This document shows positions 1 through 64,000 of a stretch of DNA of 64,000 nt, piece by piece (within the stretch, counting starts at the first letter, position 1; the number at the start of each line of letters is the position of its first letter). The notes under the pieces were generated by a model. That model made no database searches, was not told the origin of the DNA, and saw only the letters and a program-made list of their open reading frames with translations. A program made the position numbers and the translations under genes. Source of the stretch: Gammaproteobacteria bacterium (GTDB taxonomy: Bacteria > Pseudomonadota > Gammaproteobacteria > SZUA-152); NCBI GenBank assembly GCA_029882975.1, contig JAOUJW010000007.1, positions 124,001-188,000 of the forward strand, in the 5' to 3' direction.

Positions 1-32
1 TTTATCGCCCGGTTTGGCAGGCGCTCTACCAC

Positions 33-686
33 TTAACCCTTGGCCTTGGCCGACAACCGGAGGGTTTCTCCGGTGTCGGCTAAACCGGGCAGAAATACCC
101 AACGATAGCATAAATACGACAAAACCATACCACCCACAATATCCACCATATGGTGCTGGTGCACCAACAACACGGAAATACTCAACAGCAACCACCAGAA
201 CATCATTAACAACAAAGGAATTCTGGGAACTGAAAAATAAAAAGCCAAATGCATAACGAAGGTGGTATAAGCGACGTGTAACGATGGAAAGAGATTGTGC
301 GGCATATCCAATGTATATATCAAAGAAAACAACAACCCGGCATCAGTGTTAAAGGACGCCCTGGGAATTGCCAAGGTAGTCGGAAACGTAAAGAAAATTA
401 TCCCGGCAACCAGCGTCATAACTGTATAACTCAGAGCCCAGGGCTTCAAAGCCGTCTCGCGCAAATAGAACATCGGTAGCAATAGAAATAAAACCAAGGA
501 CAAATAGACATAAACAAAAGTGGGAACAAACGGAAGCGACAGCTCCCACTGGAAATACCAACGATACCAATCAGCTTGCCGTGTTGCCCACCAATTGGTG
601 AAGCCGTACACCAAAAAACATTGCAAGTAGAGAAGCGTACCGACTCCCATATATTTTCTAAACAACGAACCGCCTGGCCACTTCAT
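33..686 (-). CDS. PAP2-superfamily membrane phosphatase/phosphotransferase
   Basis: 217-residue integral membrane protein with about six hydrophobic segments. The C-terminal half carries the two late PAP2 motifs: PSLHVAYTTF (SxxH region, about residues 134-143) and HQHHMVDIVGG (HxxxD region, about residues 176-186). This is the pattern of the inositolphosphotransferase/Aur1-like branch of the PAP2 superfamily, which dephosphorylates or transfers lipid-phosphate head groups at the membrane. The first PAP2 motif (KxxxxxxRP) is not obvious, as is usual in this branch. It is transcribed divergently from the EPSP-synthase-like gene, and a lux box lies 47 bp upstream of its start, so quorum-sensing control is plausible (inference). 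The substrate cannot be told from sequence. Confidence 0.8.
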   Translation of the reverse strand: MKWPGGSLFRKYMGVGTLLYLQCFLVYGFTNWWATRQADWYRWYFQWELSLPFVPTFVYVYLSLVLFLLLPMFYLRETALKPWALSYTVMTLVAGIIFFTFPTTLAIPRASFNTDAGLLFSLIYTLDMPHNLFPSLHVAYTTFVMHLAFYFSVPRIPLLLMMFWWLLLSISVLLVHQHHMVDIVGGMVLSYLCYRWVFLPGLADTGETLRLSAKAKG

Positions 687-732
687 GATTGCCTACGCCT
701 TACACGATAACGAGTTCTGCAGATTATATCGC

Positions 733-752
733 AGCTGTCTGTTTTGACAGGT
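733..752. promoter_or_regulatory. lux box (LuxR-family operator)
   Basis: A 20-bp imperfect palindrome. Read on the minus strand it begins ACCTGT and ends ACAGCT, matching the Vibrio fischeri lux-box half sites ACCTGT/ACAGGT at 11 of 12 positions with the correct CTG-N10-CAG spacing. It lies in the divergent gap between the PAP2 gene (start 686) and the EPSP-synthase-like gene (start 877), about 56 and 135 bp from the respective starts measured from the box centre. It could serve either gene. A second box lies before luxI. Confidence 0.65.
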
Positions 753-876
753 GCGTGTGAATCCCATTCAGCCGAATATAACTGGACTCGCGGCCGATTA
801 TAACATTACGAATGGCATGGTAAATGCATTTTTGGAATATAAAACAATTAATAATGAATGAAACAAAGATCACAGT

Positions 877-2199
877 ATGTCGTTTTCCATAACAAGCAGA
901 GAGATCAACCCGCAAATTGGTGTTTTCGCTGTGCCGGGCGATACGCTCTCAGCACAGAGTATTCTCATCGCCACTTTGATTAACAGGCACCCGGTCGAGT
1001 TATGCAATATGCCGGTAACTGACGGGATATTGAAACTACTGGAGGCGCTGCAACATTCCGGCGCCACCGTACGCCGCCAAAGTGATGTTTTGAGTTTAGA
1101 CTATGACTCCATGAGTTCCTACAGCGAAACGACGTTAACAAACTTACTGGATGCACTGGACGAACCGTCCCTATTACTGCCTGCCGCCTTAGCACTCAAC
1201 GGTGAAATCACACTAAACCGGGAACAACTTGCGCGGTGCACAACCACCCCCATGAGTGCAATCTCGCAAGTACTGGAAAGTTTCGGTGTAGCCGTGTCCG
1301 TCACAAGTGACAGCGTTTGTGCAAAAACCCATTTTTTTAAACCATCCAACATAAACTTGCAAGACTACCTCCATAGACAATGGCAGGACACAGAAAAGCG
1401 ACAACAAAATGCCGCCTTAAACTTGTCTATGATTGCCATCATCACCGCCGCCGCCGTGACGCTGGGTGCCAGCACTGTGCAACTTCCTATCAGGCACCCT
1501 GTTGTGGACGAGTTACTGACGTTTTTAAAAGCCGGCGGTTACAGAGTAGCCCGCAAAGACCTGAGCGTAGCCATTACTCCGCCTCGAAAAGCCAAAAATA
1601 TGGTGAGTTTCAACTTACGTCCTAACCCAAGTAACATTTTCGCATACGTAACCGCCGCCACGTTTTTCAATATCCCCCTGGTATTACGTAATGTACCGTT
1701 ACAAACCGTAAAGCAACACCAGGCCGAAAAACTGTTATTAGAGCGCATGGGATTGAACATCGTCTACGAATGCAACTCCATGTATATTCCGGTAAGAGAG
1801 TCCGTCAAGCTATCCCCAATGGAGATCGACCTGGAAAAAACCGGCATACACCCAAACCATCTGGCTTTTTTTGCCTTAATGCTCAATCGCTCCCAAGGGC
1901 CCAGTTATATCCGTCCTTGGCCTGCGGAGCTGAATTGTATTATGGAGCTGGCGAAACTTGGCCTGCGACTGGAAATCGCCAATGACGTGTTGCGGATCAA
2001 CCCAACACCACCCTACATTAAAGACAAAACCATCCATTGCCGCGATGAAAACGCGGCAATGGCGACCATGCTGGCCGGATTGAGAATTTCTGAAGGTACA
2101 ACAATTATAGACACAACACCCGCTGCCACATCTGCCTGCAAATCATTGCATGCGCAGCTACACAATATTGGTTTTGAATCTGAGTTTTGCACTTTATAA
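877..2199 (+). CDS. EPSP synthase (AroA)-like protein, probably not a canonical enolpyruvyl transferase
   Basis: 440 residues, the usual length of the EPSP synthase/MurA fold, with repeated beta-alpha-beta units (for example GVFAVPGD near residue 15 and the late segment LAFFALMLNRSQGPSYIRP). The N-terminal signature of true EPSP synthases, PGDKSISHR, which supplies the phosphate- and PEP-binding Lys, Ser and Arg, reads PGDTLSAQS here. The LGNAGTA-type motif near residue 95 is also not recognisable. The protein therefore looks like a family member that has lost or changed the reaction. It stands alone, far from other shikimate genes, next to luxI and behind a lux box, so a specialised-metabolite or signalling role is more likely than housekeeping aromatic synthesis. 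The start has only a weak ribosome site. Fold assignment is fairly sure; function is not. Confidence 0.65.
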   Translation: MSFSITSREINPQIGVFAVPGDTLSAQSILIATLINRHPVELCNMPVTDGILKLLEALQHSGATVRRQSDVLSLDYDSMSSYSETTLTNLLDALDEPSLLLPAALALNGEITLNREQLARCTTTPMSAISQVLESFGVAVSVTSDSVCAKTHFFKPSNINLQDYLHRQWQDTEKRQQNAALNLSMIAIITAAAVTLGASTVQLPIRHPVVDELLTFLKAGGYRVARKDLSVAITPPRKAKNMVSFNLRPNPSNIFAYVTAATFFNIPLVLRNVPLQTVKQHQAEKLLLERMGLNIVYECNSMYIPVRESVKLSPMEIDLEKTGIHPNHLAFFALMLNRSQGPSYIRPWPAELNCIMELAKLGLRLEIANDVLRINPTPPYIKDKTIHCRDENAAMATMLAGLRISEGTTIIDTTPAATSACKSLHAQLHNIGFESEFCTL

Positions 2200-2242
2200 G
2201 CGGTGTGTACCCTGTAACAAAACATACATTGCTTGCTTCAGA

Positions 2243-2947
2243 TCAAACCACACTGTGGACAGATACAGACACCTCCGAATCTGTTCGCAGTTGTTTAAAC
2301 ATGTCCATGTAGGCATTCAACATGCGCGGGCTTTTTTGGCTGACTTGCACCATAAAAGTTTGCCAATCCAGACAAGCCGCTACCGCCCAGACCCCATCTG
2401 CCATACGCTGAGGAGCCGCAATCCGCTCACAGGGCAAACCCGAAAGACGCAGAGCGCGAAGCACCGACACTGACACCACCATATAAACATAGCGATAATT
2501 GTTCAGCATGCAACAACTGAACAGGCCCTGGTATAACACATCAGCTATACTCCAACCGTCGGTAAACCGAGAGGCGCGGTGAATTTTATCCACTGCCAAG
2601 CGGGTGACCTCACAACAGTTATTCTGTTTCAGTTTAGTCGCCGCTTCAGGCAACAACATACTGAATTCATTTTGCAGCATCCATGGCTGGTCCGGCCCGA
2701 TGATTCTTAAAGTTCCTAATAAGTAATCCTTTTCGTATGCAGCAACATATGCAGCAAACTGATCATAGGAATCCCTTTCCCGCTTAGTAGGAGGTACCCA
2801 GTTTAGCTCTTCAAAAAACACTCGGGCGCGTAATCGGAATATGTCATCCCAGTGTTCTCGCATCAATCCACATTTAACCGTGTACTCAGAACCCGTGTAT
2901 GTATAATCCCGAAGTAAGCCAAGTTGAGCATCAATTTGTAATTGCAT
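2243..2947 (-). CDS. luxI: Acyl-homoserine-lactone synthase (LuxI family)
   Basis: 234-residue autoinducer synthase. All the near-invariant LuxI residues can be placed: Arg and Phe in LRARVFFEELNW, the following Trp, two Asp in RERDSYDQF, Arg in GTLRIIG, Phe in the FSMLLP segment, and Glu/Arg in EVTRLAVD. The family makes N-acyl-homoserine lactones from S-adenosylmethionine and an acyl-ACP or acyl-CoA; the acyl chain cannot be predicted here. A clear ribosome site (GGGAG) sits 6 nt before the ATG, and a lux box lies about 72 bp upstream of the start, consistent with positive autoregulation by the LuxR protein encoded at 3776-4519. The gene is convergent with the EPSP-synthase-like gene, with a 43-bp gap. 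Confidence 0.93.
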   Translation of the reverse strand: MQLQIDAQLGLLRDYTYTGSEYTVKCGLMREHWDDIFRLRARVFFEELNWVPPTKRERDSYDQFAAYVAAYEKDYLLGTLRIIGPDQPWMLQNEFSMLLPEAATKLKQNNCCEVTRLAVDKIHRASRFTDGWSIADVLYQGLFSCCMLNNYRYVYMVVSVSVLRALRLSGLPCERIAAPQRMADGVWAVAACLDWQTFMVQVSQKSPRMLNAYMDMFKQLRTDSEVSVSVHSVV

Positions 2948-3018
2948 AAAAATCTCCCAATCTTTTCATCATTGTTAAACCTACATGGATAGTTATGACG
3001 CATCGGCATCCGTTGCTG

Positions 3019-3038
3019 TCCTGTAGGTTTGAACAGGT
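3019..3038 (-). promoter_or_regulatory. lux box upstream of luxI
   Basis: The 20-mer TCCTGTAGGTTTGAACAGGT matches the classic lux box at 16 of 20 positions with the exact CTG-N10-CAG spacing. It lies between the unknown ORF at 3143-3568 and luxI, on the promoter side of luxI. This predicts binding of the neighbouring LuxR protein and autoinduction. Confidence 0.8.
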
Positions 3039-3142
3039 CAGTTTGGCTTGAGATATGCGTATTGGAGTAACAGCGGGAAAATGAGCCGGATTTACTATAG
3101 GGCGCGTAATAGTTGGAACATAAAGAAAAAACGGAAAGGACT

Positions 3143-3568
3143 TTAATACATATATTTGGCAATTTGCAGAGTCATTTCGTCTGCCAAGGCAAACCGCATG
3201 CAGTTTTGCACCCGCAGGGCAATGAGGTCGTCAATGGAACACTGCATACGACCACTGATACAAATGGGGCTATCAATAGAAAAACGACGTTTATTTCGAT
3301 CCAAAACCAATCCGTAGGACATCCCAACATTCAAATACGTCAGCGCATGGTGACGCAGGTACAAACTCACTTTGGGACTATTGCTGTATAACAACCAACT
3401 GGGCCAGTAAACCTGACAGGACTTTTCTCCATCTGTCCAAGCGGTGTCATTTTTAGGGCTAATGTAAAATAGAAGGAATCGTCGCGCACTGAAACACCCT
3501 AGAGCCGCCTCCAACATAGGGGGAACCATCATGCCCGGTAAAGGTGTACTGTACTTTGAGTGTGTCAC
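3143..3568 (-). CDS. Unrecognised protein between luxI and luxR
   Basis: 141 residues opening with a GTG codon; an internal Met-Met near residue 13 (about 3532) is an alternative start, and neither has a strong ribosome site. I recognise no domain. The protein is rich in Ser, Leu and Arg, has a short hydrophobic stretch around FSARRFLLFYIS (residues 27-38), and no signal peptide. Its place between luxI and luxR, on the luxI strand, resembles the small modulators found inside other luxR-luxI loci, but no similarity to RsaL or RsaM-type proteins can be claimed by eye. The gap to luxI (195 bp, containing the lux box) suggests separate transcription. It may be a real gene or a chance ORF; the context favours real. 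Confidence 0.5.
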   Translation of the reverse strand: MTHSKYSTPLPGMMVPPMLEAALGCFSARRFLLFYISPKNDTAWTDGEKSCQVYWPSWLLYSNSPKVSLYLRHHALTYLNVGMSYGLVLDRNKRRFSIDSPICISGRMQCSIDDLIALRVQNCMRFALADEMTLQIAKYMY

Positions 3569-3705
3569 GGAAATATTTCACTGGTTCATTAATTCGCTGG
3601 TCAAGTTTCACACAAACCGTTGAGCTTTACTCAAATTTTATTATCATAAAGCTTACGCAACCGGAGTCAATATGTAAACGTGGTGTAAGCAGGTTTGTTG
3701 TATCA

Positions 3706-3735
3706 TTGATAAAGTTTTGTCACTCGATTTATACT
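3706..3735 (+). promoter_or_regulatory. Probable sigma70 promoter of luxR
   Basis: TTGATA and TATACT separated by 18 bp, directly upstream of luxR. The predicted transcript start near 3742 gives a leader of about 35 nt to the ATG at 3776. Confidence 0.5.
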
Positions 3736-3775
3736 CATAGGTGAATTATTGATTTTTTACTCAGAGACCTGTTAT

Positions 3776-4519
3776 ATGAGTCACTCACCGGCACTGAAGC
3801 AACGAGACTATCAACAACTCCTGGAAAATACACGCCAGTGCCTGGAAGACAAGTCTGAAAAATCCATCACTCAAGCTATGTCCACCTTACAAAACCTGGT
3901 GGGCTTTGAATATGCTGTTATCAGCCAGTTTGACCAAAAACAAAATATCCGCCGGATTCTGAAAGTTGTTAATCACAGTTACGACCTGCAATGGGTCGAT
4001 GCCTATGTAAGCGAACAATATATTCAGATAGACCCTGTCATTGAACAGGGCATCAAGACTGTTGGTCCTTTTGAATGGTCCACGAATAAAAAAATCAAAC
4101 CCAAACGACCGCAACAGTTTTTTAATGCCGCCAGAGATTTTGGATTAAAAACCGGCGTCGCCAATGTATTCACCTCAAAGCAAAAAGCTCCCCTGAGCCA
4201 TGATTACTACACCGTCATCTCCATGGCCAATGTGGAAGAACCGCGAGTGGAGCTAAGCAAATATCTGTTGCAACTCATGTCACCCGTTTTGAGTGAATCG
4301 GTTTCCAAATGCACTACACGACAACCCGTTTGTCTGAGTAAAAGGGAAATAGAAATATTAAAATGGATGATGGCAGGCAAAAGCGCCTGGGAAACCAGCA
4401 TCATTCTGTCCATCTCCGAACGCACCGTGCGATTTCATCTGGCCAATGTTTACAAAAAACTGGATGTGGTTAACTGCCCTCATGCGATAGGTGAAGCCAT
4501 CAAACTGGGATTGGTATAG
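3776..4519 (+). CDS. luxR: LuxR-family AHL-responsive transcriptional regulator
   Basis: 247 residues. The N-terminal autoinducer-binding domain (about 20-165) shows family residues: Trp and Tyr in the QWVDAYVSEQY segment, the Asp-Pro of IDPV, Trp in FEWS, and Gly in LKTGVANVF. The C-terminal GerE/LuxR helix-turn-helix (about 180-245) runs from LSKREIEILKWM through TVRFHLANVYKKL. The family binds acyl-homoserine lactones and then lux-box DNA; the two boxes in this window are obvious targets. I start at the ATG at 3776. An in-frame TTG at 3749 has a reasonable AGGTGA site but would nearly coincide with the predicted transcript start. It is encoded on the opposite strand from its likely partner luxI. 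Confidence 0.9.
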   Translation: MSHSPALKQRDYQQLLENTRQCLEDKSEKSITQAMSTLQNLVGFEYAVISQFDQKQNIRRILKVVNHSYDLQWVDAYVSEQYIQIDPVIEQGIKTVGPFEWSTNKKIKPKRPQQFFNAARDFGLKTGVANVFTSKQKAPLSHDYYTVISMANVEEPRVELSKYLLQLMSPVLSESVSKCTTRQPVCLSKREIEILKWMMAGKSAWETSIILSISERTVRFHLANVYKKLDVVNCPHAIGEAIKLGLV

Positions 4520-4549
4520 CGACCGTTCGTCAGTGTCTTCACTTCACTC

Positions 4550-4581
4550 TTGACTCTATAGTACACTACAGACTTTATACT
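4550..4581 (+). promoter_or_regulatory. MerR-type promoter with elongated spacer and operator dyad
   Basis: TTGACT and TATACT are separated by 20 bp (19 if the -10 is read TTATAC), the stretched spacing typical of metal-sensing MerR-family promoters. The spacer and flanks hold an imperfect dyad, ACTCTATAGT against AGTCTGTAGT on the other strand, close to the ACTCTATAGTA operators of Pb/Cd/Zn MerR relatives. merR itself starts just downstream, so the regulator is probably autoregulated with its operon. Confidence 0.7.
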
Positions 4582-4603
4582 TTGCCCCATGGAGTACACT
4601 TAT

Positions 4604-4999
4604 ATGTTACGCATCGGCGCTGTGGCAAAACAAACCGGATTAGGCATAGAAACCGTAAGGTTTTATGAGCGAGAAGGCTTAATTTCCAAACCTTCCCGAA
4701 CCTCATCCGGCTATCGCCAGTACCCGGAGACAGTGGTCAAACAACTGCGCTTCATTCAACACGCCAAAAACTTGGGATTTTCACTCAAGGAAATCGCAGA
4801 GTTGATTAGCCTAAAAAACAGCACGGAAAGTAACTGCACAGGTATAAAACTGGCGGCGCAAGCAAGGCTGGACGATATTCAAAATAAAATCGATGCTCTG
4901 GAACGTATGAAGCAATCCCTGTTACCTCTGCTACAGCAATGCCAATCCGATAAACCTATTAGTGACTGCCCCATACTCAATAACTTAGATTCCAATTAA
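4604..4999 (+). CDS. MerR-family metal-responsive regulator
   Basis: 131 residues. The N-terminal winged helix-turn-helix begins RIGAVAKQTGLGIETVRFYE, followed by a long dimerisation helix (about 80-110) and a metal-binding end with QQCQSDKPISDCP, a Cys-x8-Cys spacing, plus an upstream Cys in SNCTG. These match the three Cys ligands of MerR and of PbrR/CadR relatives; Hg, Pb or Cd cannot be separated by eye. I choose the ATG at 4604 because GGAG lies 10 nt upstream, while the ATG at 4589 falls almost at the predicted transcript start. It is first in an operon with a CPCC thiol protein and a MerC-like transporter, which supports a role in thiophilic-metal response. Confidence 0.88.
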   Translation: MLRIGAVAKQTGLGIETVRFYEREGLISKPSRTSSGYRQYPETVVKQLRFIQHAKNLGFSLKEIAELISLKNSTESNCTGIKLAAQARLDDIQNKIDALERMKQSLLPLLQQCQSDKPISDCPILNNLDSN

Positions 5000-5014
5000 A
5001 CCCGGGAGAACATT

Positions 5015-5281
5015 ATGGGACAACGAAAAGTCGAAATATTCAGCGCAGGCTGCCCCTGCTGCCAAAACACCATTGACCTGGTCAAACAAATATCCTGCTC
5101 ATCCTGTGACGTCATTGTTTTGGACATGAACCAGAACGACGTTGCGGCAAGAGCCAAGTCTCTGGGGGTTCATCGAGTACCCGCTATTGTTATTGATGGC
5201 AAATTGGCAGATTGTTGCTCGGTTTCCGCACCGGATGAAGCGGCGCTGCGCGCCGCCGGTATCGGCCAACCCCTGAGCTAG
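5015..5281 (+). CDS. Small thioredoxin/glutaredoxin-like protein with CPCC motif
   Basis: 88 residues, no signal peptide. The N-terminus has the strand KVEIFSAG followed by CPCC (residues 13-16), the redox/metal site of a minimal thioredoxin fold; a further Cys pair is SCSSC near residue 28, and VPAIVIDGKLADCC contains the cis-Pro loop (VPA) typical of the fold. Proteins of this type are known beside merR and mer transport genes and are thought to reduce or pass thiophilic metals in the cytoplasm. The ribosome site GGGAG is 7 nt before the ATG, and the start is 15 bp after merR, so they are co-transcribed. Confidence 0.75.
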   Translation: MGQRKVEIFSAGCPCCQNTIDLVKQISCSSCDVIVLDMNQNDVAARAKSLGVHRVPAIVIDGKLADCCSVSAPDEAALRAAGIGQPLS

Positions 5282-5336
5282 CACTCGTGGCAACGATGGT
5301 AAATTGCTATGTTTAACAACAATATGCATAACAACA

Positions 5337-5359
5337 GGCCGGTGTTTCCATCACCGGCC
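5337..5359 (+). other. Intercistronic stem-loop
   Basis: Perfect 8-bp hairpin GGCCGGTG / CACCGGCC with a 7-nt loop in the 89-bp gap between the CPCC gene and the MerC-like gene. There is no U tract, so it is more likely an mRNA-processing or stability element, or a partial attenuator, than a terminator. Confidence 0.5.
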
Positions 5360-5370
5360 GCTTTGGATGT

Positions 5371-5766
5371 ATGATGAAAAATATTTTCGAGAGATTCGGT
5401 TCCTTTGGCGCCGTGATTGCCGCCGCCGCGTGTCCGGTTTGTTTTCCCAAACTGGCTCTATTTGGCGCCCTGTTTGGTCTGGGGGCCCTGGCACCCTATG
5501 AAACCCTATTCTTTTTTGTAGCACAGGGCATGGTCGTCATGACACTAATAGCTCATGTTTTGTCCTATAAACATCAGCTCCGCGATAACCGAGGCAATAA
5601 AACCGTGTTGGTTCTGAGCCTGGGCTCTGGTGCTGTTTTTTTCCTATCATTATATGTATTGGTATGGGAGTATTTGTCCTATCTGGCGCTACTGGGTCTG
5701 ATAGGCGCTGCCATTTGGCAAATTTTTTGGAACCGGCAGTGCAACCAATGCGAAACAGCCGCCTAG
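5371..5766 (+). CDS. MerC-like membrane protein
   Basis: 131 residues with four predicted membrane segments. The first bears the motif ACPVCFP (residues 20-26), the paired Cys of MerC-family inner-membrane mercury/metal uptake proteins, and the C-terminal tail ends with a CNQC motif that could also bind metal. MerC proteins carry Hg(II) to the cytoplasm in mer operons, but no mercuric reductase is present here, so the natural substrate may be another metal or the operon may only sense and bind. It follows merR and the CPCC gene on the same strand. Two adjacent ATG codons (5371 and 5374) are possible starts. Confidence 0.75.
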   Translation: MMKNIFERFGSFGAVIAAAACPVCFPKLALFGALFGLGALAPYETLFFFVAQGMVVMTLIAHVLSYKHQLRDNRGNKTVLVLSLGSGAVFFLSLYVLVWEYLSYLALLGLIGAAIWQIFWNRQCNQCETAA

Positions 5767-5790
5767 CCTCCTATTGAGAAAGAGAAAGCA

Positions 5791-6654
5791 ATGAACCTGG
5801 AAGAATTCCTCCGAAACTACGAGCTGTACATTCGTTTGAGCTTTTTTTTCGGTGTGTTTCTATTAATCGCCTTTTGGGAACGACTGGCACCGAAGCGTGC
5901 ACTGACCGTCTCCAAAACGACGCGATGGCTCAACAACCTGGGCCTGGTGGCATTGAACACAGTGATTCTACGTTTACTGTTTCCAGCTGCCGCGGTGGGC
6001 GTAGCCGCCTTTGCCTCGCAGCAAGGCTGGGGGTTGCTTCACTATTATCAACTGCCTGGCACAGTGGCGATTATCCTTAGCGTCATCGCTCTGGACTTTA
6101 TTATTTATCTGCAACACGTGTTGGTACATGCCGTACCGGCACTTTGGCGCCTGCACCGGGTACACCATGCCGACCTGGACTATGATGTTACCACCGGGGC
6201 TCGATTTCATCCCATCGAAATTATTCTATCCATGTTAATCAAAATGGCCGCTATTGTGGTTTTGGGTGCCCCCGTTATCGCCGTTATTATTTTTGAAATT
6301 CTGTTGAACGCCACAGCCATGTTCAACCATGGTAATCTGAACTTGCCTGAGAGCCTGGACAAAGTGCTGCGACTAATCGTCGTCACGCCGGATATGCACC
6401 GAATCCACCATTCGGCGGAAGACGATGAAGCCAATAGCAATTTCGGTTTTAACCTACCCTGGTGGGATCGTCTTTTCGGCACCTACCGAACCCAACCCAG
6501 AGCCGGACACCAGGGTATGCTCATTGGTATCCACCACTACCGTAACCCGAAAATGGTCAACCGCCTGCCCGGTATGCTAAAACTGCCTTTTATAGGTAAA
6601 ATTAGTGACTACACCATCAACCGGCGCCAGTGGACACACCCGGGTGAGCACTGA
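5791..6654 (+). CDS. Sterol desaturase/fatty acid hydroxylase superfamily protein
   Basis: 287 residues, several membrane helices, with the eight-His cluster of membrane non-haem diiron hydroxylases: HVLVHAVPALWRLHRVHH (about 110-127), a His in MFNHGN (about 177) and HRIHHS (about 204-209). The family hydroxylates or desaturates lipid acyl chains or sterols using oxygen. It starts 24 bp after the MerC-like gene with GAGAAAG upstream and overlaps the start of the next gene, so it belongs to the merR operon. Its lipid substrate is unknown; a link to membrane remodelling under metal stress is inference only. Confidence 0.85.
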   Translation: MNLEEFLRNYELYIRLSFFFGVFLLIAFWERLAPKRALTVSKTTRWLNNLGLVALNTVILRLLFPAAAVGVAAFASQQGWGLLHYYQLPGTVAIILSVIALDFIIYLQHVLVHAVPALWRLHRVHHADLDYDVTTGARFHPIEIILSMLIKMAAIVVLGAPVIAVIIFEILLNATAMFNHGNLNLPESLDKVLRLIVVTPDMHRIHHSAEDDEANSNFGFNLPWWDRLFGTYRTQPRAGHQGMLIGIHHYRNPKMVNRLPGMLKLPFIGKISDYTINRRQWTHPGEH

Positions 6655-7309
6655 CACGGCACCCAAAATCCTGCGTGGCGCGTTGTTTCTGTTACTCCTG
6701 GGCGCAATCGCCATCGCCGTACGCTACCGACAATACCTGGACAGTCAATCGTTACAAGCTTGGATCGATTCGGCAGGGATCGCCGGTCCCATACTGTTCA
6801 TGGCGCTGTATGCATGCGCCACCATTTTATTTCTCCCCGGATCGGTACTCACACTGGCGGGCGGTGCCATGTTTGGGCCCTATTGGGGAACGCTGTACAA
6901 CTTGACGGGAGCCACACTGGGGGCGACCCTGGCATTTCTCATCTCGCGCTATTTGGCATCGGACTGGGTGGAACACAAAAGCGGCGGCCACCTGCGAAAA
7001 TTGAAGCAAGGCGTAGAAGATGAGGGCTGGCGCTTTGTTGCTTTTGTTCGCCTGGTCCCCCTGTTTCCCTTCAATTTATTGAATTACGCATTGGGCCTGA
7101 CTCGTATCAAGCTGAGCCACTATGTACTTGCCAGTTATTTGTGTATGCTGCCGGGCGGTATCGCTTATACCTATGTGGGATATGTTGGACGTGAGGCCAT
7201 CACGGGCAGCGAAGGCCTAATCCAAAAAGGTCTGCTGGCACTGGGTTTGATGGCATTAATTGTATTCCTACCGCGAATAATTAAAAGACTGCGCAGTAGC
7301 AAATATTGA
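6644..7309 (+). CDS. TVP38/TMEM64 (DedA-like, SNARE-associated) membrane protein
   Basis: About 221 residues, five to six membrane segments. The family core is present: LPGSVLTLAGGAMFGPYWG (about residues 62-80), a glycine-rich helix GATLGATLAF, the FVRLVPLFPFNLLNYALGLT motif and a late Gly/Tyr-rich helix. Such proteins act in membrane lipid homeostasis, perhaps as scramblases. I use the GTG at 6644, which overlaps the hydroxylase gene by 11 bp; an upstream in-frame GTG at 6605 would give 50 bp overlap. It is the last gene of the merR operon. A second, diverged copy is at 51828-52520. Confidence 0.85.
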   Translation: MSTDTAPKILRGALFLLLLGAIAIAVRYRQYLDSQSLQAWIDSAGIAGPILFMALYACATILFLPGSVLTLAGGAMFGPYWGTLYNLTGATLGATLAFLISRYLASDWVEHKSGGHLRKLKQGVEDEGWRFVAFVRLVPLFPFNLLNYALGLTRIKLSHYVLASYLCMLPGGIAYTYVGYVGREAITGSEGLIQKGLLALGLMALIVFLPRIIKRLRSSKY

Positions 7310-7321
7310 GACGACAAACCC

Positions 7322-8683
7322 TTACTCTTGCTTTGAATGAGTAGCTTCCACCACGTCTGCCAATTCCTTCTCCACTGCCTCATCAATATGTATGGATTCG
7401 GAAATATCAAATACACCGGCATCGGGATCATTGTAAACTGCCAAATCCATCTTCCCTTCCGATTTTGCCACAATGCTGGAAACCACTGCATCTCCGGATA
7501 CATTTACTGCGGTCCGTATCATATCCATAAGACGGTCCACGCCCAAAATCAAGCCAATACCTTCCACCGGCAAATTGACTTGCGCAAATACCATGGACAA
7601 CATAACCAAACCCACACCGGGAACACCGGCAGTGCCGATGGACGCCAGTACGGACATCAATATGACCGTCAAATATCCGCCGATCCCTAGATCTACGCCG
7701 TAAACATTGGCAATAAATACTGTGGCCACACCTTGCATAATGGCCGTACCGTCCATGTTAATGGTGGCTCCAAAGGGCACTGTAAACGAACCCACGGAAT
7801 TGTTTACTCCCAACCGCTGGGTTACAGTACGTAAGGTGATGGGTATGGTGGCATTGGAACTGGCGGTACTGAATGCGAATACTTGGGCATTACGAATTTT
7901 TCTCAAAAACAGCATGGGGTTCAATCCGGAAAACAGTTTCAGAACCACCATTAAGGTAACGAATAAATGGATCATCAGGGCACTGACCAATACCAGCACA
8001 TACCCGAGCAACTGCCCCAACAGATCCAACCCTAAATCGGCCATAGACTTGGCAATGAGCGCAAATACCGCATAAGGTGCCGCCGCCATTACCAGCGTTA
8101 CCATTTTCATCATAATCTCGTTGGCAATCTCCGCCGCTTCGATAAAACCTTTGGCCTTGCGTCCCACCATTAGCATGCTGATACCCAGCAGGATGGAAAA
8201 GAAAATAATCGGTAGCATATCCCCTTTGGCCATAGAGTTGATGGGGTTCTTGGGAATAATATCGATAATGACCTGACTCAACGGTGGAGCCTCTTTTCCC
8301 TGAAATACTGCGTCTGTCGCCTGATTCATCCCCTCACCAATACCGGCACCAGCCGCGATGGCGATAGCAACCGCAATGGCAATAGCGGTGGTGGCCATGT
8401 ACAGCAAGAAAGACTTACCGCCGACACGCCCTAACGTTTTTACATTACCAATGCCACACACACCGCAAATCAGTGAGAAAAACACCAGCGGGACCACCAG
8501 CATTTTCAGGGCATTTACAAACATAGAGCCCAATGCGTGGAACAAACCGTCCACGATGTAGACGTTGACAAAACTACCCTCGGCATTCAATCCGGTAAGA
8601 TTAAAAATCAAGCCTAGAACTATTCCCAGCCCCATACCCAGCAAAACCTGCACGGTCAGGCTCATTTTTTTCTTGGCATTCAT
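7322..8683 (-). CDS. Dicarboxylate/amino acid:cation symporter (DAACS/GltP family)
   Basis: 453 residues of eight-helix plus two-hairpin glutamate-transporter architecture. Diagnostic segments are the serine-rich hairpin loop STASSNATIPITL (about residue 275), the Na+-site motif GATINMDGT (about 305-313) and the substrate-binding helix VDRLMDMIRTAVNVSGD near residue 400. The family imports glutamate, aspartate or C4-dicarboxylates with Na+ or H+. The C-terminal 40 residues are acidic and cytoplasmic, longer than in E. coli GltP. It is convergent with the merR operon, separated by only 12 bp with no visible terminator. Confidence 0.92.
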   Translation of the reverse strand: MNAKKKMSLTVQVLLGMGLGIVLGLIFNLTGLNAEGSFVNVYIVDGLFHALGSMFVNALKMLVVPLVFFSLICGVCGIGNVKTLGRVGGKSFLLYMATTAIAIAVAIAIAAGAGIGEGMNQATDAVFQGKEAPPLSQVIIDIIPKNPINSMAKGDMLPIIFFSILLGISMLMVGRKAKGFIEAAEIANEIMMKMVTLVMAAAPYAVFALIAKSMADLGLDLLGQLLGYVLVLVSALMIHLFVTLMVVLKLFSGLNPMLFLRKIRNAQVFAFSTASSNATIPITLRTVTQRLGVNNSVGSFTVPFGATINMDGTAIMQGVATVFIANVYGVDLGIGGYLTVILMSVLASIGTAGVPGVGLVMLSMVFAQVNLPVEGIGLILGVDRLMDMIRTAVNVSGDAVVSSIVAKSEGKMDLAVYNDPDAGVFDISESIHIDEAVEKELADVVEATHSKQE

Positions 8684-8999
8684 TTATTTTTCCTTGGATA
8701 TTGAAAAGCTGCAGTGAGAGCATAAACTCGCATAATCACTATCATATTGCAAATACGCCAACTGCAATTGCTCAATTATCCACCACTTTTCAGAACCATA
8801 ACCCCGTCGCCGAGTGCTTGTACTTTGTTTCAAATAGGGGGCTTACGTGATTTCAACGCCGGGTACTGTGTCAGGATTTTGTCCGGAGTCGTTTTTTGGG
8901 AATGCGCTTTCTGCTGCTTGGAACCCAGCTTAGCGCTGACTGCCTGTGATTGGGTGCGAACTCGCCCGCCGGCGGCAACCGGCAGGCTAAAGCATCGGT
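8684..8999. other. Intergenic region, 316 bp
   Basis: Lies between the start of the symporter gene and the end of the DUF2846-like lipoprotein gene, both on the minus strand. It must hold the symporter promoter. GC-rich self-complementary sequence near 8965-9000 (CGCCGGCGGC followed by ACCGGC) may form a weak terminator for the lipoprotein gene. I see no RNA gene and no convincing ORF. Confidence 0.4.
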
Positions 9000-9581
9000 T
9001 TAACGGCCGCTCTCCGCCTTTAAAATCTGTTTATCGGAATCAGGCTTCGCCTCCCATTTAGGTAAATAGTCGGCTTTTTTCTCAGCAATACTGGCTGCAT
9101 TGGCTTTTGCCCATGCCAACCCTTCCTGATTCACGCTCACCTGCTCCGAAGCAGACAACCATTGTTGTAACTCATTTTCAGCTACTTGACCGTTCATTGG
9201 CCTAAAACTAAAACGTGCTTTCCAAAGTCCCATGCGAGCCACCACTTGCGCATAATACGTTTTCCCTGCCAACAAATCCGCTTTCATAAAATCCGCGCTT
9301 TCGCCAACGACCATGAACATATGCTCACCCGGATCTGTTTCGTAAGCAATTTGTTTTTTTGCCGACAGGGTGCCAATATAAGTATCCCCATCGTACAAGG
9401 TGGCCTGCACCGCACCACCGTAGTTAGATGGACGCAAAAACACCACCAAGGCTTTATCAGCTGCCGCCTTGTCAACCACATTCGCAGGAGGGACCGGGCT
9501 CATATGATGACTGACCGTGGCACACCCACTCATAAATAAAGCAAATACAGCTAAAAGAAAAAAAGATGCCGGTTTATTCAT
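9000..9581 (-). CDS. DUF2846-like lipoprotein
   Basis: 193 residues with a signal peptide ending in the lipobox FMSGC (lipid-bearing Cys near residue 19), so it is anchored to a membrane facing the periplasm. The following domain, beginning KALVVFLRPSNYGGAVQATL and including DPGEHMFMVVGE, resembles DUF2846 proteins, small beta-sandwich lipoproteins of unknown role. I choose the ATG at 9581 because AAGGA lies 7 nt upstream; the ATG at 9596 lacks a site. The C-terminus is Lys/Glu/Ala-rich and probably helical. Confidence 0.75.
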   Translation of the reverse strand: MNKPASFFLLAVFALFMSGCATVSHHMSPVPPANVVDKAAADKALVVFLRPSNYGGAVQATLYDGDTYIGTLSAKKQIAYETDPGEHMFMVVGESADFMKADLLAGKTYYAQVVARMGLWKARFSFRPMNGQVAENELQQWLSASEQVSVNQEGLAWAKANAASIAEKKADYLPKWEAKPDSDKQILKAESGR

Positions 9582-9839
9582 ATATGTATCCTTCATTTTA
9601 TGTATATTTCTAGCAACAAGATTCTACCATGTATATGCGTCTCGTAAAGCTCCAATTTATACCCGACAAAACCCAGCTAATCGCTCTGATTTGCCCAGGT
9701 AAAATATTCGTTAAATTTGCGTCACACATATAAACACCGGCCTCCCCCTACACGATATACATAGTGGATAAAGCAGACAAACAAAGGAGCCGCCTCCTCA
9801 ACCACTAAGTTCGCAGCTCACACGAATAGGAGTACCGTT

Positions 9840-10247
9840 ATGTCAATGCTGGAATGGGATGACAGCTATAGCGTTAAAGTAGAAATGCTGGATGAACACC
9901 ACAAAACTCTGTTCAAAATAGTTAACCGATTTTACGAGACTGCGAAAAACAATTCAGATATCGCTACCCTGACTGAGATTTTCAAAAAAGTACTGGACTA
10001 CACCCAGATGCATTTCAAAATTGAAGAGTACTACATGAAAAAACATGAGTACCCCACCTATGATAAACACAAACAAATTCATGAAGACCTGGTACAAAGA
10101 GCATCAAGCTTGCACGACGATATTCAAAGCGGAAAAGTAGGCGCCGTAGACAATGCTTGCACGTTCCTCAAAGACTGGCTGGAGAAACATATTAAAGGAG
10201 TGGACACCCAATACGGTCCTCACTTAAATCGCGCCGGGATGCATTAA
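9840..10247 (+). CDS. Bacteriohemerythrin
   Basis: 135-residue single-domain hemerythrin. The diiron ligands can be placed: His in LDEHHKTLF (about 18), His and Glu in MHFKIEEYYM (about 57-62), His in YDKHKQIHED (about 77 and 81), and His/Asp in WLEKHIKGVDTQY (about 117-123). These proteins bind oxygen reversibly, for storage, delivery or sensing in microaerobic bacteria. A strong AGGAG ribosome site lies 7-8 nt before the ATG. The gene stands alone, convergent with the P450 operon (25-bp gap). Confidence 0.93.
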   Translation: MSMLEWDDSYSVKVEMLDEHHKTLFKIVNRFYETAKNNSDIATLTEIFKKVLDYTQMHFKIEEYYMKKHEYPTYDKHKQIHEDLVQRASSLHDDIQSGKVGAVDNACTFLKDWLEKHIKGVDTQYGPHLNRAGMH

Positions 10248-10272
10248 GCCCATACCTTATCAGGCACTAACT

Positions 10273-11625
10273 TTAATGTAATTGAAGTAAAAGACGACCA
10301 CCGAATTTTACGGAAATCAAAGTTTCCAGCTTTAATGGCCTCGCCGCTGTTTGATCCGATATAGTGAAGCGAAATTGGGACGCAGCGGTTACCACGGTGG
10401 CTAATGCTTCGTTAAAACCAAAGTGACGCCCCAGGCACATACGTGGTCCGGCACTAAAGGGGAGATAGGCGTTTTTGGGAATGTTTTCTTCGTTTAAAAA
10501 ACGCTCGGGTCGAAACGCCTCTGCATCCTGCCAATAACGAGGATTTCGATGTAAGGTCCAAGGCGAGACCCAGACCACATCGCCTTTTTTAAATTGATGA
10601 CCGCAAACCGTGTGTGTATGCGTACAGCGTCGCGACATCTGCCACACCGGCGGATACAAACGCATCGCTTCTTTAACAAAACAACGGCTGTACTTCATAG
10701 AATCCAACACTTTCTGGTCTAAGCTAAAACCTTTTATTGAAGCGGATTCCTGGTACACTTTCTCACTGCTCTGTCCTCCACGCGCCAAGGCGTAAAAACA
10801 CCACACCATAAGATTGGTCACTGTGGAACCGGAAAAAATAAAATTCTTTAATTCATGGTACAGTTGCCCCGGTTCAATCCTCTGTTTTAAAGCTTGATAC
10901 ACACAGGGTCGGTTGTGTTGATCGCTTAGTGCCGACAACTGCTGAATCAGCCGATCAAACTGTTGGTGTATAGCACCCATACGGCTATTACGCCCCACAG
11001 GTAGCCACGGACAGGCCAGCAATAAACCTTCGACCACGGAAAAACGCATGGATTCCAATTGTTGCGCAAACGCCAATTGCTCATCGTTAACCTCGACACC
11101 AAAAATTAAGTAGCAAATGACTCGGTAAGACAATAAATTTACACACGCACCAATATCTAGCGCTTCTCCGCTATGCTTGGCTTGCTTAAAACGGGACATC
11201 AAATCGTTTAAAGCATGGTCCAATACGGGTTGCATTAAAGCATACTGCCCGTGATGCAGGCATTGCTTTGCGCCATTGCGGGCGCGCTTCCAGGGCTCGC
11301 CGCTGCTGGTAATAATTCCAGGGGCTACGAAAGCATTGAACAAACGATAATCCAGCGTATCTTTGTTAAAACTCAGATCGGTTTGCTTGAGTACGTGTTG
11401 TGCTAATTCCGGGTCATTGAATAAGTATACCGGCCAGGGCGTGCGTATTTTCACCCGATCACCCAACTGGGATGCCGTCAACAAAGATTGCAGCGGTTGA
11501 CCGTACAAACGCCAGGCCGGAATCGATACCGAAGTCAGAGGAATATCTTTAGCTTGCTCTATGCTGCTGTGTGCACCGGAACCATCCGGCCTGGCGCGTA
11601 ACGCTTCCCGATACAACTTAAGCAT
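10273..11625 (-). CDS. Cytochrome P450, last gene of the six-gene biosynthetic operon
   Basis: 450 residues. The haem-ligand loop FSAGPRMCLGR (Cys near residue 395), the K-helix Glu-x-x-Arg in KEAMRLYPP and the FRPERF motif identify a P450. The I-helix reads FIFSGSTVTNLMVW where most P450s have (A/G)Gx(D/E)T, so the acid-alcohol pair used for oxygen activation is not seen; this suggests unusual chemistry or peroxide use (inference). The helix-rich N-terminus lacks a clear membrane anchor. It overlaps the NRPS-like gene by 8 bp, so translation is coupled. The substrate is most likely the amino-acid- or lipid-derived product of the operon, perhaps while carrier-bound. No ferredoxin partner gene is nearby. 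Confidence 0.9.
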   Translation of the reverse strand: MLKLYREALRARPDGSGAHSSIEQAKDIPLTSVSIPAWRLYGQPLQSLLTASQLGDRVKIRTPWPVYLFNDPELAQHVLKQTDLSFNKDTLDYRLFNAFVAPGIITSSGEPWKRARNGAKQCLHHGQYALMQPVLDHALNDLMSRFKQAKHSGEALDIGACVNLLSYRVICYLIFGVEVNDEQLAFAQQLESMRFSVVEGLLLACPWLPVGRNSRMGAIHQQFDRLIQQLSALSDQHNRPCVYQALKQRIEPGQLYHELKNFIFSGSTVTNLMVWCFYALARGGQSSEKVYQESASIKGFSLDQKVLDSMKYSRCFVKEAMRLYPPVWQMSRRCTHTHTVCGHQFKKGDVVWVSPWTLHRNPRYWQDAEAFRPERFLNEENIPKNAYLPFSAGPRMCLGRHFGFNEALATVVTAASQFRFTISDQTAARPLKLETLISVKFGGRLLLQLH

Positions 11626-14581
11626 AAACCGGCTGTCCCAATTTTTGTTTCATGGCATGTGCTAATTGCTGCACATGAGGCTCTGTCAACAAAGTGAAAT
11701 GATTGCCGGGAATGGCGCAATAATCCACCGTACGTGAGGTAAACGCCTGCCAGTGCTCGGCGGATTGCTTATTTCCCAGAGAATCGCCGGCGCCAAACAA
11801 AATCAAGTCCACATCGCAATCCTGTAGACCATAACGACACACGGACTCCAGGTTATAACGAAAGGCGTTAATAAAATCTCTGGCATTGTCTAAATTAAAA
11901 TTATGGGGAGACAACTTGAAGCGTTGCATCATGGACAACACCAAATTCAACTGCCGCTCCGGCGCAATACTAAAAAGTAAGGGAGAGGGCAGCCATTGCA
12001 ACCAATTGAGCCGAGTACCGACGGTGACTTGCAGTATCTGATCCATGATATTAAACACCGACGCATCCAATTGCTGCAGCTCGGCCTTGCTGAATCGCAC
12101 CCCCATTAACTGAAAAGCCATCAGCCGCAGCAGTTTTGTCAGCAAGTTTTTTGAGTAACGCATCTCAGAGGGTATCTTAACGGAAAAACCTTCACCGATA
12201 AATTTGACCAGGGATACAAAGGCGCTTGTTTCCACGTTTCTATACGCTTTTCTATTACCCCTGTTTGAATTGCTCTTTGCATTCCCCTTCGCAACCGTTT
12301 TGCTATCTCGAAGTGATACTGTGGCGTGCGCATCTGCATAAGGCATTTCGGAATCAATCAGCAGCACGGACTGAACCACTTCACCCTGCTGCAATAAATG
12401 CTTTGCCACGGCCACCGCCATCACCCCGCCCATGGACCAACCGCCCAGCACATACGGCCCTTCGGCTTGCACGGCTTGAATCTGCTGTGCATACAATCGC
12501 GCCAACTGATCCAAATCCACAAACTTTTGTCCGTAAGGATATTGCAAACCGTAGACAGCGTAGTGATTATCCAATTCTTTGGCCAAGCGTGCATAGGCCA
12601 GCACATTGCCGCCCGGCGCATGCACCAACCACAGAGGTTTGCCCTTGTCACTACGATGTAAGGGCACAACTATGGAATGAAAACCGGAAGTGGACTGGGA
12701 CTCGGCGCCGGTATTGGACTGCTGTCGCAATCGCTGCGCCAAGGACAAAATATTGGGGTTGGCTAAAAACTCGGCCAGGGTGAGCGTCTGTTGCAACTGG
12801 GTTTCGATGGCATTTAATATTTTAAAGATAGTTAGGGAATCCCCCCCCAGATCAAAATAATTATCACTGAGCTTAATGCCTTTGCGTCCCAAAATCGACT
12901 CCCAAATTTGAGTCAGATGAAATTCAGTAAGATCATAAGCCTCATCAAACAAGCGCGTAATAAACGCGGATTCCTTATCCTTACCTGAAGAATAGTTCGG
13001 TTTGGGTAACTTCTTGTAATTCACTTTACCGTTGGGAAGCCGCGGTAACTGGGTCAATCTCTCGTAATAGGCCGGCCACAAAATGCGTGGCAACCCCGCT
13101 TTGACATGACCTGCAACTGTCTGGACAATATCCACACCGGTATCAGCCACTAAATAGCAAATAATTTGTTGTCGCCCTCGGTGTTCCCTGGCATGAACCA
13201 CACACTCTTTGACTGCAGTTAACGCATTGATGTGGTTTTCCAGCTCTGCCAATTCAACCCTAACCCCGTTGATTTTCACCTGATGATCTTGCCGACCCAG
13301 AAACTCCAAATCCCCACTGGGTAAACGCCGACCGTAATCTCCGCTGCGATAAACCTGCCGGGGAGTTGCATGCTGACCATTGCCATCCTTTATCAGATCG
13401 CTATAAGGAAAAAATACCTGCGAACTCAGTTCCGCTTGCTTGTAATAGCCCGGCAAATAAAACCCGGGACTAATACAAATCTCCCCTATTTTATCGTCGT
13501 CGATACATTGACCGGCGGCATCCAACAAAAAGACTTGCGTATCGTCCATGGCTTGACCAATGGGAATGGTCCCCCGTTCGGCATCCTGCGGGCGGACAAA
13601 ATAGGCTACTTTGGTCATCACGGTTTCCGTAGGACCGTAACTGTTAATCAACTGCGCCGTTTCACCCGATCCATACCAAGCCGCCACATCGAACGGCAGT
13701 AAACGTTCGCCCGCCAGCAAAACATAGCGCAGCGTAGATAATGGCGACGCCTGCCCGCCATTGCTCGGAAACAATAAACGCAGCACGGAGGGAATGGTAT
13801 GCAACACGCTTATGCTTGATTGCTGCAACCATTGGCGTAATTTATCTCCGCTCAAGAAGGTTTCGGTGCGCGCGGGAATACACACCGTGCCACCGCAACA
13901 CAAGGGTGTAAATACATCTCGTAAGAACGCATCGTAAAACGGTCGGCTTAGCTGACTGACACGACAACCGGCCGTTAGAAACAGACTTTGTCTTTCCCAC
14001 TGCACAAAATGCCAAATCCCCGCCCCGGTCCCGGCTATGCTCTTCGGTTGCCCGGTGGAACCGGAGGAATGATAAACATAACTGATGCTATTGGGATCTT
14101 TTTCCAGACCCGTTGCTGAGTTTTGCTGCCATGAATCTGAGGAATAGGCGTTTGACAGCAGCGATTCCAGACCCAGCAATTGACAGGAACAATCCCTGCC
14201 AAGGTCTTTTGCAAGCGCTTCACTGGCCGTATCAAACAACAGCAGCTTGGCTTGCACATGGTGCAACATGGCTCGCAAACGATCCGACGGATCTTCCGGA
14301 TTGAGCGGAATAAAAACCCAACCCAAGCGAAACAAAGCCAACATCAAGGGAATCACGGTCCAGCTGTCATTGCACAAAACCACAACCGGTACTTCATTAG
14401 CTTCGTCGATTGCGCTTTGTTGCAAATGGTAACAGAGTTGCGCTACTTTCTGCTCCAGCTGCTTGTAAGACAAGCGCCTGTCACCCTGCTCAATGGCCAC
14501 GGCATCAGCATGTGTCTGTATCATAGCGCTTACTTGTCCCAGCAATGACTCCTGTCGTCGTGACACCATAGTCTGCCCCAT
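11618..14581 (-). CDS. NRPS-like protein: adenylation, peptidyl carrier, thioesterase
   Basis: 987 residues. The adenylation domain (about 1-540) has the phosphate loop HSSGSTGQPK, NSYGPTET, YRSGDYGRR and the final Lys in LPNGKVNYKKL. The carrier domain has LGGDSL with the phosphopantetheine Ser near residue 580. The thioesterase (about 635-985) has GWSMGG with Ser near 714. No condensation domain is present, so it activates one amino acid and releases it by hydrolysis, esterification or transfer. The ten specificity positions read by hand are D-A-R-H-L-A-S-M-T-K; the leading Asp indicates an alpha-amino acid, but I know no matching code. The gene overlaps asnB by one base and the P450 gene by 8 bp. 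Confidence 0.9.
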   Translation of the reverse strand: MGQTMVSRRQESLLGQVSAMIQTHADAVAIEQGDRRLSYKQLEQKVAQLCYHLQQSAIDEANEVPVVVLCNDSWTVIPLMLALFRLGWVFIPLNPEDPSDRLRAMLHHVQAKLLLFDTASEALAKDLGRDCSCQLLGLESLLSNAYSSDSWQQNSATGLEKDPNSISYVYHSSGSTGQPKSIAGTGAGIWHFVQWERQSLFLTAGCRVSQLSRPFYDAFLRDVFTPLCCGGTVCIPARTETFLSGDKLRQWLQQSSISVLHTIPSVLRLLFPSNGGQASPLSTLRYVLLAGERLLPFDVAAWYGSGETAQLINSYGPTETVMTKVAYFVRPQDAERGTIPIGQAMDDTQVFLLDAAGQCIDDDKIGEICISPGFYLPGYYKQAELSSQVFFPYSDLIKDGNGQHATPRQVYRSGDYGRRLPSGDLEFLGRQDHQVKINGVRVELAELENHINALTAVKECVVHAREHRGRQQIICYLVADTGVDIVQTVAGHVKAGLPRILWPAYYERLTQLPRLPNGKVNYKKLPKPNYSSGKDKESAFITRLFDEAYDLTEFHLTQIWESILGRKGIKLSDNYFDLGGDSLTIFKILNAIETQLQQTLTLAEFLANPNILSLAQRLRQQSNTGAESQSTSGFHSIVVPLHRSDKGKPLWLVHAPGGNVLAYARLAKELDNHYAVYGLQYPYGQKFVDLDQLARLYAQQIQAVQAEGPYVLGGWSMGGVMAVAVAKHLLQQGEVVQSVLLIDSEMPYADAHATVSLRDSKTVAKGNAKSNSNRGNRKAYRNVETSAFVSLVKFIGEGFSVKIPSEMRYSKNLLTKLLRLMAFQLMGVRFSKAELQQLDASVFNIMDQILQVTVGTRLNWLQWLPSPLLFSIAPERQLNLVLSMMQRFKLSPHNFNLDNARDFINAFRYNLESVCRYGLQDCDVDLILFGAGDSLGNKQSAEHWQAFTSRTVDYCAIPGNHFTLLTEPHVQQLAHAMKQKLGQPVYA

Positions 14582-16470
14582 TAGTTAGACGCTCCGGAAA
14601 CGGAAAACACGTCCAGGAATACGTTAAAACTCAACACAATCATTAACCAATCGTCTTCGTACGGCAAATTGAGTCGAAACCCGTCTTGCGTATATTGTTG
14701 TCGCAAGTATTCCACGCTGTCGGGATTAAAATAACCCTGGCGCTTGATACGATCATAGGACAAAAGGTCATTAACCCATTCCAGGTTCTGTTGCAGTAAG
14801 GCATCGCTGCCGCGCGCATGAAAACCGAACTTTTGCCGCTGTGCGATTCGGGCCGGCAGTTGGGAGTTAGCCAACTGCCGTAATATCACTTTCTCCTGCC
14901 CATTTTGTATTTTCAAATGAGCCGGTAAGGTGGCAGAAAACTCCACCAAGTCTTTATCCAAAAACGGATAACGCACTTCCACCGAATGCGCCATACCCAT
15001 GCGGTCGCCATGATCGGAAATTAAATGCTCGGACAAACGCAACTTAAAATCCAAGTAAGAACGTTGATCCATGGGATTGCGCCCACGCAGCATATCCACA
15101 TCTACCGGACTATGGTTTATGCAATTGAAATCAGTGAAGTGTTGATTGATTGGGTCGGAGTACAGGGCTTTTTTGCTGTCTTCAAAAGCATGGTATTCGC
15201 GTTCGTAGTAACAATATTCATCACCCCACAAGGTGTTGCGGTATTGCCGCTCCAAAGCATGCTGTAAATCATCGGCAACAGTCTCATCCGAGTCCGCCAG
15301 AGAATCCAAACGGTAGCCTACGTAGCCGGCGAAAAACTCGTCCGCCCCTTCCCCGGACAACATCACTTTGTAGCCCGCATCACGTACCGCCTGGGACAAA
15401 GCCATAGAACACAAATTGTAAGACTCTTTCACGGCACACTCGCTGTGATAAATCATGCGTTCAAAGGCTTGGGGAGAATAATCGTAGCTGAAAGGAATAT
15501 TGTGCAAACGGGTTCCGCAATGAGCAGCCACCGCCTGTTGATAAGACGATTCATCCTGTTCTTTCTCATTGAACACAATCGAGTAGGCAGGCACCGCATC
15601 GGTGCTGATCTGGGAAGCCAGCCCTAGAATCAACGAGGAGTCCAAACCACCGCTCAAATAACACCCCAGCGGTACATCGGATTGCAAACGATAAGCAATG
15701 GAACGGGTCATTAACTCTTGTAACTGCTGCAAATATTCCTCATCCGACTTTCTTGCTGTGGCGCTTTCCGAGTAGCTATCTGTTGAACTTAAGGGATAAT
15801 CCAAATCCCAATAGCGGCGCATTTGAATATCACCGTGTTGCACCAAGGCATAGTGTCCGCTTTTTAAACTGTGAATGCCTTGAAACAAGGTCGTTGGACT
15901 CACCAGACCGGGGAACGTCATGATTTGATCCAGACCACGCAGATCCACCGCGGCATTCACTTTGGGATGTTGCAGCAGCGCTTTTATTTCCGAGGCAAAA
16001 ATCAGCTCTTTCTCTGCCAGCGTATAAAACAGCGGACAAATACCAAAGTGGTCCCTGGCCAGCATTAAGCGCCGCTGGCGCATATCGTACAAAGCAAAGG
16101 CAAACTGGCCGTTGAGGCTTTTAACGAAATCCGGGCCTTGCTCCAGGTATAGATATATGAGTACTTCCACATCGGACTGGGTTTTGAATTGAATATTCTG
16201 ATCTTGCAACGATGCTTTGAGCTCGCGGTGATTAAAGATTTCCCCATTGCAAATCAATACCACCGAGTTATCGTGAGAGAACAAGGGCTGGTCGCCGCCC
16301 TCCGGGTCCATAATTTTCAAGCGCCGAAAACTCAAACCCACGGACTCATGCACAAAACAGCCGCTGGAATCGGGACCGCGATGCTGCAAACGTTCACTCA
16401 TGCGAGCCAGCACCGCCTCTTCCGGTTTACCTTGGCCGCTTAAATGTACCATGCCTGCAATTCCGCACAT
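14581..16470 (-). CDS. asnB: Asparagine synthetase B-like amidotransferase
   Basis: 629 residues. The start at 16470 gives MCGIAG, the required N-terminal nucleophile Cys of class II glutamine amidotransferases; an upstream in-frame GTG at 16488 would bury it. The glutaminase domain (about 1-210) includes RGPDSSG and CNGEIFNHRELK. The synthetase domain has the ATP-binding PP-loop LSGGLDSS (about 272-279) and SGEGADEFFAGY. It transfers glutamine-derived ammonia to an adenylated carboxylate. In this operon it more likely amidates a pathway intermediate, or supplies asparagine to the adenylation domain, than acts in general metabolism (inference). It follows the acyltransferase gene by 4 bp. Confidence 0.9.
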   Translation of the reverse strand: MCGIAGMVHLSGQGKPEEAVLARMSERLQHRGPDSSGCFVHESVGLSFRRLKIMDPEGGDQPLFSHDNSVVLICNGEIFNHRELKASLQDQNIQFKTQSDVEVLIYLYLEQGPDFVKSLNGQFAFALYDMRQRRLMLARDHFGICPLFYTLAEKELIFASEIKALLQHPKVNAAVDLRGLDQIMTFPGLVSPTTLFQGIHSLKSGHYALVQHGDIQMRRYWDLDYPLSSTDSYSESATARKSDEEYLQQLQELMTRSIAYRLQSDVPLGCYLSGGLDSSLILGLASQISTDAVPAYSIVFNEKEQDESSYQQAVAAHCGTRLHNIPFSYDYSPQAFERMIYHSECAVKESYNLCSMALSQAVRDAGYKVMLSGEGADEFFAGYVGYRLDSLADSDETVADDLQHALERQYRNTLWGDEYCYYEREYHAFEDSKKALYSDPINQHFTDFNCINHSPVDVDMLRGRNPMDQRSYLDFKLRLSEHLISDHGDRMGMAHSVEVRYPFLDKDLVEFSATLPAHLKIQNGQEKVILRQLANSQLPARIAQRQKFGFHARGSDALLQQNLEWVNDLLSYDRIKRQGYFNPDSVEYLRQQYTQDGFRLNLPYEDDWLMIVLSFNVFLDVFSVSGASN

Positions 16471-16474
16471 GCCC

Positions 16475-17725
16475 CTACCCCAACACACTCTTGCTGCGTT
16501 CTAAGGATAAAAAGCTATGCACGGGCGGCAACGGCGCCAGCCAGTCCGGGGCCTCACCCCGAAACGGTTGGCACGCCACCCACGGCTCCGCCTCAGTTAA
16601 AGGACCAATCATGGCTGCCAAGATCGAAGACCAACGATTAAGAGGTCGATAACAGGAAAAACACGCCACCGCCTGCGCGCCCAATGCACTTTTCATCCAA
16701 TAATTGGTACGACCCAAATGCAGTAATACAGCATTGTTGTGGATGGCATATTCCAGATCATCCACCAACATGCACTTGAGCAACTGGTACTCCCGGTTAT
16801 CCTGCTCGGTCACACCAAAAAAAGCACTTTCCACCACGCCATTGACCTTATAGCGGGTATTGAACGCCATTAAACGTTGTCCGAGAAAATAGCCTTCTAT
16901 CTGATAACGCTCCAAAGGTAATTGCCGCCGCAAGGAAACAAAATAGTCCACCCCCAGATACGGACCTTTGGCTTTGGCTCTTTGGTAAACCGCGGCGTAC
17001 AAAGCATCGATTTCCGAATGATAACGTTCCAGATCTGCAAGACTGAGCAAGCGACGCTGCAAAGGTTCTGCGGCACGTCGAATTTGCTTGATGCGGGTGC
17101 GATATTTACTTTTGAGGCTGGCCATGTAGTCGTTTAAACTGTTCCACTGCTGTGGTATGGGTAAGACCATGGTGGGCGGCAAACTCAAAGAGGCATAGCC
17201 ACCAAGCACTTTGGCATGACTCATGTCGTGCTGTAAGTCTTTTAACAGCAACAAACCAAAACCTGCGCGCTTTCGTACTCTCACGCGAACCCGCTCTGCC
17301 ACTGCTTCAAGTAAGGCAGCCCTGTGCTCAGCGTCTACATGCTCTGCAAACAGCAAACCCTGTACACCCGTACTGACCACATCACCACAAACGATCATGG
17401 TCACAATGGGTCTACGACTCAAGCAACGTACGATCGCCACACGCTGCAGCGCTCTAAACCAATTTGCATCCACCAAAAGGTCGTTGAGGCTCAGGCTATA
17501 CTGCTGAAAAATCAGTAATGCACACGCCCGTCCCTGCTCGGAAACCACCGCGTAGTGAAACTGTAAACCACGTTGACGCAATATACCTTCTTGTGCCGCC
17601 AGAAAAGGCGCACCCTGAAACAGACCGGTATCGGCGGTATCCAACTGCTGCCACACCAATGGCGGTATGTCATGCACAGTGCCGTACAATTGGATAGTGG
17701 CTTTCATGACTTTCGTAGCTTTCAT
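16475..17725 (-). CDS. FemAB/GNAT-like N-acyltransferase of the biosynthetic operon
   Basis: 416 residues. The central part (about 185-370) resembles the FemAB/BioF2-like GNAT superfamily: LKSKYRTRIKQIRRA is the basic segment typical of these proteins, followed by YHSEIDALYAAVYQRAKAKG and the strand AFNTRYKVNGVVESAFFGV. Relatives transfer aminoacyl or acyl groups to amines; in this cluster it could N-acylate the amino acid activated by the NRPS-like protein (inference). It overlaps the upstream hydroxylase gene by 4 bp (ATGA). The first 33 bases contain a near-duplicate (ATGAAAGCTACGAAAGTC then ATGAAAGCC), so the Met at residue 7 is an alternative start. Confidence 0.75.
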   Translation of the reverse strand: MKATKVMKATIQLYGTVHDIPPLVWQQLDTADTGLFQGAPFLAAQEGILRQRGLQFHYAVVSEQGRACALLIFQQYSLSLNDLLVDANWFRALQRVAIVRCLSRRPIVTMIVCGDVVSTGVQGLLFAEHVDAEHRAALLEAVAERVRVRVRKRAGFGLLLLKDLQHDMSHAKVLGGYASLSLPPTMVLPIPQQWNSLNDYMASLKSKYRTRIKQIRRAAEPLQRRLLSLADLERYHSEIDALYAAVYQRAKAKGPYLGVDYFVSLRRQLPLERYQIEGYFLGQRLMAFNTRYKVNGVVESAFFGVTEQDNREYQLLKCMLVDDLEYAIHNNAVLLHLGRTNYWMKSALGAQAVACFSCYRPLNRWSSILAAMIGPLTEAEPWVACQPFRGEAPDWLAPLPPVHSFLSLERSKSVLG

Positions 17726-18711
17726 GGCTTTCGCACCGAGTGCGTCATAGTGGACTTAAGCCGCGTTATAACATCACGACAGATCTTCCCGGTGGATCGA
17801 AACGGCTGCTCTCGGTCCGTCAAACCAACCGTAAAAGGTGCACGCATTAAGTCCCAAAACCCCAGCGGATAGTGGTGATTCCTCACACCCACATCTGTAG
17901 CGTTACGATGAGGAAACCACCAGGTGCCGAATAGTAAATCCCAAAAGATAAAGGTATTGCCAAAATTGTGATTGGAAACCTGCGGCTCTCTGGCATGATG
18001 CCAACGATGCAGCTCCGAAGTACTCATGACATAGTTAAGCAAGCCATAGCGAATATTAATATTGGAATGTTGAAAAAATGCATGGATGTCGAACAACACA
18101 AAATACAGCGCCAAGACTTTTGCATCGATGCCAAGAAAATAAAAAGGTAGTATACCGAACACGAACAACATAGCCGTTTCCAGAGGATGATCGCGCCCCA
18201 CATTGAGCCAGTACAGTTTTTGCGGCGAGTGATGCACGGCGTGAAAACGCCACAACCAGGGCCATTGATGCAAAGCGCGGTGCATCCAATAAATGGCAAA
18301 ATCCACCATTAACATGATCACCACTGTCTGCAACAACAGCGGCCAATGATGCGGCCAAACCGCTAGGGCTTGTGGTTGTGATAACACCTTGCTGTCCAGC
18401 GCCAACAAAAATGCCGTCGCCAAAATCAATTCCGGTAATAGAAACTGCATCAATACCAGAAAACTCAGATCGGTAGGAACATCCTTGCGATTGGGCAACC
18501 AGTACCGCTGAAAGGGATAACGCCATTCCAGTAACGCAATACAAACCACCGCCAGCAACACAGGCAGATAAACACTCCAGGCCAATCCCAGTTCCAGGTC
18601 CAGTAAGCACCAATGCAGTAACAAGGCACCCAACATAACCGCCAGGTAGCTCATACTGGATAGCGGCGAACCGCTTTCAGATTTAGATACCGCGCTATGG
18701 GAATGTGTCAC
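17722..18711 (-). CDS. Membrane fatty acid/sterol hydroxylase, second copy in operon
   Basis: 329 residues with four to five membrane helices and the diiron His cluster: HRALHQWPWLWRFHAVHHS (about residues 142-160), a His-rich middle (HAFFQHSN) and ELHRWHHARE (about 237-246). This is the sterol desaturase superfamily, membrane oxygen-dependent hydroxylases acting on lipid chains. It is a clear paralogue of the next gene upstream and begins 4 bp after it ends. Two copies in one operon suggest two hydroxylations of one lipid product, or a heteromeric enzyme (inference). Both are only distantly like the superfamily member at 5791-6654. Confidence 0.87.
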   Translation of the reverse strand: MTHSHSAVSKSESGSPLSSMSYLAVMLGALLLHWCLLDLELGLAWSVYLPVLLAVVCIALLEWRYPFQRYWLPNRKDVPTDLSFLVLMQFLLPELILATAFLLALDSKVLSQPQALAVWPHHWPLLLQTVVIMLMVDFAIYWMHRALHQWPWLWRFHAVHHSPQKLYWLNVGRDHPLETAMLFVFGILPFYFLGIDAKVLALYFVLFDIHAFFQHSNINIRYGLLNYVMSTSELHRWHHAREPQVSNHNFGNTFIFWDLLFGTWWFPHRNATDVGVRNHHYPLGFWDLMRAPFTVGLTDREQPFRSTGKICRDVITRLKSTMTHSVRKP

Positions 18712-18715
18712 CCAG

Positions 18716-19681
18716 TCAGCCCTCCGCTTGTTGCGCTCGACGCAAACGCTTAACTCGATGTAACAACCGTTGCGCTAACTCGGCATAAGTGCTAAACGGC
18801 AGTTCCCGATCCGCCAACCCCTTAATAAACGGTGTCCGCATTTGATTGAAGAATCCCTGAGGATAATTGTCATTTTTTAATCCAATATCGTGAAATTGCG
18901 CATGAGGAAAATACCAGGTACCGAACAGCATATCCCAGATACTTAAGGTGTTACCAAAATTGTGCTCTGAAAGCTGCGTATCACGAGCATGATGCCATCG
19001 GTGCAACTCGGAGGTGCTCAGCAAATAATTTAAGAAGCCGTAAGAAATATTAATATTGGAATGCTGGAAAAAAGCATGGGAACCGAAGATCACCACAAAA
19101 AAAGCCAATACCGATTCATTGACACCCATGACCATAAAGGGCATTAAGCCAAAGCCAAACAGAAACAAGGCTTCCAGGGCATGATCGTGGTGCACATTGA
19201 GCCAATACAATTTTTTCACCGAATGGTGTACAGCATGAAAACGCCACAGCACAGGAATACCATGCAGGCCCCGATGTACCCAATAGGTGGAAAAATCAAT
19301 GAGCAGTGCCATCAGCACAAACTGGGCTAGCACAGGCCAATCATGGGGCCACCAATGGCTCAGTGTCTCGCTACTGAGAACGCCGGACTGAGCCAGGGCA
19401 AACAACACCAACATCAGCGCCAACTGCGGCAGAATCATTTGCAAAAACACCAAAAAGGTGAGGTCTGTGGCTATGTCACTTTTATCAGGACACCAGGGCT
19501 TATGGAAGGGGTAGTAACGCTCCAATAAGTTAATCGCCACAATGGAAAATATCACCGGCACATAGGCAGCCACCGCCAAGGGAATGGAGGCCCATAACAG
19601 CAAAAAATGTAATCCCAAAGCCGAAGCCATCACCGCCGGATAGGCCAGGCGCAGCCCCCATGTTTCCAGGTTTCTAACCAT
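18716..19681 (-). CDS. Membrane fatty acid/sterol hydroxylase, first gene of biosynthetic operon
   Basis: 321 residues, paralogue of its downstream neighbour along its whole length. The metal-binding His motifs are HRGLHGIPVLWRFHAVHHS (about 144-162), HAFFQHSN and ELHRWHHARD (about 238-247), conserved at the same spacing as in the partner. It is the promoter-proximal gene of the six-gene operon ending with the P450. The 264-bp region upstream must carry the operon promoter; I find no lux box there, so control by the nearby LuxR protein is not supported by sequence. Confidence 0.87.
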   Translation of the reverse strand: MVRNLETWGLRLAYPAVMASALGLHFLLLWASIPLAVAAYVPVIFSIVAINLLERYYPFHKPWCPDKSDIATDLTFLVFLQMILPQLALMLVLFALAQSGVLSSETLSHWWPHDWPVLAQFVLMALLIDFSTYWVHRGLHGIPVLWRFHAVHHSVKKLYWLNVHHDHALEALFLFGFGLMPFMVMGVNESVLAFFVVIFGSHAFFQHSNINISYGFLNYLLSTSELHRWHHARDTQLSEHNFGNTLSIWDMLFGTWYFPHAQFHDIGLKNDNYPQGFFNQMRTPFIKGLADRELPFSTYAELAQRLLHRVKRLRRAQQAEG

Positions 19682-19906
19682 TGACCACCTGTTTTTATGC
19701 TTTCAGCCACCACCACCCAGTGACCTACTTTTCATACTAAGGGTATAACGCAGGAATCAGACAACACCGTCGCATAGAAATCGATGCACGGCCCCAGACT
19801 GCTAACATATGCTAACTGCTTTAAAAGAGATATAGTACTAAATCATTAGTTGCGAGGTTAGATTTTTTGATGCACTCGACTTGCGTTACCCTATCAAGGG
19901 CTACCC

Positions 19907-19951
19907 AACCAGGGTATAGCAAACCAGGGTTTAGCAAACCAAGAGCTAGCA
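19907..19951. repeat. Short tandem repeat, 3 x 15 bp
   Basis: Three consecutive copies of AACCAGGGTATAGCA with 0, 1 and 4 changes, spanning the 3' end of the Mth938-like gene and running into the space before the hydroxylase operon. Function unknown. Confidence 0.75.
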
Positions 19952-20293
19952 ACTCAAGTGAAAAGCCGCCACCACCTTGTCCGGATTTTGCTCGGCTAAG
20001 CGATTATATAAGTTGACCGCCTCGCCGGTTTTCTCCTGTATTAAGGTAATACCGTGATCTTGTAAATATTGCTTGGTTTCCGCTGCAATTTGCATTCGAC
20101 CAAAATAGCCGGTACCCACCACCAGGGTTTGCGGTTCTGCGGCCAGAATGAGACTTAAATCCTCGATTTGCAGTTGATGCCCGTCTTTACGCCACCAGGA
20201 ATCTTCCACACGCTGTGGTGTGATGATTAAATCCGATGTGTAGGCTTGGTCGCCCACATCGAGTTTGCCAAATTCGTAGCTGGAAACGTGCAT
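19946..20293 (-). CDS. Mth938-like (DUF498) domain protein
   Basis: 115 residues matching the Mth938/NDUFAF3-like fold: the strand TSDLIITPQRVEDSWW, the central LSLILAAEPQTLVVGTGYFGRM with the characteristic GTG, and the alpha/beta end including LIQEKTGEAVNLYNRL. The bacterial role is unknown; the eukaryotic relative assists complex I assembly. I choose the ATG at 20293, which has GGAGGA 5-6 nt upstream. Longer readings to 20407 include low-complexity sequence with repeated GGTACTG units and are unlikely to be translated. Confidence 0.82.
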   Translation of the reverse strand: MHVSSYEFGKLDVGDQAYTSDLIITPQRVEDSWWRKDGHQLQIEDLSLILAAEPQTLVVGTGYFGRMQIAAETKQYLQDHGITLIQEKTGEAVNLYNRLAEQNPDKVVAAFHLSC

Positions 20294-20425
20294 AAGGTCC
20301 TCCGCTGCCTGCGGCTTGCTCACAGGGACTGCAAATCGGTACTGTAAAAATGTACTGCAAAAAGGTACTGTGAATTGGGATAGAGTATCCAGCAATATCG
20401 GTGCCAACCCCGACGCTGCTTTGAC

Positions 20426-21448
20426 TCACCCCCCCAAACCTTTGCGGGGATCAAACTGCCCTGCCCTTTGTAATGCTCTATAGGCTTCCTTGGCTTCCTC
20501 TGTATCCGCTGGGGGTAACACCACTTTCAAAATCACGAACAAATCACCCGCTGAGGCGCTGCCGTTACCAGCGGGAATCCCTCGTCCTTTCAAACGTAAT
20601 TTTCTACCGTTGGCCGAACCGGCGGGGATCTTCAGATCTACCTTACCCGCAGGGGTAGGAGCCTGTACCGAAGCCCCCAGCGCCAGTTCCCAAGGCGCCA
20701 CCGGTAACTCCACCGTGACATCGTGGCCTTCCACTTGGTATAAAGGATGGGGTTTGAAATCAATTTCCAAATACAAATCTCCGGCTTTGCCAGCCCCCAT
20801 GCCAGGATCACCTTGCCCGCTCAAGCGTATTTTCTTGCCTTTAACCACCCCTTTGGGGATACGCACGTTCAAGGTCTGTTTTTGTTGCCGGGGACGCCCA
20901 TTAGCTCCCAACACCGTTTTGTCCAGGCTCAGCTGACGCGTAGCGCCTTCATAAGCATCCAACAAATCGATCACAACCGTGGCGTGACGATCTCCGCCGT
21001 AAGAAAAAAACGAATCCTGAGATTGACCGCCCCTGGAACGCGCACCCCCGGAAGCACCACTAAATCCCGATATATCATCTCCAAACAAGTTTTCGAAAAA
21101 ATCACTGAAGGGCGAATCCTTTCCACCACCAAACCCTCTGCCGGAACCTCTCCCGGAACCTCCAAAGCCACTGCGATGAAACTCAAAACCGCTGTCCCAC
21201 CCCGGCGGCGGATGAAACTCCTGCCCCGCTTTCCATTGACTGCCGAGGCGGTCGTAAGCCTTGCGCTTTTTCGGGTCCTTGAGCACCTCATAGGCTTCCC
21301 CCAACTCCTTAAAACGCGCCTCCGCATCAGCCTCCTTGCTCACATCCGGATGGTATTTCCGCGCCAACACCCGGTAAGCCCGTTTCACCTGCTCCGGCGT
21401 AGCATCACGCTTCAGCTCCATAATTTTGTAATAGTCTTTATATTCCAA
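20426..21448 (-). CDS. cbpA: DnaJ-family co-chaperone, CbpA-like
   Basis: 340 residues. The J domain (1-70) has the YHPDVS motif (HPD near residue 33) that stimulates DnaK ATPase. A Gly/Phe-rich segment follows (about 85-150), then two C-terminal substrate-binding domains (about 165-330) starting [18 protein letters not shown]. No CxxCxGxG zinc repeats are present, so it is a type II J protein like CbpA rather than DnaJ. It probably works with DnaK in the cytoplasm and may bind DNA. It is a single gene, separated from the rtc operon by a strong terminator. cbpA is used by similarity of architecture. Confidence 0.88.
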
Positions 21449-21565
21449 AGCGTTTGCCTTAATTTACTCTGTACGTAAAATAAACAGTTTCTGTGCCATT
21501 GCACTGATATTTAAGTATAGGCATTGCTTTGCAATCCAAGCGATCAAGTAAATTATTGCTGCAAC

Positions 21566-21602
21566 ACAAAAAAACCGACCCATGGTAACACCATGGGTCG
21601 GT
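21566..21602 (-). terminator. Rho-independent terminator of the rtcBA operon
   Basis: Perfect 13-bp stem ACCGACCCATGGT / ACCATGGGTCGGT with a 3-nt loop, followed on the minus strand by a run of T residues. It ends transcription from rtcB-rtcA and the SPFH remnant before the cbpA gene. Confidence 0.85.
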
Positions 21603-21624
21603 TTGGTATGGGTTCCTTGCAATT

Positions 21625-21793
21625 TTACAGTTTCAAAGTGGACGGGCTTTTCACCAGATCCTTCAACACGCCGTCCAAGCCGGAATACACATCGATGTTG
21701 CCAATGTGTTCGGTGTTTTTTGCAACACCTCCAGCTCTTTCAAGCGCATTAAGGTCGGGTTGCCTTCCATCACTTCGGCGGCGTTGTGCGGAA
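21625..21793 (-). pseudogene. C-terminal remnant of an SPFH/slipin gene
   Basis: Directly after the rtcA stop codon the sequence can be read as a slipin-type C-terminus in two frames: NAAEVMEGNPTLMRLKELEV, then after a frame change near 21715-21730 EHIGNIDVYSGLDGVLKDL, ending at a TAA at 21625-21627. Slipin genes commonly accompany rtcB/rtcA. Here the N-terminal and central SPFH domain is missing and the remainder is frameshifted, so no product is expected. The placement suggests a third gene of the operon was deleted up to the rtcA stop. Confidence 0.65.
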
Positions 21794-22804
21794 TTACAGC
21801 TGGACTTCCCAGCAGTCCTTTTCCAATTCCACCAATTCAAACCGTTTCTCCGTAAAGCGGTGAATCACGTCCACATTGGTGAGGGTATGCAAGCTGGGCT
21901 TGAGTGTGCGAAACACGCCGCCGCAAGCAATCACCATGGGCAACAACAATTGATCCGCCAAATGTTCTCCCACTGCCGCCGGCGACTGCTGGTAACGCCG
22001 CAAAGCTTTCACGGCTCGCTTGGCCACCTGCTCTGCGCTCACACCGATTTTGCCGCAATACTCCACCACCTCGGCGCAATGCTCATGCTGCAAGCGTAAG
22101 GACAACACATTGCCACTGCCCAAACACGAAACCCAATCAGCACGTAGGTCTTGCTGCTCCCAGCCACAACATTTGGCGACTTCGGCCAACTCTCGCTCCG
22201 CCACATGAGCGGGGATATTGACACTGGTGGCCACGGCTTGTTTGGCTTTCAGTGCGCCTGCTTGGCACAAGTCCAATGCCTTGCTGTGGCTTAAGGGTTT
22301 TATAACCGCCTGCCAACGACCGCCCCCTTGCGGATAAAATCCGTGGCGATCCAATTGCAACTCCACGTCAAAACCCATATGGCGTAATACGGGCACAAAA
22401 GCCAGTTGCGCAAAGTCAAAGCTGGGGGCAAACATATTGTGCGTGCCGCCTTCAAATTTCACTCGGGACTCACCATCTGCGAGCACTAAAGCAGGCAACA
22501 CAGTTTGGAAAATCAACAAGGTGCTACCGGCGGTACCCACCACAAATTCATACTCGCCGGCGGTAATGGCTCCGGGCTTGAAAGTGATTTCCGTGGAACC
22601 CACCTCGGCACCGCTCACTTGGGCATTGCAGATTTGCTGCGCCGCTTTAACGCAGGCCAAGTGCTGACGCATTAAGCCGGGCTTGGAACGTCCCGCGCGA
22701 ATGTTTTTTATATGCACATCCGAGCCGGTCACCATGGCCATGCTCAAGCTGCTACGCAAGATCTGGCCGCCGCCTTCGCCTTTTGAACCGTCAATTTGTA
22801 ACAT
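21794..22804 (-). CDS. rtcA: RNA 3'-terminal phosphate cyclase
   Basis: 336 residues, full family length. It opens IDGSKGEGGGQILRSSLSMA, the substrate- and nucleotide-binding start of RtcA, and includes GTAGSTLLIFQTVLPAL (about 93-109). The catalytic His that is adenylylated lies in EHLADQLLLPM (about 280). RtcA converts an RNA 3'-phosphate to a 2',3'-cyclic phosphate using ATP, making ends that RtcB can use. It is transcribed after rtcB from the same strand, 156 bp downstream, under the sigma54-type promoter before rtcB. Confidence 0.95.
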   Translation of the reverse strand: MLQIDGSKGEGGGQILRSSLSMAMVTGSDVHIKNIRAGRSKPGLMRQHLACVKAAQQICNAQVSGAEVGSTEITFKPGAITAGEYEFVVGTAGSTLLIFQTVLPALVLADGESRVKFEGGTHNMFAPSFDFAQLAFVPVLRHMGFDVELQLDRHGFYPQGGGRWQAVIKPLSHSKALDLCQAGALKAKQAVATSVNIPAHVAERELAEVAKCCGWEQQDLRADWVSCLGSGNVLSLRLQHEHCAEVVEYCGKIGVSAEQVAKRAVKALRRYQQSPAAVGEHLADQLLLPMVIACGGVFRTLKPSLHTLTNVDVIHRFTEKRFELVELEKDCWEVQL

Positions 22805-22871
22805 CGTAAAACCTTCTATTTACTTTTTGTGTCGTACAGCTTATTTCATTAGCGCCCTTCTCACCATTGAG

Positions 22872-22934
22872 AAGGGCTTTCCATTTCACCCGCTAAGGGC
22901 TTTCCCATTTCACCCGCTAAGGGCTTTCCGCTTT
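22872..22934. repeat. Tandem repeat between rtcB and rtcA, about 2.7 x 24 bp
   Basis: Two near-perfect copies of AAGGGCTTTCCATTTCACCC-GCT (23 and 24 bp) and a partial third, filling the 156-bp rtcB-rtcA gap. On the transcript it could form repeated G/A-rich elements. It is not tRNA- or Y-RNA-like by eye. Confidence 0.8.
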
Positions 22935-22960
22935 CCACCACTTACCTGTTTGGGACCGCT

Positions 22961-24196
22961 CTACCCTTTAACACACACCACCTGGCGCAGGGTATGAACG
23001 ATTTCTACCAAATCCTTTTGCGCTGCCATTACCCGGTCTATGGGTTTGTAGGCTGCCGGGGTTTCATCAATGACACCGGCATCTTTACGGCATTCCACGT
23101 CTTTGGTGGCTTCCACGTGCTCCGCCAGACTCACCAGCTTCTTAGCCTGGGTACGTGACATTACCCGCCCCGCACCGTGGCTGCAGCTGTGGAAACTTTC
23201 CTCGTTACCCAAACCGCGGACGATAAAAGAACGCGCTCCCATGCTGCCCGGAATAATTCCCAGTTCACCCTCGCGAGCCCGCACCGCTCCTTTGCGGGTT
23301 ACCAATACGTTCTTACCGTAGTGGTGCTCACGTGACACGTAGTTGTGGTGACAGTTCACCGCTTCCACATGAGTTTCAAACGCCAGCGGTATCTGACCAC
23401 GCAAGGCCGTAACCACTCGAGCCATCATCACTTCGCGATTGATGCGGGCAAATTCCTGCGCCCATTGCACTGCTTCCACATACTGATCGAAGTGTTCCGT
23501 GCCTTCCGGTAAATAAGCCAGATCACGATCCGGCAATTGGATTAACCAGCGCTCCATATCCTTACGAGCCAATTCAATAAAGTGCGTACCGATGCGATTA
23601 CCCACACCGCGAGAACCGCTGTGCAGCATAATCCAAACGGCTTCGTTCTCATCCAAACACACTTCAATAAAGTGATTCCCCGTACCCAAGGTTCCCAGGT
23701 GTATCACGTTGTTGGTGTTTTTCAACACGCCGTGTTTTTCACACAGCAGCGCAAACTGCGGTGCCAATGCACTCCAGGCCTGTGCCACGTCCTCAGGCAC
23801 TTCACCCCAGGAACCCTTATCCCGCTTACCGCGACGACCGTACCCTTCGGAACGACCATGAGGTACGGCTTTCTCAATGGCAGAACGTATACCGGCCAAC
23901 TGATCCGGTAACTGGGACGCATTCAAGGAAGTTTTCACCGCCATCATCCCGCAACCGATATCCACACCCACTGCCGCAGGTATGACTGCACCCAGAGTCG
24001 GTACCACGCTACCGATGGTTGCGCCTTTTCCCAGGTGTACATCCGGCATAGCCGCCACCCACTTATGAATAAAAGGCAGGCCGGCGATATTGCGAAGTTG
24101 TTGGCGCGCTTCGTCTTCAAACGCCACCCCTTTGGTCCATGACTTAACCGGAACACCCTTGTGTTCATTCATGACTTCATAGTTTGTTTCGCACAT
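22961..24196 (-). CDS. rtcB: RNA ligase RtcB (tRNA-splicing/repair ligase)
   Basis: 411 residues, full length. Metal- and GMP-site motifs are present: AAVGVDIGCGM (Asp and Cys ligands, about 75-85), a GTGNHFIEV segment, HHNYVSREHHYGKN, and HSCSHGAGR, which contains the His guanylylated during catalysis (about residue 342). RtcB joins 2',3'-cyclic phosphate or 3'-phosphate RNA ends to 5'-OH ends with GTP and Mn2+. The ATG at 24196 has AGAGGT about 9 nt upstream; a Met at residue 9 is a weaker alternative. It is first gene of rtcBA, divergent from rtcR. Confidence 0.96.
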   Translation of the reverse strand: MCETNYEVMNEHKGVPVKSWTKGVAFEDEARQQLRNIAGLPFIHKWVAAMPDVHLGKGATIGSVVPTLGAVIPAAVGVDIGCGMMAVKTSLNASQLPDQLAGIRSAIEKAVPHGRSEGYGRRGKRDKGSWGEVPEDVAQAWSALAPQFALLCEKHGVLKNTNNVIHLGTLGTGNHFIEVCLDENEAVWIMLHSGSRGVGNRIGTHFIELARKDMERWLIQLPDRDLAYLPEGTEHFDQYVEAVQWAQEFARINREVMMARVVTALRGQIPLAFETHVEAVNCHHNYVSREHHYGKNVLVTRKGAVRAREGELGIIPGSMGARSFIVRGLGNEESFHSCSHGAGRVMSRTQAKKLVSLAEHVEATKDVECRKDAGVIDETPAAYKPIDRVMAAQKDLVEIVHTLRQVVCVKG

Positions 24197-24240
24197 CGTT
24201 TGTCTACCTCTACAATTTATTGTGTTTTGCCGTATTGATA

Positions 24241-24258
24241 TTGCAGTCCATGTGCCAA
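24241..24258 (-). promoter_or_regulatory. Sigma54 (RpoN) promoter of rtcBA
   Basis: On the minus strand the sequence reads TTGGCACATGGACTGCAA: the GG of the -24 element and the GC of the -12 element are exactly 10 bp apart, close to TGGCAC-N5-TTGC. It lies about 45 bp upstream of rtcB and divergent to rtcR, a sigma54 activator, as in E. coli. Confidence 0.85.
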
Positions 24259-24397
24259 CTTTGATTTTCGGGAAAAATAATTTATATCTTATTGTAATAA
24301 TTATCTATTATTTCTTTTTTCGCCAAAGAGCGACTGATCTTTTCGTTAACCCAATATAGAATTGTATCCTTTTCGATAGTTTGCTATTTTTAGCGAT

Positions 24398-25996
24398 ATG
24401 AAAACAATCGCCATTAGTTTGCTGGGAACCGTGTTGGATCAACGCGGCCGCGGTAAAAAACGCTGGGAAAAATGGCGCCCCACTCTGTCCCTGTGCCAAC
24501 AGGAAGACCTGCTCATCGACCGCATGGAACTGGTGTTTCAGGCCCGCTACCAATCCTTGGCAGACCTGGTGACTCAGGACATTAAGCAGGTTTCACCGGA
24601 AACGGAAGTGCACCACCATTTAATTGAGCTTGAGAACCCCTGGGATTTCGAGGAAGTGTACGGTGCCTTGCATGACTTCGCGCGGGAATATCCCTTTAAG
24701 CGCGATAAAGAAGATTACTTAATTCACATCACCACCGGGACTCATGTGGCGCAAATCTGCCTGTATTTATTAACCGAGGCCCACTATTTGCCGGGTCGAT
24801 TAGTACAAACCTCCCCACCGGACCGCGGCCTGAGTGCTACCGGCCGTTATCAGATCATCGATTTGGATCTATCCAAATACGATCAAATTGCCTCGCGCTT
24901 TTTCCGCGAACACAAAGAAGGTACGGTGTACCTGAAAGGCGGCATTGAAACCAAAAACAAAGAATTCAACCGCGTCATAGCCCAATTGGAAAAAATATCC
25001 ATCAATTCTCGCGACCCTATTTTGCTGACCGGCCCGACCGGCGCCGGTAAATCACAACTAGCCCAACGCGTGTATCAATTAAAGCAGCAGCGGGACCAGG
25101 TCAATGGCCGCTTGGTGGAAGTCAACTGCGCGACCCTGCGTGGTGAAAACGCCATGTCTGCGTTATTTGGACACAAAAAGGGAGCTTTCACCGGCGCCGC
25201 CAGTCACAGAGCCGGACTGCTACTGGAAGCCAACGAAGGCGTGTTGTTCTTGGATGAAATCGGCGAACTGGGCGCGGACGAACAAGCCATGTTGTTACGC
25301 GCCATTGAAGATAAAAACTTTATTCCCTTTGGGTCCGACACACCGGTGAGCAGTAATTTCCAACTCATTGCCGGCACCAACCGCGATTTGTTTGCCGATA
25401 GCCGCAGTGGCCGGTTTCGAGAAGATCTACTGGCACGCATCAACCTCTGGACCTACCGCCTGCCCGCATTAAAAGAGCGCATGGAAGACTTGGAAGTTAA
25501 CCTGGATTATGAGTTGGAACGCTTTGCCCAAAAAGCCGGGGCCCTGGTGAGCTTTAACAAAGCCGCCCGCAAACGTTATTTGCAATTTGCCCACAGCGAC
25601 GCCGCCCGTTGGCGCGCCAATTTCCGTGATCTCAACGCCAGCGTCACCCGCATGGCCACCCTGGCCGATGGCGGTCGTATCACCGAAGACGTGGTGCAAG
25701 AAGAAATTGTGCGCCTGCGTCACGACTGGTCTGCAGGGGCAACACCCGACGACCCCAAAACGGTGACGGCTGGATTTCTTGATCCGGAATTGCATGCACA
25801 ACTGGATTTGTTTGAACACATTCAATTGGCCGGTGTTGTACAAGCGGTACGCAAGAGCCGGTCTATGGCGGAAGCCGGACGGCAATTATTCGATCAAAGC
25901 CGTAAGCAAAAACGATCCAGTAACGACAGCCATCGCCTCAAGCAGTTTTTAGCCAAGTATAAATTGGAATTTGAACAACTGCACGACGACGCTTAA
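24398..25996 (+). CDS. rtcR: Sigma54-dependent activator RtcR with CARF sensor domain
   Basis: 532 residues. The N-terminal CARF-type sensor (about 1-180) begins TIAISLLGTVLDQRGRG and contains HITTGTHVAQICLYLLTEA. The AAA+ domain (about 190-430) has Walker A TGPTGAGKS, the sigma54-contacting loop KGAFTGA (GAFTGA) and Walker B VLFLDEIGE. The C-terminal segment ends in a helix-turn-helix-like region (about 480-530). RtcR activates rtcBA when the CARF domain senses damaged RNA, probably RNA ending in 2',3'-cyclic phosphate. It is divergent from rtcB with the sigma54 site between them. Confidence 0.95.
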   Translation: MKTIAISLLGTVLDQRGRGKKRWEKWRPTLSLCQQEDLLIDRMELVFQARYQSLADLVTQDIKQVSPETEVHHHLIELENPWDFEEVYGALHDFAREYPFKRDKEDYLIHITTGTHVAQICLYLLTEAHYLPGRLVQTSPPDRGLSATGRYQIIDLDLSKYDQIASRFFREHKEGTVYLKGGIETKNKEFNRVIAQLEKISINSRDPILLTGPTGAGKSQLAQRVYQLKQQRDQVNGRLVEVNCATLRGENAMSALFGHKKGAFTGAASHRAGLLLEANEGVLFLDEIGELGADEQAMLLRAIEDKNFIPFGSDTPVSSNFQLIAGTNRDLFADSRSGRFREDLLARINLWTYRLPALKERMEDLEVNLDYELERFAQKAGALVSFNKAARKRYLQFAHSDAARWRANFRDLNASVTRMATLADGGRITEDVVQEEIVRLRHDWSAGATPDDPKTVTAGFLDPELHAQLDLFEHIQLAGVVQAVRKSRSMAEAGRQLFDQSRKQKRSSNDSHRLKQFLAKYKLEFEQLHDDA

Positions 25997-26052
25997 CGAC
26001 ACACTGATCACTTTTTGTAACCTTGAAAACTTTTGAAAATCTTTGACAGCTT

Positions 26053-26081
26053 TTGACAAGTACAGCGCTTCCTGTTTTAAT
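26053..26081 (+). promoter_or_regulatory. Sigma70 promoter of the MDR oxidoreductase gene
   Basis: Consensus TTGACA and TTTAAT separated by 17 bp, ending 38 bp upstream of the ATG at 26120. The surrounding sequence contains three similar CTTTTGA(A/C)A-type runs. Confidence 0.6.
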
Positions 26082-26119
26082 TGTTAGTGTATTATCCACA
26101 CTAAACGAAAGGACTCGAC

Positions 26120-27079
26120 ATGAAAGCAGCGGTTTATTCGGAATACGGCGAAGTCGACGTCATTAGCATTAAGGAACTGGACACTCCTACGCCCAAGGAC
26201 AACGAAGTCCTGGTTAAAATCCACGCCACCTCTGTAAACGCTTCCGACTGGGAAATACTGCGGGGTAAACCGCTATACGCTCGAATCTATGGTCTGAGAA
26301 AACCGCGCTTTGCTGTGCTGGGTTCGGATATTGCCGGGGAAGTGGTTGCCGTAGGTAAAAAAGTTCGTGGTTTTAAAGACGGCGATGCAGTATTTGGCGA
26401 TGTATTCGAATCGTTCGGCGGATTTGCCGAATTCGCCTGCGTGCCCCAACAAATGTTGTTACACAAGCCGGATTTTATTAGCTTTGAACAAGCCTGCGCC
26501 CTACCGCAAGCGGCAGCCATTGCGATCCAGTGCATACGCGACAAAGGCCAGGTTAAATCCGGTGATAAAGTGCTCATCATTGGCGCCGGCGGTGGCTCCG
26601 GTAGCTTTGCCATTCAAATCGCCAAATATTTCGGCGCCCACGTTACCGGAGTAGACAACGGCGAAAAGCAGGATACCATGGGCGCATTAGGCGCGGACCG
26701 GGTGGTTGATTACACCCGGGAAGATTTCACCCAAAGCGCGGAGCGTTATGATTTAATCCTGGATCTGGCAGCTCATCGCTCCTTATGGCAATGTCGGCGT
26801 GTACTAAAACCCGCTGGCAAATACTATATGGTGGGTGGTGCCATGAAGCAGGTATTACAACTGCTCACTCTGGGCACAGTGGTTTCCCTATTCAGCAAAC
26901 AATCCATACGCATGCTGGCCTTGAAATCCAATCAAGGACTGGATTTTGTATTGCAACTAATTGAATCCGGACATATTCAAATACCGCTGGACCGCAGCTT
27001 TCCCCTTTCGGATACCGCCGCTGCCATCAACCATCTGGGCCAGGGGCACGTTAAAGGTAAAGTGGTCATTACAGTTTAG
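26120..27079 (+). CDS. NAD(P)H-dependent MDR oxidoreductase (quinone-oxidoreductase-like)
   Basis: 319-residue zinc-free medium-chain dehydrogenase/reductase. The GroES-like N-domain (1-120) includes VLGSDIAGEVVAVGKKV; the Rossmann domain (about 125-260) includes the nucleotide motif IIGAGGGSGSFAIQIAKYFGA and a LGADRVVDYT segment typical of NADPH:quinone reductases. No structural or catalytic zinc Cys/His set is present. It probably reduces quinones or enones; the substrate is not predictable. AAAGGA lies 7-8 nt before the ATG, and it has its own promoter. Confidence 0.88.
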   Translation: MKAAVYSEYGEVDVISIKELDTPTPKDNEVLVKIHATSVNASDWEILRGKPLYARIYGLRKPRFAVLGSDIAGEVVAVGKKVRGFKDGDAVFGDVFESFGGFAEFACVPQQMLLHKPDFISFEQACALPQAAAIAIQCIRDKGQVKSGDKVLIIGAGGGSGSFAIQIAKYFGAHVTGVDNGEKQDTMGALGADRVVDYTREDFTQSAERYDLILDLAAHRSLWQCRRVLKPAGKYYMVGGAMKQVLQLLTLGTVVSLFSKQSIRMLALKSNQGLDFVLQLIESGHIQIPLDRSFPLSDTAAAINHLGQGHVKGKVVITV

Positions 27080-27387
27080 AAACTGCACAACTCCACCAAC
27101 AGCGATTGCAGTAAAATTTTTTACATTATCCTCTCTGGCCAGACCTTGGTAGAGCGAAATCGTTTACGTATTCCACCAAGCAGACCTTAAGCAAACCCTC
27201 CAACAGCGACGACACCAAACTTATTCGATAACCCCCACCTGTCACAAAGTGGGCAACGATGGATCGCGCAAACTAATCCGAATTTCGATTCGCCTCAGTT
27301 ACAAAAGATTAACTTGATTTAGTTAATATTTGGGATTATATTCCCAATTTTTGTAGCGGCTGATTCAAAGGAATAAAGGATATTATT
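27080..27387. other. Intergenic region, 308 bp
   Basis: Between the MDR gene and the DUF5666 lipoprotein gene, same strand. It contains an inverted repeat TTAAC...GTTAA (about 27309-27326) overlapping a possible -10 TTAATATT, and a weak 6-bp hairpin TTGGGA/TCCCAA followed by TTTTT (27330-27352), which could be a terminator or a leader hairpin. An AAGGA ribosome site precedes 27388. No ORF or RNA gene is convincing. Confidence 0.4.
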
Positions 27388-28620
27388 ATGAATATCAAAA
27401 AGTTACTGATTTTATGTGGAGTTTTAGCAACGACTGTGGGGCTGTGGGCTTGCAGTGATTCCGGCAATGCATCCCTGAGTGGCAATTCGCGGACTATTGT
27501 TGGTGTGATCACCGGATTTGGCAGTGTGTTTGTCAATGGAACCGAGTACGAAACCTCACATGCCAGCATCACGGTTAATGGCCAAAGTTCCAGCGAATCG
27601 GACCTGGCCGTGGGTATGCCGGTAGCTCTCAACAGCTCCGCGGATGGTACCGTCACGGCAATCAACACCGCCAATGAATTGGAAGGGATAGTGTTAAACA
27701 ATGACATGGCAACTAACAGCACACTCAATATCATGGGCCTGACGGTGGTGGTGGATAACAATACTTTGTTTGAAAGCAAGGTTGCAGGAATTAATAGTGC
27801 CGCCGCCATTGCCCCAGGAAATATTGTGGAAGTCTATGGTTTCAATGGCGATAACGACCAAGTATTTGCAACACGCTTAGAGGTATATGCCGCCAATATC
27901 ATTGATTTCTTAAGCGTTCACCCACAGGGAGTGGAGGTCAAAGCGGCGTTGAGCAACCTGGATTCCACCGCCAAAACCTTTATGATCGGCACACTGCCGG
28001 TGAGCTACAACGACAACATCGTAGACAGCGGCCCTTTGGTTAACGGTCAGTTTGTCGAAGTGAAAAGCACGGAAGGGATAGTTAATAATGTGCTTATTGC
28101 CGGCAAAGTGGAACCCGCGATCAAAGGTGTACCCGGCACCGACTCAGGTGAATTTGAAACCCGCGCCAAAGTTACCCGCGACTATGATGGCACCAGCTTT
28201 GGTATCGCCGGTGTGAATGTGATAATCACATCCGCTACGGAGTATAGAAACGGTGCCTCCGAGGCGGATTTGGTTGGCGGAACCTTGCTCAAAGTAGAAG
28301 GTCATTTTGACAGCAACGGTGATGTCGTAGCCAAAAAAGTGGAACTGGAAATCGAAACAGAAGTAAGCATTGAAACGGAAGGTTTTGTAAGCGCCGTAGA
28401 AACCAGTGACGTCAACATCGGCACAGTAAGCTTGGAAAGTGGTCGCAGCTTTGAAGTGAACAACCTGACGGTCATGGTGGACAACCGCAGCATCGACCGA
28501 CAACGCATGTTCAACTTGTCTATGCTTGCCGCAGGAGATTACATCAAAGCCGGCCTGCATCAGAACCCAAGCACTGGCTCAGAGCTGGCACTCAAATTAA
28601 AACGGGATGACGCTCCTTAG
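27388..28620 (+). CDS. DUF5666-domain lipoprotein
   Basis: 410 residues with a signal peptide and a plausible lipobox (LWAC, Cys near residue 22). The exported part is built from repeated OB-fold-like beta units of DUF5666 type: IVGVITGFGSVFVNGTEYET at about residue 37, then similar units near 100, 190, 260 and 320, each about 70-80 residues. Such proteins are periplasmic or outer-membrane-facing and of unknown function. The gene is convergent with the Met/His-rich outer-membrane gene and shares its bidirectional terminator. Confidence 0.82.
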   Translation: MNIKKLLILCGVLATTVGLWACSDSGNASLSGNSRTIVGVITGFGSVFVNGTEYETSHASITVNGQSSSESDLAVGMPVALNSSADGTVTAINTANELEGIVLNNDMATNSTLNIMGLTVVVDNNTLFESKVAGINSAAAIAPGNIVEVYGFNGDNDQVFATRLEVYAANIIDFLSVHPQGVEVKAALSNLDSTAKTFMIGTLPVSYNDNIVDSGPLVNGQFVEVKSTEGIVNNVLIAGKVEPAIKGVPGTDSGEFETRAKVTRDYDGTSFGIAGVNVIITSATEYRNGASEADLVGGTLLKVEGHFDSNGDVVAKKVELEIETEVSIETEGFVSAVETSDVNIGTVSLESGRSFEVNNLTVMVDNRSIDRQRMFNLSMLAAGDYIKAGLHQNPSTGSELALKLKRDDAP

Positions 28621-28712
28621 CCACAAACGATTAACCCCTGGTCATCTTTGTGATTGATGGAAATGGATGCTTCCATCGGTCGTAAGGATGGCCATATTAC
28701 AAGTCGGCAAAA

Positions 28713-28743
28713 CAAAACCCCCAGCCAAAATCCGGGGGTTTTG
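28713..28743. terminator. Bidirectional rho-independent terminator
   Basis: CAAAACCCCC and GGGGGTTTTG form a 10-bp stem with an 11-nt loop, with A/T runs on both sides. It sits between the convergent DUF5666 gene (ends 28620) and the outer-membrane gene (ends 28822) and could end both transcripts. Confidence 0.8.
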
Positions 28744-28783
28744 TGTTAAGCCACATGTGTTAAGCCACATGTTTTAAGCCGAG
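28744..28783. repeat. Short tandem repeat, 14 bp
   Basis: Two exact copies of TGTTAAGCCACATG and a partial third (TTTTAAGCCGAG), directly beside the bidirectional terminator. Confidence 0.75.
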
Positions 28784-28821
28784 TATTCTAAACCAAGAGC
28801 AAGTAATATCCTTGGTCGACG

Positions 28822-30288
28822 TTAAAACATAAACCCGCCCTTCAGCCCCATAATCCACGAAGTTTCCATTTGCGGTCCAAACAGATTTTGATACAAAGGC
28901 ATGGTAAACTCTGCGGCAATGCTGCTCATGCCGGCATTTTCGTACTTAAGCCCCAAGCCCATGTCCAAACGTTGGCCTCCATAGTTTTGAAAATCGGCGG
29001 TAGGTGACATGGTCGTATTCAACTCCGGATCAGCGCCGCTGATTCGACCCGTCTCGCGGAATTTAAGATCCAGGTCCGCTCGCATGGTGCGATTCAGAGT
29101 AAAGCGTGCCCAGGCACCCGTGGTATATTTATCTCCCAAGGTGTAGTTGTTATCGTTGGTACCGGTACGAGCGGTATACTCAAAATTGGCACCCAGTTGC
29201 ACTCCACCCAGTCTCGTCTGGTAACCGGCACCCATTATAAAGTCATAAGTACCCGATCCCAGTTGCATACCATAGGGATACTTGGTGACACTGGCACTGG
29301 TGGCGGTATGCTGCATCATGCCCCGTTCATCAATACTGCCGGTAGGCAAACTAATACCCAGCTTCAGGTCGACCCCTTTGACAGGTGCTTCTACAGTAAT
29401 CACGGTGTCCGCCAGTCCGGCGTTGGACATCGTAGACTCTGTCCCATCATTAGATACCATTCCCATGTTATTACTCATATAATGCCCCATCCCCATGATC
29501 ATATAATTGCGGGTGTGGTACATAAGCATGACCATGTGCATATCCATCGTCATATCCGTCGGCGCCATGTTGTAGTTATAAGAGGTTCCGTTGACGACCA
29601 CTTTGGATGAAACACTGTCCGTGGTATCCAACAAACCGTCCATATACATGCGTTCGTATTTATATTCCGCCATGAGCATACCCCCACCCTTGTGACTGTG
29701 GCGGGAGTGATCAATACGGGCGCCATGGCGCATTAAAGTTCCATCGGGCATTAAATGGTAACCCTCCGGCGCCACCGCACGACTGGGATCGTTGGCCATT
29801 AACACACCACCGGCCATAGTGTGGTAACCGGGCGGAATCGCACCAAAATCATCCACTGTTGCCGCCGAACCGGTTTTTTGAGCTTGTGCCGCTTCCATGC
29901 TTCCCGCAACAGCCTCTCCACCGATGGCGCCACTACCAAGAGAATCACTGCCCGTGGATTCACTGTTGATTTCATTACTGAGAGCATCAAGCAAGTCGCC
30001 GGCAGCCGATCCTTCTTCTATTTTGCGCAATACACCATCTTCCGACAACCGGTAGCCTTCCGGTGCCACCGCCTTTGAGGGATTATTGGCCATAATGTCA
30101 CCATTAGGCATGCGGTGAAATCCTGGTGGTATTTCTTCCGTCGCAACAGAATTCGTAGGAATCACAGTTAAACAGGCCAGCATAAGTGCTGCGGGCGCAA
30201 AACCAATTGCCCCCTTTTTATGGTTAGTTTTGTGGTTAGCATTCATAGAAACCCCCACTTTATTCAAATTGTTTTTATTTGTATTCAT
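28822..30288 (-). CDS. Met/His-rich outer-membrane beta-barrel protein
   Basis: 488 residues. After a signal peptide (cleavage near the VAT of TNSVATEEIPPG) come two copies of a motif of the form IPPGxHxMxxGxxMANxPSxAVAPEGYxL (about residues 53-85 and 150-190), then a His cluster HSRHSHKGG and a barrel-like region. Within it TDMTMDMHMVMLMYH and IMGMGHYMSNNMGM are extremely rich in Met and His. The end, MGLKGGFMF, has the terminal aromatic residue of outer-membrane barrels. Met/His density suggests copper contact (inference). AGGAG precedes the ATG at 30288 by 6 nt; a second ATG at 30246 has GGGGG upstream. It follows the giant lipoprotein gene on the same strand. Confidence 0.75.
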   Translation of the reverse strand: MNTNKNNLNKVGVSMNANHKTNHKKGAIGFAPAALMLACLTVIPTNSVATEEIPPGFHRMPNGDIMANNPSKAVAPEGYRLSEDGVLRKIEEGSAAGDLLDALSNEINSESTGSDSLGSGAIGGEAVAGSMEAAQAQKTGSAATVDDFGAIPPGYHTMAGGVLMANDPSRAVAPEGYHLMPDGTLMRHGARIDHSRHSHKGGGMLMAEYKYERMYMDGLLDTTDSVSSKVVVNGTSYNYNMAPTDMTMDMHMVMLMYHTRNYMIMGMGHYMSNNMGMVSNDGTESTMSNAGLADTVITVEAPVKGVDLKLGISLPTGSIDERGMMQHTATSASVTKYPYGMQLGSGTYDFIMGAGYQTRLGGVQLGANFEYTARTGTNDNNYTLGDKYTTGAWARFTLNRTMRADLDLKFRETGRISGADPELNTTMSPTADFQNYGGQRLDMGLGLKYENAGMSSIAAEFTMPLYQNLFGPQMETSWIMGLKGGFMF

Positions 30289-30315
30289 CGGTATCTCCTA
30301 ATTTCGTCGTCGACC

Positions 30316-30337
30316 CATCCCCCGCTAACGGGGGATG
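30316..30337 (-). other. Strong intercistronic hairpin
   Basis: Perfect 9-bp stem CATCCCCCG / CGGGGGATG with a 4-nt loop in the 74-bp gap between the giant lipoprotein gene and the downstream outer-membrane gene. Without a U tract it is better read as an mRNA stabiliser or partial attenuator that sets the ratio of the two products. Confidence 0.65.
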
Positions 30338-30362
30338 CGCGTAATCTTTATTGGCCCATACT

Positions 30363-33300
30363 TTACTGACCAATACTTTCGACGAACCACACATGGTGCA
30401 TGGCTGTACTGGAAGTGCTCATGTGCTGATCCCAGGCAACACCCACCTTTCCGTTATTATTGATAGCGATACTAACGCTGCCTGCATCGTTGTCTGCGGC
30501 CGTGTCGTAGGAAGCCAGCAGCGAAGGCTCCATTCCCCACGCCTGGCCCATCGGTGCAACGTTGAGATACACATTGTCCAGTTCATCGGTACGATTCAAA
30601 CTGGTCCATGCGGCGTAGGCGTTACCGGCAGCATCCAATACATATTGCAGATTGCTTTCACGCTCCGCGTTAACTCCGCTTACCTGGGATGGTGCTTCCA
30701 CATGCCACATGGACATACCATTGGTATCGGTCATGTAGTGAATCATCGCCGTCATATAACGGACCGGAGAATTACTGTTTCCGTCTGTCGTGTATTCCCG
30801 CCAGGCTGCCATGAAATGATAGGCGTCACCTGCGACGATGACTACATCGCTACGACGGCGTAAACGCACACCATCGCCGGTGGTTTTGTTATTAATATTT
30901 CCTCTGGCTGACCATCCGTTACCATCGTAAATATAGGCATTAATCGTGTTATTACCCGTGTCGGTGGATAACACCACGGTGTTACCACCGGCAGTGGCCA
31001 CATCTGTTTGATTAGTGGTCATACCGCTTGGACCATTGGATTCCGCCGACCATCCCTGCATAGGTACATAAACAGCCATTTTCAGATTAAACCCGCCAAT
31101 GTTGGTATTGGGATTGTCCACCAGCCAGGATACCTGCACCTCACCATTGGCGTGCACCACATGGGGAGTCAACACGTTGCGGGAAGGTACGGTTAAGGTT
31201 TCGGTATTTAACCAACCCCTGCTTTGCATATAGTGTTTGGCATGTATGTCCGTAGAGGTATCGCCGATGTCGCTCCAGACAACCGATACCATGCCCGTTT
31301 CATTGGTGGTTAGCTGGCGGGTTCTGCGACTGGTACGGGCATTGATCTCCGGCACAAGTCGTTTACTCCACCCTGCAGCCGGATCAAAGTTAGCCAAATA
31401 CAAAACTTCACCGTCACTAATCAAACCATACAGCATACCGCTGGCAGGAATGGCCTGCATGGACTCCAATACTGCCGCTACCGACAAATCACTAAACAGG
31501 TTGCTATCCGCCAATGCATTAGCCCAAACAGCGTTGTCTTCACTACGAATCACTTGATTGGTAACCGTTGTCACGGAGTTTTCTCCACGACTGATATTGG
31601 CCATCCCAATACGTATGGAAGTCACATCCGAATCATCCATAGCCACTTGAGGGCCATACATGCGGAAGCGGCTGGTACTGTGCATCATTTGCGATACCAT
31701 AACCGGTGTCGTCCAACCGCTAATAGTGGGAATGGCGTTACCACCCGCTGAGGGGTCGGTCGTGCCGGTTCCCGGGTTGGTAGGCTGGCTTGGCGTACCC
31801 GTACCTGTGCCAGAATCAGTGGCCGGCGTAAGATTGGTAAGAGACGTAGCCCGGCTATTTCGATGCACGCTCACCATATCATTGTTGCCGTCTGAATGAC
31901 CGACGACCCAGACGGTGTGCGGTATATCGTTATTGTCCAATGCGGTAGCCAGGGACTGAATGTGACCGCTTCCGTTCAACACGGTTCCAATCAACTCCTT
32001 TTGCGACCAAGGCGTACTCATGGCTTCTTTATAGCTGGCGACCACGTTACTGCCGCCGGACGTGGATTCCACCCAGGCCGCCGCCACTTTACCCGCATCA
32101 TTCATACTCAGTTCAAGCGCAGCGACTTCCGATTGAGTCCAGGCATGCATAACAGTGGCTGCAGTATGCCAACCCATGCTTGGCATGTACTGCGCCGCTT
32201 TAAGAACATTCATCATGCCACTGGCATTTTCAGCCGCCATGGCCGAGTCTTTTTCCACCCAAGCCACGCTGATATGACCCGCAGTGTTCTTGGCATACAC
32301 AGGAGCCAGGGCAATAGTGGATGTTGAAGTGGCGGATTGCCCATCCAAACGTTGCTCTGTTCCCCAAGCCGAACTGCTGTAAGACAGGCTGTAGATTTCG
32401 TGCATGGCCATACCATTAGTCATTTGCATTTGGGTATGTAAAACCATTACCAAATCGTCATTGCCTGCACCCCGGTTGAGAACGCCGGAAGCCAATCGGT
32501 TCAACATGACACCACCGGTGGTTACTGAAGACACCGTACCCCATACTTTATTGACGGTGTCATAAGTTGCCGTTTGCAGTGATGTCGCCCCATTTTGCTG
32601 CTCCAGCCACACAGCCCGAATATTATTGTTGCCATCCACGGCGGCCAAGAGAAAGTGATTTACCAAAGCCGGTGGATTTGCCATATCCATGCGATGCAAT
32701 TCCATGGAAGCCAGACTTTCCCATTGGTCAGCGGCGGTACGAGTGTGCACCCGCAGACCAAAACCATTGTTCATATGTGTCTGGCCCAGCAAATAATTGG
32801 TGTTATTGGAATCGCTAACAATCCTTGCTGCATGAACTTGAGCCGGCAAGGTAGCGCTACCCATAAAGTGCCCCATGGAACTCATGAACTCGCTGCTTAG
32901 GCTTTGCGTACCGGCATTCCAGGCCACGATGCCGCTTCCCGTACCCGGATTGGCAACAAACTGCACATCCGTTGCCGCCGTGCTGTAACCGATGGGTTGA
33001 AACATATTGCCGCTTGGACCACTCCAGGTATAAGCACCGCCGGCACTACCCACCCCACGCATCAGTGAAAATTCCGCTACGGTGTACTCGCCGGCCTGAT
33101 CCGGTACGGACTGGGTTACCCAATTGATAAACAAGTTTCCGTTGGCCACCTGCACTTTGGGAGCAACAATAACCGGCATGTCCGTAGTAACGAAACCAGC
33201 AGAGGTAATTTCTGTTGCTGTTCCCCAACTGTCGGTCACCAGGGATGGGTCCGTTGTTGGATCCAAGGTACCACCGCCCGGGTTCGTGGGTTGATCCGGG

Positions 33301-36300
33301 TTGGTAGACGGTTGCGTACCGGGAGCCGTGGTTATACTGATATCCACTGCGCGTTGACTCATTTTACCGGTATACATGACACCGCTTGCGGAGCCGGCAC
33401 CTTCAGCCCATACAATCCACGGAAGACCATTGCTGTGCAGTACGCCTGTCACCGCACTCACTTCGGTCGGTGCGGCAACGGTGGCAACCAATTCCTTCAT
33501 TTCCCAATGCAGGGTTGCCGGGCGCAGGGCATCCAGTACTCGAGTGTCTGTGTCCGTCTCAGTCCAGTAAGCCAGGGCGTCACCATTGGAATTCAACGCA
33601 ACACCCAGATTCGCTATGGCGGCACCGTCAGCCGGTATGGCGATATTCTCAACCACACCCCAGCCTCCTATGGGTTCAAAAAGCAAGGACTTGATGGCTG
33701 TCATGCCCATATGGACTTCCACCCAGGATACTAACTGGGTTACTTGGTTCACAGCAAAAGTGGGCTGACTCAAGGTGGTCATATTGCTCATCTCATCTCG
33801 CTGAGTAGCAGGCGCCCAGTTGGTACCATCATAGTCTGTGGTATACACCATTTGATCTGTACCTGTATCCACGTACAAGGCCACGTGCGCGGTGTCGCCT
33901 CCCTGTACTCCCGAGAGGCTCATGGCAGTAATTGCACCTATATCCACAATATTATTGGCATCTGCAGAACTCAACACTGCAGCTACCGAATTACTTTCCC
34001 ACGCACCACTGGAGGTGTTGTACACCGCAGTCATGAGACGTGTAGTGGTTCCTTGGGTTTCTCGCCACACAGCGCGAATGTTGTTATTGCCATCAACCGT
34101 GGTTTTTAAGGTGCCGTCGCTGTAGACCACCGTTGGCATCGTGCCCATACCCATGCGGTGCAATTCCTGCGCTGCAGACCAGGCACTGGAGCCGGTTCGA
34201 GTATATACATTCAAACCAAACCCATTCATTGCCGCAGCGATGTCACCTTTGGCTACCACATAGGCTGAATTACCCTGGGTCAATAGACTGGCATCCTGAC
34301 CTGTACCGATTTCGGCAGTACCCATAAAGTGAACCATGGTTCCCATATCCATGAACTCGCTGGCCTTTATTAAACCCGCTTCATCCCACAGGGCATAACC
34401 CAGCATGTTGGTATGACCCACGTATTGAATCAGTGAGGTATTAGCGGCAACATTGGTGGGCTGCCAAGGGCCGTCCCAGCTGTAACCGGTAATACCGTTC
34501 TCAGCCCGTTTCACACTCATCGTTTCGCCGTTATCGGACTTGAAGGTGGAGCTGAAAAACACTGTGTCCGCACCAACGATCTGCAGCTTCTGTTGCACGC
34601 TGGGATTGGCAGCCCCTTGAGAATTCACCATGGACAAATCGGTGGTGGCACCAAAATACCCGGACACATAATCAGTCCCGGTTTCCACAACAGGGTTCAC
34701 CTCGGGTGGTAAAGGTTGCGTGCCCACAGGCTTGATATTGCGTAGGTCGGCCCGACGGGCAAACAGACGTCCTTCCAACATGATAGTGCTGTTCATGGTT
34801 CCTGTTTCATTCCACGCGATCCAGGAAGTGCCGTTTTCATGCAGAACAGCTGTCATATGACTAACGTTTGTTCCTAGCAATAATTTAGTCACCAGTTCCT
34901 TCATAGCCCAAGGTCCCGCCGCCGGACGTAGAACGTTCAAGACGCGAATTTCTGCACTGTCCGTTTCGGTCCAATAGGCAACCGCGTCACCGCCGTGGTT
35001 CAATGCCACACCCAAATTGGCAATGGTGGCACCCATTGCAGGCGTAGCCACATCCTCCGGGGCACCCCAACCGTCTGTCGGGGTAAAACGCAGGGACTTG
35101 ATGGTCGTCATACCCATGTGCTGTTCCACCCAGGACACAAGTTGAGTGCTATGATAAACCGCAAAGCTCGCTTGGCTCAGGGTCGTCATATCACTCATCT
35201 GATCTCTTTGTGTGGGGGCACTCCATACTGCGCCGTCATAGTCCATGGTATAGACCATCTGGTCTGCGCCCGTATCAACAAACATGGCCAAATGAGCATT
35301 AACGTTACCGTGTTCGCCGGACAAACTCATACCTGAGATACTTCCCAGATCCACACTATGCGTGGCGTCTCCTGAGCTCAACACAGGCTCTGCCATACCC
35401 CAGATCAAGGTGGTAGTATCATATACGGCTGACATTACCCGAAGCGTGGAACCCTGGGTTTCTATCCATAGAGCACGAATATTATTGTCACCGTCGAAGA
35501 TAGTTTTCAAACTTCCTTCTTGATACACAACCGTTGGCATGCCGTTCATACCCATACGATGCAGCTCTTGATCAACCGCTGTCGACCAGACGTTTGCACC
35601 GGTGCGGGTATAAACTTTCAAACCAAAACCGTTCATCATGTCAGATAATGCGATCTTAGCCATCACATATACCGAAGTCCCATAAGACAACAAACGTGCT
35701 TCCTGTCCCGTGCCGATATCTGCCGTTCCCATAAAGTGAGCTGAACCGCCCATCTCCATGAACTCGCTGGCCATAATCGATCCGGCATCATCCCACAAGG
35801 CATAACCTTCCATACCCGACCGAGCCACGAATTGGGTTAACGTCGCCGTACTAGCTGCTGTGTCTATACCCACCGGCAGCCAGAAAGGTACCGCCGCATT
35901 GGGATCGGGCTCCCAGGTATAGCCGGTGCGACTGTTCGCAGCGCGGTGAACTTTCAACACCTCACCGGGGACACCACCCAGTGTTTTACTGATACTCCAA
36001 CTGTGGAACACCGTATCACCATCCACAATTTGTAAGCGCTGAGATGCCATACTGGGATTGGCGGCTGGGGCAAGATGCTCCATCCCCAAACTCTCACCGG
36101 CGCCGAAATAACCGGAAACATAATCGGTATTCACCACTACCTCCGGTGCCACAGTAGGATCGGGTGTGGGTCCCGGAATTGGCGATGTACCGGCAGGCAC
36201 GGTGTTTTGTTTGTCAGTCATACGCCCAAACAAGCGCCCTTCGAACATAAGGCTGCTGTTCATCGTGCTGGTTTCGTTCCAGACAATCCATGGTGTACCG

Positions 36301-39281
36301 TTCTCGTGCAACACAGCGGTCAAATGACTTAAATCCGTGTTGGCGTTTAGCTTGGCCACCAATTCTTTCATTGCCCAAGGACCGGCTGCCGGGCGCAAGG
36401 CGTCCAATACACGCATTTCACCAGTGTCAGCTTCAGTCCAATAAGCCACTGCATCACCGTCATGATTCAATGCCACACCCAGATTGGCAATCGTGGCACC
36501 GGTGGCAGGTGCAGCAACGGTCTCCGGTGTACCCCAGGTATTTGCCGGAGTAAAACGCAGGGATTTGATATTGATCTCACCCATATGTTCTTCCACCCAA
36601 GACACCAGATGAGTGCCATGATAAACCGCAAAAGTCGGCTGACTGAGTGTAGTCATATTACTCATTACATCCCGCTGTTCTGCCGGACTCCACGCGGCTC
36701 CGTCAAAATCCGTTGTATAGACCATCTGGTCTGTTCCCGAATCGACAAACATAGCCAAATGGGCGTTAACGTTACCGTGTTCGCCGGAAAGACTCATCGC
36801 GGTAATACTATCCACAGCCACGCTATTGTTGGTATCGGCTGAACTCAACACCTCCGTCGGACTGCCCCAGATCATAGTCGTGGTGTTATACAGCGCTGTC
36901 ATGATTCGCGTGGTGGTTCCCTGCGACTCAACCCACACTGCACGAATATTGTTATCACCATCGAAGACCGTTTTTAAGCTGCCTTCCTGATACACCACAG
37001 TCGGGTTGCTCATTCCCATGCGGTGCAGTTCCTGATCTGAGCTTGTGGACCAGCTATTGGCTGCCGTACGGGTGAACACCTTAAAGCCAAACCCGTTCAT
37101 CATTGCGGCGATATCGACCTTAGCCATCACATTAACTGAAGTGCCGCGAATCAAGAGACGTGCTTCCTGTCCCATGCCGATTTCGGCGCTACCCATAAAG
37201 TGGGCTGAACCATTCATTTCCATGAACTCACTGGCTTTGATCGCGCCGGCGTCATTCCACAGAGCATAACCTTCCATTCCGGTACGCCCTACGTACTGCG
37301 TCATGGTAGCTGTGCTTGCAGCCGTATTGATTCCTACTGGCATCCAGTAGGCCGGGATAGCATTGGGATCCGGCTCTCGAATGTAACCCGCATCGCTATT
37401 GGTTGAGCGAATAAGTTTTAAGGTTTCACCACTGACGCTGTTTAACGTTTTGCCGGTGCTCCAGCTGAAGAACACGGTATCCCCATCCACAATTTGTAAC
37501 CGCTGAGACACCAAACCGGGATTTTGCGATGGGGCAATGTGTTCCATGAACACAGTATTGCCTGCATCAAAATAACCGGACACATAGTCAGTACCCAACT
37601 TAACTTCCGGTGCCACATTAGGGTCCGGTGTCGGTCCGGCCGGAGGAACGGGATCTGTGCCAGGATCTGTTCCTGGGTCTGTACCAGGATCTGTTCCAGG
37701 GTCTCCGCGGCCTGTGTCATTAACATCAGAAATATCCGCCATGCGTTGAGACACATACAGATTAAAATTGCCTGCTGTTTGCCCTTGCTCCATCCAGGCA
37801 ATCCACGGCAGGTTGTCATCACGCATAGTCACTTGGGCAGCAGTAACTGTCGCATCCGCCGCAAACTGGTGCACCATCTCCTTCATGGACCACTCGCCCA
37901 CACCGGTTACGGCTTGTGAGCTGTCAAACACCAAATTTTGTAAACTGGAACCAATACGCAGTGTTGTACCCGACTTCTCCAACCAAACAACAGCTGCAGC
38001 ACCTGCCGCATTAACGTCCACTGCCAAATAGTCAATCGTGGAACCTGCTGTTGCATCCGCCACTTTAATTTCCTGGCTGGTCCAACCAATACCGGGAACA
38101 TAGCGGATAGAATCGATAGAATAATCACCCATGTGGTTTTCTACCCAGGTAACAACATGGTGAAACTGATTGACAGCAGAAACCGGCGCCACGCTAATGG
38201 AGGCCATGCCCTGCATATCCAGATCTTTGCGTGCTGAAACAGTCCAACCGGAACCGTCGTAATCCAGGGTGTGGATCAGCTGATCCGCTGTGGTGTCCAG
38301 ATACAGAACCATATGTACATTGCCGTTACCCGATTCACCGGACACACTCATGGATTTGATTGCAGATACATCCAATGAGCCCGTATCTACGGCTTCAACA
38401 TTGCCCCACGCAGGAGGTGTTAAACTTGTGTTTAACAGGGCAGTTTGTACGCTTTTCACACCTTCCTGGGTTTCGACCCAAATAGCACGAACGTTACCGT
38501 TGCCGTCAACAACAGCGGCCAAAGACTCCATGCTGTATGCCAGCGCTGTACTCGATCCCATCCGATGTAAATCATAATGGGTATTCGTCCATTGGGGGGC
38601 AGCATCAGAACGCATGAAAGCACTAATACCAAACCCATTCATCATTGACATCTCAGTCAGCAAAAACCCGGCTCCGTTATGCGTCACAAACATAGGCGCA
38701 GAACCATTGTCGAGGGTATAGCCATTCATGAAATGTCCCATTCCCCCCATATATTCACTAAGCTTAATATTTGTACCGGAATGCCAAAGAACATAGCCGT
38801 CCCCGCTAGCCCTATTGGCGGAGAACAAATAGCCGGAATCACCTGCAGCCACACCGATGGGGATATAAGAGGAATCGCTGGGGCCGTTCCAGCCCCCTAG
38901 ATTTGAGCTGGGGCCTCGGCGTGCTTTTAATTGAAAAGTCTCAGTGGTAGCGGTAGCTTCAACCCAACTGGCAAATACACGTTCTGAATTGCCGGTTCCA
39001 GTCGCAACTAATTGCAGCGACGTGGCATCCGGATTGCTTATGTTTTGCTGAATAGGATTAAAAGACGGACTGCCTGGATTTGGGTCCTCATCTTCCCAAT
39101 AACCAACAATAAACCCATCAACCAGTCCCGTCTGGCCTTTTTCCGGGCCATTGATAGGCGGATTTCGTTCACTGTATGAAACTGGTGAGTCTGTACACGC
39201 TGCTAACAATAAACTCACAAGAACGATAAAGCTGGGTATGCGCATCTTAAACAAAACGCGCAGAGAATCTCTCTTTAACAT
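30363..39281 (-). CDS. Giant repetitive surface lipoprotein, six homologous units
   Basis: 2972 residues. A signal peptide ends in the lipobox LLAAC (Cys 29). Then come six units of about 450-480 residues, joined by Pro/Gly/Thr-Asp-rich linkers. Unit borders in the DNA are near 37700, 36200, 34730, 33300 and 31800. Units 2 and 3 are the most alike. Each unit repeats short beta segments such as NNIRAVWVES and LVSWVE, suggesting a beta-propeller-like fold. Units 1-5 carry Met/His motifs at fixed places: EFMEMxxxxHFMG, MNGFG, LHRMGM; units 1-4 also have W-V-E-x-H-M-G. I recognise no known family. It is upstream of, and probably co-transcribed with, the Met/His-rich outer-membrane protein, which suggests a shared envelope function, possibly copper binding (inference). 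Confidence 0.85.
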   Translation of the reverse strand: MLKRDSLRVLFKMRIPSFIVLVSLLLAACTDSPVSYSERNPPINGPEKGQTGLVDGFIVGYWEDEDPNPGSPSFNPIQQNISNPDATSLQLVATGTGNSERVFASWVEATATTETFQLKARRGPSSNLGGWNGPSDSSYIPIGVAAGDSGYLFSANRASGDGYVLWHSGTNIKLSEYMGGMGHFMNGYTLDNGSAPMFVTHNGAGFLLTEMSMMNGFGISAFMRSDAAPQWTNTHYDLHRMGSSTALAYSMESLAAVVDGNGNVRAIWVETQEGVKSVQTALLNTSLTPPAWGNVEAVDTGSLDVSAIKSMSVSGESGNGNVHMVLYLDTTADQLIHTLDYDGSGWTVSARKDLDMQGMASISVAPVSAVNQFHHVVTWVENHMGDYSIDSIRYVPGIGWTSQEIKVADATAGSTIDYLAVDVNAAGAAAVVWLEKSGTTLRIGSSLQNLVFDSSQAVTGVGEWSMKEMVHQFAADATVTAAQVTMRDDNLPWIAWMEQGQTAGNFNLYVSQRMADISDVNDTGRGDPGTDPGTDPGTDPGTDPVPPAGPTPDPNVAPEVKLGTDYVSGYFDAGNTVFMEHIAPSQNPGLVSQRLQIVDGDTVFFSWSTGKTLNSVSGETLKLIRSTNSDAGYIREPDPNAIPAYWMPVGINTAASTATMTQYVGRTGMEGYALWNDAGAIKASEFMEMNGSAHFMGSAEIGMGQEARLLIRGTSVNVMAKVDIAAMMNGFGFKVFTRTAANSWSTSSDQELHRMGMSNPTVVYQEGSLKTVFDGDNNIRAVWVESQGTTTRIMTALYNTTTMIWGSPTEVLSSADTNNSVAVDSITAMSLSGEHGNVNAHLAMFVDSGTDQMVYTTDFDGAAWSPAEQRDVMSNMTTLSQPTFAVYHGTHLVSWVEEHMGEINIKSLRFTPANTWGTPETVAAPATGATIANLGVALNHDGDAVAYWTEADTGEMRVLDALRPAAGPWAMKELVAKLNANTDLSHLTAVLHENGTPWIVWNETSTMNSSLMFEGRLFGRMTDKQNTVPAGTSPIPGPTPDPTVAPEVVVNTDYVSGYFGAGESLGMEHLAPAANPSMASQRLQIVDGDTVFHSWSISKTLGGVPGEVLKVHRAANSRTGYTWEPDPNAAVPFWLPVGIDTAASTATLTQFVARSGMEGYALWDDAGSIMASEFMEMGGSAHFMGTADIGTGQEARLLSYGTSVYVMAKIALSDMMNGFGLKVYTRTGANVWSTAVDQELHRMGMNGMPTVVYQEGSLKTIFDGDNNIRALWIETQGSTLRVMSAVYDTTTLIWGMAEPVLSSGDATHSVDLGSISGMSLSGEHGNVNAHLAMFVDTGADQMVYTMDYDGAVWSAPTQRDQMSDMTTLSQASFAVYHSTQLVSWVEQHMGMTTIKSLRFTPTDGWGAPEDVATPAMGATIANLGVALNHGGDAVAYWTETDSAEIRVLNVLRPAAGPWAMKELVTKLLLGTNVSHMTAVLHENGTSWIAWNETGTMNSTIMLEGRLFARRADLRNIKPVGTQPLPPEVNPVVETGTDYVSGYFGATTDLSMVNSQGAANPSVQQKLQIVGADTVFFSSTFKSDNGETMSVKRAENGITGYSWDGPWQPTNVAANTSLIQYVGHTNMLGYALWDEAGLIKASEFMDMGTMVHFMGTAEIGTGQDASLLTQGNSAYVVAKGDIAAAMNGFGLNVYTRTGSSAWSAAQELHRMGMGTMPTVVYSDGTLKTTVDGNNNIRAVWRETQGTTTRLMTAVYNTSSGAWESNSVAAVLSSADANNIVDIGAITAMSLSGVQGGDTAHVALYVDTGTDQMVYTTDYDGTNWAPATQRDEMSNMTTLSQPTFAVNQVTQLVSWVEVHMGMTAIKSLLFEPIGGWGVVENIAIPADGAAIANLGVALNSNGDALAYWTETDTDTRVLDALRPATLHWEMKELVATVAAPTEVSAVTGVLHSNGLPWIVWAEGAGSASGVMYTGKMSQRAVDISITTAPGTQPSTNPDQPTNPGGGTLDPTTDPSLVTDSWGTATEITSAGFVTTDMPVIVAPKVQVANGNLFINWVTQSVPDQAGEYTVAEFSLMRGVGSAGGAYTWSGPSGNMFQPIGYSTAATDVQFVANPGTGSGIVAWNAGTQSLSSEFMSSMGHFMGSATLPAQVHAARIVSDSNNTNYLLGQTHMNNGFGLRVHTRTAADQWESLASMELHRMDMANPPALVNHFLLAAVDGNNNIRAVWLEQQNGATSLQTATYDTVNKVWGTVSSVTTGGVMLNRLASGVLNRGAGNDDLVMVLHTQMQMTNGMAMHEIYSLSYSSSAWGTEQRLDGQSATSTSTIALAPVYAKNTAGHISVAWVEKDSAMAAENASGMMNVLKAAQYMPSMGWHTAATVMHAWTQSEVAALELSMNDAGKVAAAWVESTSGGSNVVASYKEAMSTPWSQKELIGTVLNGSGHIQSLATALDNNDIPHTVWVVGHSDGNNDMVSVHRNSRATSLTNLTPATDSGTGTGTPSQPTNPGTGTTDPSAGGNAIPTISGWTTPVMVSQMMHSTSRFRMYGPQVAMDDSDVTSIRIGMANISRGENSVTTVTNQVIRSEDNAVWANALADSNLFSDLSVAAVLESMQAIPASGMLYGLISDGEVLYLANFDPAAGWSKRLVPEINARTSRRTRQLTTNETGMVSVVWSDIGDTSTDIHAKHYMQSRGWLNTETLTVPSRNVLTPHVVHANGEVQVSWLVDNPNTNIGGFNLKMAVYVPMQGWSAESNGPSGMTTNQTDVATAGGNTVVLSTDTGNNTINAYIYDGNGWSARGNINNKTTGDGVRLRRRSDVVIVAGDAYHFMAAWREYTTDGNSNSPVRYMTAMIHYMTDTNGMSMWHVEAPSQVSGVNAERESNLQYVLDAAGNAYAAWTSLNRTDELDNVYLNVAPMGQAWGMEPSLLASYDTAADNDAGSVSIAINNNGKVGVAWDQHMSTSSTAMHHVWFVESIGQ
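37651..37704. repeat. 12-bp tandem repeat encoding a (GTDP)n linker
   Basis: Four and a half copies of a 12-bp unit (GGATCTGTTCCA and variants) inside the giant lipoprotein gene. They encode consecutive Asp-Pro-Gly-Thr repeats between units 1 and 2. Copy number could vary by slippage. Confidence 0.9.
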
Positions 39282-39602
39282 GATTGCCCCCGCAACTCTA
39301 ATTTTAAAAGTACCTTCCCACTACGTATCTGCATATTCCCGCCCTCTTCAACAGTTGCGAAGCCCATACAAAATTAGAGCACACCAACCATTGTCCCTGG
39401 CAAAACCGCTACTCATTTCGAGTACAACTTTGCGGTCTATATAACAGCGTAGAAGATTTGTTTTTCCGGACGGTTTGCGCAATAGACACCGCCGGGACAC
39501 TACTTATTTTCAAAGACTACCTGACAGATCCAACTGTCAACTTCCCCTTGCCCATTAAATCCGGACAAACTGTCATCCCTGAAAACTTGCTTATGATGAG
39601 AT
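39282..39602. other. Intergenic region upstream of the giant lipoprotein gene
   Basis: 321 bp between the small Cys-motif gene and the giant lipoprotein gene, both on the minus strand. It should hold the promoter of the lipoprotein/outer-membrane gene pair. A run GCGGGGGC lies 5-12 nt before the ATG at 39281. I see no RNA gene, and no ORF stands out. Confidence 0.4.
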
Positions 39603-39893
39603 TTACCGAAGGGCAGGAGGTGCCCTGGATAGATATTTTAATTCTAATGTTTGAAATAATTCCGGGAGGGTTTGCTCTACAATGCTGATGTCAGAAAAAG
39701 CAGCAATAACGAATTGTGCCGTACTGACAGCAGCACCTTGATAATTCTTGATAGCCACACAGGCGGGACACATGGGCACAGAATGATGTAACACATGGTA
39801 GGTGCTCGTATAAAGCACATAAGACTGCATCAGCACAAATGCCAGTGCTAACGATATGACGCCACTACGACAACTGTGATAGATACGAAACAT
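39603..39893 (-). CDS. Small exported or membrane protein with MCPAC motif
   Basis: 96 residues with one N-terminal hydrophobic helix (about 10-28, VISLALAFVLMQSYVLY) and then HHSVPMCPACVAI, a Cys-x-x-Cys pair preceded by two His, which would face the periplasm if the helix is an anchor. This arrangement suggests a metal- or redox-active small protein, but I recognise no family. GGGGGCGG lies upstream of the ATG. It is on the same strand as the Met/His-rich genes. Short and unassigned, so existence is moderately sure only. Confidence 0.5.
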   Translation of the reverse strand: MFRIYHSCRSGVISLALAFVLMQSYVLYTSTYHVLHHSVPMCPACVAIKNYQGAAVSTAQFVIAAFSDISIVEQTLPELFQTLELKYLSRAPPALR

Positions 39894-40118
39894 AAAGATA
39901 ACCGCCCCCGATTACCAACCCCCTGTTTTGGTCAATTAATTATGCCTGGAATTATTTTTGGTGCAAGAAAAAAATGTCGGCATGTCGGTTATCCACCTAC
40001 ACGCTACAGGGCGATTAAGACAAAACTTCCCAAAATGTGTCAAATCGCGTAAGTAAATCTGGAGTCAACTCCCACTTACCTAGGGGATCACCCTAGTACG
40101 ATTTCCAAATTAGAATTT

Positions 40119-40964
40119 TCATATATACAATATTCGCTCTAACAATCCTGTTTTATATTTATTTCTTAGATTTAAACGTTTCATATGCACATAACCAATA
40201 TGGCAATCGCACACGCCCCGGGGGCACGGACGCTCGCCCACTAAGTCCAGCAGATCTTGTTCATAAATATTTCCCAGCTCCTCCGCTGTAAAATGGCAAC
40301 GACTAACACCACCGTCAGCGCGGACACTGAAAGTATCCTCGCCGGTAAAACACAATTCATTCAGGGACCGATAATTCCGCAAATTGTCTTCAAAGCAAGG
40401 ATCAATGGAAACAATTTGTTGTATCTGTGCGGCGGAATAGTTAACCGCCGGCGCTTTACAGGCATTCACCCACACATACACCGAATTGGGCAAATGTTTT
40501 CTTAGCTGTTGCAGCACAGGGATATGCTCCACTAGACCTACCATGCCCACACTGAAGCGGATCCCTATAGACAGCAGTTGCTCACATTTAACCAGCAAGG
40601 AATCTAGAACCATTTCGCTGGGATGATACGACACCCAAAGCGCCGTAGTCTCTGTCTTACATTGACGCAACCAATCCAGTTTGCAACTCAAATTGGTTTG
40701 TACGGCTACTTTTCTCACTGAGGCGCAATGGGACAATTCCACTAGGGCTTGTTGATACCATTTTCGGATCAGTGCCTCACCCCAGGGAGTAAACAGCACA
40801 TTGAGATCATATTGACTCCTCTGTACCCATTGCACAAATCGACGCAATGCGTGCTGATCTTTTTCCCGAGCGGACTTATCATCTTGCTGCTTGGCGAAAG
40901 GGCAATAGTCACAACTAAAGTTACAACTGGATAGATAGCCCCGGTACAAAATATTGAAATTCAT
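40119..40964 (-). CDS. STM4011-family radical SAM protein
   Basis: 281 residues. The start MNFNILYRGYLSS overlaps the upstream gene by the 4-bp ATGA, so I prefer it to an in-frame codon at 41015. The radical SAM cluster motif is CNFSCDYC (Cys-x3-Cys-x2-Cys, about residues 14-21). The C-terminal third has a further Cys set (ELCFTG, VSRCHF, CPRGVCDC) consistent with an auxiliary iron-sulfur cluster of SPASM/twitch type. The family is named after Salmonella STM4011 and has no established reaction. It is the last gene of a five-gene set of STM4011-STM4015 relatives, which together suggest a peptide- or small-molecule-modifying pathway (inference). Confidence 0.87.
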   Translation of the reverse strand: MNFNILYRGYLSSCNFSCDYCPFAKQQDDKSAREKDQHALRRFVQWVQRSQYDLNVLFTPWGEALIRKWYQQALVELSHCASVRKVAVQTNLSCKLDWLRQCKTETTALWVSYHPSEMVLDSLLVKCEQLLSIGIRFSVGMVGLVEHIPVLQQLRKHLPNSVYVWVNACKAPAVNYSAAQIQQIVSIDPCFEDNLRNYRSLNELCFTGEDTFSVRADGGVSRCHFTAEELGNIYEQDLLDLVGERPCPRGVCDCHIGYVHMKRLNLRNKYKTGLLERILYI

Positions 40965-42301
40965 CGTAAGGCAAAGCTTTGCATTTTTTGCCGAACCTGC
41001 GCCGACGCCAACCACGGCCCAATACTATCCGAATGAGCGATACCCTTAGCCGTAAGTGTAACCCGGCCATTTTGCTTTTGTGCCAACGACAGATGCAACA
41101 ACTCTGACAAGCAGGCAAAATCCTGCCATACGGCGCTTTGAAAACGTCGAAAATAGGCGGAAGTGTTCAAGCCTTCAAGCAAAAGCAACGACTGAATCAG
41201 GTAACGGCGTTTTTGTTCTTCCAGGCTCAGCCGGATACCGTAGTCTACCTGCAAAAACTGTTGCTCGCTTTTATCACAATAGCCATCAATGATTTTTTTG
41301 ATTGGCTCCCGTCCCACCGCATATTCCCCGGAGTAATGTAAAGCTCGCGTATAAGACCGGGCGCCACTGCCCAAGCCCAGCATACCGTCTTCCTGACAAC
41401 AGTACACCGGCCCATTTCCCGCTACAGTGTGACGCAAGCGAAACATGCGCATGGACAATTGCTCGTAACCGTTTGCCAACAAATAATCCCGGCCTAGCCG
41501 ATAAAGCTCCTGCCTTTGGTCTTGTATGGTAAGGACTTTGCCCAACTGACTTTCCATTCGATTCAAACCTGTCAAAGGACGCACATATAAAGGATAAAGA
41601 TAAATCTCCTCCGGTTGAAACTCCAGGGTCTTCTGCAACGAAACCAACCAGCTTTTAGGGGTTTGTCCGGCTATACCATAGATCAAATCCAAATTGACAA
41701 CAGGAAAGTTCCAGAGACGTATGTTCTCCAACGCCGTAGCCACCTGGGCACGGGATTGTTTACGCACCAACAGACCCACCTCAGCATCATCAAAACTCTG
41801 CACTCCCATACTGATACGGTCAATACCGAAATCCCGCAACAATGCCAGTTTTTCCCGGGTAGCGGTTAGAGGTGATACCTCCACAGACACCGGAATCGCC
41901 TGTGTATCCATGCCCGGTAAGGCATTAACAACACTTAACACTTGATCCAATTGCTCCACACTTAAATAGGTCGGCGTACCTCCTCCCATGGCAAAACGCG
42001 CAAACTGCGCTTTTTCAAAAACCGGAGCAATGCTGCGAATCTGTCGCAACAGCGCGTTCACATACTCCTGCTGCAACACGGCTCTAGGCCGGGATAAAGT
42101 AAACAAATTGCAGAAACCACAACGCATCTCACAAAAGGGAATATGCACATAAAGAAACAGCGCCTTGGTATCTTCTTCACTCCACACATGAGGCAAGGAC
42201 TGCGGTTGCTGAAAAACGCGATAAGCACTTTTATGAGGATAGGAATAGGAATAAGCCTGATAGGGAGATTGTTGTAACCATTGACTTAAAGGTTGCTGCA
42301 T
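40961..42301 (-). CDS. STM4012-family radical SAM protein (HemN-like)
   Basis: 446 residues. The radical SAM motif is HIPFCEMRCGFCNLF (Cys-x3-Cys-x2-Cys, about residues 54-68), followed by the HemN-type FAMGGGTPTYLS (Gly-rich SAM loop) and VEVSP, then DRISMGVQSFDD. The C-terminal half resembles the HemN C-terminal domain. HemN relatives act on porphyrins or transfer methyl or methylene groups; this family's substrate is unknown. It overlaps the STM4011-like gene by 4 bp and follows the STM4013-like gene by 16 bp. Confidence 0.9.
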   Translation of the reverse strand: MQQPLSQWLQQSPYQAYSYSYPHKSAYRVFQQPQSLPHVWSEEDTKALFLYVHIPFCEMRCGFCNLFTLSRPRAVLQQEYVNALLRQIRSIAPVFEKAQFARFAMGGGTPTYLSVEQLDQVLSVVNALPGMDTQAIPVSVEVSPLTATREKLALLRDFGIDRISMGVQSFDDAEVGLLVRKQSRAQVATALENIRLWNFPVVNLDLIYGIAGQTPKSWLVSLQKTLEFQPEEIYLYPLYVRPLTGLNRMESQLGKVLTIQDQRQELYRLGRDYLLANGYEQLSMRMFRLRHTVAGNGPVYCCQEDGMLGLGSGARSYTRALHYSGEYAVGREPIKKIIDGYCDKSEQQFLQVDYGIRLSLEEQKRRYLIQSLLLLEGLNTSAYFRRFQSAVWQDFACLSELLHLSLAQKQNGRVTLTAKGIAHSDSIGPWLASAQVRQKMQSFALR

Positions 42302-42317
42302 TGGGCTTTCCCCTGAC

Positions 42318-43130
42318 TTAGGATTGTGTTGTTAATTCAAATTGCGCATATGGCACATCCCAAACACTCGAATGCCCCAAACGGTGCCCATGATAATCGT
42401 CATCACCGTATGCCGTACCATGATCCGAGCAAAGCACACAAAAACTGTTACCCTGTGTAGACAAAAACTCAAACAAACTTCCTAATTGCATATCTACATA
42501 ACGCAAGGCGGCCGCATGAGAATCGAGATTATCTTTGCTTTGCCCTGGAACGTAGTAACAGTTGGGTTGATGCAAGGCGGAGATGTTGAGAAACAAAAAC
42601 ACCCTGCCCTTACTACCCTCTTTCCACCGGGCATAGGATTGACGGATTAACCTCACCTGATATGCCGTGGAATCTTGCGCAGTCACGCCCATGGCTTCTG
42701 ACCAATGGCTTTCATCAAATAAATCCGGCAACACCCGTCCCAAAGGGGTACGCTTATTAAAAAAGCCAACTCCACCAACGCATACGGTATAGTAGCCCTG
42801 CTGCCGGAATCCACTGATGATATCCGGCGCATCAAATACCAACGTCTGCTCACCGGTGGTTTCGCTGCCCGGAAAAGCCAAAGCGAACAACCTCGGGTGC
42901 GGTCCGGGTGATACAGGTGTGGGCAAAAACCCGGCGAAAAAAGCATGGTGTGCCGCATAAGTGAAACTGGCCGGTGAGTGGCGTTTCTCCCAACCATGTT
43001 CCGGCAAAACGCGACTCAAATTGGGTAAGCGACCTGCTGTATATTCCTGATGAGCAACGTCAAACCGCAAGGTATCCAGGGTAATCATCACAAAGTCATG
43101 ACTGCCTAACATAGGTTTAACGTTCATCAT
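42318..43130 (-). CDS. STM4013/SEN3800-family hydrolase (sulfatase/alkaline-phosphatase-like)
   Basis: 270 residues, small for the alkaline-phosphatase superfamily. The first metal Asp lies in MITLDTLRFD (about residue 18), a possible nucleophile region around ASFTYAAHHAFF, and the second metal cluster SDHGTAYGDDDYHGHRLGHS (about 232-251). No sulfatase CxPxR formylglycine motif is visible, so it is more likely a phosphatase, phosphotransferase or other esterase. The start is uncertain: TTAAACCTATG is repeated at the start, so Met 1, 2 or 7 may be used. Third gene of the STM4015-4011 operon. Confidence 0.85.
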   Translation of the reverse strand: MMNVKPMLGSHDFVMITLDTLRFDVAHQEYTAGRLPNLSRVLPEHGWEKRHSPASFTYAAHHAFFAGFLPTPVSPGPHPRLFALAFPGSETTGEQTLVFDAPDIISGFRQQGYYTVCVGGVGFFNKRTPLGRVLPDLFDESHWSEAMGVTAQDSTAYQVRLIRQSYARWKEGSKGRVFLFLNISALHQPNCYYVPGQSKDNLDSHAAALRYVDMQLGSLFEFLSTQGNSFCVLCSDHGTAYGDDDYHGHRLGHSSVWDVPYAQFELTTQS

Positions 43131-43160
43131 AGGTTTAACATCTTTATATTTTCCATAGTT

Positions 43161-44354
43161 TCAAACATAGTGCCCCTGTCGCGTCGACTGCAACACACAT
43201 TTCATCGCGGCAATTTGTCGTGCGTACACCTGGCCACTCCGAGACAAACTCCCATTGACTTGATCACCAAAGGCATTGACTTCCAACACCACCGGCTTGG
43301 ACGACCCTCGCGGCAACAACACGTCAATACCCATATAGAGAGCGCTTGGAAAACAAGCGCTGACCTGCGCCACCGTACAATCCAATGCCTGCCGTTGCCA
43401 GGATGACAACCTCAAGGCAGACAAAGCTTGCTTGCTGTTCCCCAAATGCATGTTCGTTAACGGCGAATTGCTCAAACGAACCACATAGTGGTCTGCGACA
43501 GCGCGCAAACACACAGCGCGAATATCATAGACTTTATTGCCCAGACGCGATTTGGGGATCCATTGTTCGGCATATAATTGATCACGGCATAAATGATTCA
43601 CAATGTACTCAATTAAAGCCGCATCCGTATAGCGCCGAATCTTCAGAGAATTGTACAATCTCTCCGACTTAGAGCAGACTTCTATGCTGCCACTCAGGCT
43701 AAGCCACTTTCCTGAAGGATGGATTTGCAGCGCAGCAACACCACTGGCAGAAGAGCCGTATCGTGGTTTGAGAAACACGCGCCACATGTTATTAGAGCAC
43801 ATTAATTCACGCAAATGCTCCATGTCTCGCACCACCCCCAACAACCGTGGCGTGCGCACACCCGCTAGCTTCAAACGCTGCTGACAGTCCCATTTATCGG
43901 CCATGGCGGCAATAAGCCGCGGCGGGTTCATGTAGATAATTTCTACACCATTTTCTTTGCTGAAATCCTTTAATACACCTTCCACTTGCAGTAACAGCCA
44001 TTGAAACCCGAAAAACTGGAAGTCGATATGCTTGAGCTCGCCATGCTCGAGATATTGAACGGATTTATTCGTGGTTACGCCAATGTCCGGACAAGACTGC
44101 CCCAGGCCGATTAAGCCGCTCAAAACGGCAGTATTTTCACCCGGGGCATCCAAGCGAACCATTAATGTATTATGGTTCTTAAATTGGCGTAAAGTTTCCT
44201 GCATTACTCGCCGAGGACTTGGCAGCAGCTTTTGGTAGGACACTGCGTTCACCACACAGCCATCCTCACATTGCAATGCCTGCAAAAACCCGGAAACACG
44301 CGCACCGGGGATATTGCCAATCAGCAACCAGGCTGTACTGTTGCCATCAACCAC
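43161..44354 (-). CDS. STM4014-family protein, ATP-grasp-like
   Basis: 397 residues, GTG start, 9 bp after the STM4015-like gene. The middle and C-terminal parts look like an ATP-grasp ligase: WRVFLKPRYGSSASGVAAL (Lys plus Gly/Ser loop, about residues 187-205), LYAEQWIPKSRLGNKVYDIR (about 255-274), and near the end VVLEVNAFGDQVNG with the metal-binding Glu/Asn pair. ATP-grasp enzymes activate a carboxylate with ATP and join it to an amine or thiol. In this operon it could ligate an amino acid to a peptide or metabolite (inference). Family function is not established. Confidence 0.85.
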   Translation of the reverse strand: MVDGNSTAWLLIGNIPGARVSGFLQALQCEDGCVVNAVSYQKLLPSPRRVMQETLRQFKNHNTLMVRLDAPGENTAVLSGLIGLGQSCPDIGVTTNKSVQYLEHGELKHIDFQFFGFQWLLLQVEGVLKDFSKENGVEIIYMNPPRLIAAMADKWDCQQRLKLAGVRTPRLLGVVRDMEHLRELMCSNNMWRVFLKPRYGSSASGVAALQIHPSGKWLSLSGSIEVCSKSERLYNSLKIRRYTDAALIEYIVNHLCRDQLYAEQWIPKSRLGNKVYDIRAVCLRAVADHYVVRLSNSPLTNMHLGNSKQALSALRLSSWQRQALDCTVAQVSACFPSALYMGIDVLLPRGSSKPVVLEVNAFGDQVNGSLSRSGQVYARQIAAMKCVLQSTRQGHYV

Positions 44355-44363
44355 AATAGAAAT

Positions 44364-45296
44364 TTACTCTGCAACCGCGATGTAACGATAAATTTCATCC
44401 CCATCCACGTCATCTTCCTGTTGATCACTCACATCCACGCTAACACCATCCAGTTTACGTAATTTCTGCTGCAGCTCATCTGAGATATAGTGAAAATGCA
44501 AATCCAATGCTTGCAGACCTCTGACCAACGGGGATTCCAATAAAGCGTTTGCGCCTGTGTCCGACATATTGCCGAGCGACATATCCAACACATGCAGCTG
44601 TTTCAAAATTCCATTCTGAGCCACTCTCTGCGCTAATTCGTCGGCAATTTCGCAATTGCGCAATCCCAAGTAGCGCAAGTGGGGCATGGGTTTTTCCAGC
44701 AAAGATACGATATCATCCACGGAAGCGTCAAAACCGTACTGATCCGAACCCAGCCACAATTCCAAATGGGTTAGCGCCGGTAATTCAGCAGCCTTTATAT
44801 CCTCCAGCACAGACGCAGGCAACCCTCCGGTTTCAACAACCAGCTTTTCCAAAGACGACAACTGCATACGGCTCAGACGCAATCCCTGACCACCCCGCAC
44901 ACGAAAACACTTAATACGGGGATACGCAGCAAAGAATTCCCGATAATCCGTTTGTTCTATCCAGGATATCTCGCTTTCTTCCCCAATGATGTCCCCGAAA
45001 AATATCGCCTCGAGACTCGTGAGCAGCTTACTGTTCTGTGTTAACGACTGAATGATTGCGGTCGGCGGGTTTTCATAGGGCTCCCCCCAACAACCGATCA
45101 CCAATGAACGAATCTTCCCCGCATTGGCATCTTCAAGAAACTTTTGCAATAGATCCGAAAAAGATTTTCCCGCATCCATGTCGTCCCAGTCCAAAGACAG
45201 GCGATAAGCCAATTCCGTATCCCCTATTCCCACACTGGGATCGTAATCGCTCACTTTAGATCCATTAAATATTTCTGCGTGTTCATCTATGGTCAT
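44364..45296 (-). CDS. STM4015-family leucine-rich-repeat protein
   Basis: 310 residues, no signal peptide. Leucine-rich repeats are visible from about residue 140 on: LSSLEKLVVETGGLP, LPALTHLELWLGS, MPHLRYLGLRNCEI, LKQLHVLDMSLGNMSD, VRGLQALDLHFHYISD. The C-terminal tail is very acidic. The N-terminus matches the STM4015 family, whose role is unknown; an LRR protein could be a scaffold or substrate-recognition partner for the enzymes encoded downstream. GGGGG lies just before the ATG. First gene of the operon, with a good promoter 34 bp upstream. Confidence 0.87.
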   Translation of the reverse strand: MTIDEHAEIFNGSKVSDYDPSVGIGDTELAYRLSLDWDDMDAGKSFSDLLQKFLEDANAGKIRSLVIGCWGEPYENPPTAIIQSLTQNSKLLTSLEAIFFGDIIGEESEISWIEQTDYREFFAAYPRIKCFRVRGGQGLRLSRMQLSSLEKLVVETGGLPASVLEDIKAAELPALTHLELWLGSDQYGFDASVDDIVSLLEKPMPHLRYLGLRNCEIADELAQRVAQNGILKQLHVLDMSLGNMSDTGANALLESPLVRGLQALDLHFHYISDELQQKLRKLDGVSVDVSDQQEDDVDGDEIYRYIAVAE

Positions 45297-45329
45297 ACAT
45301 CCCCCTGTAGTATCACTCGACTCCCTACA

Positions 45330-45358
45330 AGTATAAGCAAGGAGAACTATTTGACCAA
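45330..45358 (-). promoter_or_regulatory. Sigma70 promoter of the STM4015-STM4011 operon
   Basis: On the minus strand TTGGTC and TATACT are separated by 17 bp, ending 34 bp before the STM4015-like ATG. The upstream hairpin terminator isolates this operon from the gene before it. Confidence 0.6.
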
Positions 45359-45370
45359 GATTTTGTTCGC

Positions 45371-45398
45371 ATAAAGAAAAGGCGCCTTTACAGGCGCC
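45371..45398 (-). terminator. Rho-independent terminator after the diiron-like gene
   Basis: Stem GGCGCC / GGCGCC with a TGTAAA loop on the minus strand, followed by TTTTCTTTAT. It separates the gene at 45426-46175 from the STM4015 promoter. Confidence 0.75.
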
Positions 45399-45425
45399 GA
45401 GAGGTATCGCATTTTTGTCGCCCCG

Positions 45426-46175
45426 TTACTGCACGGGACTGACAAGGTTGTTTTTCTTCGGTTGATACCGGACAAAATCGTGTCTTGAGTGAAACCAGTA
45501 GTTAAACACGTCAAGCATTTTCCCTGCAATATCGTCTACGACATCTTCCAGTAAAGCACAGGTCACATTGTCCAGTTCACTCTTCTTGAAATTTTCATTG
45601 GGAAAAATCCGCTCTCCGTTGACCCACGCTCCTCGGGAATGGGCCAGTTCCTTGTCGACATGCAATTTCCCAAAGTACTGTAAGCGATTATACAGACCGG
45701 AATGTTGCAGTTGATCTTTCATACTATCAATAAACACACCAAATGCCGCTTCCAGCATCTCAATGGTGACCAGGGAAATGAGAGGATTATTATGGCGTTT
45801 CACATGGTAAATTGTGGTGTAAACCAGGTCCCGGACCACAAAACTCTTGCTGCTCCATATATTCTCTATGATACTGAAACTACTCGGTCCCCAGGACTTC
45901 TCAGAAAATCCCAAACGCCCAAGATCCTCCAAGTACCACTTCCAGTGATCCATGTCTTCAAGACAATGGGTATTCACTTCCAGCTCCAAATATGTACCGG
46001 GCTCACTCACTGACATGGACTCAAGGATATCCTTAAATCCCAAGACGAAAAACAGCATCGACGGAACAAATTTCAATTTGTCTTCTGCATCATCGTCCTC
46101 GCGCAGCCAGCCGCACAGTGCGGATTGCTCCAATTGCTTAGAGACCCTTTCCACTCTTGCCAATATACGTTTCAT
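45426..46175 (-). CDS. Haem-oxygenase-like fold protein, candidate diiron enzyme
   Basis: 249 residues, helical, no signal peptide. Two clusters of possible metal ligands are spaced as in haem-oxygenase-like diiron oxidases/iron-containing redox enzymes: NTHCLEDMDHWKWYL (His 70, Glu 73, His 77) and FGKLHVDKELAHSRG (His 172, Glu 176, His 179), with Glu 142 in the helix between. This arrangement is known from enzymes that oxidise amino-acid-derived or other small substrates with oxygen. I cannot name the substrate. It lies just upstream of the STM4015-4011 operon on the same strand but with its own terminator, so it is associated by position only. Confidence 0.55.
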   Translation of the reverse strand: MKRILARVERVSKQLEQSALCGWLREDDDAEDKLKFVPSMLFFVLGFKDILESMSVSEPGTYLELEVNTHCLEDMDHWKWYLEDLGRLGFSEKSWGPSSFSIIENIWSSKSFVVRDLVYTTIYHVKRHNNPLISLVTIEMLEAAFGVFIDSMKDQLQHSGLYNRLQYFGKLHVDKELAHSRGAWVNGERIFPNENFKKSELDNVTCALLEDVVDDIAGKMLDVFNYWFHSRHDFVRYQPKKNNLVSPVQ

Positions 46176-46340
46176 AATCGAATTCCCTGCTGAGTAAAAG
46201 TTAACAACCGTGCATTATTATGAAGCAGACCAGGAAACAGCGTTAATACGAAACAAATAAGATTCACAATACTTTAACTATATTTACAAAAGTGAAATCT
46301 TTTTTGGTTTCGAATTTCTCATCAACACTTTTACTTTAAA

Positions 46341-46366
46341 ACAAGAAAGGCAGCTTACGCTGCCTT
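46341..46366 (-). terminator. Rho-independent terminator of the multicopper oxidase gene
   Basis: Stem AAGGCAGC / GCTGCCTT with a 4-nt loop, followed on the minus strand by TTTCTTGTTTT. It lies 31 bp after the multicopper oxidase stop codon. Confidence 0.8.
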
Positions 46367-46396
46367 TCCTGCGGTTAACAATATGCTACTCAGGCT

Positions 46397-48541
46397 TTAC
46401 ATGGATCCGCAATCCTGCCCCGGAACCGGGTTGTATTGGAGGCTTCCGGCATTGATGCCGGTGACACAAAATTGTAAGGTCAAGCCACCTTGTCCTGTAC
46501 CGGTGGTGGTGACAATAGCTGTGCCGCTTGTATCACTGGTACCGTCGGCGGATTCGGTGATATCACCGGTGAACTCACCGCTAACTACCGCTCCGGCTAC
46601 CGGGTTACCCTGGTTATCCAGCAACTGTATGGTTGCCTCGCCCACTCTACGACCGCCACCAACATTTACAGATCTTAAGCTGATGGACCCTACTTGTACG
46701 TCAGTTGCGGTGCCGGAACCCGCCGCGGTAGTGGCACTGGCCACATTAGAATAAGCGGAAGTGCCGTTGCCATTGGCTGCATTGACACGATACCAGTAGG
46801 TAGTGGATGCATTCAGACCCGTGTCAGAGTAGGAGGTGCTATTCGCTGCCACAGGAATCCCCGGACCGAAGTTCACACCGTCAGTGGAACGTTCTACAGA
46901 GAAACCGGTTTCATCGGCGCTATTATCCGCCCACGTCAGATCAATCTGCGAACTGGACACAGCGCCGGCACTCAACCCGCTGGGTGCATTTGGCGCAGTA
47001 CCACCCCCATTGCCACCACCATTGATGGGATATCGCACTTGATAGTTACTGCCTATATCACCATTTTGCGGGAATGTGGGAGGCGCCAAGCCACCGATTA
47101 CCTGCGCAAAACCCATACCACCCTGGTCTTCATGATCCAGAATATGGCAATGCATGATGGTTTTTCCTTCGAACACAGAAGAAGTTTGTGCATTTAGGTC
47201 GAAGCGAATCGCACAGTTACCGGCCAGAGTGTCGTAGTACTCGCCGTCTTCAAAATCACCACCACAATTACCCACCACTTGGAAGTGATACACGTGTAAG
47301 TGGAAAGGATGGTTCAGACCGCCTTTAATACTCCACTCCTGCATACCGTCCGCGTTAAGTACAAATGTAGGACTATTCATATCGAACTTAGCGCCATTAA
47401 TGGTGCGAGCGCCCATATTGACTGTTTCAAAATTGTCAGGGGTTTGTGCACGCAAATCACGCAAGTAGGAAGGACGTTTGGACGCCCAGGTAGAAACACC
47501 GTCTGCGGCAAACGGATGCGAGGTGGAATCCGCAGGCAATGCAGCATCTACAAAAATACTAGCTACCGGATTTCCGTTCACGGATATCTGTGAATCTGCG
47601 CTACAACGCACGGCGATGTCAGCACGAGAAGCACCGGATAAGCTTATGGAGTTGGTTGCTAAAATTTTTGGTACCTGTGTACGCCATACACCATCGCGAG
47701 ACATCAATGCCAGCTCACATTGATTACCCACCGACAACGTCTTAGCTCGGCCGTCGCGGTCAGCCAGCAATACGCGCCAGTGTTGCCAAGAGTCGGGCGG
47801 AGAACACAAGTTGCCATTGATGGCACCATTCACAGTCCAAGACGGCGCTAGAGTTCCACTGATTAAAGTGTCGCCTCCGGTACCTCTGGCATTGGGATCC
47901 AGATAAGCGACAACGACTTTTCTTTCTACCATGGAAGCGACATTAGCCGGGATACCATCAAACTTGTCGTCAATAATCATTAGACCAAAAGCACCGCCGG
48001 CCGCCTGCAAATAGGTTGAACCATGGTGATGCGCGTGATACCAATAGGTTCCCCCCATATGATCGGCACTGATGTCGTAAACATAATCCCCGGCATAACC
48101 GCCTTCGATGACGCGGGTAACTTCATCAGAAGGGTTTTCCGGCGATATATGTAATCCATGGGTGTGAAGGTTACTGATGTTTGGATCTTTAAAGACGTTG
48201 TGATCCGGGCTGGGTGCCTCATAGGGCAACAGGTTACGAAAGGTCACAACGTATTTCTTACCCGGCTCCATAACCACCGTCGGCCCCGGTATACTGTAGT
48301 TACCACCGCCCTGCCGATAGGCACGTGTGGTTAATGTTTCACCGTTAATAACAAAGGAAGCCTCACCCATTTCGAGTACACCGCTGTAATACTCTTCCGG
48401 ATTGCCGGTCGTTGCTGGATGGTGCGTCCACTGGAACAACTCTGGTTCACTAATGACATTGGTGGTGGGGCATTGCGTGGCTTGCGCTATGCTTGCCCCT
48501 CCCAATAGTAAAGCACCCACTATACTGGTTATCTTATTCAT
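46397..48541 (-). CDS. Secreted multicopper oxidase with C-terminal FN3 and Ig-like domains
   Basis: 714 residues from the ATG at 48541, which has GGGGG 5-9 nt upstream and begins a signal peptide (LLLGGASIAQA). Copper ligands: LHTHGLH (about 118-124), YWYHAHHHG (about 162-170), HPFHLHVYHF (about 416-425) and HCHILDHEDQGGM (about 475-487), giving type 1, 2 and 3 sites. A glycine-rich linker leads to a fibronectin type III domain (about 525-615) and a final Ig-like beta domain, both unusual additions suggesting cell-surface or polymer attachment. It probably oxidises metal ions or phenolics in the periplasm or outside. Many His and Met near the sites are typical, but the substrate is not predictable. 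Confidence 0.92.
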   Translation of the reverse strand: MNKITSIVGALLLGGASIAQATQCPTTNVISEPELFQWTHHPATTGNPEEYYSGVLEMGEASFVINGETLTTRAYRQGGGNYSIPGPTVVMEPGKKYVVTFRNLLPYEAPSPDHNVFKDPNISNLHTHGLHISPENPSDEVTRVIEGGYAGDYVYDISADHMGGTYWYHAHHHGSTYLQAAGGAFGLMIIDDKFDGIPANVASMVERKVVVAYLDPNARGTGGDTLISGTLAPSWTVNGAINGNLCSPPDSWQHWRVLLADRDGRAKTLSVGNQCELALMSRDGVWRTQVPKILATNSISLSGASRADIAVRCSADSQISVNGNPVASIFVDAALPADSTSHPFAADGVSTWASKRPSYLRDLRAQTPDNFETVNMGARTINGAKFDMNSPTFVLNADGMQEWSIKGGLNHPFHLHVYHFQVVGNCGGDFEDGEYYDTLAGNCAIRFDLNAQTSSVFEGKTIMHCHILDHEDQGGMGFAQVIGGLAPPTFPQNGDIGSNYQVRYPINGGGNGGGTAPNAPSGLSAGAVSSSQIDLTWADNSADETGFSVERSTDGVNFGPGIPVAANSTSYSDTGLNASTTYWYRVNAANGNGTSAYSNVASATTAAGSGTATDVQVGSISLRSVNVGGGRRVGEATIQLLDNQGNPVAGAVVSGEFTGDITESADGTSDTSGTAIVTTTGTGQGGLTLQFCVTGINAGSLQYNPVPGQDCGSM

Positions 48542-48904
48542 ATTTCCCCCAACAGTAATAAAAGTTCTACGCTGCACTATCAACATAGTGGGGGCTACTT
48601 TGACCGCTCAACATTAAACTCAAGTTATAACTATCTTAAGCATGGCTTAAGTGCAGTATATGCAGGGCCGTTCCGGATATAATTATTTAAGCAATACCTA
48701 ATATTCCACCTGACCCAACTGTGACACTCATCACTAAATTCTTTGCCGCTTCAATTTAACTGATAACTCTATCTCAATTTCCGTGCACCCACACTGCAAT
48801 TCAGTGCTGATATGTTAAATTTACTTCAATAAAATGACGACATTCTGTCATTAGAGGCAGCTCCAAATTAACCCGCAGCACGAAACATAACACGGTGATG
48901 AGAC
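48542..48904. other. Divergent intergenic region with inverted repeat
   Basis: 363 bp between the multicopper oxidase and response-regulator genes, holding both promoters. CTTAAG-CATGG-CTTAAG at 48635-48651 is a perfect 6+6 inverted repeat about 95 bp upstream of the oxidase start and is a plausible operator. No RNA gene or ORF seen. Confidence 0.45.
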
Positions 48905-49366
48905 ATGAACATTCTCAAAAACATGTTGTCGAAACAAAACAAACCCATAGCAAGCATAGAAGAACCCTGGAACACAGATAGCAATAAGACCGTTCTGGTT
49001 ATTGACGATTCCAAAACCGCTCTATTTAGTGCCAAGCAAACCGTCAATCTGCTGGGTTTCTCTTGCCTGTTAGCGAATGACGTTGTAGAAGGAATTCAAG
49101 CTGCGGATGAGCTTTTACCGGATTTGATATTAATGGATGTGGAAATGCCAAAGATGAACGGCTTTCAAGCAACTCGAATCTTGCGGGCAAAAAGCACAAC
49201 CTGCGATATCCCCATTATCATCGTCAGCGGGACGGATTCTCCTGCCAATCGTATGTGGTCAGAGAAAATCGGCGCGAACGGTTTTCTACCCAAACCGCTG
49301 GATGGCAAAACTTTGAACAAACTGGCCAAAGAATTGATCTTCCTGCGCCTGCCTAAGGTGAGCTAA
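48905..49366 (+). CDS. Single-domain response regulator (CheY/PilH-like)
   Basis: 153 residues: a 27-residue N-terminal extension and one receiver domain. The acidic pocket is VIDDSKTA (about 35-42), the phospho-acceptor Asp lies in LILMDVEMPKMNG (about 81), and the conserved Lys in FLPKPLDG (about 132). No output domain follows, so it acts by protein contact, as PilG/PilH or CheY do. No kinase gene is in the window. It is followed by a rho-independent terminator. Confidence 0.9.
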   Translation: MNILKNMLSKQNKPIASIEEPWNTDSNKTVLVIDDSKTALFSAKQTVNLLGFSCLLANDVVEGIQAADELLPDLILMDVEMPKMNGFQATRILRAKSTTCDIPIIIVSGTDSPANRMWSEKIGANGFLPKPLDGKTLNKLAKELIFLRLPKVS

Positions 49367-49410
49367 CACCATCCACTGAAACCAATTTAAACATCGACTC
49401 CTAAACAACA

Positions 49411-49433
49411 ACGCCCGCCATTGTCGCGGGCGT
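49411..49433 (+). terminator. Rho-independent terminator after the response regulator
   Basis: Stem ACGCCCGC / GCGGGCGT with a 7-nt loop, followed by a short T-rich stretch, 44 bp downstream of the stop codon. Confidence 0.7.
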
Positions 49434-49557
49434 AGTACTTTGAACCGGTAACGTATCTCATCTATACTCATGGCATCTGTTTCTATAACTTTAATGCTCG
49501 ACTTTCAATAGTCAGCGTTTGGCGTGCAGTCATCAATAGCTAATGGCAGGAGAAACC

Positions 49558-50937
49558 ATGCAGCATACACTTGGCAGACTCGGTTCGCGAGTCTCATTAT
49601 GCCTTCTATTCGTTTTTTTCAGCGGTTGCGCCGGTGGTATTAAGTACTATTCCGACACTCAACGCGCAACTCTTTACATCGTCAAAGTCCACAACACAAT
49701 ACTAAACCAGGTTGAGTACAGTGAGACCCAAAGTAATAACAAAATTGCAGCCGCCAGCAATGTTTTTGGAAATTGTGCCAATGCAAACGAAGCATCAGAT
49801 GCTGATTTATCAGCTCTTTGCCAATTACTGGACAGTATAAAACTCAAAGCCGGACCGGAAGCGACTGCGCAAGTGGAAGTGTTAATTCCCGGTACCGAAG
49901 CTTCCAAAAAAGGCGGTTCAACCAAGGAACTCAAACCTAAGGACATTCAAGACGAGTATATAGAATTTACCCGCGAGTACGCCGACCAACAAGGAGCCCG
50001 CATCACCCTCATTGGGGCATCAAAAGCCGGGAATATCGTACCCAGACTGGAAAGTGGTATAACTGAGATTTCCTTTATCCGCGGTGAACTTGGCAAAGTA
50101 AAACGTCAAGATAAATATTGTTTACGATTAACCGTTATGGGCAAAATGGTCTCCAAGGACGAAGAGATACCCATAGAGATTAATCATAAAGTAAGCTGTA
50201 AACCGGTTAAAGATTGGGTGAAAGATGGGGAATTTGTGTTCCGAACAGTGCTGGCCGACAAACTGAGATCCGTTTCTTCTCAGCTCATTGATGAGTTTTC
50301 TCTACTTTACCGCCCTGACACTGAATATAAAAGCACGGCTTTTGTTCATCGGGAAGAAGCTTTTTCCAAACACTATCCTGATTATGTACTGGCCGCATTA
50401 AAACCGGCTTTACGTATACTAACAGATGAGGAATACCATAAACTCTCCGGGTCTGACAAAGTCAGCACCAATTGGTACTTTGGCATTCCCATCACCGAAA
50501 GCACCCAACCCGAATTGAGCTGGGAGGCCTTTCCCTTACAATGGGATGCGAATTTGAAAAAACCGGCTATTCATATAGCCAATATACGTTATGACTTAAA
50601 CATCTATGAGGCCGATACGGTCCAAAGAAGCGGCATCAATGTAGATTCCGGCGGTCATATACCCGGCAAGTGGGTCTACAAAAAAACCGATCTGGAGAGC
50701 AATAGTCATACCCCAACTGAAGCTTTACAGCCATGTAAGAAATACTTTTGGACGGTCCGAGCACTTTTCAGAATGGCCGGTGCTGCCCGCTTTACCGAAT
50801 GGGGAGGGGTTTATGATTTTCGCAGCTTGCCCTGGAAATATCGACTCAAGGGCAGCGAGTATCAGCGCTTTGTGCATCCATCCCGGTTTTATTACATTTT
50901 TCAAACGCCGGCAGAGAGCGGTGGTAGCTGTTCGTAA
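49558..50937 (+). CDS. Large lipoprotein of unknown function
   Basis: 459 residues. AGGAG lies 6 nt before the ATG at 49558, so that start is preferred over 49543. The signal peptide ends in the lipobox FFSGC (Cys near 24). The mature part has no domain I know: a mixed alpha/beta region (about 30-300) and a C-terminal region with Trp-rich strands, including PELSWEAFPLQW and KKYFWTVRALF, which reads like a fibronectin III-like fold. The gene stands alone with a terminator before it. Confidence 0.8.
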   Translation: MQHTLGRLGSRVSLCLLFVFFSGCAGGIKYYSDTQRATLYIVKVHNTILNQVEYSETQSNNKIAAASNVFGNCANANEASDADLSALCQLLDSIKLKAGPEATAQVEVLIPGTEASKKGGSTKELKPKDIQDEYIEFTREYADQQGARITLIGASKAGNIVPRLESGITEISFIRGELGKVKRQDKYCLRLTVMGKMVSKDEEIPIEINHKVSCKPVKDWVKDGEFVFRTVLADKLRSVSSQLIDEFSLLYRPDTEYKSTAFVHREEAFSKHYPDYVLAALKPALRILTDEEYHKLSGSDKVSTNWYFGIPITESTQPELSWEAFPLQWDANLKKPAIHIANIRYDLNIYEADTVQRSGINVDSGGHIPGKWVYKKTDLESNSHTPTEALQPCKKYFWTVRALFRMAGAARFTEWGGVYDFRSLPWKYRLKGSEYQRFVHPSRFYYIFQTPAESGGSCS

Positions 50938-50960
50938 ATCCCCTACCCACGCTTACCATA

Positions 50961-50993
50961 CCCATTGCTGAGCCCAAAACGGCCGGCAATGGG
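50961..50993 (+). other. Hairpin downstream of the lipoprotein gene
   Basis: 8-bp stem CCCATTGC / GCAATGGG with a 17-nt loop, 24 bp after the stop codon. There is no U run, so a terminator role is doubtful. Confidence 0.4.
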
Positions 50994-51182
50994 TCAATGT
51001 TGAAACTCCCCCGCCCAGGCTGTTACCGGCCTCCAGTCTTCCCCCATATGGACATGCAATTGCAGTAAGTAACCGCTTTAAAAACAATCCTTAATGCCGA
51101 ATTTTGGGGACCAATCCACAGTTTTGCTATTTGAATTGTATACAATACTAACTATGCTTTTACTGAAGTACTGGAAGTTTTT

Positions 51183-51821
51183 ATGCAACACTATGATTTG
51201 TCCAATATTTCGCTCAATAGCGGCCGTAGAATAAGCGTCCAAGTTGGAAAAGATGTTCAGTTGGTTGTCCGCAGTAATAGCGACACGGTCGTGGCGCACA
51301 CAACGCTGCCTTATCCCTTGGCCGGCCTCGCCGGTGGCTACCTTCTCGCTTCTCCCAGTGAAAGGTATTTACTAATGAGTATATTCTCCGGTCAAAGTGA
51401 GGAAGGCTATGAGCTGTTTGATGTATCCAGCGACATACGCCACCTATCGGGGTGCCAGTATTTGAAGGGTGAAGCGGCGACTTACTGTTTTTCACCGGAT
51501 GAAAGCAGTATCATCATGACATTACCCTACAGCAGCAGTGAATGGTGGCAACCTTGGGATGACGATGACATGGAATTGGATGAGGATGGTCGCCGCTATT
51601 TTGATTTCGGGCTGATACAGCAACACCGAATCGGAACCAATAAAATTACCCGGTCAATCATTCGGATTTTTCCCCCGGAACAATGGGTACCCAACAGAAA
51701 CAGCTACAGCCCCTGTATGAAACCCAAGTTTCTCAACTCCGATAAATTGAGTTTCACCATGCCCTGGGGCACCGAACAAATCTCCTTGCCGCTACCTGAA
51801 ATTATCGAATTATCCCCGTAG
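51183..51821 (+). CDS. Unrecognised cytoplasmic protein, beta-rich
   Basis: 212 residues, no signal peptide or membrane segment. Repeated strand-turn units such as YLLASPSERYLLMSIFS and YCFSPDESSIIMTLPYS resemble WD40/TolB-like blades (S-P-D/S-x-x-x-x-L pattern), which suggests a small partial propeller. An acidic stretch DDDDMELDEDG is near residue 127. I recognise no family. It is convergent with the TVP38 gene, with a 6-bp gap. Confidence 0.65.
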   Translation: MQHYDLSNISLNSGRRISVQVGKDVQLVVRSNSDTVVAHTTLPYPLAGLAGGYLLASPSERYLLMSIFSGQSEEGYELFDVSSDIRHLSGCQYLKGEAATYCFSPDESSIIMTLPYSSSEWWQPWDDDDMELDEDGRRYFDFGLIQQHRIGTNKITRSIIRIFPPEQWVPNRNSYSPCMKPKFLNSDKLSFTMPWGTEQISLPLPEIIELSP

Positions 51822-51827
51822 CATAGG

Positions 51828-52520
51828 TTATTCTTTTTTGTTTTTGATACCGACAACCCATTTAATCAAGAAAATGATCGCCGGAATCCCTAGTAGCAGC
51901 ACCAGCGTCATACCAATTCTATCGCTTTCTCCGGAAACCAGCTCACTGCCAAAATGAGCCAACAGAAAACTGGCCGGTAATACACCGGCCAAGGTCGCGA
52001 CAGCAAACCGCCAAAATGTAAGACGGCTCAACCCGGCTGCGTAGCTGACAATATCGAAAGACACGAATGGTAAAAGGCGCGAAACAAACACAATTCCCAT
52101 TAAGGTATTTTGCGAACCTAACCAACCACCCGAAGCCCCATGGCCCGTTTCATCACTGATGTTCCTACCCAAACAGCGCTGCAGGGTTTCGGCGCCGACC
52201 AAACGGGCGATATAAAAAGCAAGAATAGCGCCAAGCTCGGAACCAATGAGAACATATAGAGTACCTTCCGTATGCCCGTACGCCGCACCTGCCGCCAAAG
52301 CGATGGGTGCGCTGGGAATGGGGCTCATCACAATCGCCACCATCATCATACCGATTATCACAAAAGGCCCATAAACACCAAAATCGCGAATCCACCGATT
52401 CATGTCCCCGGTTTCGATAAACGCAAGCAGCCCTGATCGGGAAAGAAAAACATATACCATGATCAAAAAGACCATGATTCCGACGAACAAAAATAATCGT
52501 GTTCCCAACGTAAAAGACAT
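51828..52520 (-). CDS. TVP38/TMEM64-family membrane protein, second copy
   Basis: 230 residues, six membrane segments. Family motifs: SPIPSAPIALAAGAAYGH (about 67-84), GSELGAILAFYIARLVGAE (about 93-111) and FVSRLLPFVSFDIVSYAAGL (about 145-164). It is a distant relative of the protein encoded at 6644-7309, not a recent duplicate. Probable role in membrane lipid homeostasis. The tail ends with Lys-rich KNKKE, placing the C-terminus in the cytoplasm. Confidence 0.87.
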   Translation of the reverse strand: MSFTLGTRLFLFVGIMVFLIMVYVFLSRSGLLAFIETGDMNRWIRDFGVYGPFVIIGMMMVAIVMSPIPSAPIALAAGAAYGHTEGTLYVLIGSELGAILAFYIARLVGAETLQRCLGRNISDETGHGASGGWLGSQNTLMGIVFVSRLLPFVSFDIVSYAAGLSRLTFWRFAVATLAGVLPASFLLAHFGSELVSGESDRIGMTLVLLLGIPAIIFLIKWVVGIKNKKE

Positions 52521-52680
52521 TTTCAGCTACTAACCAGGACCGTCCAGGGTTAAAAGTGTTAAAAAAGGCAAGAGGGAGCAGCGGGGCCTCTGAACGAAAC
52601 CCAAGTATAGTTGCTATACTTTAATTGCGCCGGATCAATGAACCGGTTAAATAAACACCAGGAAACGGAGCTGCTAATAC

Positions 52681-52809
52681 ATGCACGATATGGGAGAAGG
52701 CTGGGGGTTTGGCATGGGACACGGATTGTTCGGTATATTGTTTTGGCTCATTATCATTCTGAGCATTGCCGCTCTAATAAAGTACCTGTTTTTCTCCAAA
52801 AAGGACTGA
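52681..52809 (+). CDS. 42-residue single-pass membrane protein
   Basis: ATG at 52681 to TGA at 52807-52809. The N-terminus MHDMGEGWGFGMGHG is rich in Met, His and Gly; one hydrophobic helix follows (LFGILFWLIIILSIAALI) and a basic tail FFSKKD. This layout is common in tiny membrane proteins encoded near copper or cytochrome genes. CGGAG lies 11 nt upstream, a long but usable spacing. It faces the cytochrome c gene tail-to-tail. Supported by sequence style and context only. Confidence 0.6.
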   Translation: MHDMGEGWGFGMGHGLFGILFWLIIILSIAALIKYLFFSKKD

Positions 52810-52830
52810 GTAGTGATTTTTAAAGCAGGC

Positions 52831-53253
52831 TCAATGCTCCATACAACTCATATGCTTAGGTCCCTGGCATTGCTCTATAATACGCCGACTCCACAGGCTT
52901 TTTAGGTAGGATACTAAATGAGAAGCCTGCTCGGGTTTCAGCACACTTTTAAACGCCGGCATATGATTTGGAATTCCTTCCAGAATCCGTTGTTGTAATT
53001 GTTCATCACTGTGATGCCAGGCATGAGAAGTCTCGTCCAGAGGCATGGCAGGAATATAGTCGGGTAACTTGATATTGACCGGAATTGGCGCCTGTCCCAC
53101 TCCGTCTTTCAAATGACATTTAAGGCAGTGACTCTGATACAGCCGCTTACCTTTTTCCACATCCGCCGGAGCGGGCATTTTATTGGTTTCCGCGAACAAA
53201 CTGCCGCAATACATCAGTGCAAGAACTATACAAACTCTACTTATCGCGATCAC
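52831..53253 (-). CDS. Periplasmic c-type cytochrome
   Basis: 140 residues with a signal peptide (cleaved after SLFA, about residue 21). One haem site, HCLKCHLKDG (Cys-x-x-Cys-His, about 43-47), and a probable axial Met in IPNHMPAFK (about 96). This is a class I monohaem cytochrome c for periplasmic electron transfer. The tail adds two further Cys (EQCQGPKHMSCMEH), which may bind metal or form a disulfide. The gene is followed by the oppositely oriented 42-residue membrane protein. Confidence 0.9.
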   Translation of the reverse strand: MIAISRVCIVLALMYCGSLFAETNKMPAPADVEKGKRLYQSHCLKCHLKDGVGQAPIPVNIKLPDYIPAMPLDETSHAWHHSDEQLQQRILEGIPNHMPAFKSVLKPEQASHLVSYLKSLWSRRIIEQCQGPKHMSCMEH

Positions 53254-53353
53254 CCAATTCCCCCAAGACCTTCACTGTTCGCATTTTCAGTAAGAGTAAA
53301 TCTTTTCCTGAAAAGATGGAAGCCTATAAGTACTCAGAATCTCTGCCGCAAAT

Positions 53354-54187
53354 TCACTCCCTGACAATATCTCTACGGCTATCGCGAATCCATTCACTCC
53401 AGGAACCCACATACAAACGGGAACCTCTCAACCCTGCCAATTCCATAGCAAACAAATTGTGGCAGGCCGTCACCCCGGATCCGCACATATGGACTACGGC
53501 GTCGACTGCCGTATCGCCCACCAAAGCCGCAAATTGTTCCCGCAAGTCTTCGGCCGGTAGAAATCCGCCATCTCCTCCCAGATTTAACTGCATGGGTCGA
53601 TTAACAGCGCCAGGCACATGCCCCGCCACCGCATCCAGCGGCTCCTCTTTTCCCAGAAACCGCGGTGTTGCCCGGGCATCCACCAGACAAATACGCTGTG
53701 CGGCCATATCCTCTTCCACCTGCGCAGTGGTCACCCACGTGGAAGCCTCTGCTTTAGCCAAGTATGTTTGGGGACTATTGGAGCCGGGTTCATTGCTTAC
53801 CGGTCGCTGCTCCTGTTGCCAGCGATTCCAACCGCCATCCAATAAAGACACCTTTTCATGCCCCAGCCATTTCAACAGCCACCATAATCGTGAAGCCACC
53901 GCCCCGCCCATATCATCATAAGCTACCACATGGGAGTCATTGTGAACTCCCCAAGCACCCAAAGTTTCAGAAAACCGCTTGATATCCGGTAAGGGATGAC
54001 GACCGCTATTTGCAGTAATAGGCGAAGACAGATCCTTATCCAAGTCAGCATACACCGCACCGGGAATATGCCCTTGCAAATAAGCGTTCTGCCCGGCGTT
54101 AGCATCGGCCAAGGAAAAACGACAGTCCACAATAACCGATCCTGATTCCTGAATTTGTTGCGTCAGCTGTTCGGTTGAAATTAACAT
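53354..54187 (-). CDS. sseA: 3-mercaptopyruvate sulfurtransferase (two-domain rhodanese)
   Basis: 277 residues, two rhodanese domains (about 1-135 and 150-277). The inactive first domain has GHIPGAVYADLD. The second has the active loop CGSGVTA (Cys near 234), the form typical of 3-mercaptopyruvate sulfurtransferases rather than thiosulfate sulfurtransferases (CRxGxR/T). It moves sulfur from mercaptopyruvate to thiol acceptors. Lies on the same strand as the cytochrome c gene, 100 bp upstream of it. Confidence 0.9.
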   Translation of the reverse strand: MLISTEQLTQQIQESGSVIVDCRFSLADANAGQNAYLQGHIPGAVYADLDKDLSSPITANSGRHPLPDIKRFSETLGAWGVHNDSHVVAYDDMGGAVASRLWWLLKWLGHEKVSLLDGGWNRWQQEQRPVSNEPGSNSPQTYLAKAEASTWVTTAQVEEDMAAQRICLVDARATPRFLGKEEPLDAVAGHVPGAVNRPMQLNLGGDGGFLPAEDLREQFAALVGDTAVDAVVHMCGSGVTACHNLFAMELAGLRGSRLYVGSWSEWIRDSRRDIVRE

Positions 54188-54304
54188 TTTGTTCCATCCA
54201 AAGTAATAAGAGGAAAAAAGTTCGCTACTTCATAATAGAACTCACCATAGCATAGTTCAATGAACTCGACTCAGTTCCTTATAAGAACCACAAGACAGAA
54301 CCAA

Positions 54305-54868
54305 CTACAACCAACGACAATGCTGCGAAAATCCCGACTTTAAGAAGTCCATCTGGTCTACCAATATACGCCCGCTGTTTTGGAGCGCTAAATATTCAGT
54401 AAAATTCGGTGTGTAAGGCAATGCTAACAATTCCAACCCACACTCCTTCAACAAGCGGCTTCCTTTGAAATGATTGCAGCGTTTACACGCAGTCACGACA
54501 TTAGTCCAACTGTCGGCCCCGCCACGGGAGCTGGGTACGATATGGTCGCGAGTCAACTCGCTGACCTTAAACCCACATCCGCAATACATGCATTGATGGT
54601 TATCACGACGAAATAACTCGCGATTACTCAAAGGTGGTACAGCACTAAACCGGGAACCCTTAGATCTTCCTTTAACCGCCACAATGGAATGAATATCCAA
54701 AAAAGATCGCTCTCCGCTGGCACGGTTGACGCCGCCATACACGCGAAACACATTCTCACCTGCACTCCAGGATACGCGATTTTTACTGTAAACCACGACA
54801 GCTTGCTCCCAAGGCATCCACCCTTGAGGTCTACCACTTACATCCAATCGCAAAATCAACGGAATCAC
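54305..54868 (-). CDS. HNH endonuclease beside the tRNA array
   Basis: 187 residues. The HNH/beta-beta-alpha-metal core is C-terminal: CMYCGCGF (zinc Cys pair), TRDHIVPSSRGG (catalytic His), SWTNVVTACKRCNHFKG (Asn and second Cys pair), about residues 93-140. The N-terminus MIPLILRLDVSGRPQGW is typical of a widespread family of small HNH proteins. It begins 48 bp downstream of the tRNA-Cys gene on the same strand, so it may be transcribed with the array. A role in array mobility or DNA processing is possible but unproven. Confidence 0.88.
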   Translation of the reverse strand: MIPLILRLDVSGRPQGWMPWEQAVVVYSKNRVSWSAGENVFRVYGGVNRASGERSFLDIHSIVAVKGRSKGSRFSAVPPLSNRELFRRDNHQCMYCGCGFKVSELTRDHIVPSSRGGADSWTNVVTACKRCNHFKGSRLLKECGLELLALPYTPNFTEYLALQNSGRILVDQMDFLKSGFSQHCRWL

Positions 54869-54916
54869 ATCTTTCTCCTATTAATCGTTATACAAACCGG
54901 GAAGCGTTGGTCAAAT

Positions 54917-54991
54917 TGGACATGCCGGCGGGAGTCGAACCCGCATAGGACGGAGTTGCAGTCCGCCGCCTTGCCTTTCAGCCACGACATG
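54917..54991 (-). tRNA. tRNA-Cys (GCA)
   Basis: Cloverleaf: acceptor CATGTCG/CGGCATG, short D arm, anticodon stem GCGGA/TCCGT with loop CTGCAAC, T arm GCGGG-TTCGACT-CCCGC, discriminator U and encoded CCA. The C1-G72 pair is unusual for tRNA-Cys, which normally starts with G. Last tRNA of the array. Confidence 0.85.
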
Positions 54992-55000
54992 TGAGGAAAA

Positions 55001-55077
55001 TGGCGCTCCTTGCAGGACTCGAACCTGCAACCTCCGGCTTCGTAGGCCGGCGCTCTTCTCCATTGAGCTAAAGGAGC
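55001..55077 (-). tRNA. tRNA-Arg (ACG)
   Basis: Canonical cloverleaf: acceptor GCTCCTT/AAGGAGC, D stem GCTC/GAGC, anticodon stem CCGGC/GCCGG with loop CTACGAA, T arm GCAGG-TTCGAGT-CCTGC, G73 and encoded CCA. Confidence 0.93.
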
Positions 55078-55145
55078 GATATATAGCTTTAGTGGTCAAA
55101 ATTAGTTTCGCACTTACAGACTAATCCTGTCTGTGCGCAGCATAG

Positions 55146-55231
55146 CGGAAGGCGGAGGACATGCTCCCCAAACTCCATGAGTTCCATTGGTGTTCAAAAC
55201 CACGCCGGCACGCTGGTCCGGTTCACCTTCC
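55146..55231 (-). tRNA. tRNA-Ser (UGA), 8/4 allo-tRNA form
   Basis: Acceptor stem of 8 bp, GGAAGGTG/CGCCTTCC, G73; T stem of 4 bp, GGGG/CCTC, around the non-canonical loop AGCATGT; anticodon loop TTTGAAC; long variable arm AACTC-ATG-GAGTT. The 3' triplet reads CTA, so CCA would have to be added or repaired. The variable arm and G73 are serine identity elements. Confidence 0.75.
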
Positions 55232-55265
55232 AATGCTGTTTGTTGACAGGGTTATGTTTATAAAC

Positions 55266-55351
55266 TGGCGGTGAGCAGAGGTCTCGATCCCCAAACCCGA
55301 AGATTCCAACTGTTTAGCAAACAGCGCCGTTCCCCGAACGGTTTACTCACC
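55266..55351 (-). tRNA. tRNA-Ser (GCU), 8/4 allo-tRNA form
   Basis: 8-bp acceptor GGTGAGTA/TGCTCACC, G73 and encoded CCA; T stem GGGG/CCTC with loop ATCGAGA; anticodon stem GCTGT/ACAGT with loop TTGCTAA; extended D stem CCGTTC/GAACGG; long variable arm. Confidence 0.82.
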
Positions 55352-55361
55352 CTTTTCCATA

Positions 55362-55449
55362 TGGCGGAAGGCAGTGGACATGCTCCACATGCTGCACCCA
55401 GCACCAGCTTGCTTCCAACAAGCGCCATCCCTTGGATGGTTTACCTTCC
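55362..55449 (-). tRNA. tRNA-Ser (GGA), 8/4 allo-tRNA form
   Basis: 8-bp acceptor GGAAGGTA/TGCCTTCC, G73 and encoded CCA; T stem GTGG/CCAC with loop AGCATGT, lacking the TTC motif; anticodon stem GCTTG/CAAGC with loop TTGGAAG; D stem CCATCC/GGATGG; long variable arm. Confidence 0.82.
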
Positions 55450-55458
55450 TACGTTACT

Positions 55459-55548
55459 TGGCAGAGAGTGGAAGACTTGCACTCCAAACTCATAAGAGTT
55501 CCTATGGTATTCGAAGCCACGCCGGTCCGCTTGCCCGGTTCACTCTCT
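55459..55548 (-). tRNA. tRNA-Ser (CGA), 8/4 allo-tRNA form
   Basis: 8-bp acceptor AGAGAGTG/CACTCTCT, all Watson-Crick, G73 and encoded CCA; T stem GGAG/CTTC with loop TGCAAGT; anticodon loop TTCGAAT with a C-A mismatch closing the stem; long variable arm AACTC-TTAT-GAGTT. It starts with A, unlike most tRNA-Ser. Confidence 0.78.
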
Positions 55549-55569
55549 AAATTTGACGCGTATAGTATT

Positions 55570-55645
55570 TGGGGCGACTCACGAGACTCGAACTCGCATC
55601 TTCTTGGGTCACATCCAAGGGCTTTATCATTAAGCTAGAGCCGCC
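55570..55645 (-). tRNA. tRNA-His (GUG)
   Basis: Has the His-specific G-1:C73 pair, acceptor GCGGCTC/GAGTCGC, anticodon stem CTTGG/CCAAG with loop ATGTGAC, T arm GCGAG-TTCGAGT-CTCGT and encoded CCA. Confidence 0.92.
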
Positions 55646-55647
55646 AT

Positions 55648-55721
55648 TGGCTCCCCCTCCACGATTCGAACGTGGACTTTCTGAGTCAAAGTCAGATGCC
55701 CTGCCATTAGGCCAAGGGGGA
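55648..55721 (-). tRNA. tRNA-Gln (UUG)
   Basis: Acceptor TCCCCCT/AGGGGGA, G73, encoded CCA; anticodon stem TCTGA/TCAGA with loop CTTTGAC; T loop TTCGAAT. It begins 2 bp from tRNA-His. Confidence 0.93.
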
Positions 55722-55725
55722 AAAG

Positions 55726-55798
55726 CGGGACTGAAGAGACTTGAACTCTCACCATCCTGATCGACAATCAGGTGCTCTACCAATTGAGCTACAATCCC
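55726..55798 (-). tRNA. tRNA-Asp (GUC)
   Basis: Acceptor GGGATTG/CAGTCCC, G73; anticodon stem CCTGA/TCAGG with loop TTGTCGA; T arm GAGAG-TTCAAGT-CTCTT. No CCA is encoded (the sequence continues CTT). Confidence 0.9.
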
Positions 55799-56072
55799 AT
55801 CTTTGGTGGTGGGGCCACCCAGTTAAATTATAAGTATGTTTCATAATACGAGCCGGTTTCCCACACTCCGACTCCCAATTTCCTGACATTGGTTTCACTT
55901 TACTTACTTCTGTGTGATCAGGCAGAGACGAATAATCACGCAACCAGCTTGAAACCCAACCAGACGCTGCCACATCTTCGTATTACAAAAAACACTTTCA
56001 GCCGATAGCGGCGGGGACTCGGACTCGCACCTTACTGCAACACTCTTTACCCACTTAACACTATCGACTACC
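55799..56072 (-). other. Decayed tRNA-like sequence at the 5' side of the array
   Basis: No intact tRNA, but fragments remain. At 56003-56066, CGATAGTG/CGCTATCG form an 8-bp acceptor-like stem with a T-loop-like TCCGAGT that no longer has a proper stem. Around 55835-55860 there is an anticodon-arm-like GTAT-TATGAAAC-ATAC. I read this as former array members now degenerate; other structured RNA cannot be excluded. Confidence 0.35.
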
Positions 56073-56107
56073 AAAAATTGAGTGAGGCGACAACACCGCC
56101 TCACTCA
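56073..56107 (-). terminator. Hairpin with T run inside the array leader
   Basis: Perfect 11-bp stem TGAGTGAGGCG / CGCCTCACTCA with a 7-nt loop, followed on the minus strand by ATTTTT. It looks like a rho-independent terminator lying before the intact tRNA genes. Confidence 0.7.
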
Positions 56108-56252
56108 TTCCCCACTGGAGCATTGCCTTGTGCAATTACACGCCAAGATTCGCCATGACACGTGTGAAGTCCTAAGGTTGTACCTAATGTTTAGAACTAA
56201 ACAGCTCCGTTAATGCGGTTTGGGCAAACCACACTCATAAACGCTTCCCGAA

Positions 56253-56265
56253 TTGTTAAAAAACA
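56253..56265 (-). promoter_or_regulatory. boxA-like antitermination element
   Basis: TGTTTTTTAACAA, 11 of 13 identical to the rrn boxA TGCTCTTTAACAA, followed by TTCGGGAAGC as in many gammaproteobacterial rRNA leaders. It precedes the internal hairpin and the tRNA array on the same strand, where antitermination would help read-through. Confidence 0.45.
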
Positions 56266-56295
56266 TGGCCGCTATGGGCACTTTTCCAAGGGCGT

Positions 56296-56329
56296 AAAAA
56301 ACCCCGTTACGCTTTATGCCTAACGGGGT
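56296..56329 (-). terminator. Rho-independent terminator bounding the tRNA array
   Basis: Stem ACCCCGTTA / TAACGGGGT with an 11-nt loop, followed on the minus strand by TTTTTTACG. It would stop minus-strand transcription entering the array from the right. Confidence 0.75.
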
Positions 56330-56717
56330 CCTGTTTGGGTTTCCGCGGAAGGCATCTTTTTCGATAAGCCTTCCGCAGTTTTGAGCGAAAGACTAACTCA
56401 TATCGAGATCACTCGAATAAGCACTATTTTGTTCATGACGTATTGTTGCTATGGGCATACAGTGCACCGCTGCAAACACACAGACCCGGCTTGGTTTATG
56501 AAAAGACAAGCCAAGGGCCGCCTTTTCAGACCATCCGGGTTGCGAATTACATGTATGAGTCATGGTAAAAATCATCTTTCTCTCCAAAATACTGTGGCTA
56601 AGTATAGCTCCACATTTCAAGATTGCAAGGTATTTTTCAAGTTTCTTGTTTTTTGAATATTTGCTATTATGTCAAGAGATGAAACGATGTTTAATCAACA
56701 CTTTAAAAGAGACATGC
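56330..56717. other. Intergenic region between tRNA array and XRE gene
   Basis: 388 bp. It contains a 9-bp hairpin GCGGAAGGC / GCCTTCCGC (56345-56376) followed on the plus strand by AGTTTTG; the stem sequence equals the 3' acceptor end of the 8/4 tRNA-Ser genes, so it may be a tRNA fragment or a terminator. The AT-rich 56600-56700 part should hold the promoter of the XRE gene. No ORF is convincing. Confidence 0.4.
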
Positions 56718-57335
56718 ATGTCAGACAAAAAAAATCCCACCGCCGTAAAGGTTGGAAGCAGAATCAAACAAGCACGAAAAATGGCAGGATTCACCACCGC
56801 TGCTCAACTGAATGAACATTTCCGGGACTGGTCCGCTTCGCGTCTGGGAAACTACGAAGCAGGCATCTCCATTCCTTCCCCTGACGACATAGAGCGCATA
56901 GCGGAAGTGACCGGAAGCTCACCTTGCTGGATCACCTTCGGTATCGGCCCCATCCGTTCCGGCCATCGCGACATTCAAGCCATTCGTCATCAAAACCTCA
57001 GCTACCTGGTTTCCCAAACCAAACAAACAAAGGCAAGATATCTCGAGCTATTAAAAACACTGGGATTAGCTCCAAACAAACTTCAGGATCTGTTAGACAA
57101 TCCCTTTGAACCCATCATAGACCGCTACGCCCGACGTTGCGAAAAATTCTACAGTAAACCCAAAGGCTGGATCGACGAACAACACGTGGAAAGCGATCCT
57201 CTGTGCATGAACTTCCCGGAGGATATTCGGGAGCTGATGTCCATATACTCCGAACTTGGGGTAACTGACCGTCAACGCCTATTAAACATAGCCAGAGTGT
57301 TCAGCATGGAAGAAAACACCAAACAATCCCTGTGA
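56718..57335 (+). CDS. XRE-family transcriptional regulator (cI-like N-terminus)
   Basis: 205 residues from the ATG at 56718. A helix-turn-helix of XRE type lies at about residues 12-70: VGSRIKQARKMAGF, SASRLGNYEAGISIPSPDD and IAEVTGSSPCWITFG, the last being typical of phage repressor-like proteins. The C-terminal part (about 80-205) is helical and not recognised; no LexA/cI peptidase domain is seen. Longer readings upstream are AT-rich and unlikely to be coding. It is isolated, facing the IS remnant, and fits an accessory or prophage-derived region. Confidence 0.83.
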   Translation: MSDKKNPTAVKVGSRIKQARKMAGFTTAAQLNEHFRDWSASRLGNYEAGISIPSPDDIERIAEVTGSSPCWITFGIGPIRSGHRDIQAIRHQNLSYLVSQTKQTKARYLELLKTLGLAPNKLQDLLDNPFEPIIDRYARRCEKFYSKPKGWIDEQHVESDPLCMNFPEDIRELMSIYSELGVTDRQRLLNIARVFSMEENTKQSL

Positions 57336-57447
57336 ATTCAAGCAACCACTCGTCAAATTAAACCGCCAAAAACCGCTCATTTGTTGGTTAGCAATAAGCG
57401 ATCCAGACTTTAATTCAACCATCTGTTTCCGTATACTATTCACTCAC

Positions 57448-58250
57448 GTGGTAGTTTGTTCTGGTCAAGCAAAACCGGACACTTCCCTAAATTTAATTTC
57501 ATAACCAATTGGAGACAGATCTCCGTTTGAAGTATGTAACCTGTCCAGGTTGTAATACTTCATATATGCTGCTACATCTTTTCGCATATGTGCTCTTGTT
57601 GGTTGATGCACCTTCAGGATCCAGTCGTGCTTCAGGCTTCCGAAGAAGCGTTCTACCACGGCATTGTCCCAGCAAGCCCCTACGTCACCCATGCTCGCAC
57701 GAATCCCGTAGCTGGATAGTAGCTTTCGATATCGCTTGCTGGTGTACTGCGAGCCTCGATCGCTGTGAAATACCAGACCTTCCGGCGGTTGGCGTAGGTT
57801 ATATGCCTTCATCATCGCCTTGATTACCAGGTCCGTTGTCATACGCTTGTCGATATGCCACCCAACGATTCGTCTGGAAAACAAGTCCATAACTATCGCC
57901 AAATACATCCAACCTTCGCCCGTCCTCAAGTAGGTCACATCACCAGCCCATACCTCATTGGGTCCGGTTGGATTGAAGTTCTGGTTCAACAAGTTCTCTG
58001 CCACGGCATCGGTATGCTTACGCTGGGTGGTTGTTTTGTAGGCCACCCTTTGCTGCACTACCAATCCCAGTTTAGCCATCAATTTACGGACTCGATACCG
58101 TCCAATTTCAAAGCCTTCTTCGCGTAACTTTTTCATCAGCCCCCGGCTACCCCCCAGATTGGCCGATCCGTCGCTGCCTGTTGTTGTCAATGAACCGGTG
58201 GATATTCCCAGATTTTCACCCGTAATCACTGCGACCATGATTGCGTTTCC
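57448..58250 (-). mobile_element. Remnant of an IS3-family insertion sequence
   Basis: One IS end is likely near 57448-57485, where TGTTCTGGTCAAGCAAAACC precedes the 3' end of the transposase gene, in the style of IS3-family termini. The other end and the first reading frame (orfA) are missing; matching sequence stops near 58180-58250. The element should be immobile. Confidence 0.65.
57465..58238 (-). pseudogene. IS3-family transposase OrfB, 5'-truncated
   Basis: 257 residues remain open. The rve integrase core is complete: Asp in WAGDVTYLR, Asp in FHSDRGSQYTS and Glu in AVVERFFGSLK give the DDE triad. Before it, SRGLMKKLREEGFEIGRYRV is the helix-turn-helix_21 region, but the preceding roughly 35 residues (TGENLGISTGSLTTTGSDGS) do not resemble any IS3 protein. 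OrfA, normally joined by a -1 frameshift, is absent. The gene is therefore a truncated remnant fused to unrelated sequence. Confidence 0.85.
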
Positions 58251-58605
58251 CCTATATAAAGTTTCCGTTTAATACTTTTTTGTGATTTAGCACTAACACC
58301 CGGACTACCCCCTGGGCGTTAGTGCTTCGATAATTACTTATCCAAGGATTTCGGAATTTGTTTAGCGAAAAATGAAAAATTTTTTGAAATGGTTATAAAC
58401 AGATCAGTTCTGGGTTATTTATGTACAACTCGAGTGGATTCGGAAGGAGACTGCAGATCATTGCCTCATATTTATTGAAAACCGTTTTGGATGGTTTTTC
58501 AGAAGGCCCAGTTTGTGATCAAATAACGAACAGAAAGCGGAAGTTTCTCAGCTGCAGATTCTTGACAGTTTTAGTTTAAATGGAAAGTTCCGTGCGTCGC
58601 TCAAA
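58251..58605. other. Intergenic region with a long inverted repeat
   Basis: About 355 AT-rich bases between the IS remnant and the Cys-motif gene. At 58289-58326, AGCACTAAC and GTTAGTGCT form a 9-bp stem extended by CCC/GGG pairs, with a long loop. It lacks the core sites of integron attC elements. It may be a terminator-like or mobile-element end. Nothing else recognised. Confidence 0.45.
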
Positions 58606-59352
58606 TCAAAACCCCGTTCCCGAGTCTTCGTTTGAGCGTAACAATTTGAATTTCGAGAATCCCATATAGCTTAACCTTGCCACATCAAATTCCACCATAC
58701 CCAGTTCCTTGCGAGGCAGGAGGGTCTTGGAACAAGCAAAGGCGTTGCTATATAGCTTGTGTGTCTCATCTAAATTAGACTTTGCCATATAGTTGTAGCA
58801 AATCTTTGAGGGACAGTTATAGGCACACCCGGCATTGGCGAATAAGCGAATGGACTCTTTGTGGGTAACTTTTTCCAAAAACGAGTAGTCGTTGCTCAAT
58901 TTTGCCGGTAATACGACGGTGTCATAGATCTCTAAAGCGCGTTCAATTTTTTTGTTGTGTTTTATGTTCTTAATTACGCTCGCCTCTATGTGATAGTCTG
59001 GGTATTCCGCACGGATCCACTTCGCCAGGTCATCACTCACAACAATTACGGAGTTACCGGTTCTATGATATTTTTCTAAAAAGGCTCTGTTATCTTCATA
59101 GTCGTTTCTTTCAACATATTTATTAGTCAGAGGCAACCGAAGCCCAATCCCTAGCTGGTAGAGCACTTGCACGTCTTTAGGCGATATTTCAGCGCAAACA
59201 AACTGGCGCCCACCATACAATGTGGACTTTTCTACGAAACCAAATACGCTGTCGATATTGGCGTGGGGGATCGATCGATAATAATCGGAAATGTATGGTA
59301 ACAAGGCCTGCTCGCTGAGTTTACCGCGCATGGAGAGTGTGAAGCTGATCAT
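58606..59352 (-). CDS. Unassigned protein with NCPSKIC Cys motif, U32/TIM-barrel-like
   Basis: 248 residues, no signal peptide. The pattern of strands LGIGLRLPLTN, NSVIVVSDDLAKWI, YHIEASVIKNI and YDTVVLPAKL, ending in FANAGCAYNCPSKICY (Cys cluster near residues 174-184), resembles the partial TIM barrels of the U32/UbiU-UbiV type, in which Cys bind an iron-sulfur cluster. This is a loose resemblance, not an identification. AAAGGT lies 8 nt before the ATG. It follows the frameshifted oxygenase-like gene on the same strand, so the two may once have been co-transcribed. Confidence 0.6.
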   Translation of the reverse strand: MISFTLSMRGKLSEQALLPYISDYYRSIPHANIDSVFGFVEKSTLYGGRQFVCAEISPKDVQVLYQLGIGLRLPLTNKYVERNDYEDNRAFLEKYHRTGNSVIVVSDDLAKWIRAEYPDYHIEASVIKNIKHNKKIERALEIYDTVVLPAKLSNDYSFLEKVTHKESIRLFANAGCAYNCPSKICYNYMAKSNLDETHKLYSNAFACSKTLLPRKELGMVEFDVARLSYMGFSKFKLLRSNEDSGTGF

Positions 59353-59390
59353 GAAAAATACCTTTACTACATACTTCTGAAAGCTCGCTG

Positions 59391-59994
59391 CTACTTTAAT
59401 GGATTAATAAACATGGTCTGACTCAAACGCGCATTTTCTATACTGTCCCCGAAAAAAGGCGGGGTTACCGAGTGAAACAATTGGCCGGGATATACCACCA
59501 TGCGGTTGAACCGCATTTCGACTCGATGAATTTCTTCCCACGATTCCGCAGTGGTAAAATCCAGATTTTCTTCGCAAGACGCACTATAGCTGTTTGTTGG
59601 TATATGCCGAAATATACTGGTGCCGCCCTGACAATGCTCCGGCAATGTTAAATACATTACGGCACTGAACTGGGTATCGTCTACGTGACAAACGGCTCGC
59701 TTGGTGAAAGAACCTAAAGTATAGCGAAAATTAAAAATATTGTTCTCGATGGTAATGCCCAATAAATGCTCCAGCTTGGCGCGCCTCCTCCTCAATGTTA
59801 TCTAGGCACATACACCGACGTGCTGCGCCCCCGATTTGCGGCATACCGGGAACCATGCCTGGTGGTTCTTCATAGTCCGATTGTAGCGCTGTTTGTCGTA
59901 CTTGCATTGGGTTGTCATAAAAGTTATCGACTATTCCGATCCAGCCCTTGGGCAAATCAATCTTGTTAATAAATTCAAGGTTCTTGTATATCAT
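59391..59994 (-). pseudogene. DUF6445-like 2-oxoglutarate/iron oxygenase gene, frameshifted
   Basis: Two overlapping reading frames encode one protein. The first (59994 to about 59731) starts with IGIVDNFYDNPMQVRQTALQ; the second (about 59795 to 59391) continues RAKLEHLLGITIENN. The join lies at a GGAGGAGGCGCGCC run near 59775-59790. The second part has an iron-binding His-x-Asp in VCHVDDTQFSAVMYL, GGTSIFRHIP, and a distal His/Arg in GQLFHSVTP and ENARLSQTMF, all typical of 2-oxoglutarate-type oxygenases and of DUF6445 proteins. Unless the shift is a sequencing error or programmed, the product is lost. Confidence 0.65.
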
Positions 59995-60059
59995 ATATGC
60001 TAGAGCTTTATAAATTGGGTCACACTCTACGATATAGCGTAACGTTAACGTGTACTCGG

Positions 60060-60920
60060 CTAGGAAATTTCTTCTCCATTATATCTAACATAGCAGTCAG
60101 GGTGCTTCAATTTGTAAGCACGCAATTCCTCAGGCGATATAACATCAGACTCGATATAAATTTCGGTAAGATTATTTAGTGCCAGAACTCTTTTCAAACT
60201 ATCTGTAGTGATCTTGGTATTGTAAATTTGGATTTTTTTAGTTAGATCTAACCCACCATCCAAAACCAGTTCATTAAACATGTCACCTGAAACACCAGCC
60301 CCAGAAAGATATAAACTTTCCCCCGCACTCATACTTTTTACAAAATCGGAACGATCAAATTTCTTAACTAATACCAAATTTCCGATTGAGTCCAGCTTCC
60401 CAAAATAGTCGCCCCATATCGTAAGCAATGTCACCCGCCTTTCGGAATCCAAATGTATTGCTATTTGAACATCATCTAACGTGTTTAAAGAAAAATCTAC
60501 TATGTTTCCGGCTTGATCCCACACATAGTCTTGCGACAAACTGCCATCAGACTCTACATGTTCCAAGTTTACCAGGACACCATTCTTGTACTTCGCCAGG
60601 GAAACCTCTTCACCATTCTCATACTGCTTCACAACTGAATCACGGCCATTATTAAGCGAGTAAGCAACACCGTTAAATTCCTTACCACTAAACAAAAAAG
60701 GTTCTTCATCTCCTTCGAGCAAAGCAGCATGCACCTCGAGAGTGCTAGTTACATACAGCGGAAATGGAAGGCTATAGTCACCTTCGATCACTCCCGCACG
60801 ACACGTCTTTTTCTCAACGACCACCCCATCAACAAGACACAGCACAATACCTGTATAGGGGTTCTCCCTATAACACAGTATAGAATCTTTTGATTCTAAA
60901 TCACCCATAGAAACTATCAT
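60060..60920 (-). CDS. Candidate immunity protein for the RHS toxin
   Basis: 286 residues (Met at residue 5, 60908, is an alternative start), beginning 2 bp after the RHS toxin stop codon. The middle (about 88-150) has MORN/YwqK-like units: YSLNNGRDSVVKQYENGEEV, then YKNGVLVN and VWDQAGNIVDFSL. The last third looks like short leucine-rich repeats (IQIYNTKITTDSLKRVLAL). No signal peptide, so cytoplasmic. In Bacillus YwqK is the antitoxin of YwqJ, and the toxin upstream ends in a YwqJ-type deaminase, so position and fold agree. Immunity function is inferred. Confidence 0.65.
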   Translation of the reverse strand: MIVSMGDLESKDSILCYRENPYTGIVLCLVDGVVVEKKTCRAGVIEGDYSLPFPLYVTSTLEVHAALLEGDEEPFLFSGKEFNGVAYSLNNGRDSVVKQYENGEEVSLAKYKNGVLVNLEHVESDGSLSQDYVWDQAGNIVDFSLNTLDDVQIAIHLDSERRVTLLTIWGDYFGKLDSIGNLVLVKKFDRSDFVKSMSAGESLYLSGAGVSGDMFNELVLDGGLDLTKKIQIYNTKITTDSLKRVLALNNLTEIYIESDVISPEELRAYKLKHPDCYVRYNGEEIS

Positions 60921-60922
60921 AA

Positions 60923-63900
60923 CTATTTACCAGTTAGTATATCGAAACCATCCAAAATTCCACTACAGTGATTACAAGCAGTAAATGGGGCTCCTTGCCC
61001 TGGGCTGTCCTGAAGCTTATAGGTCGAAACTTGAACCCTACCAACATCAAACCCAGGAGTGGCTCTAACTTGATTCAACACATCGTTAGCTGACTGCACT
61101 TCTGCATGTAGGCCGGGCAACCCCTTCGCTCCTTTATCGTCCTTGAATGCATAGATGACCCCCCCATCCACATGTTCCCGAATTCTATCTCTCATAATTG
61201 GGTTCAGCTCATTTCCTTCTTTAGCGTAGAGCCTTGCAATCTCATCCACGTATTTGTCTGGGTCTGTCACCCTCATAAATTGTTTCTCATCTCCAAACCG
61301 TTCTGTACCAGGAAAAGTTTTACCTTTTCTTAGTGAAAACGGAATGTTTTCGAAGGTTTTACTTTTAATGTTTAGTTCAGGTATCCCGCTTTTAGATATA
61401 GCCACTCCATCTAAATCATTTATTGCAATTTTTGCTTTAGCTTCTGCGTCCACCTCAGAATTTAGTCGTCTACCAAAACGTTCCCGCATAATGAGATTTA
61501 ACTTATGCTTGAAACGACTCATCATCCCCGGAAGGTTTTGCCTGAGATACATCCCCCCCATTATCGCCAGGGTTCCTACCGCTATCGTTCCGAGCATTAT
61601 TTTAGCAGAACTTTCTTTATCCCGCCCGGTTTGCTTGCTGACTAGTTCCGTCCCTTTGTCAAAGGCCCAAGCTTGGAGTTCTTCGATGGATTTTCCGATT
61701 GAAGAGTTTTCTATCGCTGTTCTTATCGCAAAGCGAACCGGACCCATAGCAACATCAACAGCCATTAAAGCGTACTTTATGAAGGGGCTATCTAGCATTT
61801 CACTAAGTTCAATCACCCCTTCACCCAACATCTCTAATGCATCGGCCGCATCCGAGGCCACGTCCTGAAGTGGGCTTGGTGCATCCGATATCAGCCCACC
61901 CGGTGCGCCAGGTATCATAGTTTTTGGCTCTAACACGCTATTGTTGGCCAACATTGAATTTCTACTAGCCCTGATACCGAAATTCGTTTGCGCAGAGGCC
62001 ACCTTACCCAGTACATCGTCTTTGTTTAGCAAACTTAGGGCACGTTCAACTTCCTCATCTTTGGCTCCATGGGCTTTCAAGGTATCCCTAATTAGATCTT
62101 CTCGATCGTTGATTGAACCACCGACTCGATCTAAGTTAGCCCCCCTGTGTACCAAACTACTCGCAGTATCCCTGTCCACACCCGCCAATAGATGTTTCAG
62201 ATATTGCTGGCGATAATCTCCTTTGAGCTCGATTATATCGTCGGGTACGCTATTCCACATGGCGCTGGCACCCAAAGCATTACCCATGGCCGTACCAAAA
62301 GCATCCGCTGCAATCGCGGACATATCCATTTCGCCCTCTTTGTAGACTTTCATGCTGATTTGTTGTCGTATAACTCCTTTGAATACCCCCTTCAAAAAAT
62401 CACCCGCAAATCCTTCCCAGGAGGCCCCGTTAACAGATCCTGCATTGGTAGCACCGCCATCCATACCATAGCTAATACCGGCCATAACAACAGATATCGC
62501 CACTCCCTTCCAGTCGAATTTTTCCTGCAAGCCCATAGCCACACGTAGGCCTTGTGTTACGACGCTACTTAAAGCTGCCTGTGCCATGGTACTCGATAGC
62601 GAACTCTCGGCACCGGATGCCATACCCGCGGTAATCCCTGCTGCGATGGTAGACACAGCCAAACTCTTCCAGTCTATTTTGTCTTGAAAACCGTAACGGA
62701 CATACAACATCTGCCCGACCAATCCGCCCACAAAAGCACCCAGCATGGCGGCCCCTACTTTACTGCCAACAGCCGGAGTCGCGTAAATACTCACTACTAT
62801 CGTTATTATTATGACGATAATAATGATGGCGTTCCGCTTACACTTATCGATTCCTGGTTGTACAGGTTCGGGTAATGTCGGCGAGGTATCACCAATCACC
62901 TCACCAAAGTTAAAGGGGCGATAGGTGTCAGCGGTGTTATGTAGATTGCTTATATTGTTAGGAATTTTTAGGGTTTGCCCCACCACCAGATTGGCATTAC
63001 TTTGTATACCATTGGCATCGGCAATCAAGTACCACAAACGACTATCGCCGTATACAGCTAATGCGATGGACTGCAAGGAATCCCCTGCATTTACCACGTA
63101 CTGTCCGGGTGTAGATCGGGGATAAGTTTCAGAAACCGGGGTGTAGTTATAGTCAAAATCCACGTCCAGTTTTCCATCTGAATCCACCCCGATGGATCCT
63201 ACCGGGGAACTGTTAGCGTAGTAGTAGTATTCCCAGTTTCCGTTTTCGCTTTTCGATAGAATTTGTCCTTGGGTGTTAACTACATAGTTACGTTCGGCAG
63301 ACTTGTTAAATTCGTCCAAGATACGAATTAAGTTCCCATTAACATCATAGGTGGAAGTCGTACTGCCATTTCGTAGTATGGTGCTTGTACCATTGACCGC
63401 TTCTTCTTTATAGGAGTCGAATTTGGCATAGGTCGTCTCGTAGGTGTTGGTATACCTCGTTCCCACATGAACCGCAAACGTATATTTGTAGTTATTTCCG
63501 TAAACATCGTAAGCTCCGGGATAGTCATAGCTCACTGTCGTTTGCAAAGCCAAACCAGACCCTGCCACTTTGCCCTCGTAGGTAGAGCCGGTGCCTTTAT
63601 AAGTTTTTTGCAATTGAATACGGCCGTCTTCGTCGTAGACGGTCTCTCTCATCTCCTCGGATTGATTGGCGGTACTGACCTTGCTGTACAGACGTTGTCG
63701 TCCAGCTAAGTCGTATTCGCGTATCCAATTGGGTTGACCGCCACGGAAGGTTCGCTTTATCAGATTATTAGCGGTGTATACATAGGAGTCGGTGACCTGG
63801 GTCATGGTACCACTAATATCTTCAAAGGTAGTAGCGATGCTACGGTTACCTTCAGCATCATAGGACAGTTCCACACCCTGGTTTTCTGAGATAACGATCT

Positions 63901-64000
63901 GCCCGGTAACCGGATCTTTCACCCCTTGACTGACGGTAATACGATTCATGGCATCGTATGAATAGTAAAAATCCGTTTTCCCCTCGCTTGGGCTCACCAC
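60923..64000 (-). CDS. RHS-repeat polymorphic toxin with LysM and YwqJ-type deaminase end (partial)
   Basis: C-terminal 1025 residues of a protein that continues beyond the right edge. The first 300 residues are RHS/YD repeats (YDAMNRIT, YDAEGNRS, YDVNGNLI). A LysM-like module follows (YVVNAGDSLQSIALAVYGD, about 305-350), then a hydrophobic segment and glycine-zipper-like repeats (about 390-560), and a long helical linker. The last 60 residues have LHAEVQS and FTACNHCSG, the His-Ala-Glu and Cys-x-x-Cys zinc motifs of YwqJ-type nucleic-acid deaminases. Such proteins deliver toxins to rival cells. The RHS core end lacks the usual DPxGL cleavage motif in the visible part. Confidence 0.87.
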   Translation of the reverse strand: MVSPSEGKTDFYYSYDAMNRITVSQGVKDPVTGQIVISENQGVELSYDAEGNRSIATTFEDISGTMTQVTDSYVYTANNLIKRTFRGGQPNWIREYDLAGRQRLYSKVSTANQSEEMRETVYDEDGRIQLQKTYKGTGSTYEGKVAGSGLALQTTVSYDYPGAYDVYGNNYKYTFAVHVGTRYTNTYETTYAKFDSYKEEAVNGTSTILRNGSTTSTYDVNGNLIRILDEFNKSAERNYVVNTQGQILSKSENGNWEYYYYANSSPVGSIGVDSDGKLDVDFDYNYTPVSETYPRSTPGQYVVNAGDSLQSIALAVYGDSRLWYLIADANGIQSNANLVVGQTLKIPNNISNLHNTADTYRPFNFGEVIGDTSPTLPEPVQPGIDKCKRNAIIIIVIIITIVVSIYATPAVGSKVGAAMLGAFVGGLVGQMLYVRYGFQDKIDWKSLAVSTIAAGITAGMASGAESSLSSTMAQAALSSVVTQGLRVAMGLQEKFDWKGVAISVVMAGISYGMDGGATNAGSVNGASWEGFAGDFLKGVFKGVIRQQISMKVYKEGEMDMSAIAADAFGTAMGNALGASAMWNSVPDDIIELKGDYRQQYLKHLLAGVDRDTASSLVHRGANLDRVGGSINDREDLIRDTLKAHGAKDEEVERALSLLNKDDVLGKVASAQTNFGIRASRNSMLANNSVLEPKTMIPGAPGGLISDAPSPLQDVASDAADALEMLGEGVIELSEMLDSPFIKYALMAVDVAMGPVRFAIRTAIENSSIGKSIEELQAWAFDKGTELVSKQTGRDKESSAKIMLGTIAVGTLAIMGGMYLRQNLPGMMSRFKHKLNLIMRERFGRRLNSEVDAEAKAKIAINDLDGVAISKSGIPELNIKSKTFENIPFSLRKGKTFPGTERFGDEKQFMRVTDPDKYVDEIARLYAKEGNELNPIMRDRIREHVDGGVIYAFKDDKGAKGLPGLHAEVQSANDVLNQVRATPGFDVGRVQVSTYKLQDSPGQGAPFTACNHCSGILDGFDILTGK

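Follow-up and report, generated by a model that had tools for sequence, protein, structure and literature searches.

A very rare six-gene operon joining an A-T-TE protein to AsnB-type, FemAB-like, FA_hydroxylase-family and P450 enzymes

The stretch of DNA analysed here, 64,000 nucleotides long and referred to as the window, covers bases 124001-188000 of contig C7 in a genome of 5.18 Mb, and it holds a six-gene operon in which known enzyme families stand in a new and very rare combination. The operon is tentatively read as making, from an acidic amino acid, a product that is amidated, hydroxylated and, most likely, N-acylated, an amino-acid lipid or lipo-amino-acid, a reading which we regard as possible and as falling a little short of probable.

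The operon itself is confirmed as real. Six intact and co-directional genes run on the minus strand from 19681 to 10273 of the window in the order FAH1, FAH2, FemAB-like gene, AsnB, A-T-TE and P450, with the open reading frames lying where the first-pass annotation had placed them. With the AsnB start taken as the ATG at 16470, the spacing is +4 bp (FAH1/FAH2), -4 bp (FAH2/FemAB), +4 bp (FemAB/AsnB), -1 bp (AsnB/A-T-TE) and -8 bp (A-T-TE/P450), which matches the overlaps of 1-8 bp and gaps of 4 bp described at first reading and bears out the claim of one coupled operon. Pfam domains were found for all six genes, the one in the FemAB-like protein scoring below its cut-off. The reading frames are 321-987 aa long with unbroken family motifs and are therefore not due to chance. 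Overall GC and third-position GC are unremarkable relative to the neighbouring genes and give no sign of a foreign origin.

A gap of 264 bp separates FAH1 from the next upstream gene, and the genes upstream on the same strand are DUF498 and DnaJ-like (Pfam). Promoter-like sites were fewer than in shuffled sequences (5 observed versus a mean of 14.9). A LuxI-family autoinducer synthase (PF00765, 68 bits; window 2243-2947, minus strand) and a LuxR-type regulator (3749-4519, plus strand) lie about 6 kb from the operon, and quorum-sensing control of the operon is possible; no LuxR-box-like dyad common to the LuxI/LuxR region and the upstream region of the operon was found. The LuxI gene is adjoined by a gene for an EPSP-synthase/MurA-like enzyme (877-2199, plus strand) scoring far under the aroA and murA cut-offs. 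Downstream of the operon, a dicarboxylate/glutamate-type symporter of the SDF family (7322-8683, minus strand; 407.6 bits) could supply an acidic amino acid. Elsewhere in the window, the minus strand carries a protein of 2972 aa without a Pfam match at E<=0.001 (30363-39281) and a close-packed group of radical SAM/HemN-like, sulfatase-like, ATP-grasp (sugar-transfer type) and weak-repeat-match proteins (40961-45296), which may be a cluster for modifying a peptide or a sugar. The sole GH3-family gene found in the genome lies immediately to the left of the window (L093 17147-18775, C7:121646-123274, minus strand) and is followed on the same strand of L093 by two B12-binding radical SAM genes (15777-17234 and 14405-15775) and a weakly GNAT-like gene (13304-14395), and this group is possibly another biosynthetic operon.

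Among the genomes sampled, the whole operon occurred in its own genome only. A close FemAB-like gene was likewise confined to the own genome, both within the family (1 of 24 genomes) and among 24 genomes of the order; in the wider samples, which overlap with these and with each other, FemAB-like matches were found in 7 of 369 genomes of the class and 18 of 398 of the phylum, own genome included in both counts, and the best other match was the same in the two samples at 29% identity. One plasmid record (23% identity) and no viral contig matched the FemAB-like protein. AsnB of the clade described below was present in 2 of 398 phylum genomes including the own (E<=1e-110), and the own genome was the single hit among 355 of the class (E<=1e-105). 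An eight-residue exact-pattern scan of genome contigs, which finds close relatives only, returned three ordinary NRPS matches. By blastp at 1e-4, no second gene kind of the set was found in the loci of FemAB relatives (L058, L071-L077) or of hydroxylase relatives (L052-L057, L059-L061), ORF picking being poor in GC-rich loci and having missed the query gene in L058, L071 and L077 as well as the L060 hydroxylase. The six-gene set was not found in the literature by title or abstract, and anti-phage models gave no matches. The earlier statement that no described cluster has exactly this set thus holds for the sampled genomes and for literature titles and abstracts.

The fifth gene (11618-14581, minus strand) encodes a single-module NRPS-like protein of 987 aa, in which one chain combines A, T and TE domains without a C domain (Pfam AMP-binding 174, PP-binding 50 and Thioesterase 100 bits). 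The A domain (12997-14518; residues ~22-528, PF00501 at 22-380 and PF13193 at 446-519) has the motif HSSGSTGQPK, the T domain (12728-12916; residues 556-618, PF00550) has its phosphopantetheine Ser in GGDSL, and the TE domain (11618-12637; residues 649-987, PF00975 at 649-815) has GWSMGG and GNH. The pocket code DARHLASMTK corresponds to residues 217, 218, 221, 261, 288, 290, 314, 322, 323 and 519, which were placed on the reference numbering by hand, by alignment from the motifs. Asp 235, which holds the alpha-amino group, is retained, in a pocket of polar and basic rather than aromatic character. Activation of an amino acid by this protein, as first proposed, is supported. Synthetases of the RalA/MicA/atromentin type are A-T-TE proteins that dimerise aryl-pyruvates, and the domain order in the window is identical to theirs. 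A furanone or quinone synthetase of this type would nevertheless be at odds with the retained Asp and the non-aromatic pocket and would leave AsnB and the FemX-like gene unexplained, and we hold it to be very improbable. Among plasmids, the proteins most like A-T-TE (Leptolyngbya, Calothrix, Massilia) were rejected as relatives of the operon, since they are bigger NRPS proteins with different codes and belong to ordinary clusters. The other NRPS genes of the genome (L062 3808-18475, contig C6) include two A domains with the code DLYNLSLIWK in common.

The gene before A-T-TE (14581-16470, minus strand) encodes an AsnB-type glutamine-dependent amidotransferase that scores 465.9 bits with TIGR01536 (cut-off 267.1), matches GATase_7 (146 bits) and Asn_synthase (268 bits) in Pfam, and keeps the MCGI and SGGLDS motifs. 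The amidation step of the first-pass annotation is supported, and AsnB would amidate the substrate suggested for the A domain. The start is likely the ATG at 16470 (MCGIAG) and not the GTG at 16488, because in this family the catalytic Cys comes directly after the initiator Met and the GTG would hide it. AsnB belongs to a clade of five (support 100/100), the other members coming from two Streptomyces, one Kitasatospora and G650, a genome of another class. A 100/100 split separates the clade from the second AsnB of the window's own genome and from two AsnBs of Rhizobiales. The three best of the 15 plasmid matches listed are Streptomyces sp. NBC_01216 (52%), Streptomyces sp. NBC_01431 (43%) and Kitasatospora sp. 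NBC_00039 (43%), and the best match in the phylum sample is G650 (48%). XrtA (PEP-CTERM) loci carry a FemAB / AsnB / AMP-ligase trio, and decoration of exopolysaccharide or envelope as in those loci has in its favour that three of the six families match the trio, with AsnB at 403.5 bits against the XrtA/PEP-CTERM amidotransferase model TIGR03108 and the A domain at 139 bits against the XrtA ligase model. These scores are however far under the respective cut-offs of 816.9 and 592.4, the operon has no glycosyltransferase, and the genome holds a separate AsnB and ligase locus (L063) whose AsnB is the one grouping with the two Rhizobiales proteins outside the clade of the window AsnB, all of which makes such a decoration role distinctly improbable.

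The four relative loci were picked by AsnB alone and not by A domain, and at least one A domain with Arg239 and His278 was found in all four. The order in NBC_01216 is AsnB, an A-T protein, a condensation-domain protein and an Asp-type racemase; in Kitasatospora sp. NBC_00039, an Asp-type racemase comes between AsnB and the A-T; in G650 the AsnB and A-T genes overlap. In three of the four loci (L085 3462-7167, L078 15001-18729 and L080 12001-16408), Arg239/His278 is thus carried by an A-T of its own, encoded directly beside AsnB or with a single racemase gene between, and these three pairs sit in otherwise different NRPS clusters. Pairing is looser in NBC_01431, with A domains (codes DARHCALILK and DARHCAFMIK) in an opposite-strand NRPS gene a few kilobases off. 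The codes of the three A-Ts are DARHASLMTK (NBC_01216), DARHLALMTK (Kitasatospora sp. NBC_00039) and DVRHLALLAK (G650). Arg239/His278 was present in 5 of 14 A domains in the four AsnB-clade loci versus 0 of 10 in seven other loci (25 rows, one antisense artefact left out), and in a tree of 26 A domains the window A domain groups with three Arg239/His278 A domains at 98/94. AsnB and the Arg239/His278-type A domain are thus a recurring functional pair.

We take Arg239/His278 to denote an acidic amino acid, possibly loaded via its distal carboxylate, from alpha-aminoadipate-type and iso-linked acidic modules. No confirmation of the pair as an acid pocket was found in the literature, the available part of one cyanobacterial paper being without such a code. 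The DARHLASMTK pocket suggests an Asp/Glu-like substrate, and the Asp-type racemases beside two of the four relatives fit this acidic-substrate reading together with the amidotransferase. The loci of NBC_01216 (CP108680), Kitasatospora sp. NBC_00039 (CP108290) and G650 resemble the window in AsnB clade and A-T pocket, but their A-Ts are without TE and stand in larger NRPS clusters, and no hydroxylase pair, FemX-like gene or P450 of the set was seen in them. Resemblance is also found, in the available part of PMC7966384, to the CysH linker module of cystobactamid, a stand-alone A-T with a modified Asn-type block oxidised on the carrier. CysH differs from the window protein, as far as that part of the source describes it, in loading L-Asn but not L-Asp and in having an AMDH domain together with a 2-oxoglutarate oxygenase but no TE, and no AsnB partner is mentioned there.

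FAH1 (18716-19681) and FAH2 (17722-18711), both on the minus strand, belong to the membrane di-iron FA_hydroxylase family, scoring 98 and 108 bits with PF04116 (cut-off 31 bits), and each has three His motifs, which in FAH1 are HRGLH, HAVHH and HRWHH. They are about 52-53% identical and are sisters with support 100/99 in a 35-row tree with several long branches elsewhere, which makes them tandem duplicates. With the OlsE model NF052566 (NCBIfam) they score 157.8 and 160.8 bits, the cut-off of 475 not being reached, and they would be at most OlsE-like in action and not members of OlsE. In the same tree they form a clade of four (100/99) with proteins of two other genomes, G343 and G324, to which they are 42-47% identical. 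In G324 the hydroxylase and a GH3 enzyme are one fused protein (L053 6832-9396), in G343 the hydroxylase gene overlaps the GH3 gene (L052 8353-12039), and an epimerase-like gene of the enolase superfamily adjoins hydroxylase and GH3 in both. The sole model match of the G343 and G324 GH3 parts is OlsH (74.5 and 96.7 bits; cut-off 620) and that of their hydroxylases is OlsE (202.8 and 205.6 bits; cut-off 475), every OlsE and OlsH score being far under its curated cut-off.

In the available part of PMC12493201, OlsH is a lyso-ornithine lipid synthetase that forms N-acyl-ornithine with ATP, and OlsE, according to the title of a reference cited there, hydroxylates ornithine C4 in the head group. 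Because FAH1 and FAH2 are closest to OlsE, a head-group enzyme, and because the homologues with which they cluster are linked, by fusion or gene coupling, to GH3 amide synthetases resembling OlsH, they probably hydroxylate an N-acyl amino acid at its amino-acid end and not in a lipid tail. The lipid tail, to which the first-pass annotation had assigned their action, is thus the less likely target. The G324 fusion and the G343 operon are similar to the window in drawing their hydroxylases from the same clade, whereas amide synthesis there would be by GH3, with an enolase-superfamily gene, in place of which the window has A-T-TE, AsnB and the FemX-like protein. The OlsH/OlsI pathway of Singulisphaera acidiphila, as far as it is described in the available part of PMC12493201, starts with the ATP-dependent formation of an N-acyl amino acid, in the lipid class of OlsE, a step that the window operon would share, but the operon has no GH3 or OlsI, a predicted acidic amino acid instead of ornithine, and an added amidation.

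The FemAB-like gene (16475-17725, minus strand) matches PF04339 FemAB_like weakly, its 24.4 bits being under the gathering cut-off of 27. Modelling from the single sequence gave a pLDDT of 34, and a 13-row alignment including 12 distant homologues gave a model with pLDDT 78.3 and pTM 0.80. The best PDB match of this model in Foldseek was FemX 7z6a (E 2.7e-12; TM 0.56 by query and 0.68 by target), followed by Sbb17/Sba18, which are aminoacyl-tRNA-dependent peptide synthases, and MprF-type domains. The tandem GNAT fold of FemX/FemAB transferases is seen in the model at pLDDT 78, and a FemX-type fold is predicted for the protein. This fold is common to aminoacyl-tRNA-dependent enzymes and can transfer aminoacyl or acyl groups, so that the fold alone cannot separate the two leading readings of the operon. 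Of the FemAB/GNAT-like acyltransferase suggested at first, the fold is thus recovered in the model, and the choice between acyl and aminoacyl donor is left undecided by it.

The main rival to the N-acyl reading is a soluble amino-acid derivative without fatty acid, namely an acidic amino acid in amidated and hydroxylated form, or a short amide, that serves as antimetabolite or signal. Aminoacyl-tRNA would then be the source of an amino acid added by the FemX-like protein, and the enzymes of the FA_hydroxylase family would work on the amino-acid part, no fatty acid being involved. FemX and the natural-product enzymes Sbb17/Sba18, aminoacyl-tRNA-dependent and among the best fold matches, are consistent with this, and the clusters around the AsnB/A-T relatives are of NRPS type, with genes annotated as racemases, carbamoyltransferases and aminomutases and not as lipid genes. 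The closest hydroxylase relatives are however tied to OlsH-like GH3 and have OlsE as best model, both lipid enzymes, and a soluble product is judged rather unlikely.

The last gene (10273-11625, minus strand) encodes a cytochrome P450 (PF00067, 190.5 bits) with ExxR kept and the Cys loop FSAGPRMCLG, in agreement with FxxGxxxCxG. An acid-alcohol pair in the I-helix is common in P450 monooxygenases; here the I-helix reads FSGSTVT (window 10836-10816, minus strand), the acid of the pair is missing, and an alignment to 6j94 has a gap at the position of the 6j94 Glu. The enzyme may accordingly differ from an ordinary monooxygenase. Supply of a free beta-hydroxy amino acid is known from glycopeptide and aminocoumarin pathways, and the single A-T-TE module with its directly coupled P450 gene resembles that model, in which A-T-TE would load the amino acid, the P450 (and the hydroxylases) would oxidise it on the carrier and the TE would release it. 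Such a supply route leaves AsnB, the FemX-like protein and the pair of membrane hydroxylases unused, the customary I-helix acid is missing from the P450, and we find the route improbable. This free-supply reading and the XrtA-type and RalA-type ones explain fewer genes or fail a test.

For the preferred N-acyl reading, we infer substrate, acyl donor, step order and product from what was observed, namely gene content, motifs, coupling, clades and the predicted FemX fold. The A domain would bind a dicarboxylic amino acid of Asp, Glu or aminoadipate type through Arg221 and His261, activate it and load it on the T domain. AsnB with glutamine would convert one carboxylate to a carboxamide, before loading or on the carrier, and the amino group would be converted to an amide by the FemX-fold transferase. 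Hydroxylation of the amino-acid end would fall to the OlsE-like membrane pair, the P450 would add a further oxidation, and the TE would release the product. Against the reading, the operon contains neither a gene for an acyl donor or acyl carrier nor an OlsA-like O-acyltransferase, and the nearest GH3 belongs to a different operon ~11 kb off and is only ~25% identical to the G343 GH3. The low OlsE and OlsH scores also speak against it, and the FemX fold, in a FemAB model of moderate quality, fits an N-aminoacyl product equally well.

A more speculative proposal, which we consider unlikely as it stands, is that the operon is a fourth route to bacterial amino-acid lipids, in which A-T-TE, a dedicated AsnB and a FemX-fold transferase would replace OlsB, OlsF or OlsH, giving a carboxamide-capped acidic amino-acid lipid hydroxylated by two OlsE-like enzymes and a P450. 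The operon joins two associations, that of the AsnB clade with rare-pocket A domains in Actinomycetota and Pseudomonadota and that of the OlsE-like clade with amide synthetases. Solving it would give the substrate of the A-domain code and could show NRPS chemistry used for amino-acid lipids.

Follow-up and report, generated by a model that had tools for sequence, protein, structure and literature searches.

On the minus strand of the window (the whole 64,000-nucleotide stretch of gammaproteobacterial DNA that we analyzed), five open reading frames (ORFs) run from 45296 to 40119 in the order STM4015-STM4014-STM4013-STM4012-STM4011. The gaps between STM4015 and STM4014, STM4014 and STM4013, and STM4013 and STM4012 are 9, 30, and 16 bp, and STM4012 and STM4011 overlap by 4 bp (ATGA). 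We required a score above the curated NCBIfam cut-off for membership in a family, and all five proteins pass. Thus, all of the genes that the initial annotation had named are present, in the same order, with small gaps and one 4-bp overlap. Pfam identifies the five proteins as LRR, ATP-grasp, sulfatase-fold, HemN-like radical SAM, and radical SAM/SPASM. The features of the locus are:

45381..45398, minus strand: intrinsic-terminator-like hairpin at the end of the upstream gene (7 pairs, 6 of them G-C, then TTTTCTTT)
45330..45357, minus strand: sigma-70-like promoter match (9/12; not above chance for the region)
44364..45296, minus strand: STM4015-family LRR protein (310 amino acids, net charge -28; NF038076, 325.6 bits vs. 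a cut-off of 275)
44364..44387, minus strand: codons for the C-terminal tail of STM4015, RYIAVAE, and the stop (the pattern occurs once in the 5.18 Mb genome)
43161..44354, minus strand: STM4014-family ATP-grasp ligase (397 amino acids, charge +13, GTG start; NF038074, 311.3 bits vs. 175)
42318..43130, minus strand: STM4013/SEN3800-family hydrolase with an alkaline-phosphatase/sulfatase fold (NF038075, 395.4 bits vs. 250; PF00884)
40961..42301, minus strand: STM4012-family HemN-like radical SAM protein (NF006067, 574.4 bits vs. 380)
40119..40964, minus strand: STM4011-family radical SAM/SPASM protein (NF038073, 362.8 bits vs. 200)

The upstream gene ends 129 bp from STM4015. The terminator-like hairpin behind it agrees with separate transcription of the five genes, and so fits the earlier suggestion that they have their own promoter. 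On the other hand, the region contains 10 sigma-70-like sites, as compared to 12.0 expected from shuffles, so a dedicated promoter is only plausible.

Distribution and co-occurrence of the gene set

We scanned one genome per species with an alignment of STM4011 and found at least 575 relatives; the same scan gave 80 loci among the matches listed. The relatives are in Actinomycetota, Bacteroidota, Cyanobacteria, Planctomycetes, Acidobacteria, Verrucomicrobia, and Proteobacteria, and the gene set is also found on plasmids of Deinococcus, Paenibacillus, Methylobacterium, Streptomyces, and Salmonella. The order STM4015-4014-4013-4012-4011 is maintained in most of 91 loci, across phyla. Extra tandem copies of STM4015 are frequent, with up to five in a row. 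Among 150 genomes from the actinobacterial family of a Planobispora, STM4014 and STM4011 are found in the identical set of 70, and STM4015 is found in those 70 and in one more (71/150). The Fisher P value for this co-occurrence is about 1e-42, without correction for the relatedness of the 150 genomes. Among 370 genomes of Bacteroidota, STM4015 and STM4014 are both in the same two. The gene set is rare within the window's own class: STM4015 was above the cut-off in 1 of 369 genomes, and two more had clear sub-threshold relatives. The Salmonella cluster had no match among 5,426 genomes of E. coli, and plasmid and DNA-level comparisons gave nothing closer than distant relatives.

Four loci (L088, L107, L121, and L139) seemed to lack STM4014, which raised the possibility that it is dispensable, but all four account for it. 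In two of these genomes, STM4014 lies elsewhere, next to a further, complete copy of STM4015; in one, it is on a different contig, adjacent to a remnant of STM4015; and in L139, STM4014 is fused to STM4012 in a 909-amino-acid ORF. We also considered whether DUF6745 and a protein of about 100 amino acids encoded next to it are obligatory parts of the system. Both are common neighbors, but they are absent from the window, so we rejected this idea. An anti-phage role was rejected as well, as PADLOC gave only weak matches to viperin-type radical SAM proteins.

The databases name this gene set by Salmonella locus tags only. In the open-access literature that we searched, STM4013 and STM4015 each had one passing mention, in genome-wide tables, and there was no published function for the set, which agrees with the earlier remark that no product was known. 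A lack of co-conservation would have spoken against the initial annotation, and the distribution in the 150 genomes is the opposite of this. Overall, STM4011-STM4015 is a real, widespread, and co-conserved gene set without a published role in the literature searched. The earlier comparison of a ligase, two radical SAM enzymes, an LRR protein, and a hydrolase to peptide-modifying systems applies to a conserved unit.

The C-terminal tail of STM4015

In the window, STM4015 ends with an acidic linker and then IYRYIAVAE*. Across the family, the last seven residues are conserved as R-[YF]-x-A-V-x-E (consensus RYVAVGE), which the initial annotation overlooked. The terminal glutamate is present in 110 of the 111 STM4015 C-termini from our loci, and the sole exception is a frameshift fragment. 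Glutamate is the only invariant residue of the tail; for instance, 25 of the 111 tails have phenylalanine in place of tyrosine. Among 54 non-redundant STM4015 sequences, none of the last seven positions exceeds 1.85 bits of entropy, and the final one has 0, while the acidic linker before the tail has about 3 bits per position and varies in length. Similarly, Glu310 is one of just 18 columns that are invariant when 25 diverse STM4015 proteins are aligned. STM4011-4014 show no such conservation at their last residues.

The tail is not a general tag: among 15,632 ORFs from the loci, all 88 strict matches are STM4015, and the one match in the host genome is STM4015 as well. Tandem copies of STM4015 retain the tail (up to 5 in the loci, and 7 matches in one genome). 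Distant paralogs, and copies that are remote from the clusters, also retain the terminal glutamate. Within the set of 150 actinobacterial genomes, G816 alone has STM4015 without STM4014 and STM4011, and its STM4015 has lost the glutamate (it ends with ...DPYFPAIID). This joint loss of the glutamate and the enzymes was seen in just one genome. Two further copies of STM4015 that are remote from the clusters (G769 and G778) lack the glutamate too, in genomes that retain the enzymes.

The AF2 model of STM4015 has a mean pLDDT of 96.6, and the tail (pLDDT ~90) is packed in place. The nearest solved structure is 2ra8 (Z 33.1, rmsd 2.1, 282 aligned), which is Q64V53_BACFR from Bacteroides fragilis, and the alignment extends to residue 310, which is the last residue of the model. 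Because the tail is modeled confidently and the alignment reaches its end, the tail may belong to the fold, packed against the LRR domain, instead of acting as a free acceptor; a free, disordered arm is not supported by the model. Q64V53_BACFR is an uncharacterized protein of the STM4015 kind, with a strong profile match (E = 1.8e-80) and a longer N-terminus than the STM4015 of the window. An N-terminal WGR domain, which the window's protein lacks, is present in its B. finegoldii relative (L198). The native end of Q64V53_BACFR is ...YPMITE, but the crystallized construct has further residues after the glutamate (the chain has 362 residues and the profile match stops at 354). These are probably a tag, and their presence implies that a free C-terminal glutamate is not needed for folding.

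The initial annotation had noted that there was no obvious precursor peptide in the 129 bp upstream. Indeed, no ORF in this interval in front of STM4015 is longer than 5 codons, and thus no precursor is encoded there. It had also suggested looking for a small conserved ORF near homologous clusters. We took 2,957 small ORFs that lie no more than 2.5 kb from some 90 clusters, compared them all against all, and found no conserved precursor: the only matches were of low-complexity, high-GC sequence. The C-terminus of STM4015 probably takes the place of the missing peptide.

The ligase, the radical SAM enzymes, and the hydrolase

A profile of STM4014 matched LysX of Thermus best among proteins in the PDB (E = 9e-6), followed by RimK (E = 3e-3), and a D-x-R...R...TN motif is common to STM4014 and LysX. 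The AlphaFold model of STM4014 (mean pLDDT 91.1) gave the ArgX:LysW complex as the first hit by Foldseek. ArgX:LysW was also at the top by VIA (3vpb; Z 24.9, rmsd 2.7, 276 aligned), followed by RimK (24.0), LysX/ArgX with LysW-gamma-AAA (24.0), RimK with RpsF (24.0), and LysX (23.9). We consider VIA hits within 1 Z of each other to be tied, so RimK is tied with ArgX. Glutathione synthetase is below all of these, at 22.7. Given the ties, and with glutathione synthetase only about 2 Z lower, the fold by itself does not fix the substrate of STM4014. Still, according to the model, the nearest folds to the ligase are enzymes that act on the C-terminal glutamate of a protein, which the initial annotation did not mention. 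In the case of LysW, amino acids are attached to the gamma-carboxylate of the terminal glutamate (PMC10433800).

Both radical SAM proteins have an invariant CX3CX2C motif (C57/C61/C64 in STM4012 and C14/C18/C21 in STM4011). STM4012 has profile matches to HemN (1olt) and to the methyltransferase NocN. In the alignment of STM4011, C205, C223, C247, C252, and C254 are invariant as well; these are in the SPASM region, which matches that of SkfB.

Profile matches to the PDB place STM4013 in the alkaline-phosphatase/sulfatase fold. Across 17 sequences, the nucleophile site has an invariant Phe56-Thr57, and D19, D236, H237, and H253 are also invariant. We considered whether STM4013 might be a formylglycine sulfatase, but the cysteine or serine nucleophile of the C/S-x-P-S-R motif was absent from these 17 sequences. 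STM4013 lacks a cysteine at the nucleophile position and therefore does not belong to the formylglycine sulfatases. The STM4011 of Bacteroides finegoldii carries a fused HAD phosphatase domain, and in Salmonella, a HAD hydrolase gene is directly downstream of the cluster. This fusion and this neighbor hint at phosphate chemistry.

A putative protein-tethered pathway

We propose, with a probability of roughly 0.45, that the five genes encode one protein-tethered pathway, in which STM4014 works on the C-terminal glutamate of STM4015, and the adduct is then processed by the hydrolase and the two radical SAM enzymes. Our data show the gene set with its order and co-occurrence, the conservation of the tail and its restriction to STM4015, the fold of the ligase, and the motifs. 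The work site would be the glutamate at the end of R-[YF]-x-A-V-x-E on the acidic LRR protein. STM4014, as a LysX/ArgX/RimK-like enzyme, would activate a carboxylate of this glutamate and join it to an amine, which is probably an amino acid or a derivative of one. STM4012 (HemN-like) and STM4011 (SPASM) would then alter the tethered group or the tail, and STM4013, as a member of the alkaline-phosphatase superfamily with a threonine nucleophile, might take off a phospho group or release the product. We infer the action of STM4014 on STM4015, the amine, the sequence of reactions, and what STM4011-4013 do, and hence all of the chemistry. The pathway would follow the logic of amino-group carrier proteins, but LysW would be replaced by a large LRR protein. 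The initial annotation had viewed the LRR protein as a recognition scaffold. The LRR protein is there, but because its terminal glutamate is nearly invariant and the nearest folds to the ligase act on C-terminal glutamates, it is probably the substrate or the carrier instead.

Another view is that the tail is a structural or docking peptide that is never modified. It would fold onto the LRR domain or bind the enzymes, STM4015 would be a scaffold or regulator, and the other four enzymes would make a small molecule. The confident packing of the tail by AF2 and the alignment that reaches the C-terminus of 2ra8 are what this view would predict, and LRR domains are typical binding modules. But the linker varies in both length and sequence while the last residue is constant, the 2ra8 construct continues past the glutamate, and it would be left unexplained why the nearest folds to the ligase act on a C-terminal glutamate. 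We therefore consider this view rather doubtful. Nor do we think it likely that the tail acts as a RiPP-like core, for which the LRR domain would be a giant leader. STM4011 and STM4012 would then modify residues of RYVAVGE (e.g., by cross-linking or methylation), and STM4014 would cap the tail or close a ring. Peptides are common substrates of SPASM radical SAM enzymes, and the similarity of STM4011 to the RiPP maturase SkfB and of STM4012 to HemN and NocN would make sense; also, the conservation of R, Y/F, A, and V in the tail exceeds what a ligase that recognizes only glutamate would need. Against this, tyrosine is replaced by phenylalanine in 25 of 111 tails, glutamate is the one invariant residue, and a protease, a transporter, or an RRE-like partner is not consistently found in the annotated clusters.

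RimK lengthens the glutamate-ending tail of ribosomal protein S6. Since RimK and RimK:RpsF are among the top structural matches, STM4014 could instead be a regulator similar to RimK, with STM4015 or another protein receiving one or more glutamates. The hydrolase and the radical SAM enzymes would then catalyze a separate, linked reaction. However, all five genes are found together and in order across phyla, and they co-occur, which argues for one pathway. This makes a RimK-like regulator quite improbable.

If STM4015 is the carrier or substrate, as the protein-tethered pathway would have it, then the question of the product becomes one of weighing the C-terminus of STM4015 with and without STM4014. 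In many phyla, LRR proteins and radical SAM chemistry would then join what is known of carrier proteins and of protein modification at the C-terminus. More tentatively, we suggest that this is a new class of protein-tethered biosynthesis or protein modification. A LysX-like ligase would load a compound on the C-terminal glutamate of an LRR protein, where two radical SAM enzymes would transform it. Such a class would be present in many phyla, including in Salmonella, and the genomes of some actinobacteria would each encode several LRR carriers.

It is useful to compare the gene set to known systems. RimK scores nearly as high as ArgX against STM4014 (Z of 24.0 vs. 24.9), and it modifies the C-terminal end of its protein substrate, but the STM4011-4015 cluster includes no ribosomal protein, and the obligate partners differ. 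The radical SAM RiPP systems (relatives of SkfB and NocN) share the SPASM and HemN-like enzymes and, possibly, modification of a C-terminal tail. Here, though, there is no separate precursor peptide, and the recognition part is an LRR protein. The pearlins, from PEARL carrier-peptide pathways such as that of 3-thiaglutamate, also involve the C-terminus of a ribosomally made protein and downstream radical SAM enzymes. In contrast to these pathways, loading would be by an ATP-grasp ligase rather than by an aminoacyl-tRNA-dependent PEARL, and the putative carrier, STM4015, is not a small peptide.

The amino-group carrier systems (LysW/LysX and ArgX) resemble the gene set in several ways. STM4014 is an ATP-grasp ligase of the LysX/ArgX fold, and STM4015 ends in an essentially invariant glutamate. 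These pathways combine acidic carriers with basic enzymes (PMC9303977), and STM4015 is likewise acidic (a charge of -9.7 per 100 amino acids), while STM4014 is the most basic member of the set (+1.3). On the other hand, STM4015 is an LRR protein of about 300 amino acids, not a zinc protein of about 54 amino acids like LysW, and its tail is RYVAVGE instead of EDWGE. The small zinc-binding fold of LysW is absent, as the nearest structures to STM4015 are 2ra8 and LRR folds. Also, LysZ, LysY, LysJ, and LysK are missing, and two radical SAM enzymes and a hydrolase of the alkaline-phosphatase fold are found instead. With neither the EDWGE motif nor the LysW fold, the gene set is not a member of the amino-group carrier systems, but it resembles them in how it would work.

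Genes around the cluster

Window 45426-46175: a protein of 249 aa encoded upstream of the STM4015-STM4011 genes

This protein has no match in Pfam or NCBIfam. The window also encodes a multicopper-oxidase-like protein whose C-terminal part is fibronectin-like (46397-48586) and a lipoprotein-like ORF of 2972 aa, built of several ~500-aa repeats (30363-39281).

At three homologous loci and about 55 more, the cluster has a DUF6745 (PF20530) protein and a ~100-aa protein as neighbours, both of which are absent from the window:

L062:4504-5829, DUF6745 / ~100-aa protein neighbourhood
L063:3156-4620, the same
L065:11043-12352, the same

The DUF6745 protein is LRR-like in some species. The C-termini of both proteins are strongly conserved (Y-x-P-x-x-[QE]-T and V-A-D, respectively).

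Fused, split and degraded genes in relatives

L198:5879-9896: cluster on a Bacteroides finegoldii plasmid

Here STM4015 has an N-terminal WGR domain and the tail YPMITE, STM4014 is present, STM4013 and STM4012 are remnants, and a HAD phosphatase domain is fused to STM4011. At another locus (L139:7035-9761), STM4014 and STM4012 form a single 909-aa ORF; we did not see STM4013 at this locus. In Leptolyngbya, a 560-aa ORF that resembles a transposase and runs on the opposite strand splits STM4013 (L091:5993-8635).

STM4013 in another cluster

A homolog of STM4013 (NF038075, 341 bits) also occurs in a different cluster, which lacks STM4014 and STM4015 (L067:5848-9297). Its partners there are a MoaA/viperin-like radical SAM protein, a thymidylate-kinase-like protein, and a NUDIX hydrolase.

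What the first reader, a model, noticed from the sequence alone, without database searches (positions are those of the whole stretch)
55146..55548. Four consecutive serine tRNAs (CGA, GGA, GCU, UGA), all with 8/4 allo-tRNA structure
Hand folding shows that each of the four Ser genes has an 8-bp acceptor stem and a 4-bp T stem instead of 7/5, long variable arms, G73, extended D stems in two and non-canonical T loops (AGCATGT twice, ATCGAGA, TGCAAGT). Compensatory pairs at acceptor position 8 (G-C, A-T, A-T, G-C) differ between genes, which argues for selection on the structure. Allo-tRNAs with 8/4 folds are known in bacteria, but a set of four with all four serine anticodons (UGA, GCU, GGA and CGA) in one array is striking. 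It could be a spare serine-decoding set resistant to tRNA-cleaving toxins or phage effects.
Basis: partly seen in the sequence, partly recalled or inferred. Interest (0 to 1): 0.88.

Follow-up and report, generated by a model that had tools for sequence, protein, structure and literature searches.

The report
Phage-type spare serine tRNA set
A bacterial chromosome carries a small, foreign-looking tRNA gene cluster with four oddly built serine tRNAs that together read every serine codon, the same kind of set that large phages and cyanobacterial plasmids carry, often unannotated, most likely as spare translation parts for when the host's own tRNAs are attacked.

Summary
Four consecutive minus-strand genes (Ser-CGA, -GGA, -GCU, -UGA) fold as 8/4 class II tRNAs. 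The 8/4 fold beats 7/5 in all four by 1.2-3.3 kcal/mol. Across 52 distinct relatives, pair 8-65 forms in 51, using A-U, G-C, C-G and U-A; the rival 7/5 pair 49-65 forms in 7. ARAGORN at default settings finds one of the four; Rfam finds none.

They are not the housekeeping set. The genome has ordinary 7/5 tRNA-Ser UGA, GCU and GGA elsewhere; no ordinary CGA was found. The four sit in a nine-gene array (Asp, Gln, His, Ser x4, Arg, Cys) followed by an HNH gene. The array's other tRNAs are only 57-68% identical to the genome's own.

The set is not unique. Phage DSS3_MAL1 and Xanthomonas phage X1 each carry all four 8/4 serine anticodons, none annotated there. Other phages carry one to four; cyanobacterial plasmid arrays carry an 8/4 Ser-GCU beside an HNH gene. 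So this looks like a chromosomal copy of a mobile, phage/plasmid-type tRNA array. Charging by SerRS is expected from identity elements. Protection against tRNA-cleaving toxins is plausible but untested.

The parts
55725..55798 (-). tRNA-Asp(GUC), 7/5, first gene of the array
   Evidence: ARAGORN; Rfam 70.9 bits; 64% identical to the genome's own Asp tRNA
55648..55721 (-). tRNA-Gln(UUG), 7/5 (7/5 and 8/4 score equally because U8 could wobble with G65)
   Evidence: 57% identical to own Gln
55570..55644 (-). tRNA-His(GUG), 7/5
   Evidence: 62% identical to own His
55459..55548 (-). tRNA-Ser(CGA), 8/4, encoded CCA
   Evidence: 8/4; model R1 90.7 bits; missed by default ARAGORN and Rfam
55362..55449 (-). 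tRNA-Ser(GGA), 8/4, encoded CCA
   Evidence: 8/4; R1 90.8 bits
55266..55351 (-). tRNA-Ser(GCU), 8/4, encoded CCA; closest to cyanobacterial array Ser-GCU (79% identity)
55146..55231 (-). tRNA-Ser(UGA), 8/4, no encoded CCA (GCTA)
   Evidence: R1 91.1 bits
55001..55077 (-). tRNA-Arg(ACG), 7/5
   Evidence: 68% identical to own Arg
54917..54991 (-). tRNA-Cys(GCA), 7/5, last tRNA of the array
   Evidence: 62% identical to own Cys
54305..54868 (-). HNH endonuclease (187 aa) directly 3' of the array
   Evidence: Pfam HNH_5 3.7e-16; relatives beside tRNA arrays on plasmids and in phage SCTP-2
55827..55832 (-). possible -10 element (TATAAT) about 30 nt upstream of tRNA-Asp
   Evidence: by eye; no good -35 seen and not reported by the promoter scan, weak evidence
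56079..56107 (-). terminator-like hairpin upstream of the array on the same strand
   Evidence: 13-pair stem followed by ATTTTT; shuffled sequence gives as many terminator-like sites, so weak

Best explanation
A mobile, phage/plasmid-type tRNA array now sits in a bacterial chromosome. Shown: it holds nine tRNAs and an HNH gene, it is redundant with and diverged from the host's own tRNAs, and its serine members belong to an 8/4 lineage found in phages and cyanobacterial plasmids. Inferred: the four serine tRNAs are charged with serine by the host SerRS through the long variable arm, G73 and G2-C71, and decode all six serine codons on the ribosome. Inferred, less sure: the array helps when the resident tRNA pool is damaged, for example by anticodon nucleases or translation inhibitors, because its tRNAs differ in shape and sequence from the host copies. 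The HNH gene is probably a homing or spread factor of the array.
For: 8/4 fold confirmed and covarying. G2-C71 in 52 of 52 and G73 in 51 of 52 relatives. Ordinary 7/5 Ser genes present elsewhere; only these four 8/4 genes in the genome. Array tRNAs 57-68% identical to own cognates. Full four-anticodon 8/4 sets in phages DSS3_MAL1 and X1, one to four matches each in CcrBL10, RcXuper, RpAliso, DLP_6, JG004, AbTZA1 and ten IMG/VR contigs. 8/4 Ser-GCU beside HNH in cyanobacterial plasmid arrays. HNH relatives beside arrays on Variovorax, Methylibium and Polaromonas plasmids and in phage SCTP-2. In the Anabaena trn operon, an array of this kind is induced by translation inhibitors and its deletion lowers resistance to them (PMC10272220). 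In Mycobacterium avium arrays, an HNH gene is embedded in all four types and the tRNAs are redundant with the chromosome (PMC12803027).
Against: No expression, charging or phenotype data. Only nine tRNAs here, against 10-27 in the plasmid arrays. No phage structural genes were recognised next to it, and no integration boundary was mapped, so gain by transfer is inferred. Same-family relatives carry related HNH genes without neighbouring arrays, so the HNH gene is not array-specific. Betaproteobacterial arrays with the same HNH have 7/5 Ser tRNAs, so 8/4 is not a requirement of such arrays. Gene decay is possible: UGA lacks CCA, and two anticodon stems carry a mismatch.
Confidence: 0.75

Rival explanations
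1. The 8/4 shape itself was selected because it escapes toxins or defence nucleases that attack ordinary tRNA-Ser, so the set is a dedicated anti-defence module.
For: In the phage and plasmid arrays examined, 8/4 is almost confined to serine, while the other tRNAs are 7/5 or tied. All four serine anticodons occur in 8/4 form. In mycobacteriophages, Ser tRNAs cleaved within the anticodon by nucleases were reported as avoided (PMC10264068). Phage tRNAs evade retrons and related defences (abstract of PMC11555353).
Against: No assay. Some phages and plasmids keep 7/5 Ser in the same array. Shared ancestry of one successful tRNA lineage would also explain the restriction to serine. The nucleases in PMC10264068 cut in the anticodon loop, which the 8/4 change does not alter.
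Confidence: 0.3
2. Codon-supply role: the array simply tops up tRNAs for codons that are common in a mobile element or under high demand.
For: Full serine anticodon coverage; no ordinary Ser-CGA was found in the genome, so the array may add one anticodon.
Against: Asp, His, Cys, Arg and Gln anticodons are redundant with resident genes. A Ser-UGA tRNA normally also reads UCG (established knowledge). Codon usage was not analysed here.
Confidence: 0.15
3. Decaying remnant: a non-functional leftover of a lost phage or plasmid.
For: Small size; a degenerate tRNA-like stretch at about 56005-56073 by eye; UGA without CCA; anticodon-stem mismatches in two genes.
Against: All acceptor and T-stem pairs are intact in all four Ser genes, serine identity elements are kept, and five other complete tRNAs are present.
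Confidence: 0.2
4. They are ordinary 7/5 class II tRNAs mis-folded by hand.
For: None found.
Confidence: 0.01

Closest known systems
8/4 serine tRNAs and allo-tRNAs (Mukai et al. 2017; review PMC7609411)
   Same: 12-bp acceptor branch split 8/4, long variable arm, SerRS identity elements. From memory, the 2017 abstract states that certain bacteria and their phages use the 8/4 structure for serine and histidine tRNAs; that paper could not be opened here.
   Different: The allo-tRNAs in the review mostly carry non-serine anticodons; these four carry serine anticodons and form a complete set in one array.
tRNA arrays of large phages (DSS3_MAL1, Xanthomonas X1, CcrBL10, RcXuper, RpAliso, DLP_6)
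   Same: Sets of three or four 8/4-type Ser genes with different serine anticodons inside a tRNA array.
   Different: Those are phage genomes with longer arrays; here the set is in a 190-kb contig with ordinary bacterial neighbours.
Anabaena-type plasmid trn operon of cyanobacteria (PMC10272220)
   Same: Redundant array, HNH gene alongside in related plasmids, one 8/4 Ser-GCU homologous to the window's.
   Different: Plasmid-borne, 20-26 tRNAs, RHH repressor TrcR in Anabaena; in the plasmids read here only Ser-GCU is clearly 8/4.
tRNA array units of mycobacteria and plasmid arrays of Variovorax, Methylibium, Polaromonas
   Same: Dense redundant array with HNH gene embedded or at its end.
   Different: The Ser tRNAs of the betaproteobacterial arrays are 7/5.

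Membership tests
8/4 serine tRNA | 8-bp acceptor stem with 4-bp T stem, 12 bp in all | tested here: met
8/4 serine tRNA | serine identity: long variable arm, G73, G2-C71 | tested here: met
8/4 serine tRNA | charged with serine and active in translation | not testable with these tools
   needs SerRS assay or tRNA sequencing
suppressor-type allo-tRNA | 8/4 or 9/3 serine tRNA body with a non-serine anticodon | tested here: not met
   anticodons are CGA, GGA, GCU, UGA
mobile tRNA array | dense array redundant with and diverged from resident tRNAs | tested here: met
mobile tRNA array | HNH gene within or beside the array | tested here: met
   literature
mobile tRNA array | carried on a phage or plasmid, or with mapped borders of an inserted element | tested here: inconclusive
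   190-kb contig with ordinary bacterial genes; no phage structural genes recognised beside it; boundaries not mapped
Anabaena-type trn operon | silent in normal growth, induced by translation stress | not testable with these tools
   no expression data

The most novel reading that the evidence does not exclude
The 8/4 tRNA-Ser lineage is a distinct, horizontally moving serine-decoding system of phages and plasmids whose shape is selected to survive host or phage-defence attack on serine tRNAs. It is widely overlooked because standard annotation misses it, so published counts of serine tRNAs in phages, including the reported avoidance of UCN-reading Ser tRNAs, may be biased.
Probability: 0.3. 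Interest if true: 0.72.

Novelty: new member of a known kind. Interest (0 to 1): 0.5.

Why it matters
It ties an odd tRNA shape to a concrete biology: complete serine sets in phage and plasmid tRNA arrays. It shows that default ARAGORN and Rfam miss most of the window's genes and that the deposited annotation of several named phages lacks theirs, which bears on the open question of what phage tRNAs are for. It also gives a ready natural set of 8/4 tRNA-Ser genes for charging, nuclease-sensitivity and orthogonality tests.

Tried and rejected
Sole housekeeping serine set: rejected, since 7/5 Ser-UGA, -GCU and -GGA are elsewhere; an ordinary Ser-CGA was sought by pattern and by DNA similarity and not found. 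A 7/5 refold: rejected. A single common origin of the four window genes: not shown. UGA and CGA pair together (97), GCU and GGA fall elsewhere, but holding the four together is not rejected (p-AU 0.32), and the tree has few columns. Synteny around the insertion: the rhodanese neighbour was found in relatives, but only on short contigs in the closest ones, so no empty site was established. A mycobacteriophage test (Bxz1) failed because the record is not held. Weaker model matches at about 35 bits in other genomes were ordinary 7/5 tRNAs.

Full report
Observation. On the minus strand they run CGA, GGA, GCU, UGA, inside an array Asp-Gln-His-Ser-Ser-Ser-Ser-Arg-Cys. Each has eight acceptor pairs and four T-stem pairs. 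The base that would have to pair in a 7/5 fold (position 49 with 65) is T opposite C or T in every gene. Constrained folding favours 8/4 by 1.2 to 3.3 kcal/mol. ARAGORN at default settings reports only Ser-GCU, and Rfam's tRNA model reports none of the four.

Structure as a conserved feature. An alignment of the four with a cyanobacterial homologue has 96.9% standard pairs against 37-48% for slid controls, and 18 of 26 pairs change on both sides. In 52 distinct relatives gathered later (the four window genes included), pair 8-65 is A-T 29, G-C 15, C-G 5, T-A 2 and broken once, while the 7/5 alternative pairs in only 7. G2-C71 is invariant and G73 is found in 51. Pair 7-66 is a T-G wobble in 43. 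The relatives were found through patterns and a model based on the window genes, so this set is biased towards that family. The patterns used fixed A or G at position 8, so rows found by pattern could not show C or T there. The C-G and T-A forms come from rows found by the model or by sequence similarity, so they are the most independent support.

Spare, not sole. The genome (5.18 Mb, 59 contigs, 99.4% complete) has ordinary tRNA-Ser UGA, GCU and GGA on contigs C43, C13 and C15. An ordinary Ser-CGA was not found. The model finds no other 8/4 Ser in the genome. The array's Asp, His, Gln, Arg and Cys genes are 57-68% identical to the resident ones. A second odd array on contig C57 (Ile, Thr, Asn, Glu, Pro, Leu, Trp, Lys, Met) overlaps in no anticodon with this one.

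Relatives. Among 369 genomes of the class, one other had a strong match (L067). A genome-wide pattern for 8/4 Ser-GCU returned mostly cyanobacteria. Viral contigs gave many: one carries four adjacent Ser genes of this type or near it (L139), and another carries GGA, UGA, CGA and GCU, the last imperfectly paired (L130). In named phages, DSS3_MAL1 and Xanthomonas X1 each carry CGA, UGA, GCU and GGA in 8/4 form, none annotated at those positions in the deposited records. CcrBL10, RcXuper and RpAliso carry three matches each; one in RpAliso (GCU) has an A opposite G at pair 8 and is not clean. Whole-record searches agree. In the arrays examined, other amino acids' tRNAs are 7/5 or tied, with two apparent exceptions.

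Surroundings. The gene directly 3' of the array is an HNH endonuclease. Its plasmid relatives sit at the ends of arrays of 10-27 tRNAs in Variovorax, Methylibium and Polaromonas, and a relative lies among the tRNAs of Salicola phage SCTP-2. Cyanobacterial plasmid arrays have an HNH gene at the other end and an 8/4 Ser-GCU. Several other HNH relatives, including those in the closest genomes, have no array nearby, so the link is frequent, not strict.

Mechanism. Shown: anatomy, redundancy, foreign character and the phage/plasmid relationship. Inferred from established tRNA biology: SerRS charges through the variable arm, G73 and the acceptor stem and does not read the anticodon, so all four should be charged with serine. 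Inferred by analogy: the Anabaena trn operon, an array of this kind, is silent in normal growth, induced by antibiotics that target translation, and favours survival under them (PMC10272220); phage tRNAs can evade tRNA-targeting defences (PMC10264068, PMC11555353). Whether the 8/4 shape itself gives protection is open. The homing role of the HNH gene is an inference from its family and its neighbours.

Novelty. 8/4 serine tRNAs, mobile tRNA arrays and HNH-associated arrays are each known. I file it as a new member of a known kind.

Noticed in passing
G000 contig C57 (L143) 2141-3116, minus strand: A second odd tRNA array: Ile-UAU with a long variable arm, Thr, Asn, an 86-nt Glu, Pro, a 77-nt Leu-UAG with short arm, Trp, Lys, Met; no anticodon shared with the window array.
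   Followed up: partly
window 60923-64000, minus strand: Rhs-type repeat protein gene running off the window, with an HAE...CxxC motif in the part read that resembles a deaminase-type toxin domain (by eye).
   Followed up: no
window 56005-56073, minus strand: Degenerate tRNA-like stretch with a 9-pair terminal stem (by eye), possibly a decayed tRNA upstream of the array.
   Followed up: no
window 57465-58238, minus strand: IS3-type transposase (rve domain) near the array; a possible clue to how the region changed.
   Followed up: no
L173, L174, L175 (phages DSS3_MAL1, CcrBL10, Xanthomonas X1): Clear 8/4 Ser tRNA genes lie in stretches with no annotated tRNA, so the deposited tRNA counts of these phages are too low.
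   Followed up: yes
L028 2668-3729 (Variovorax plasmid): An RNA ligase family gene lies inside the plasmid tRNA array, suggestive of tRNA repair.
   Followed up: no
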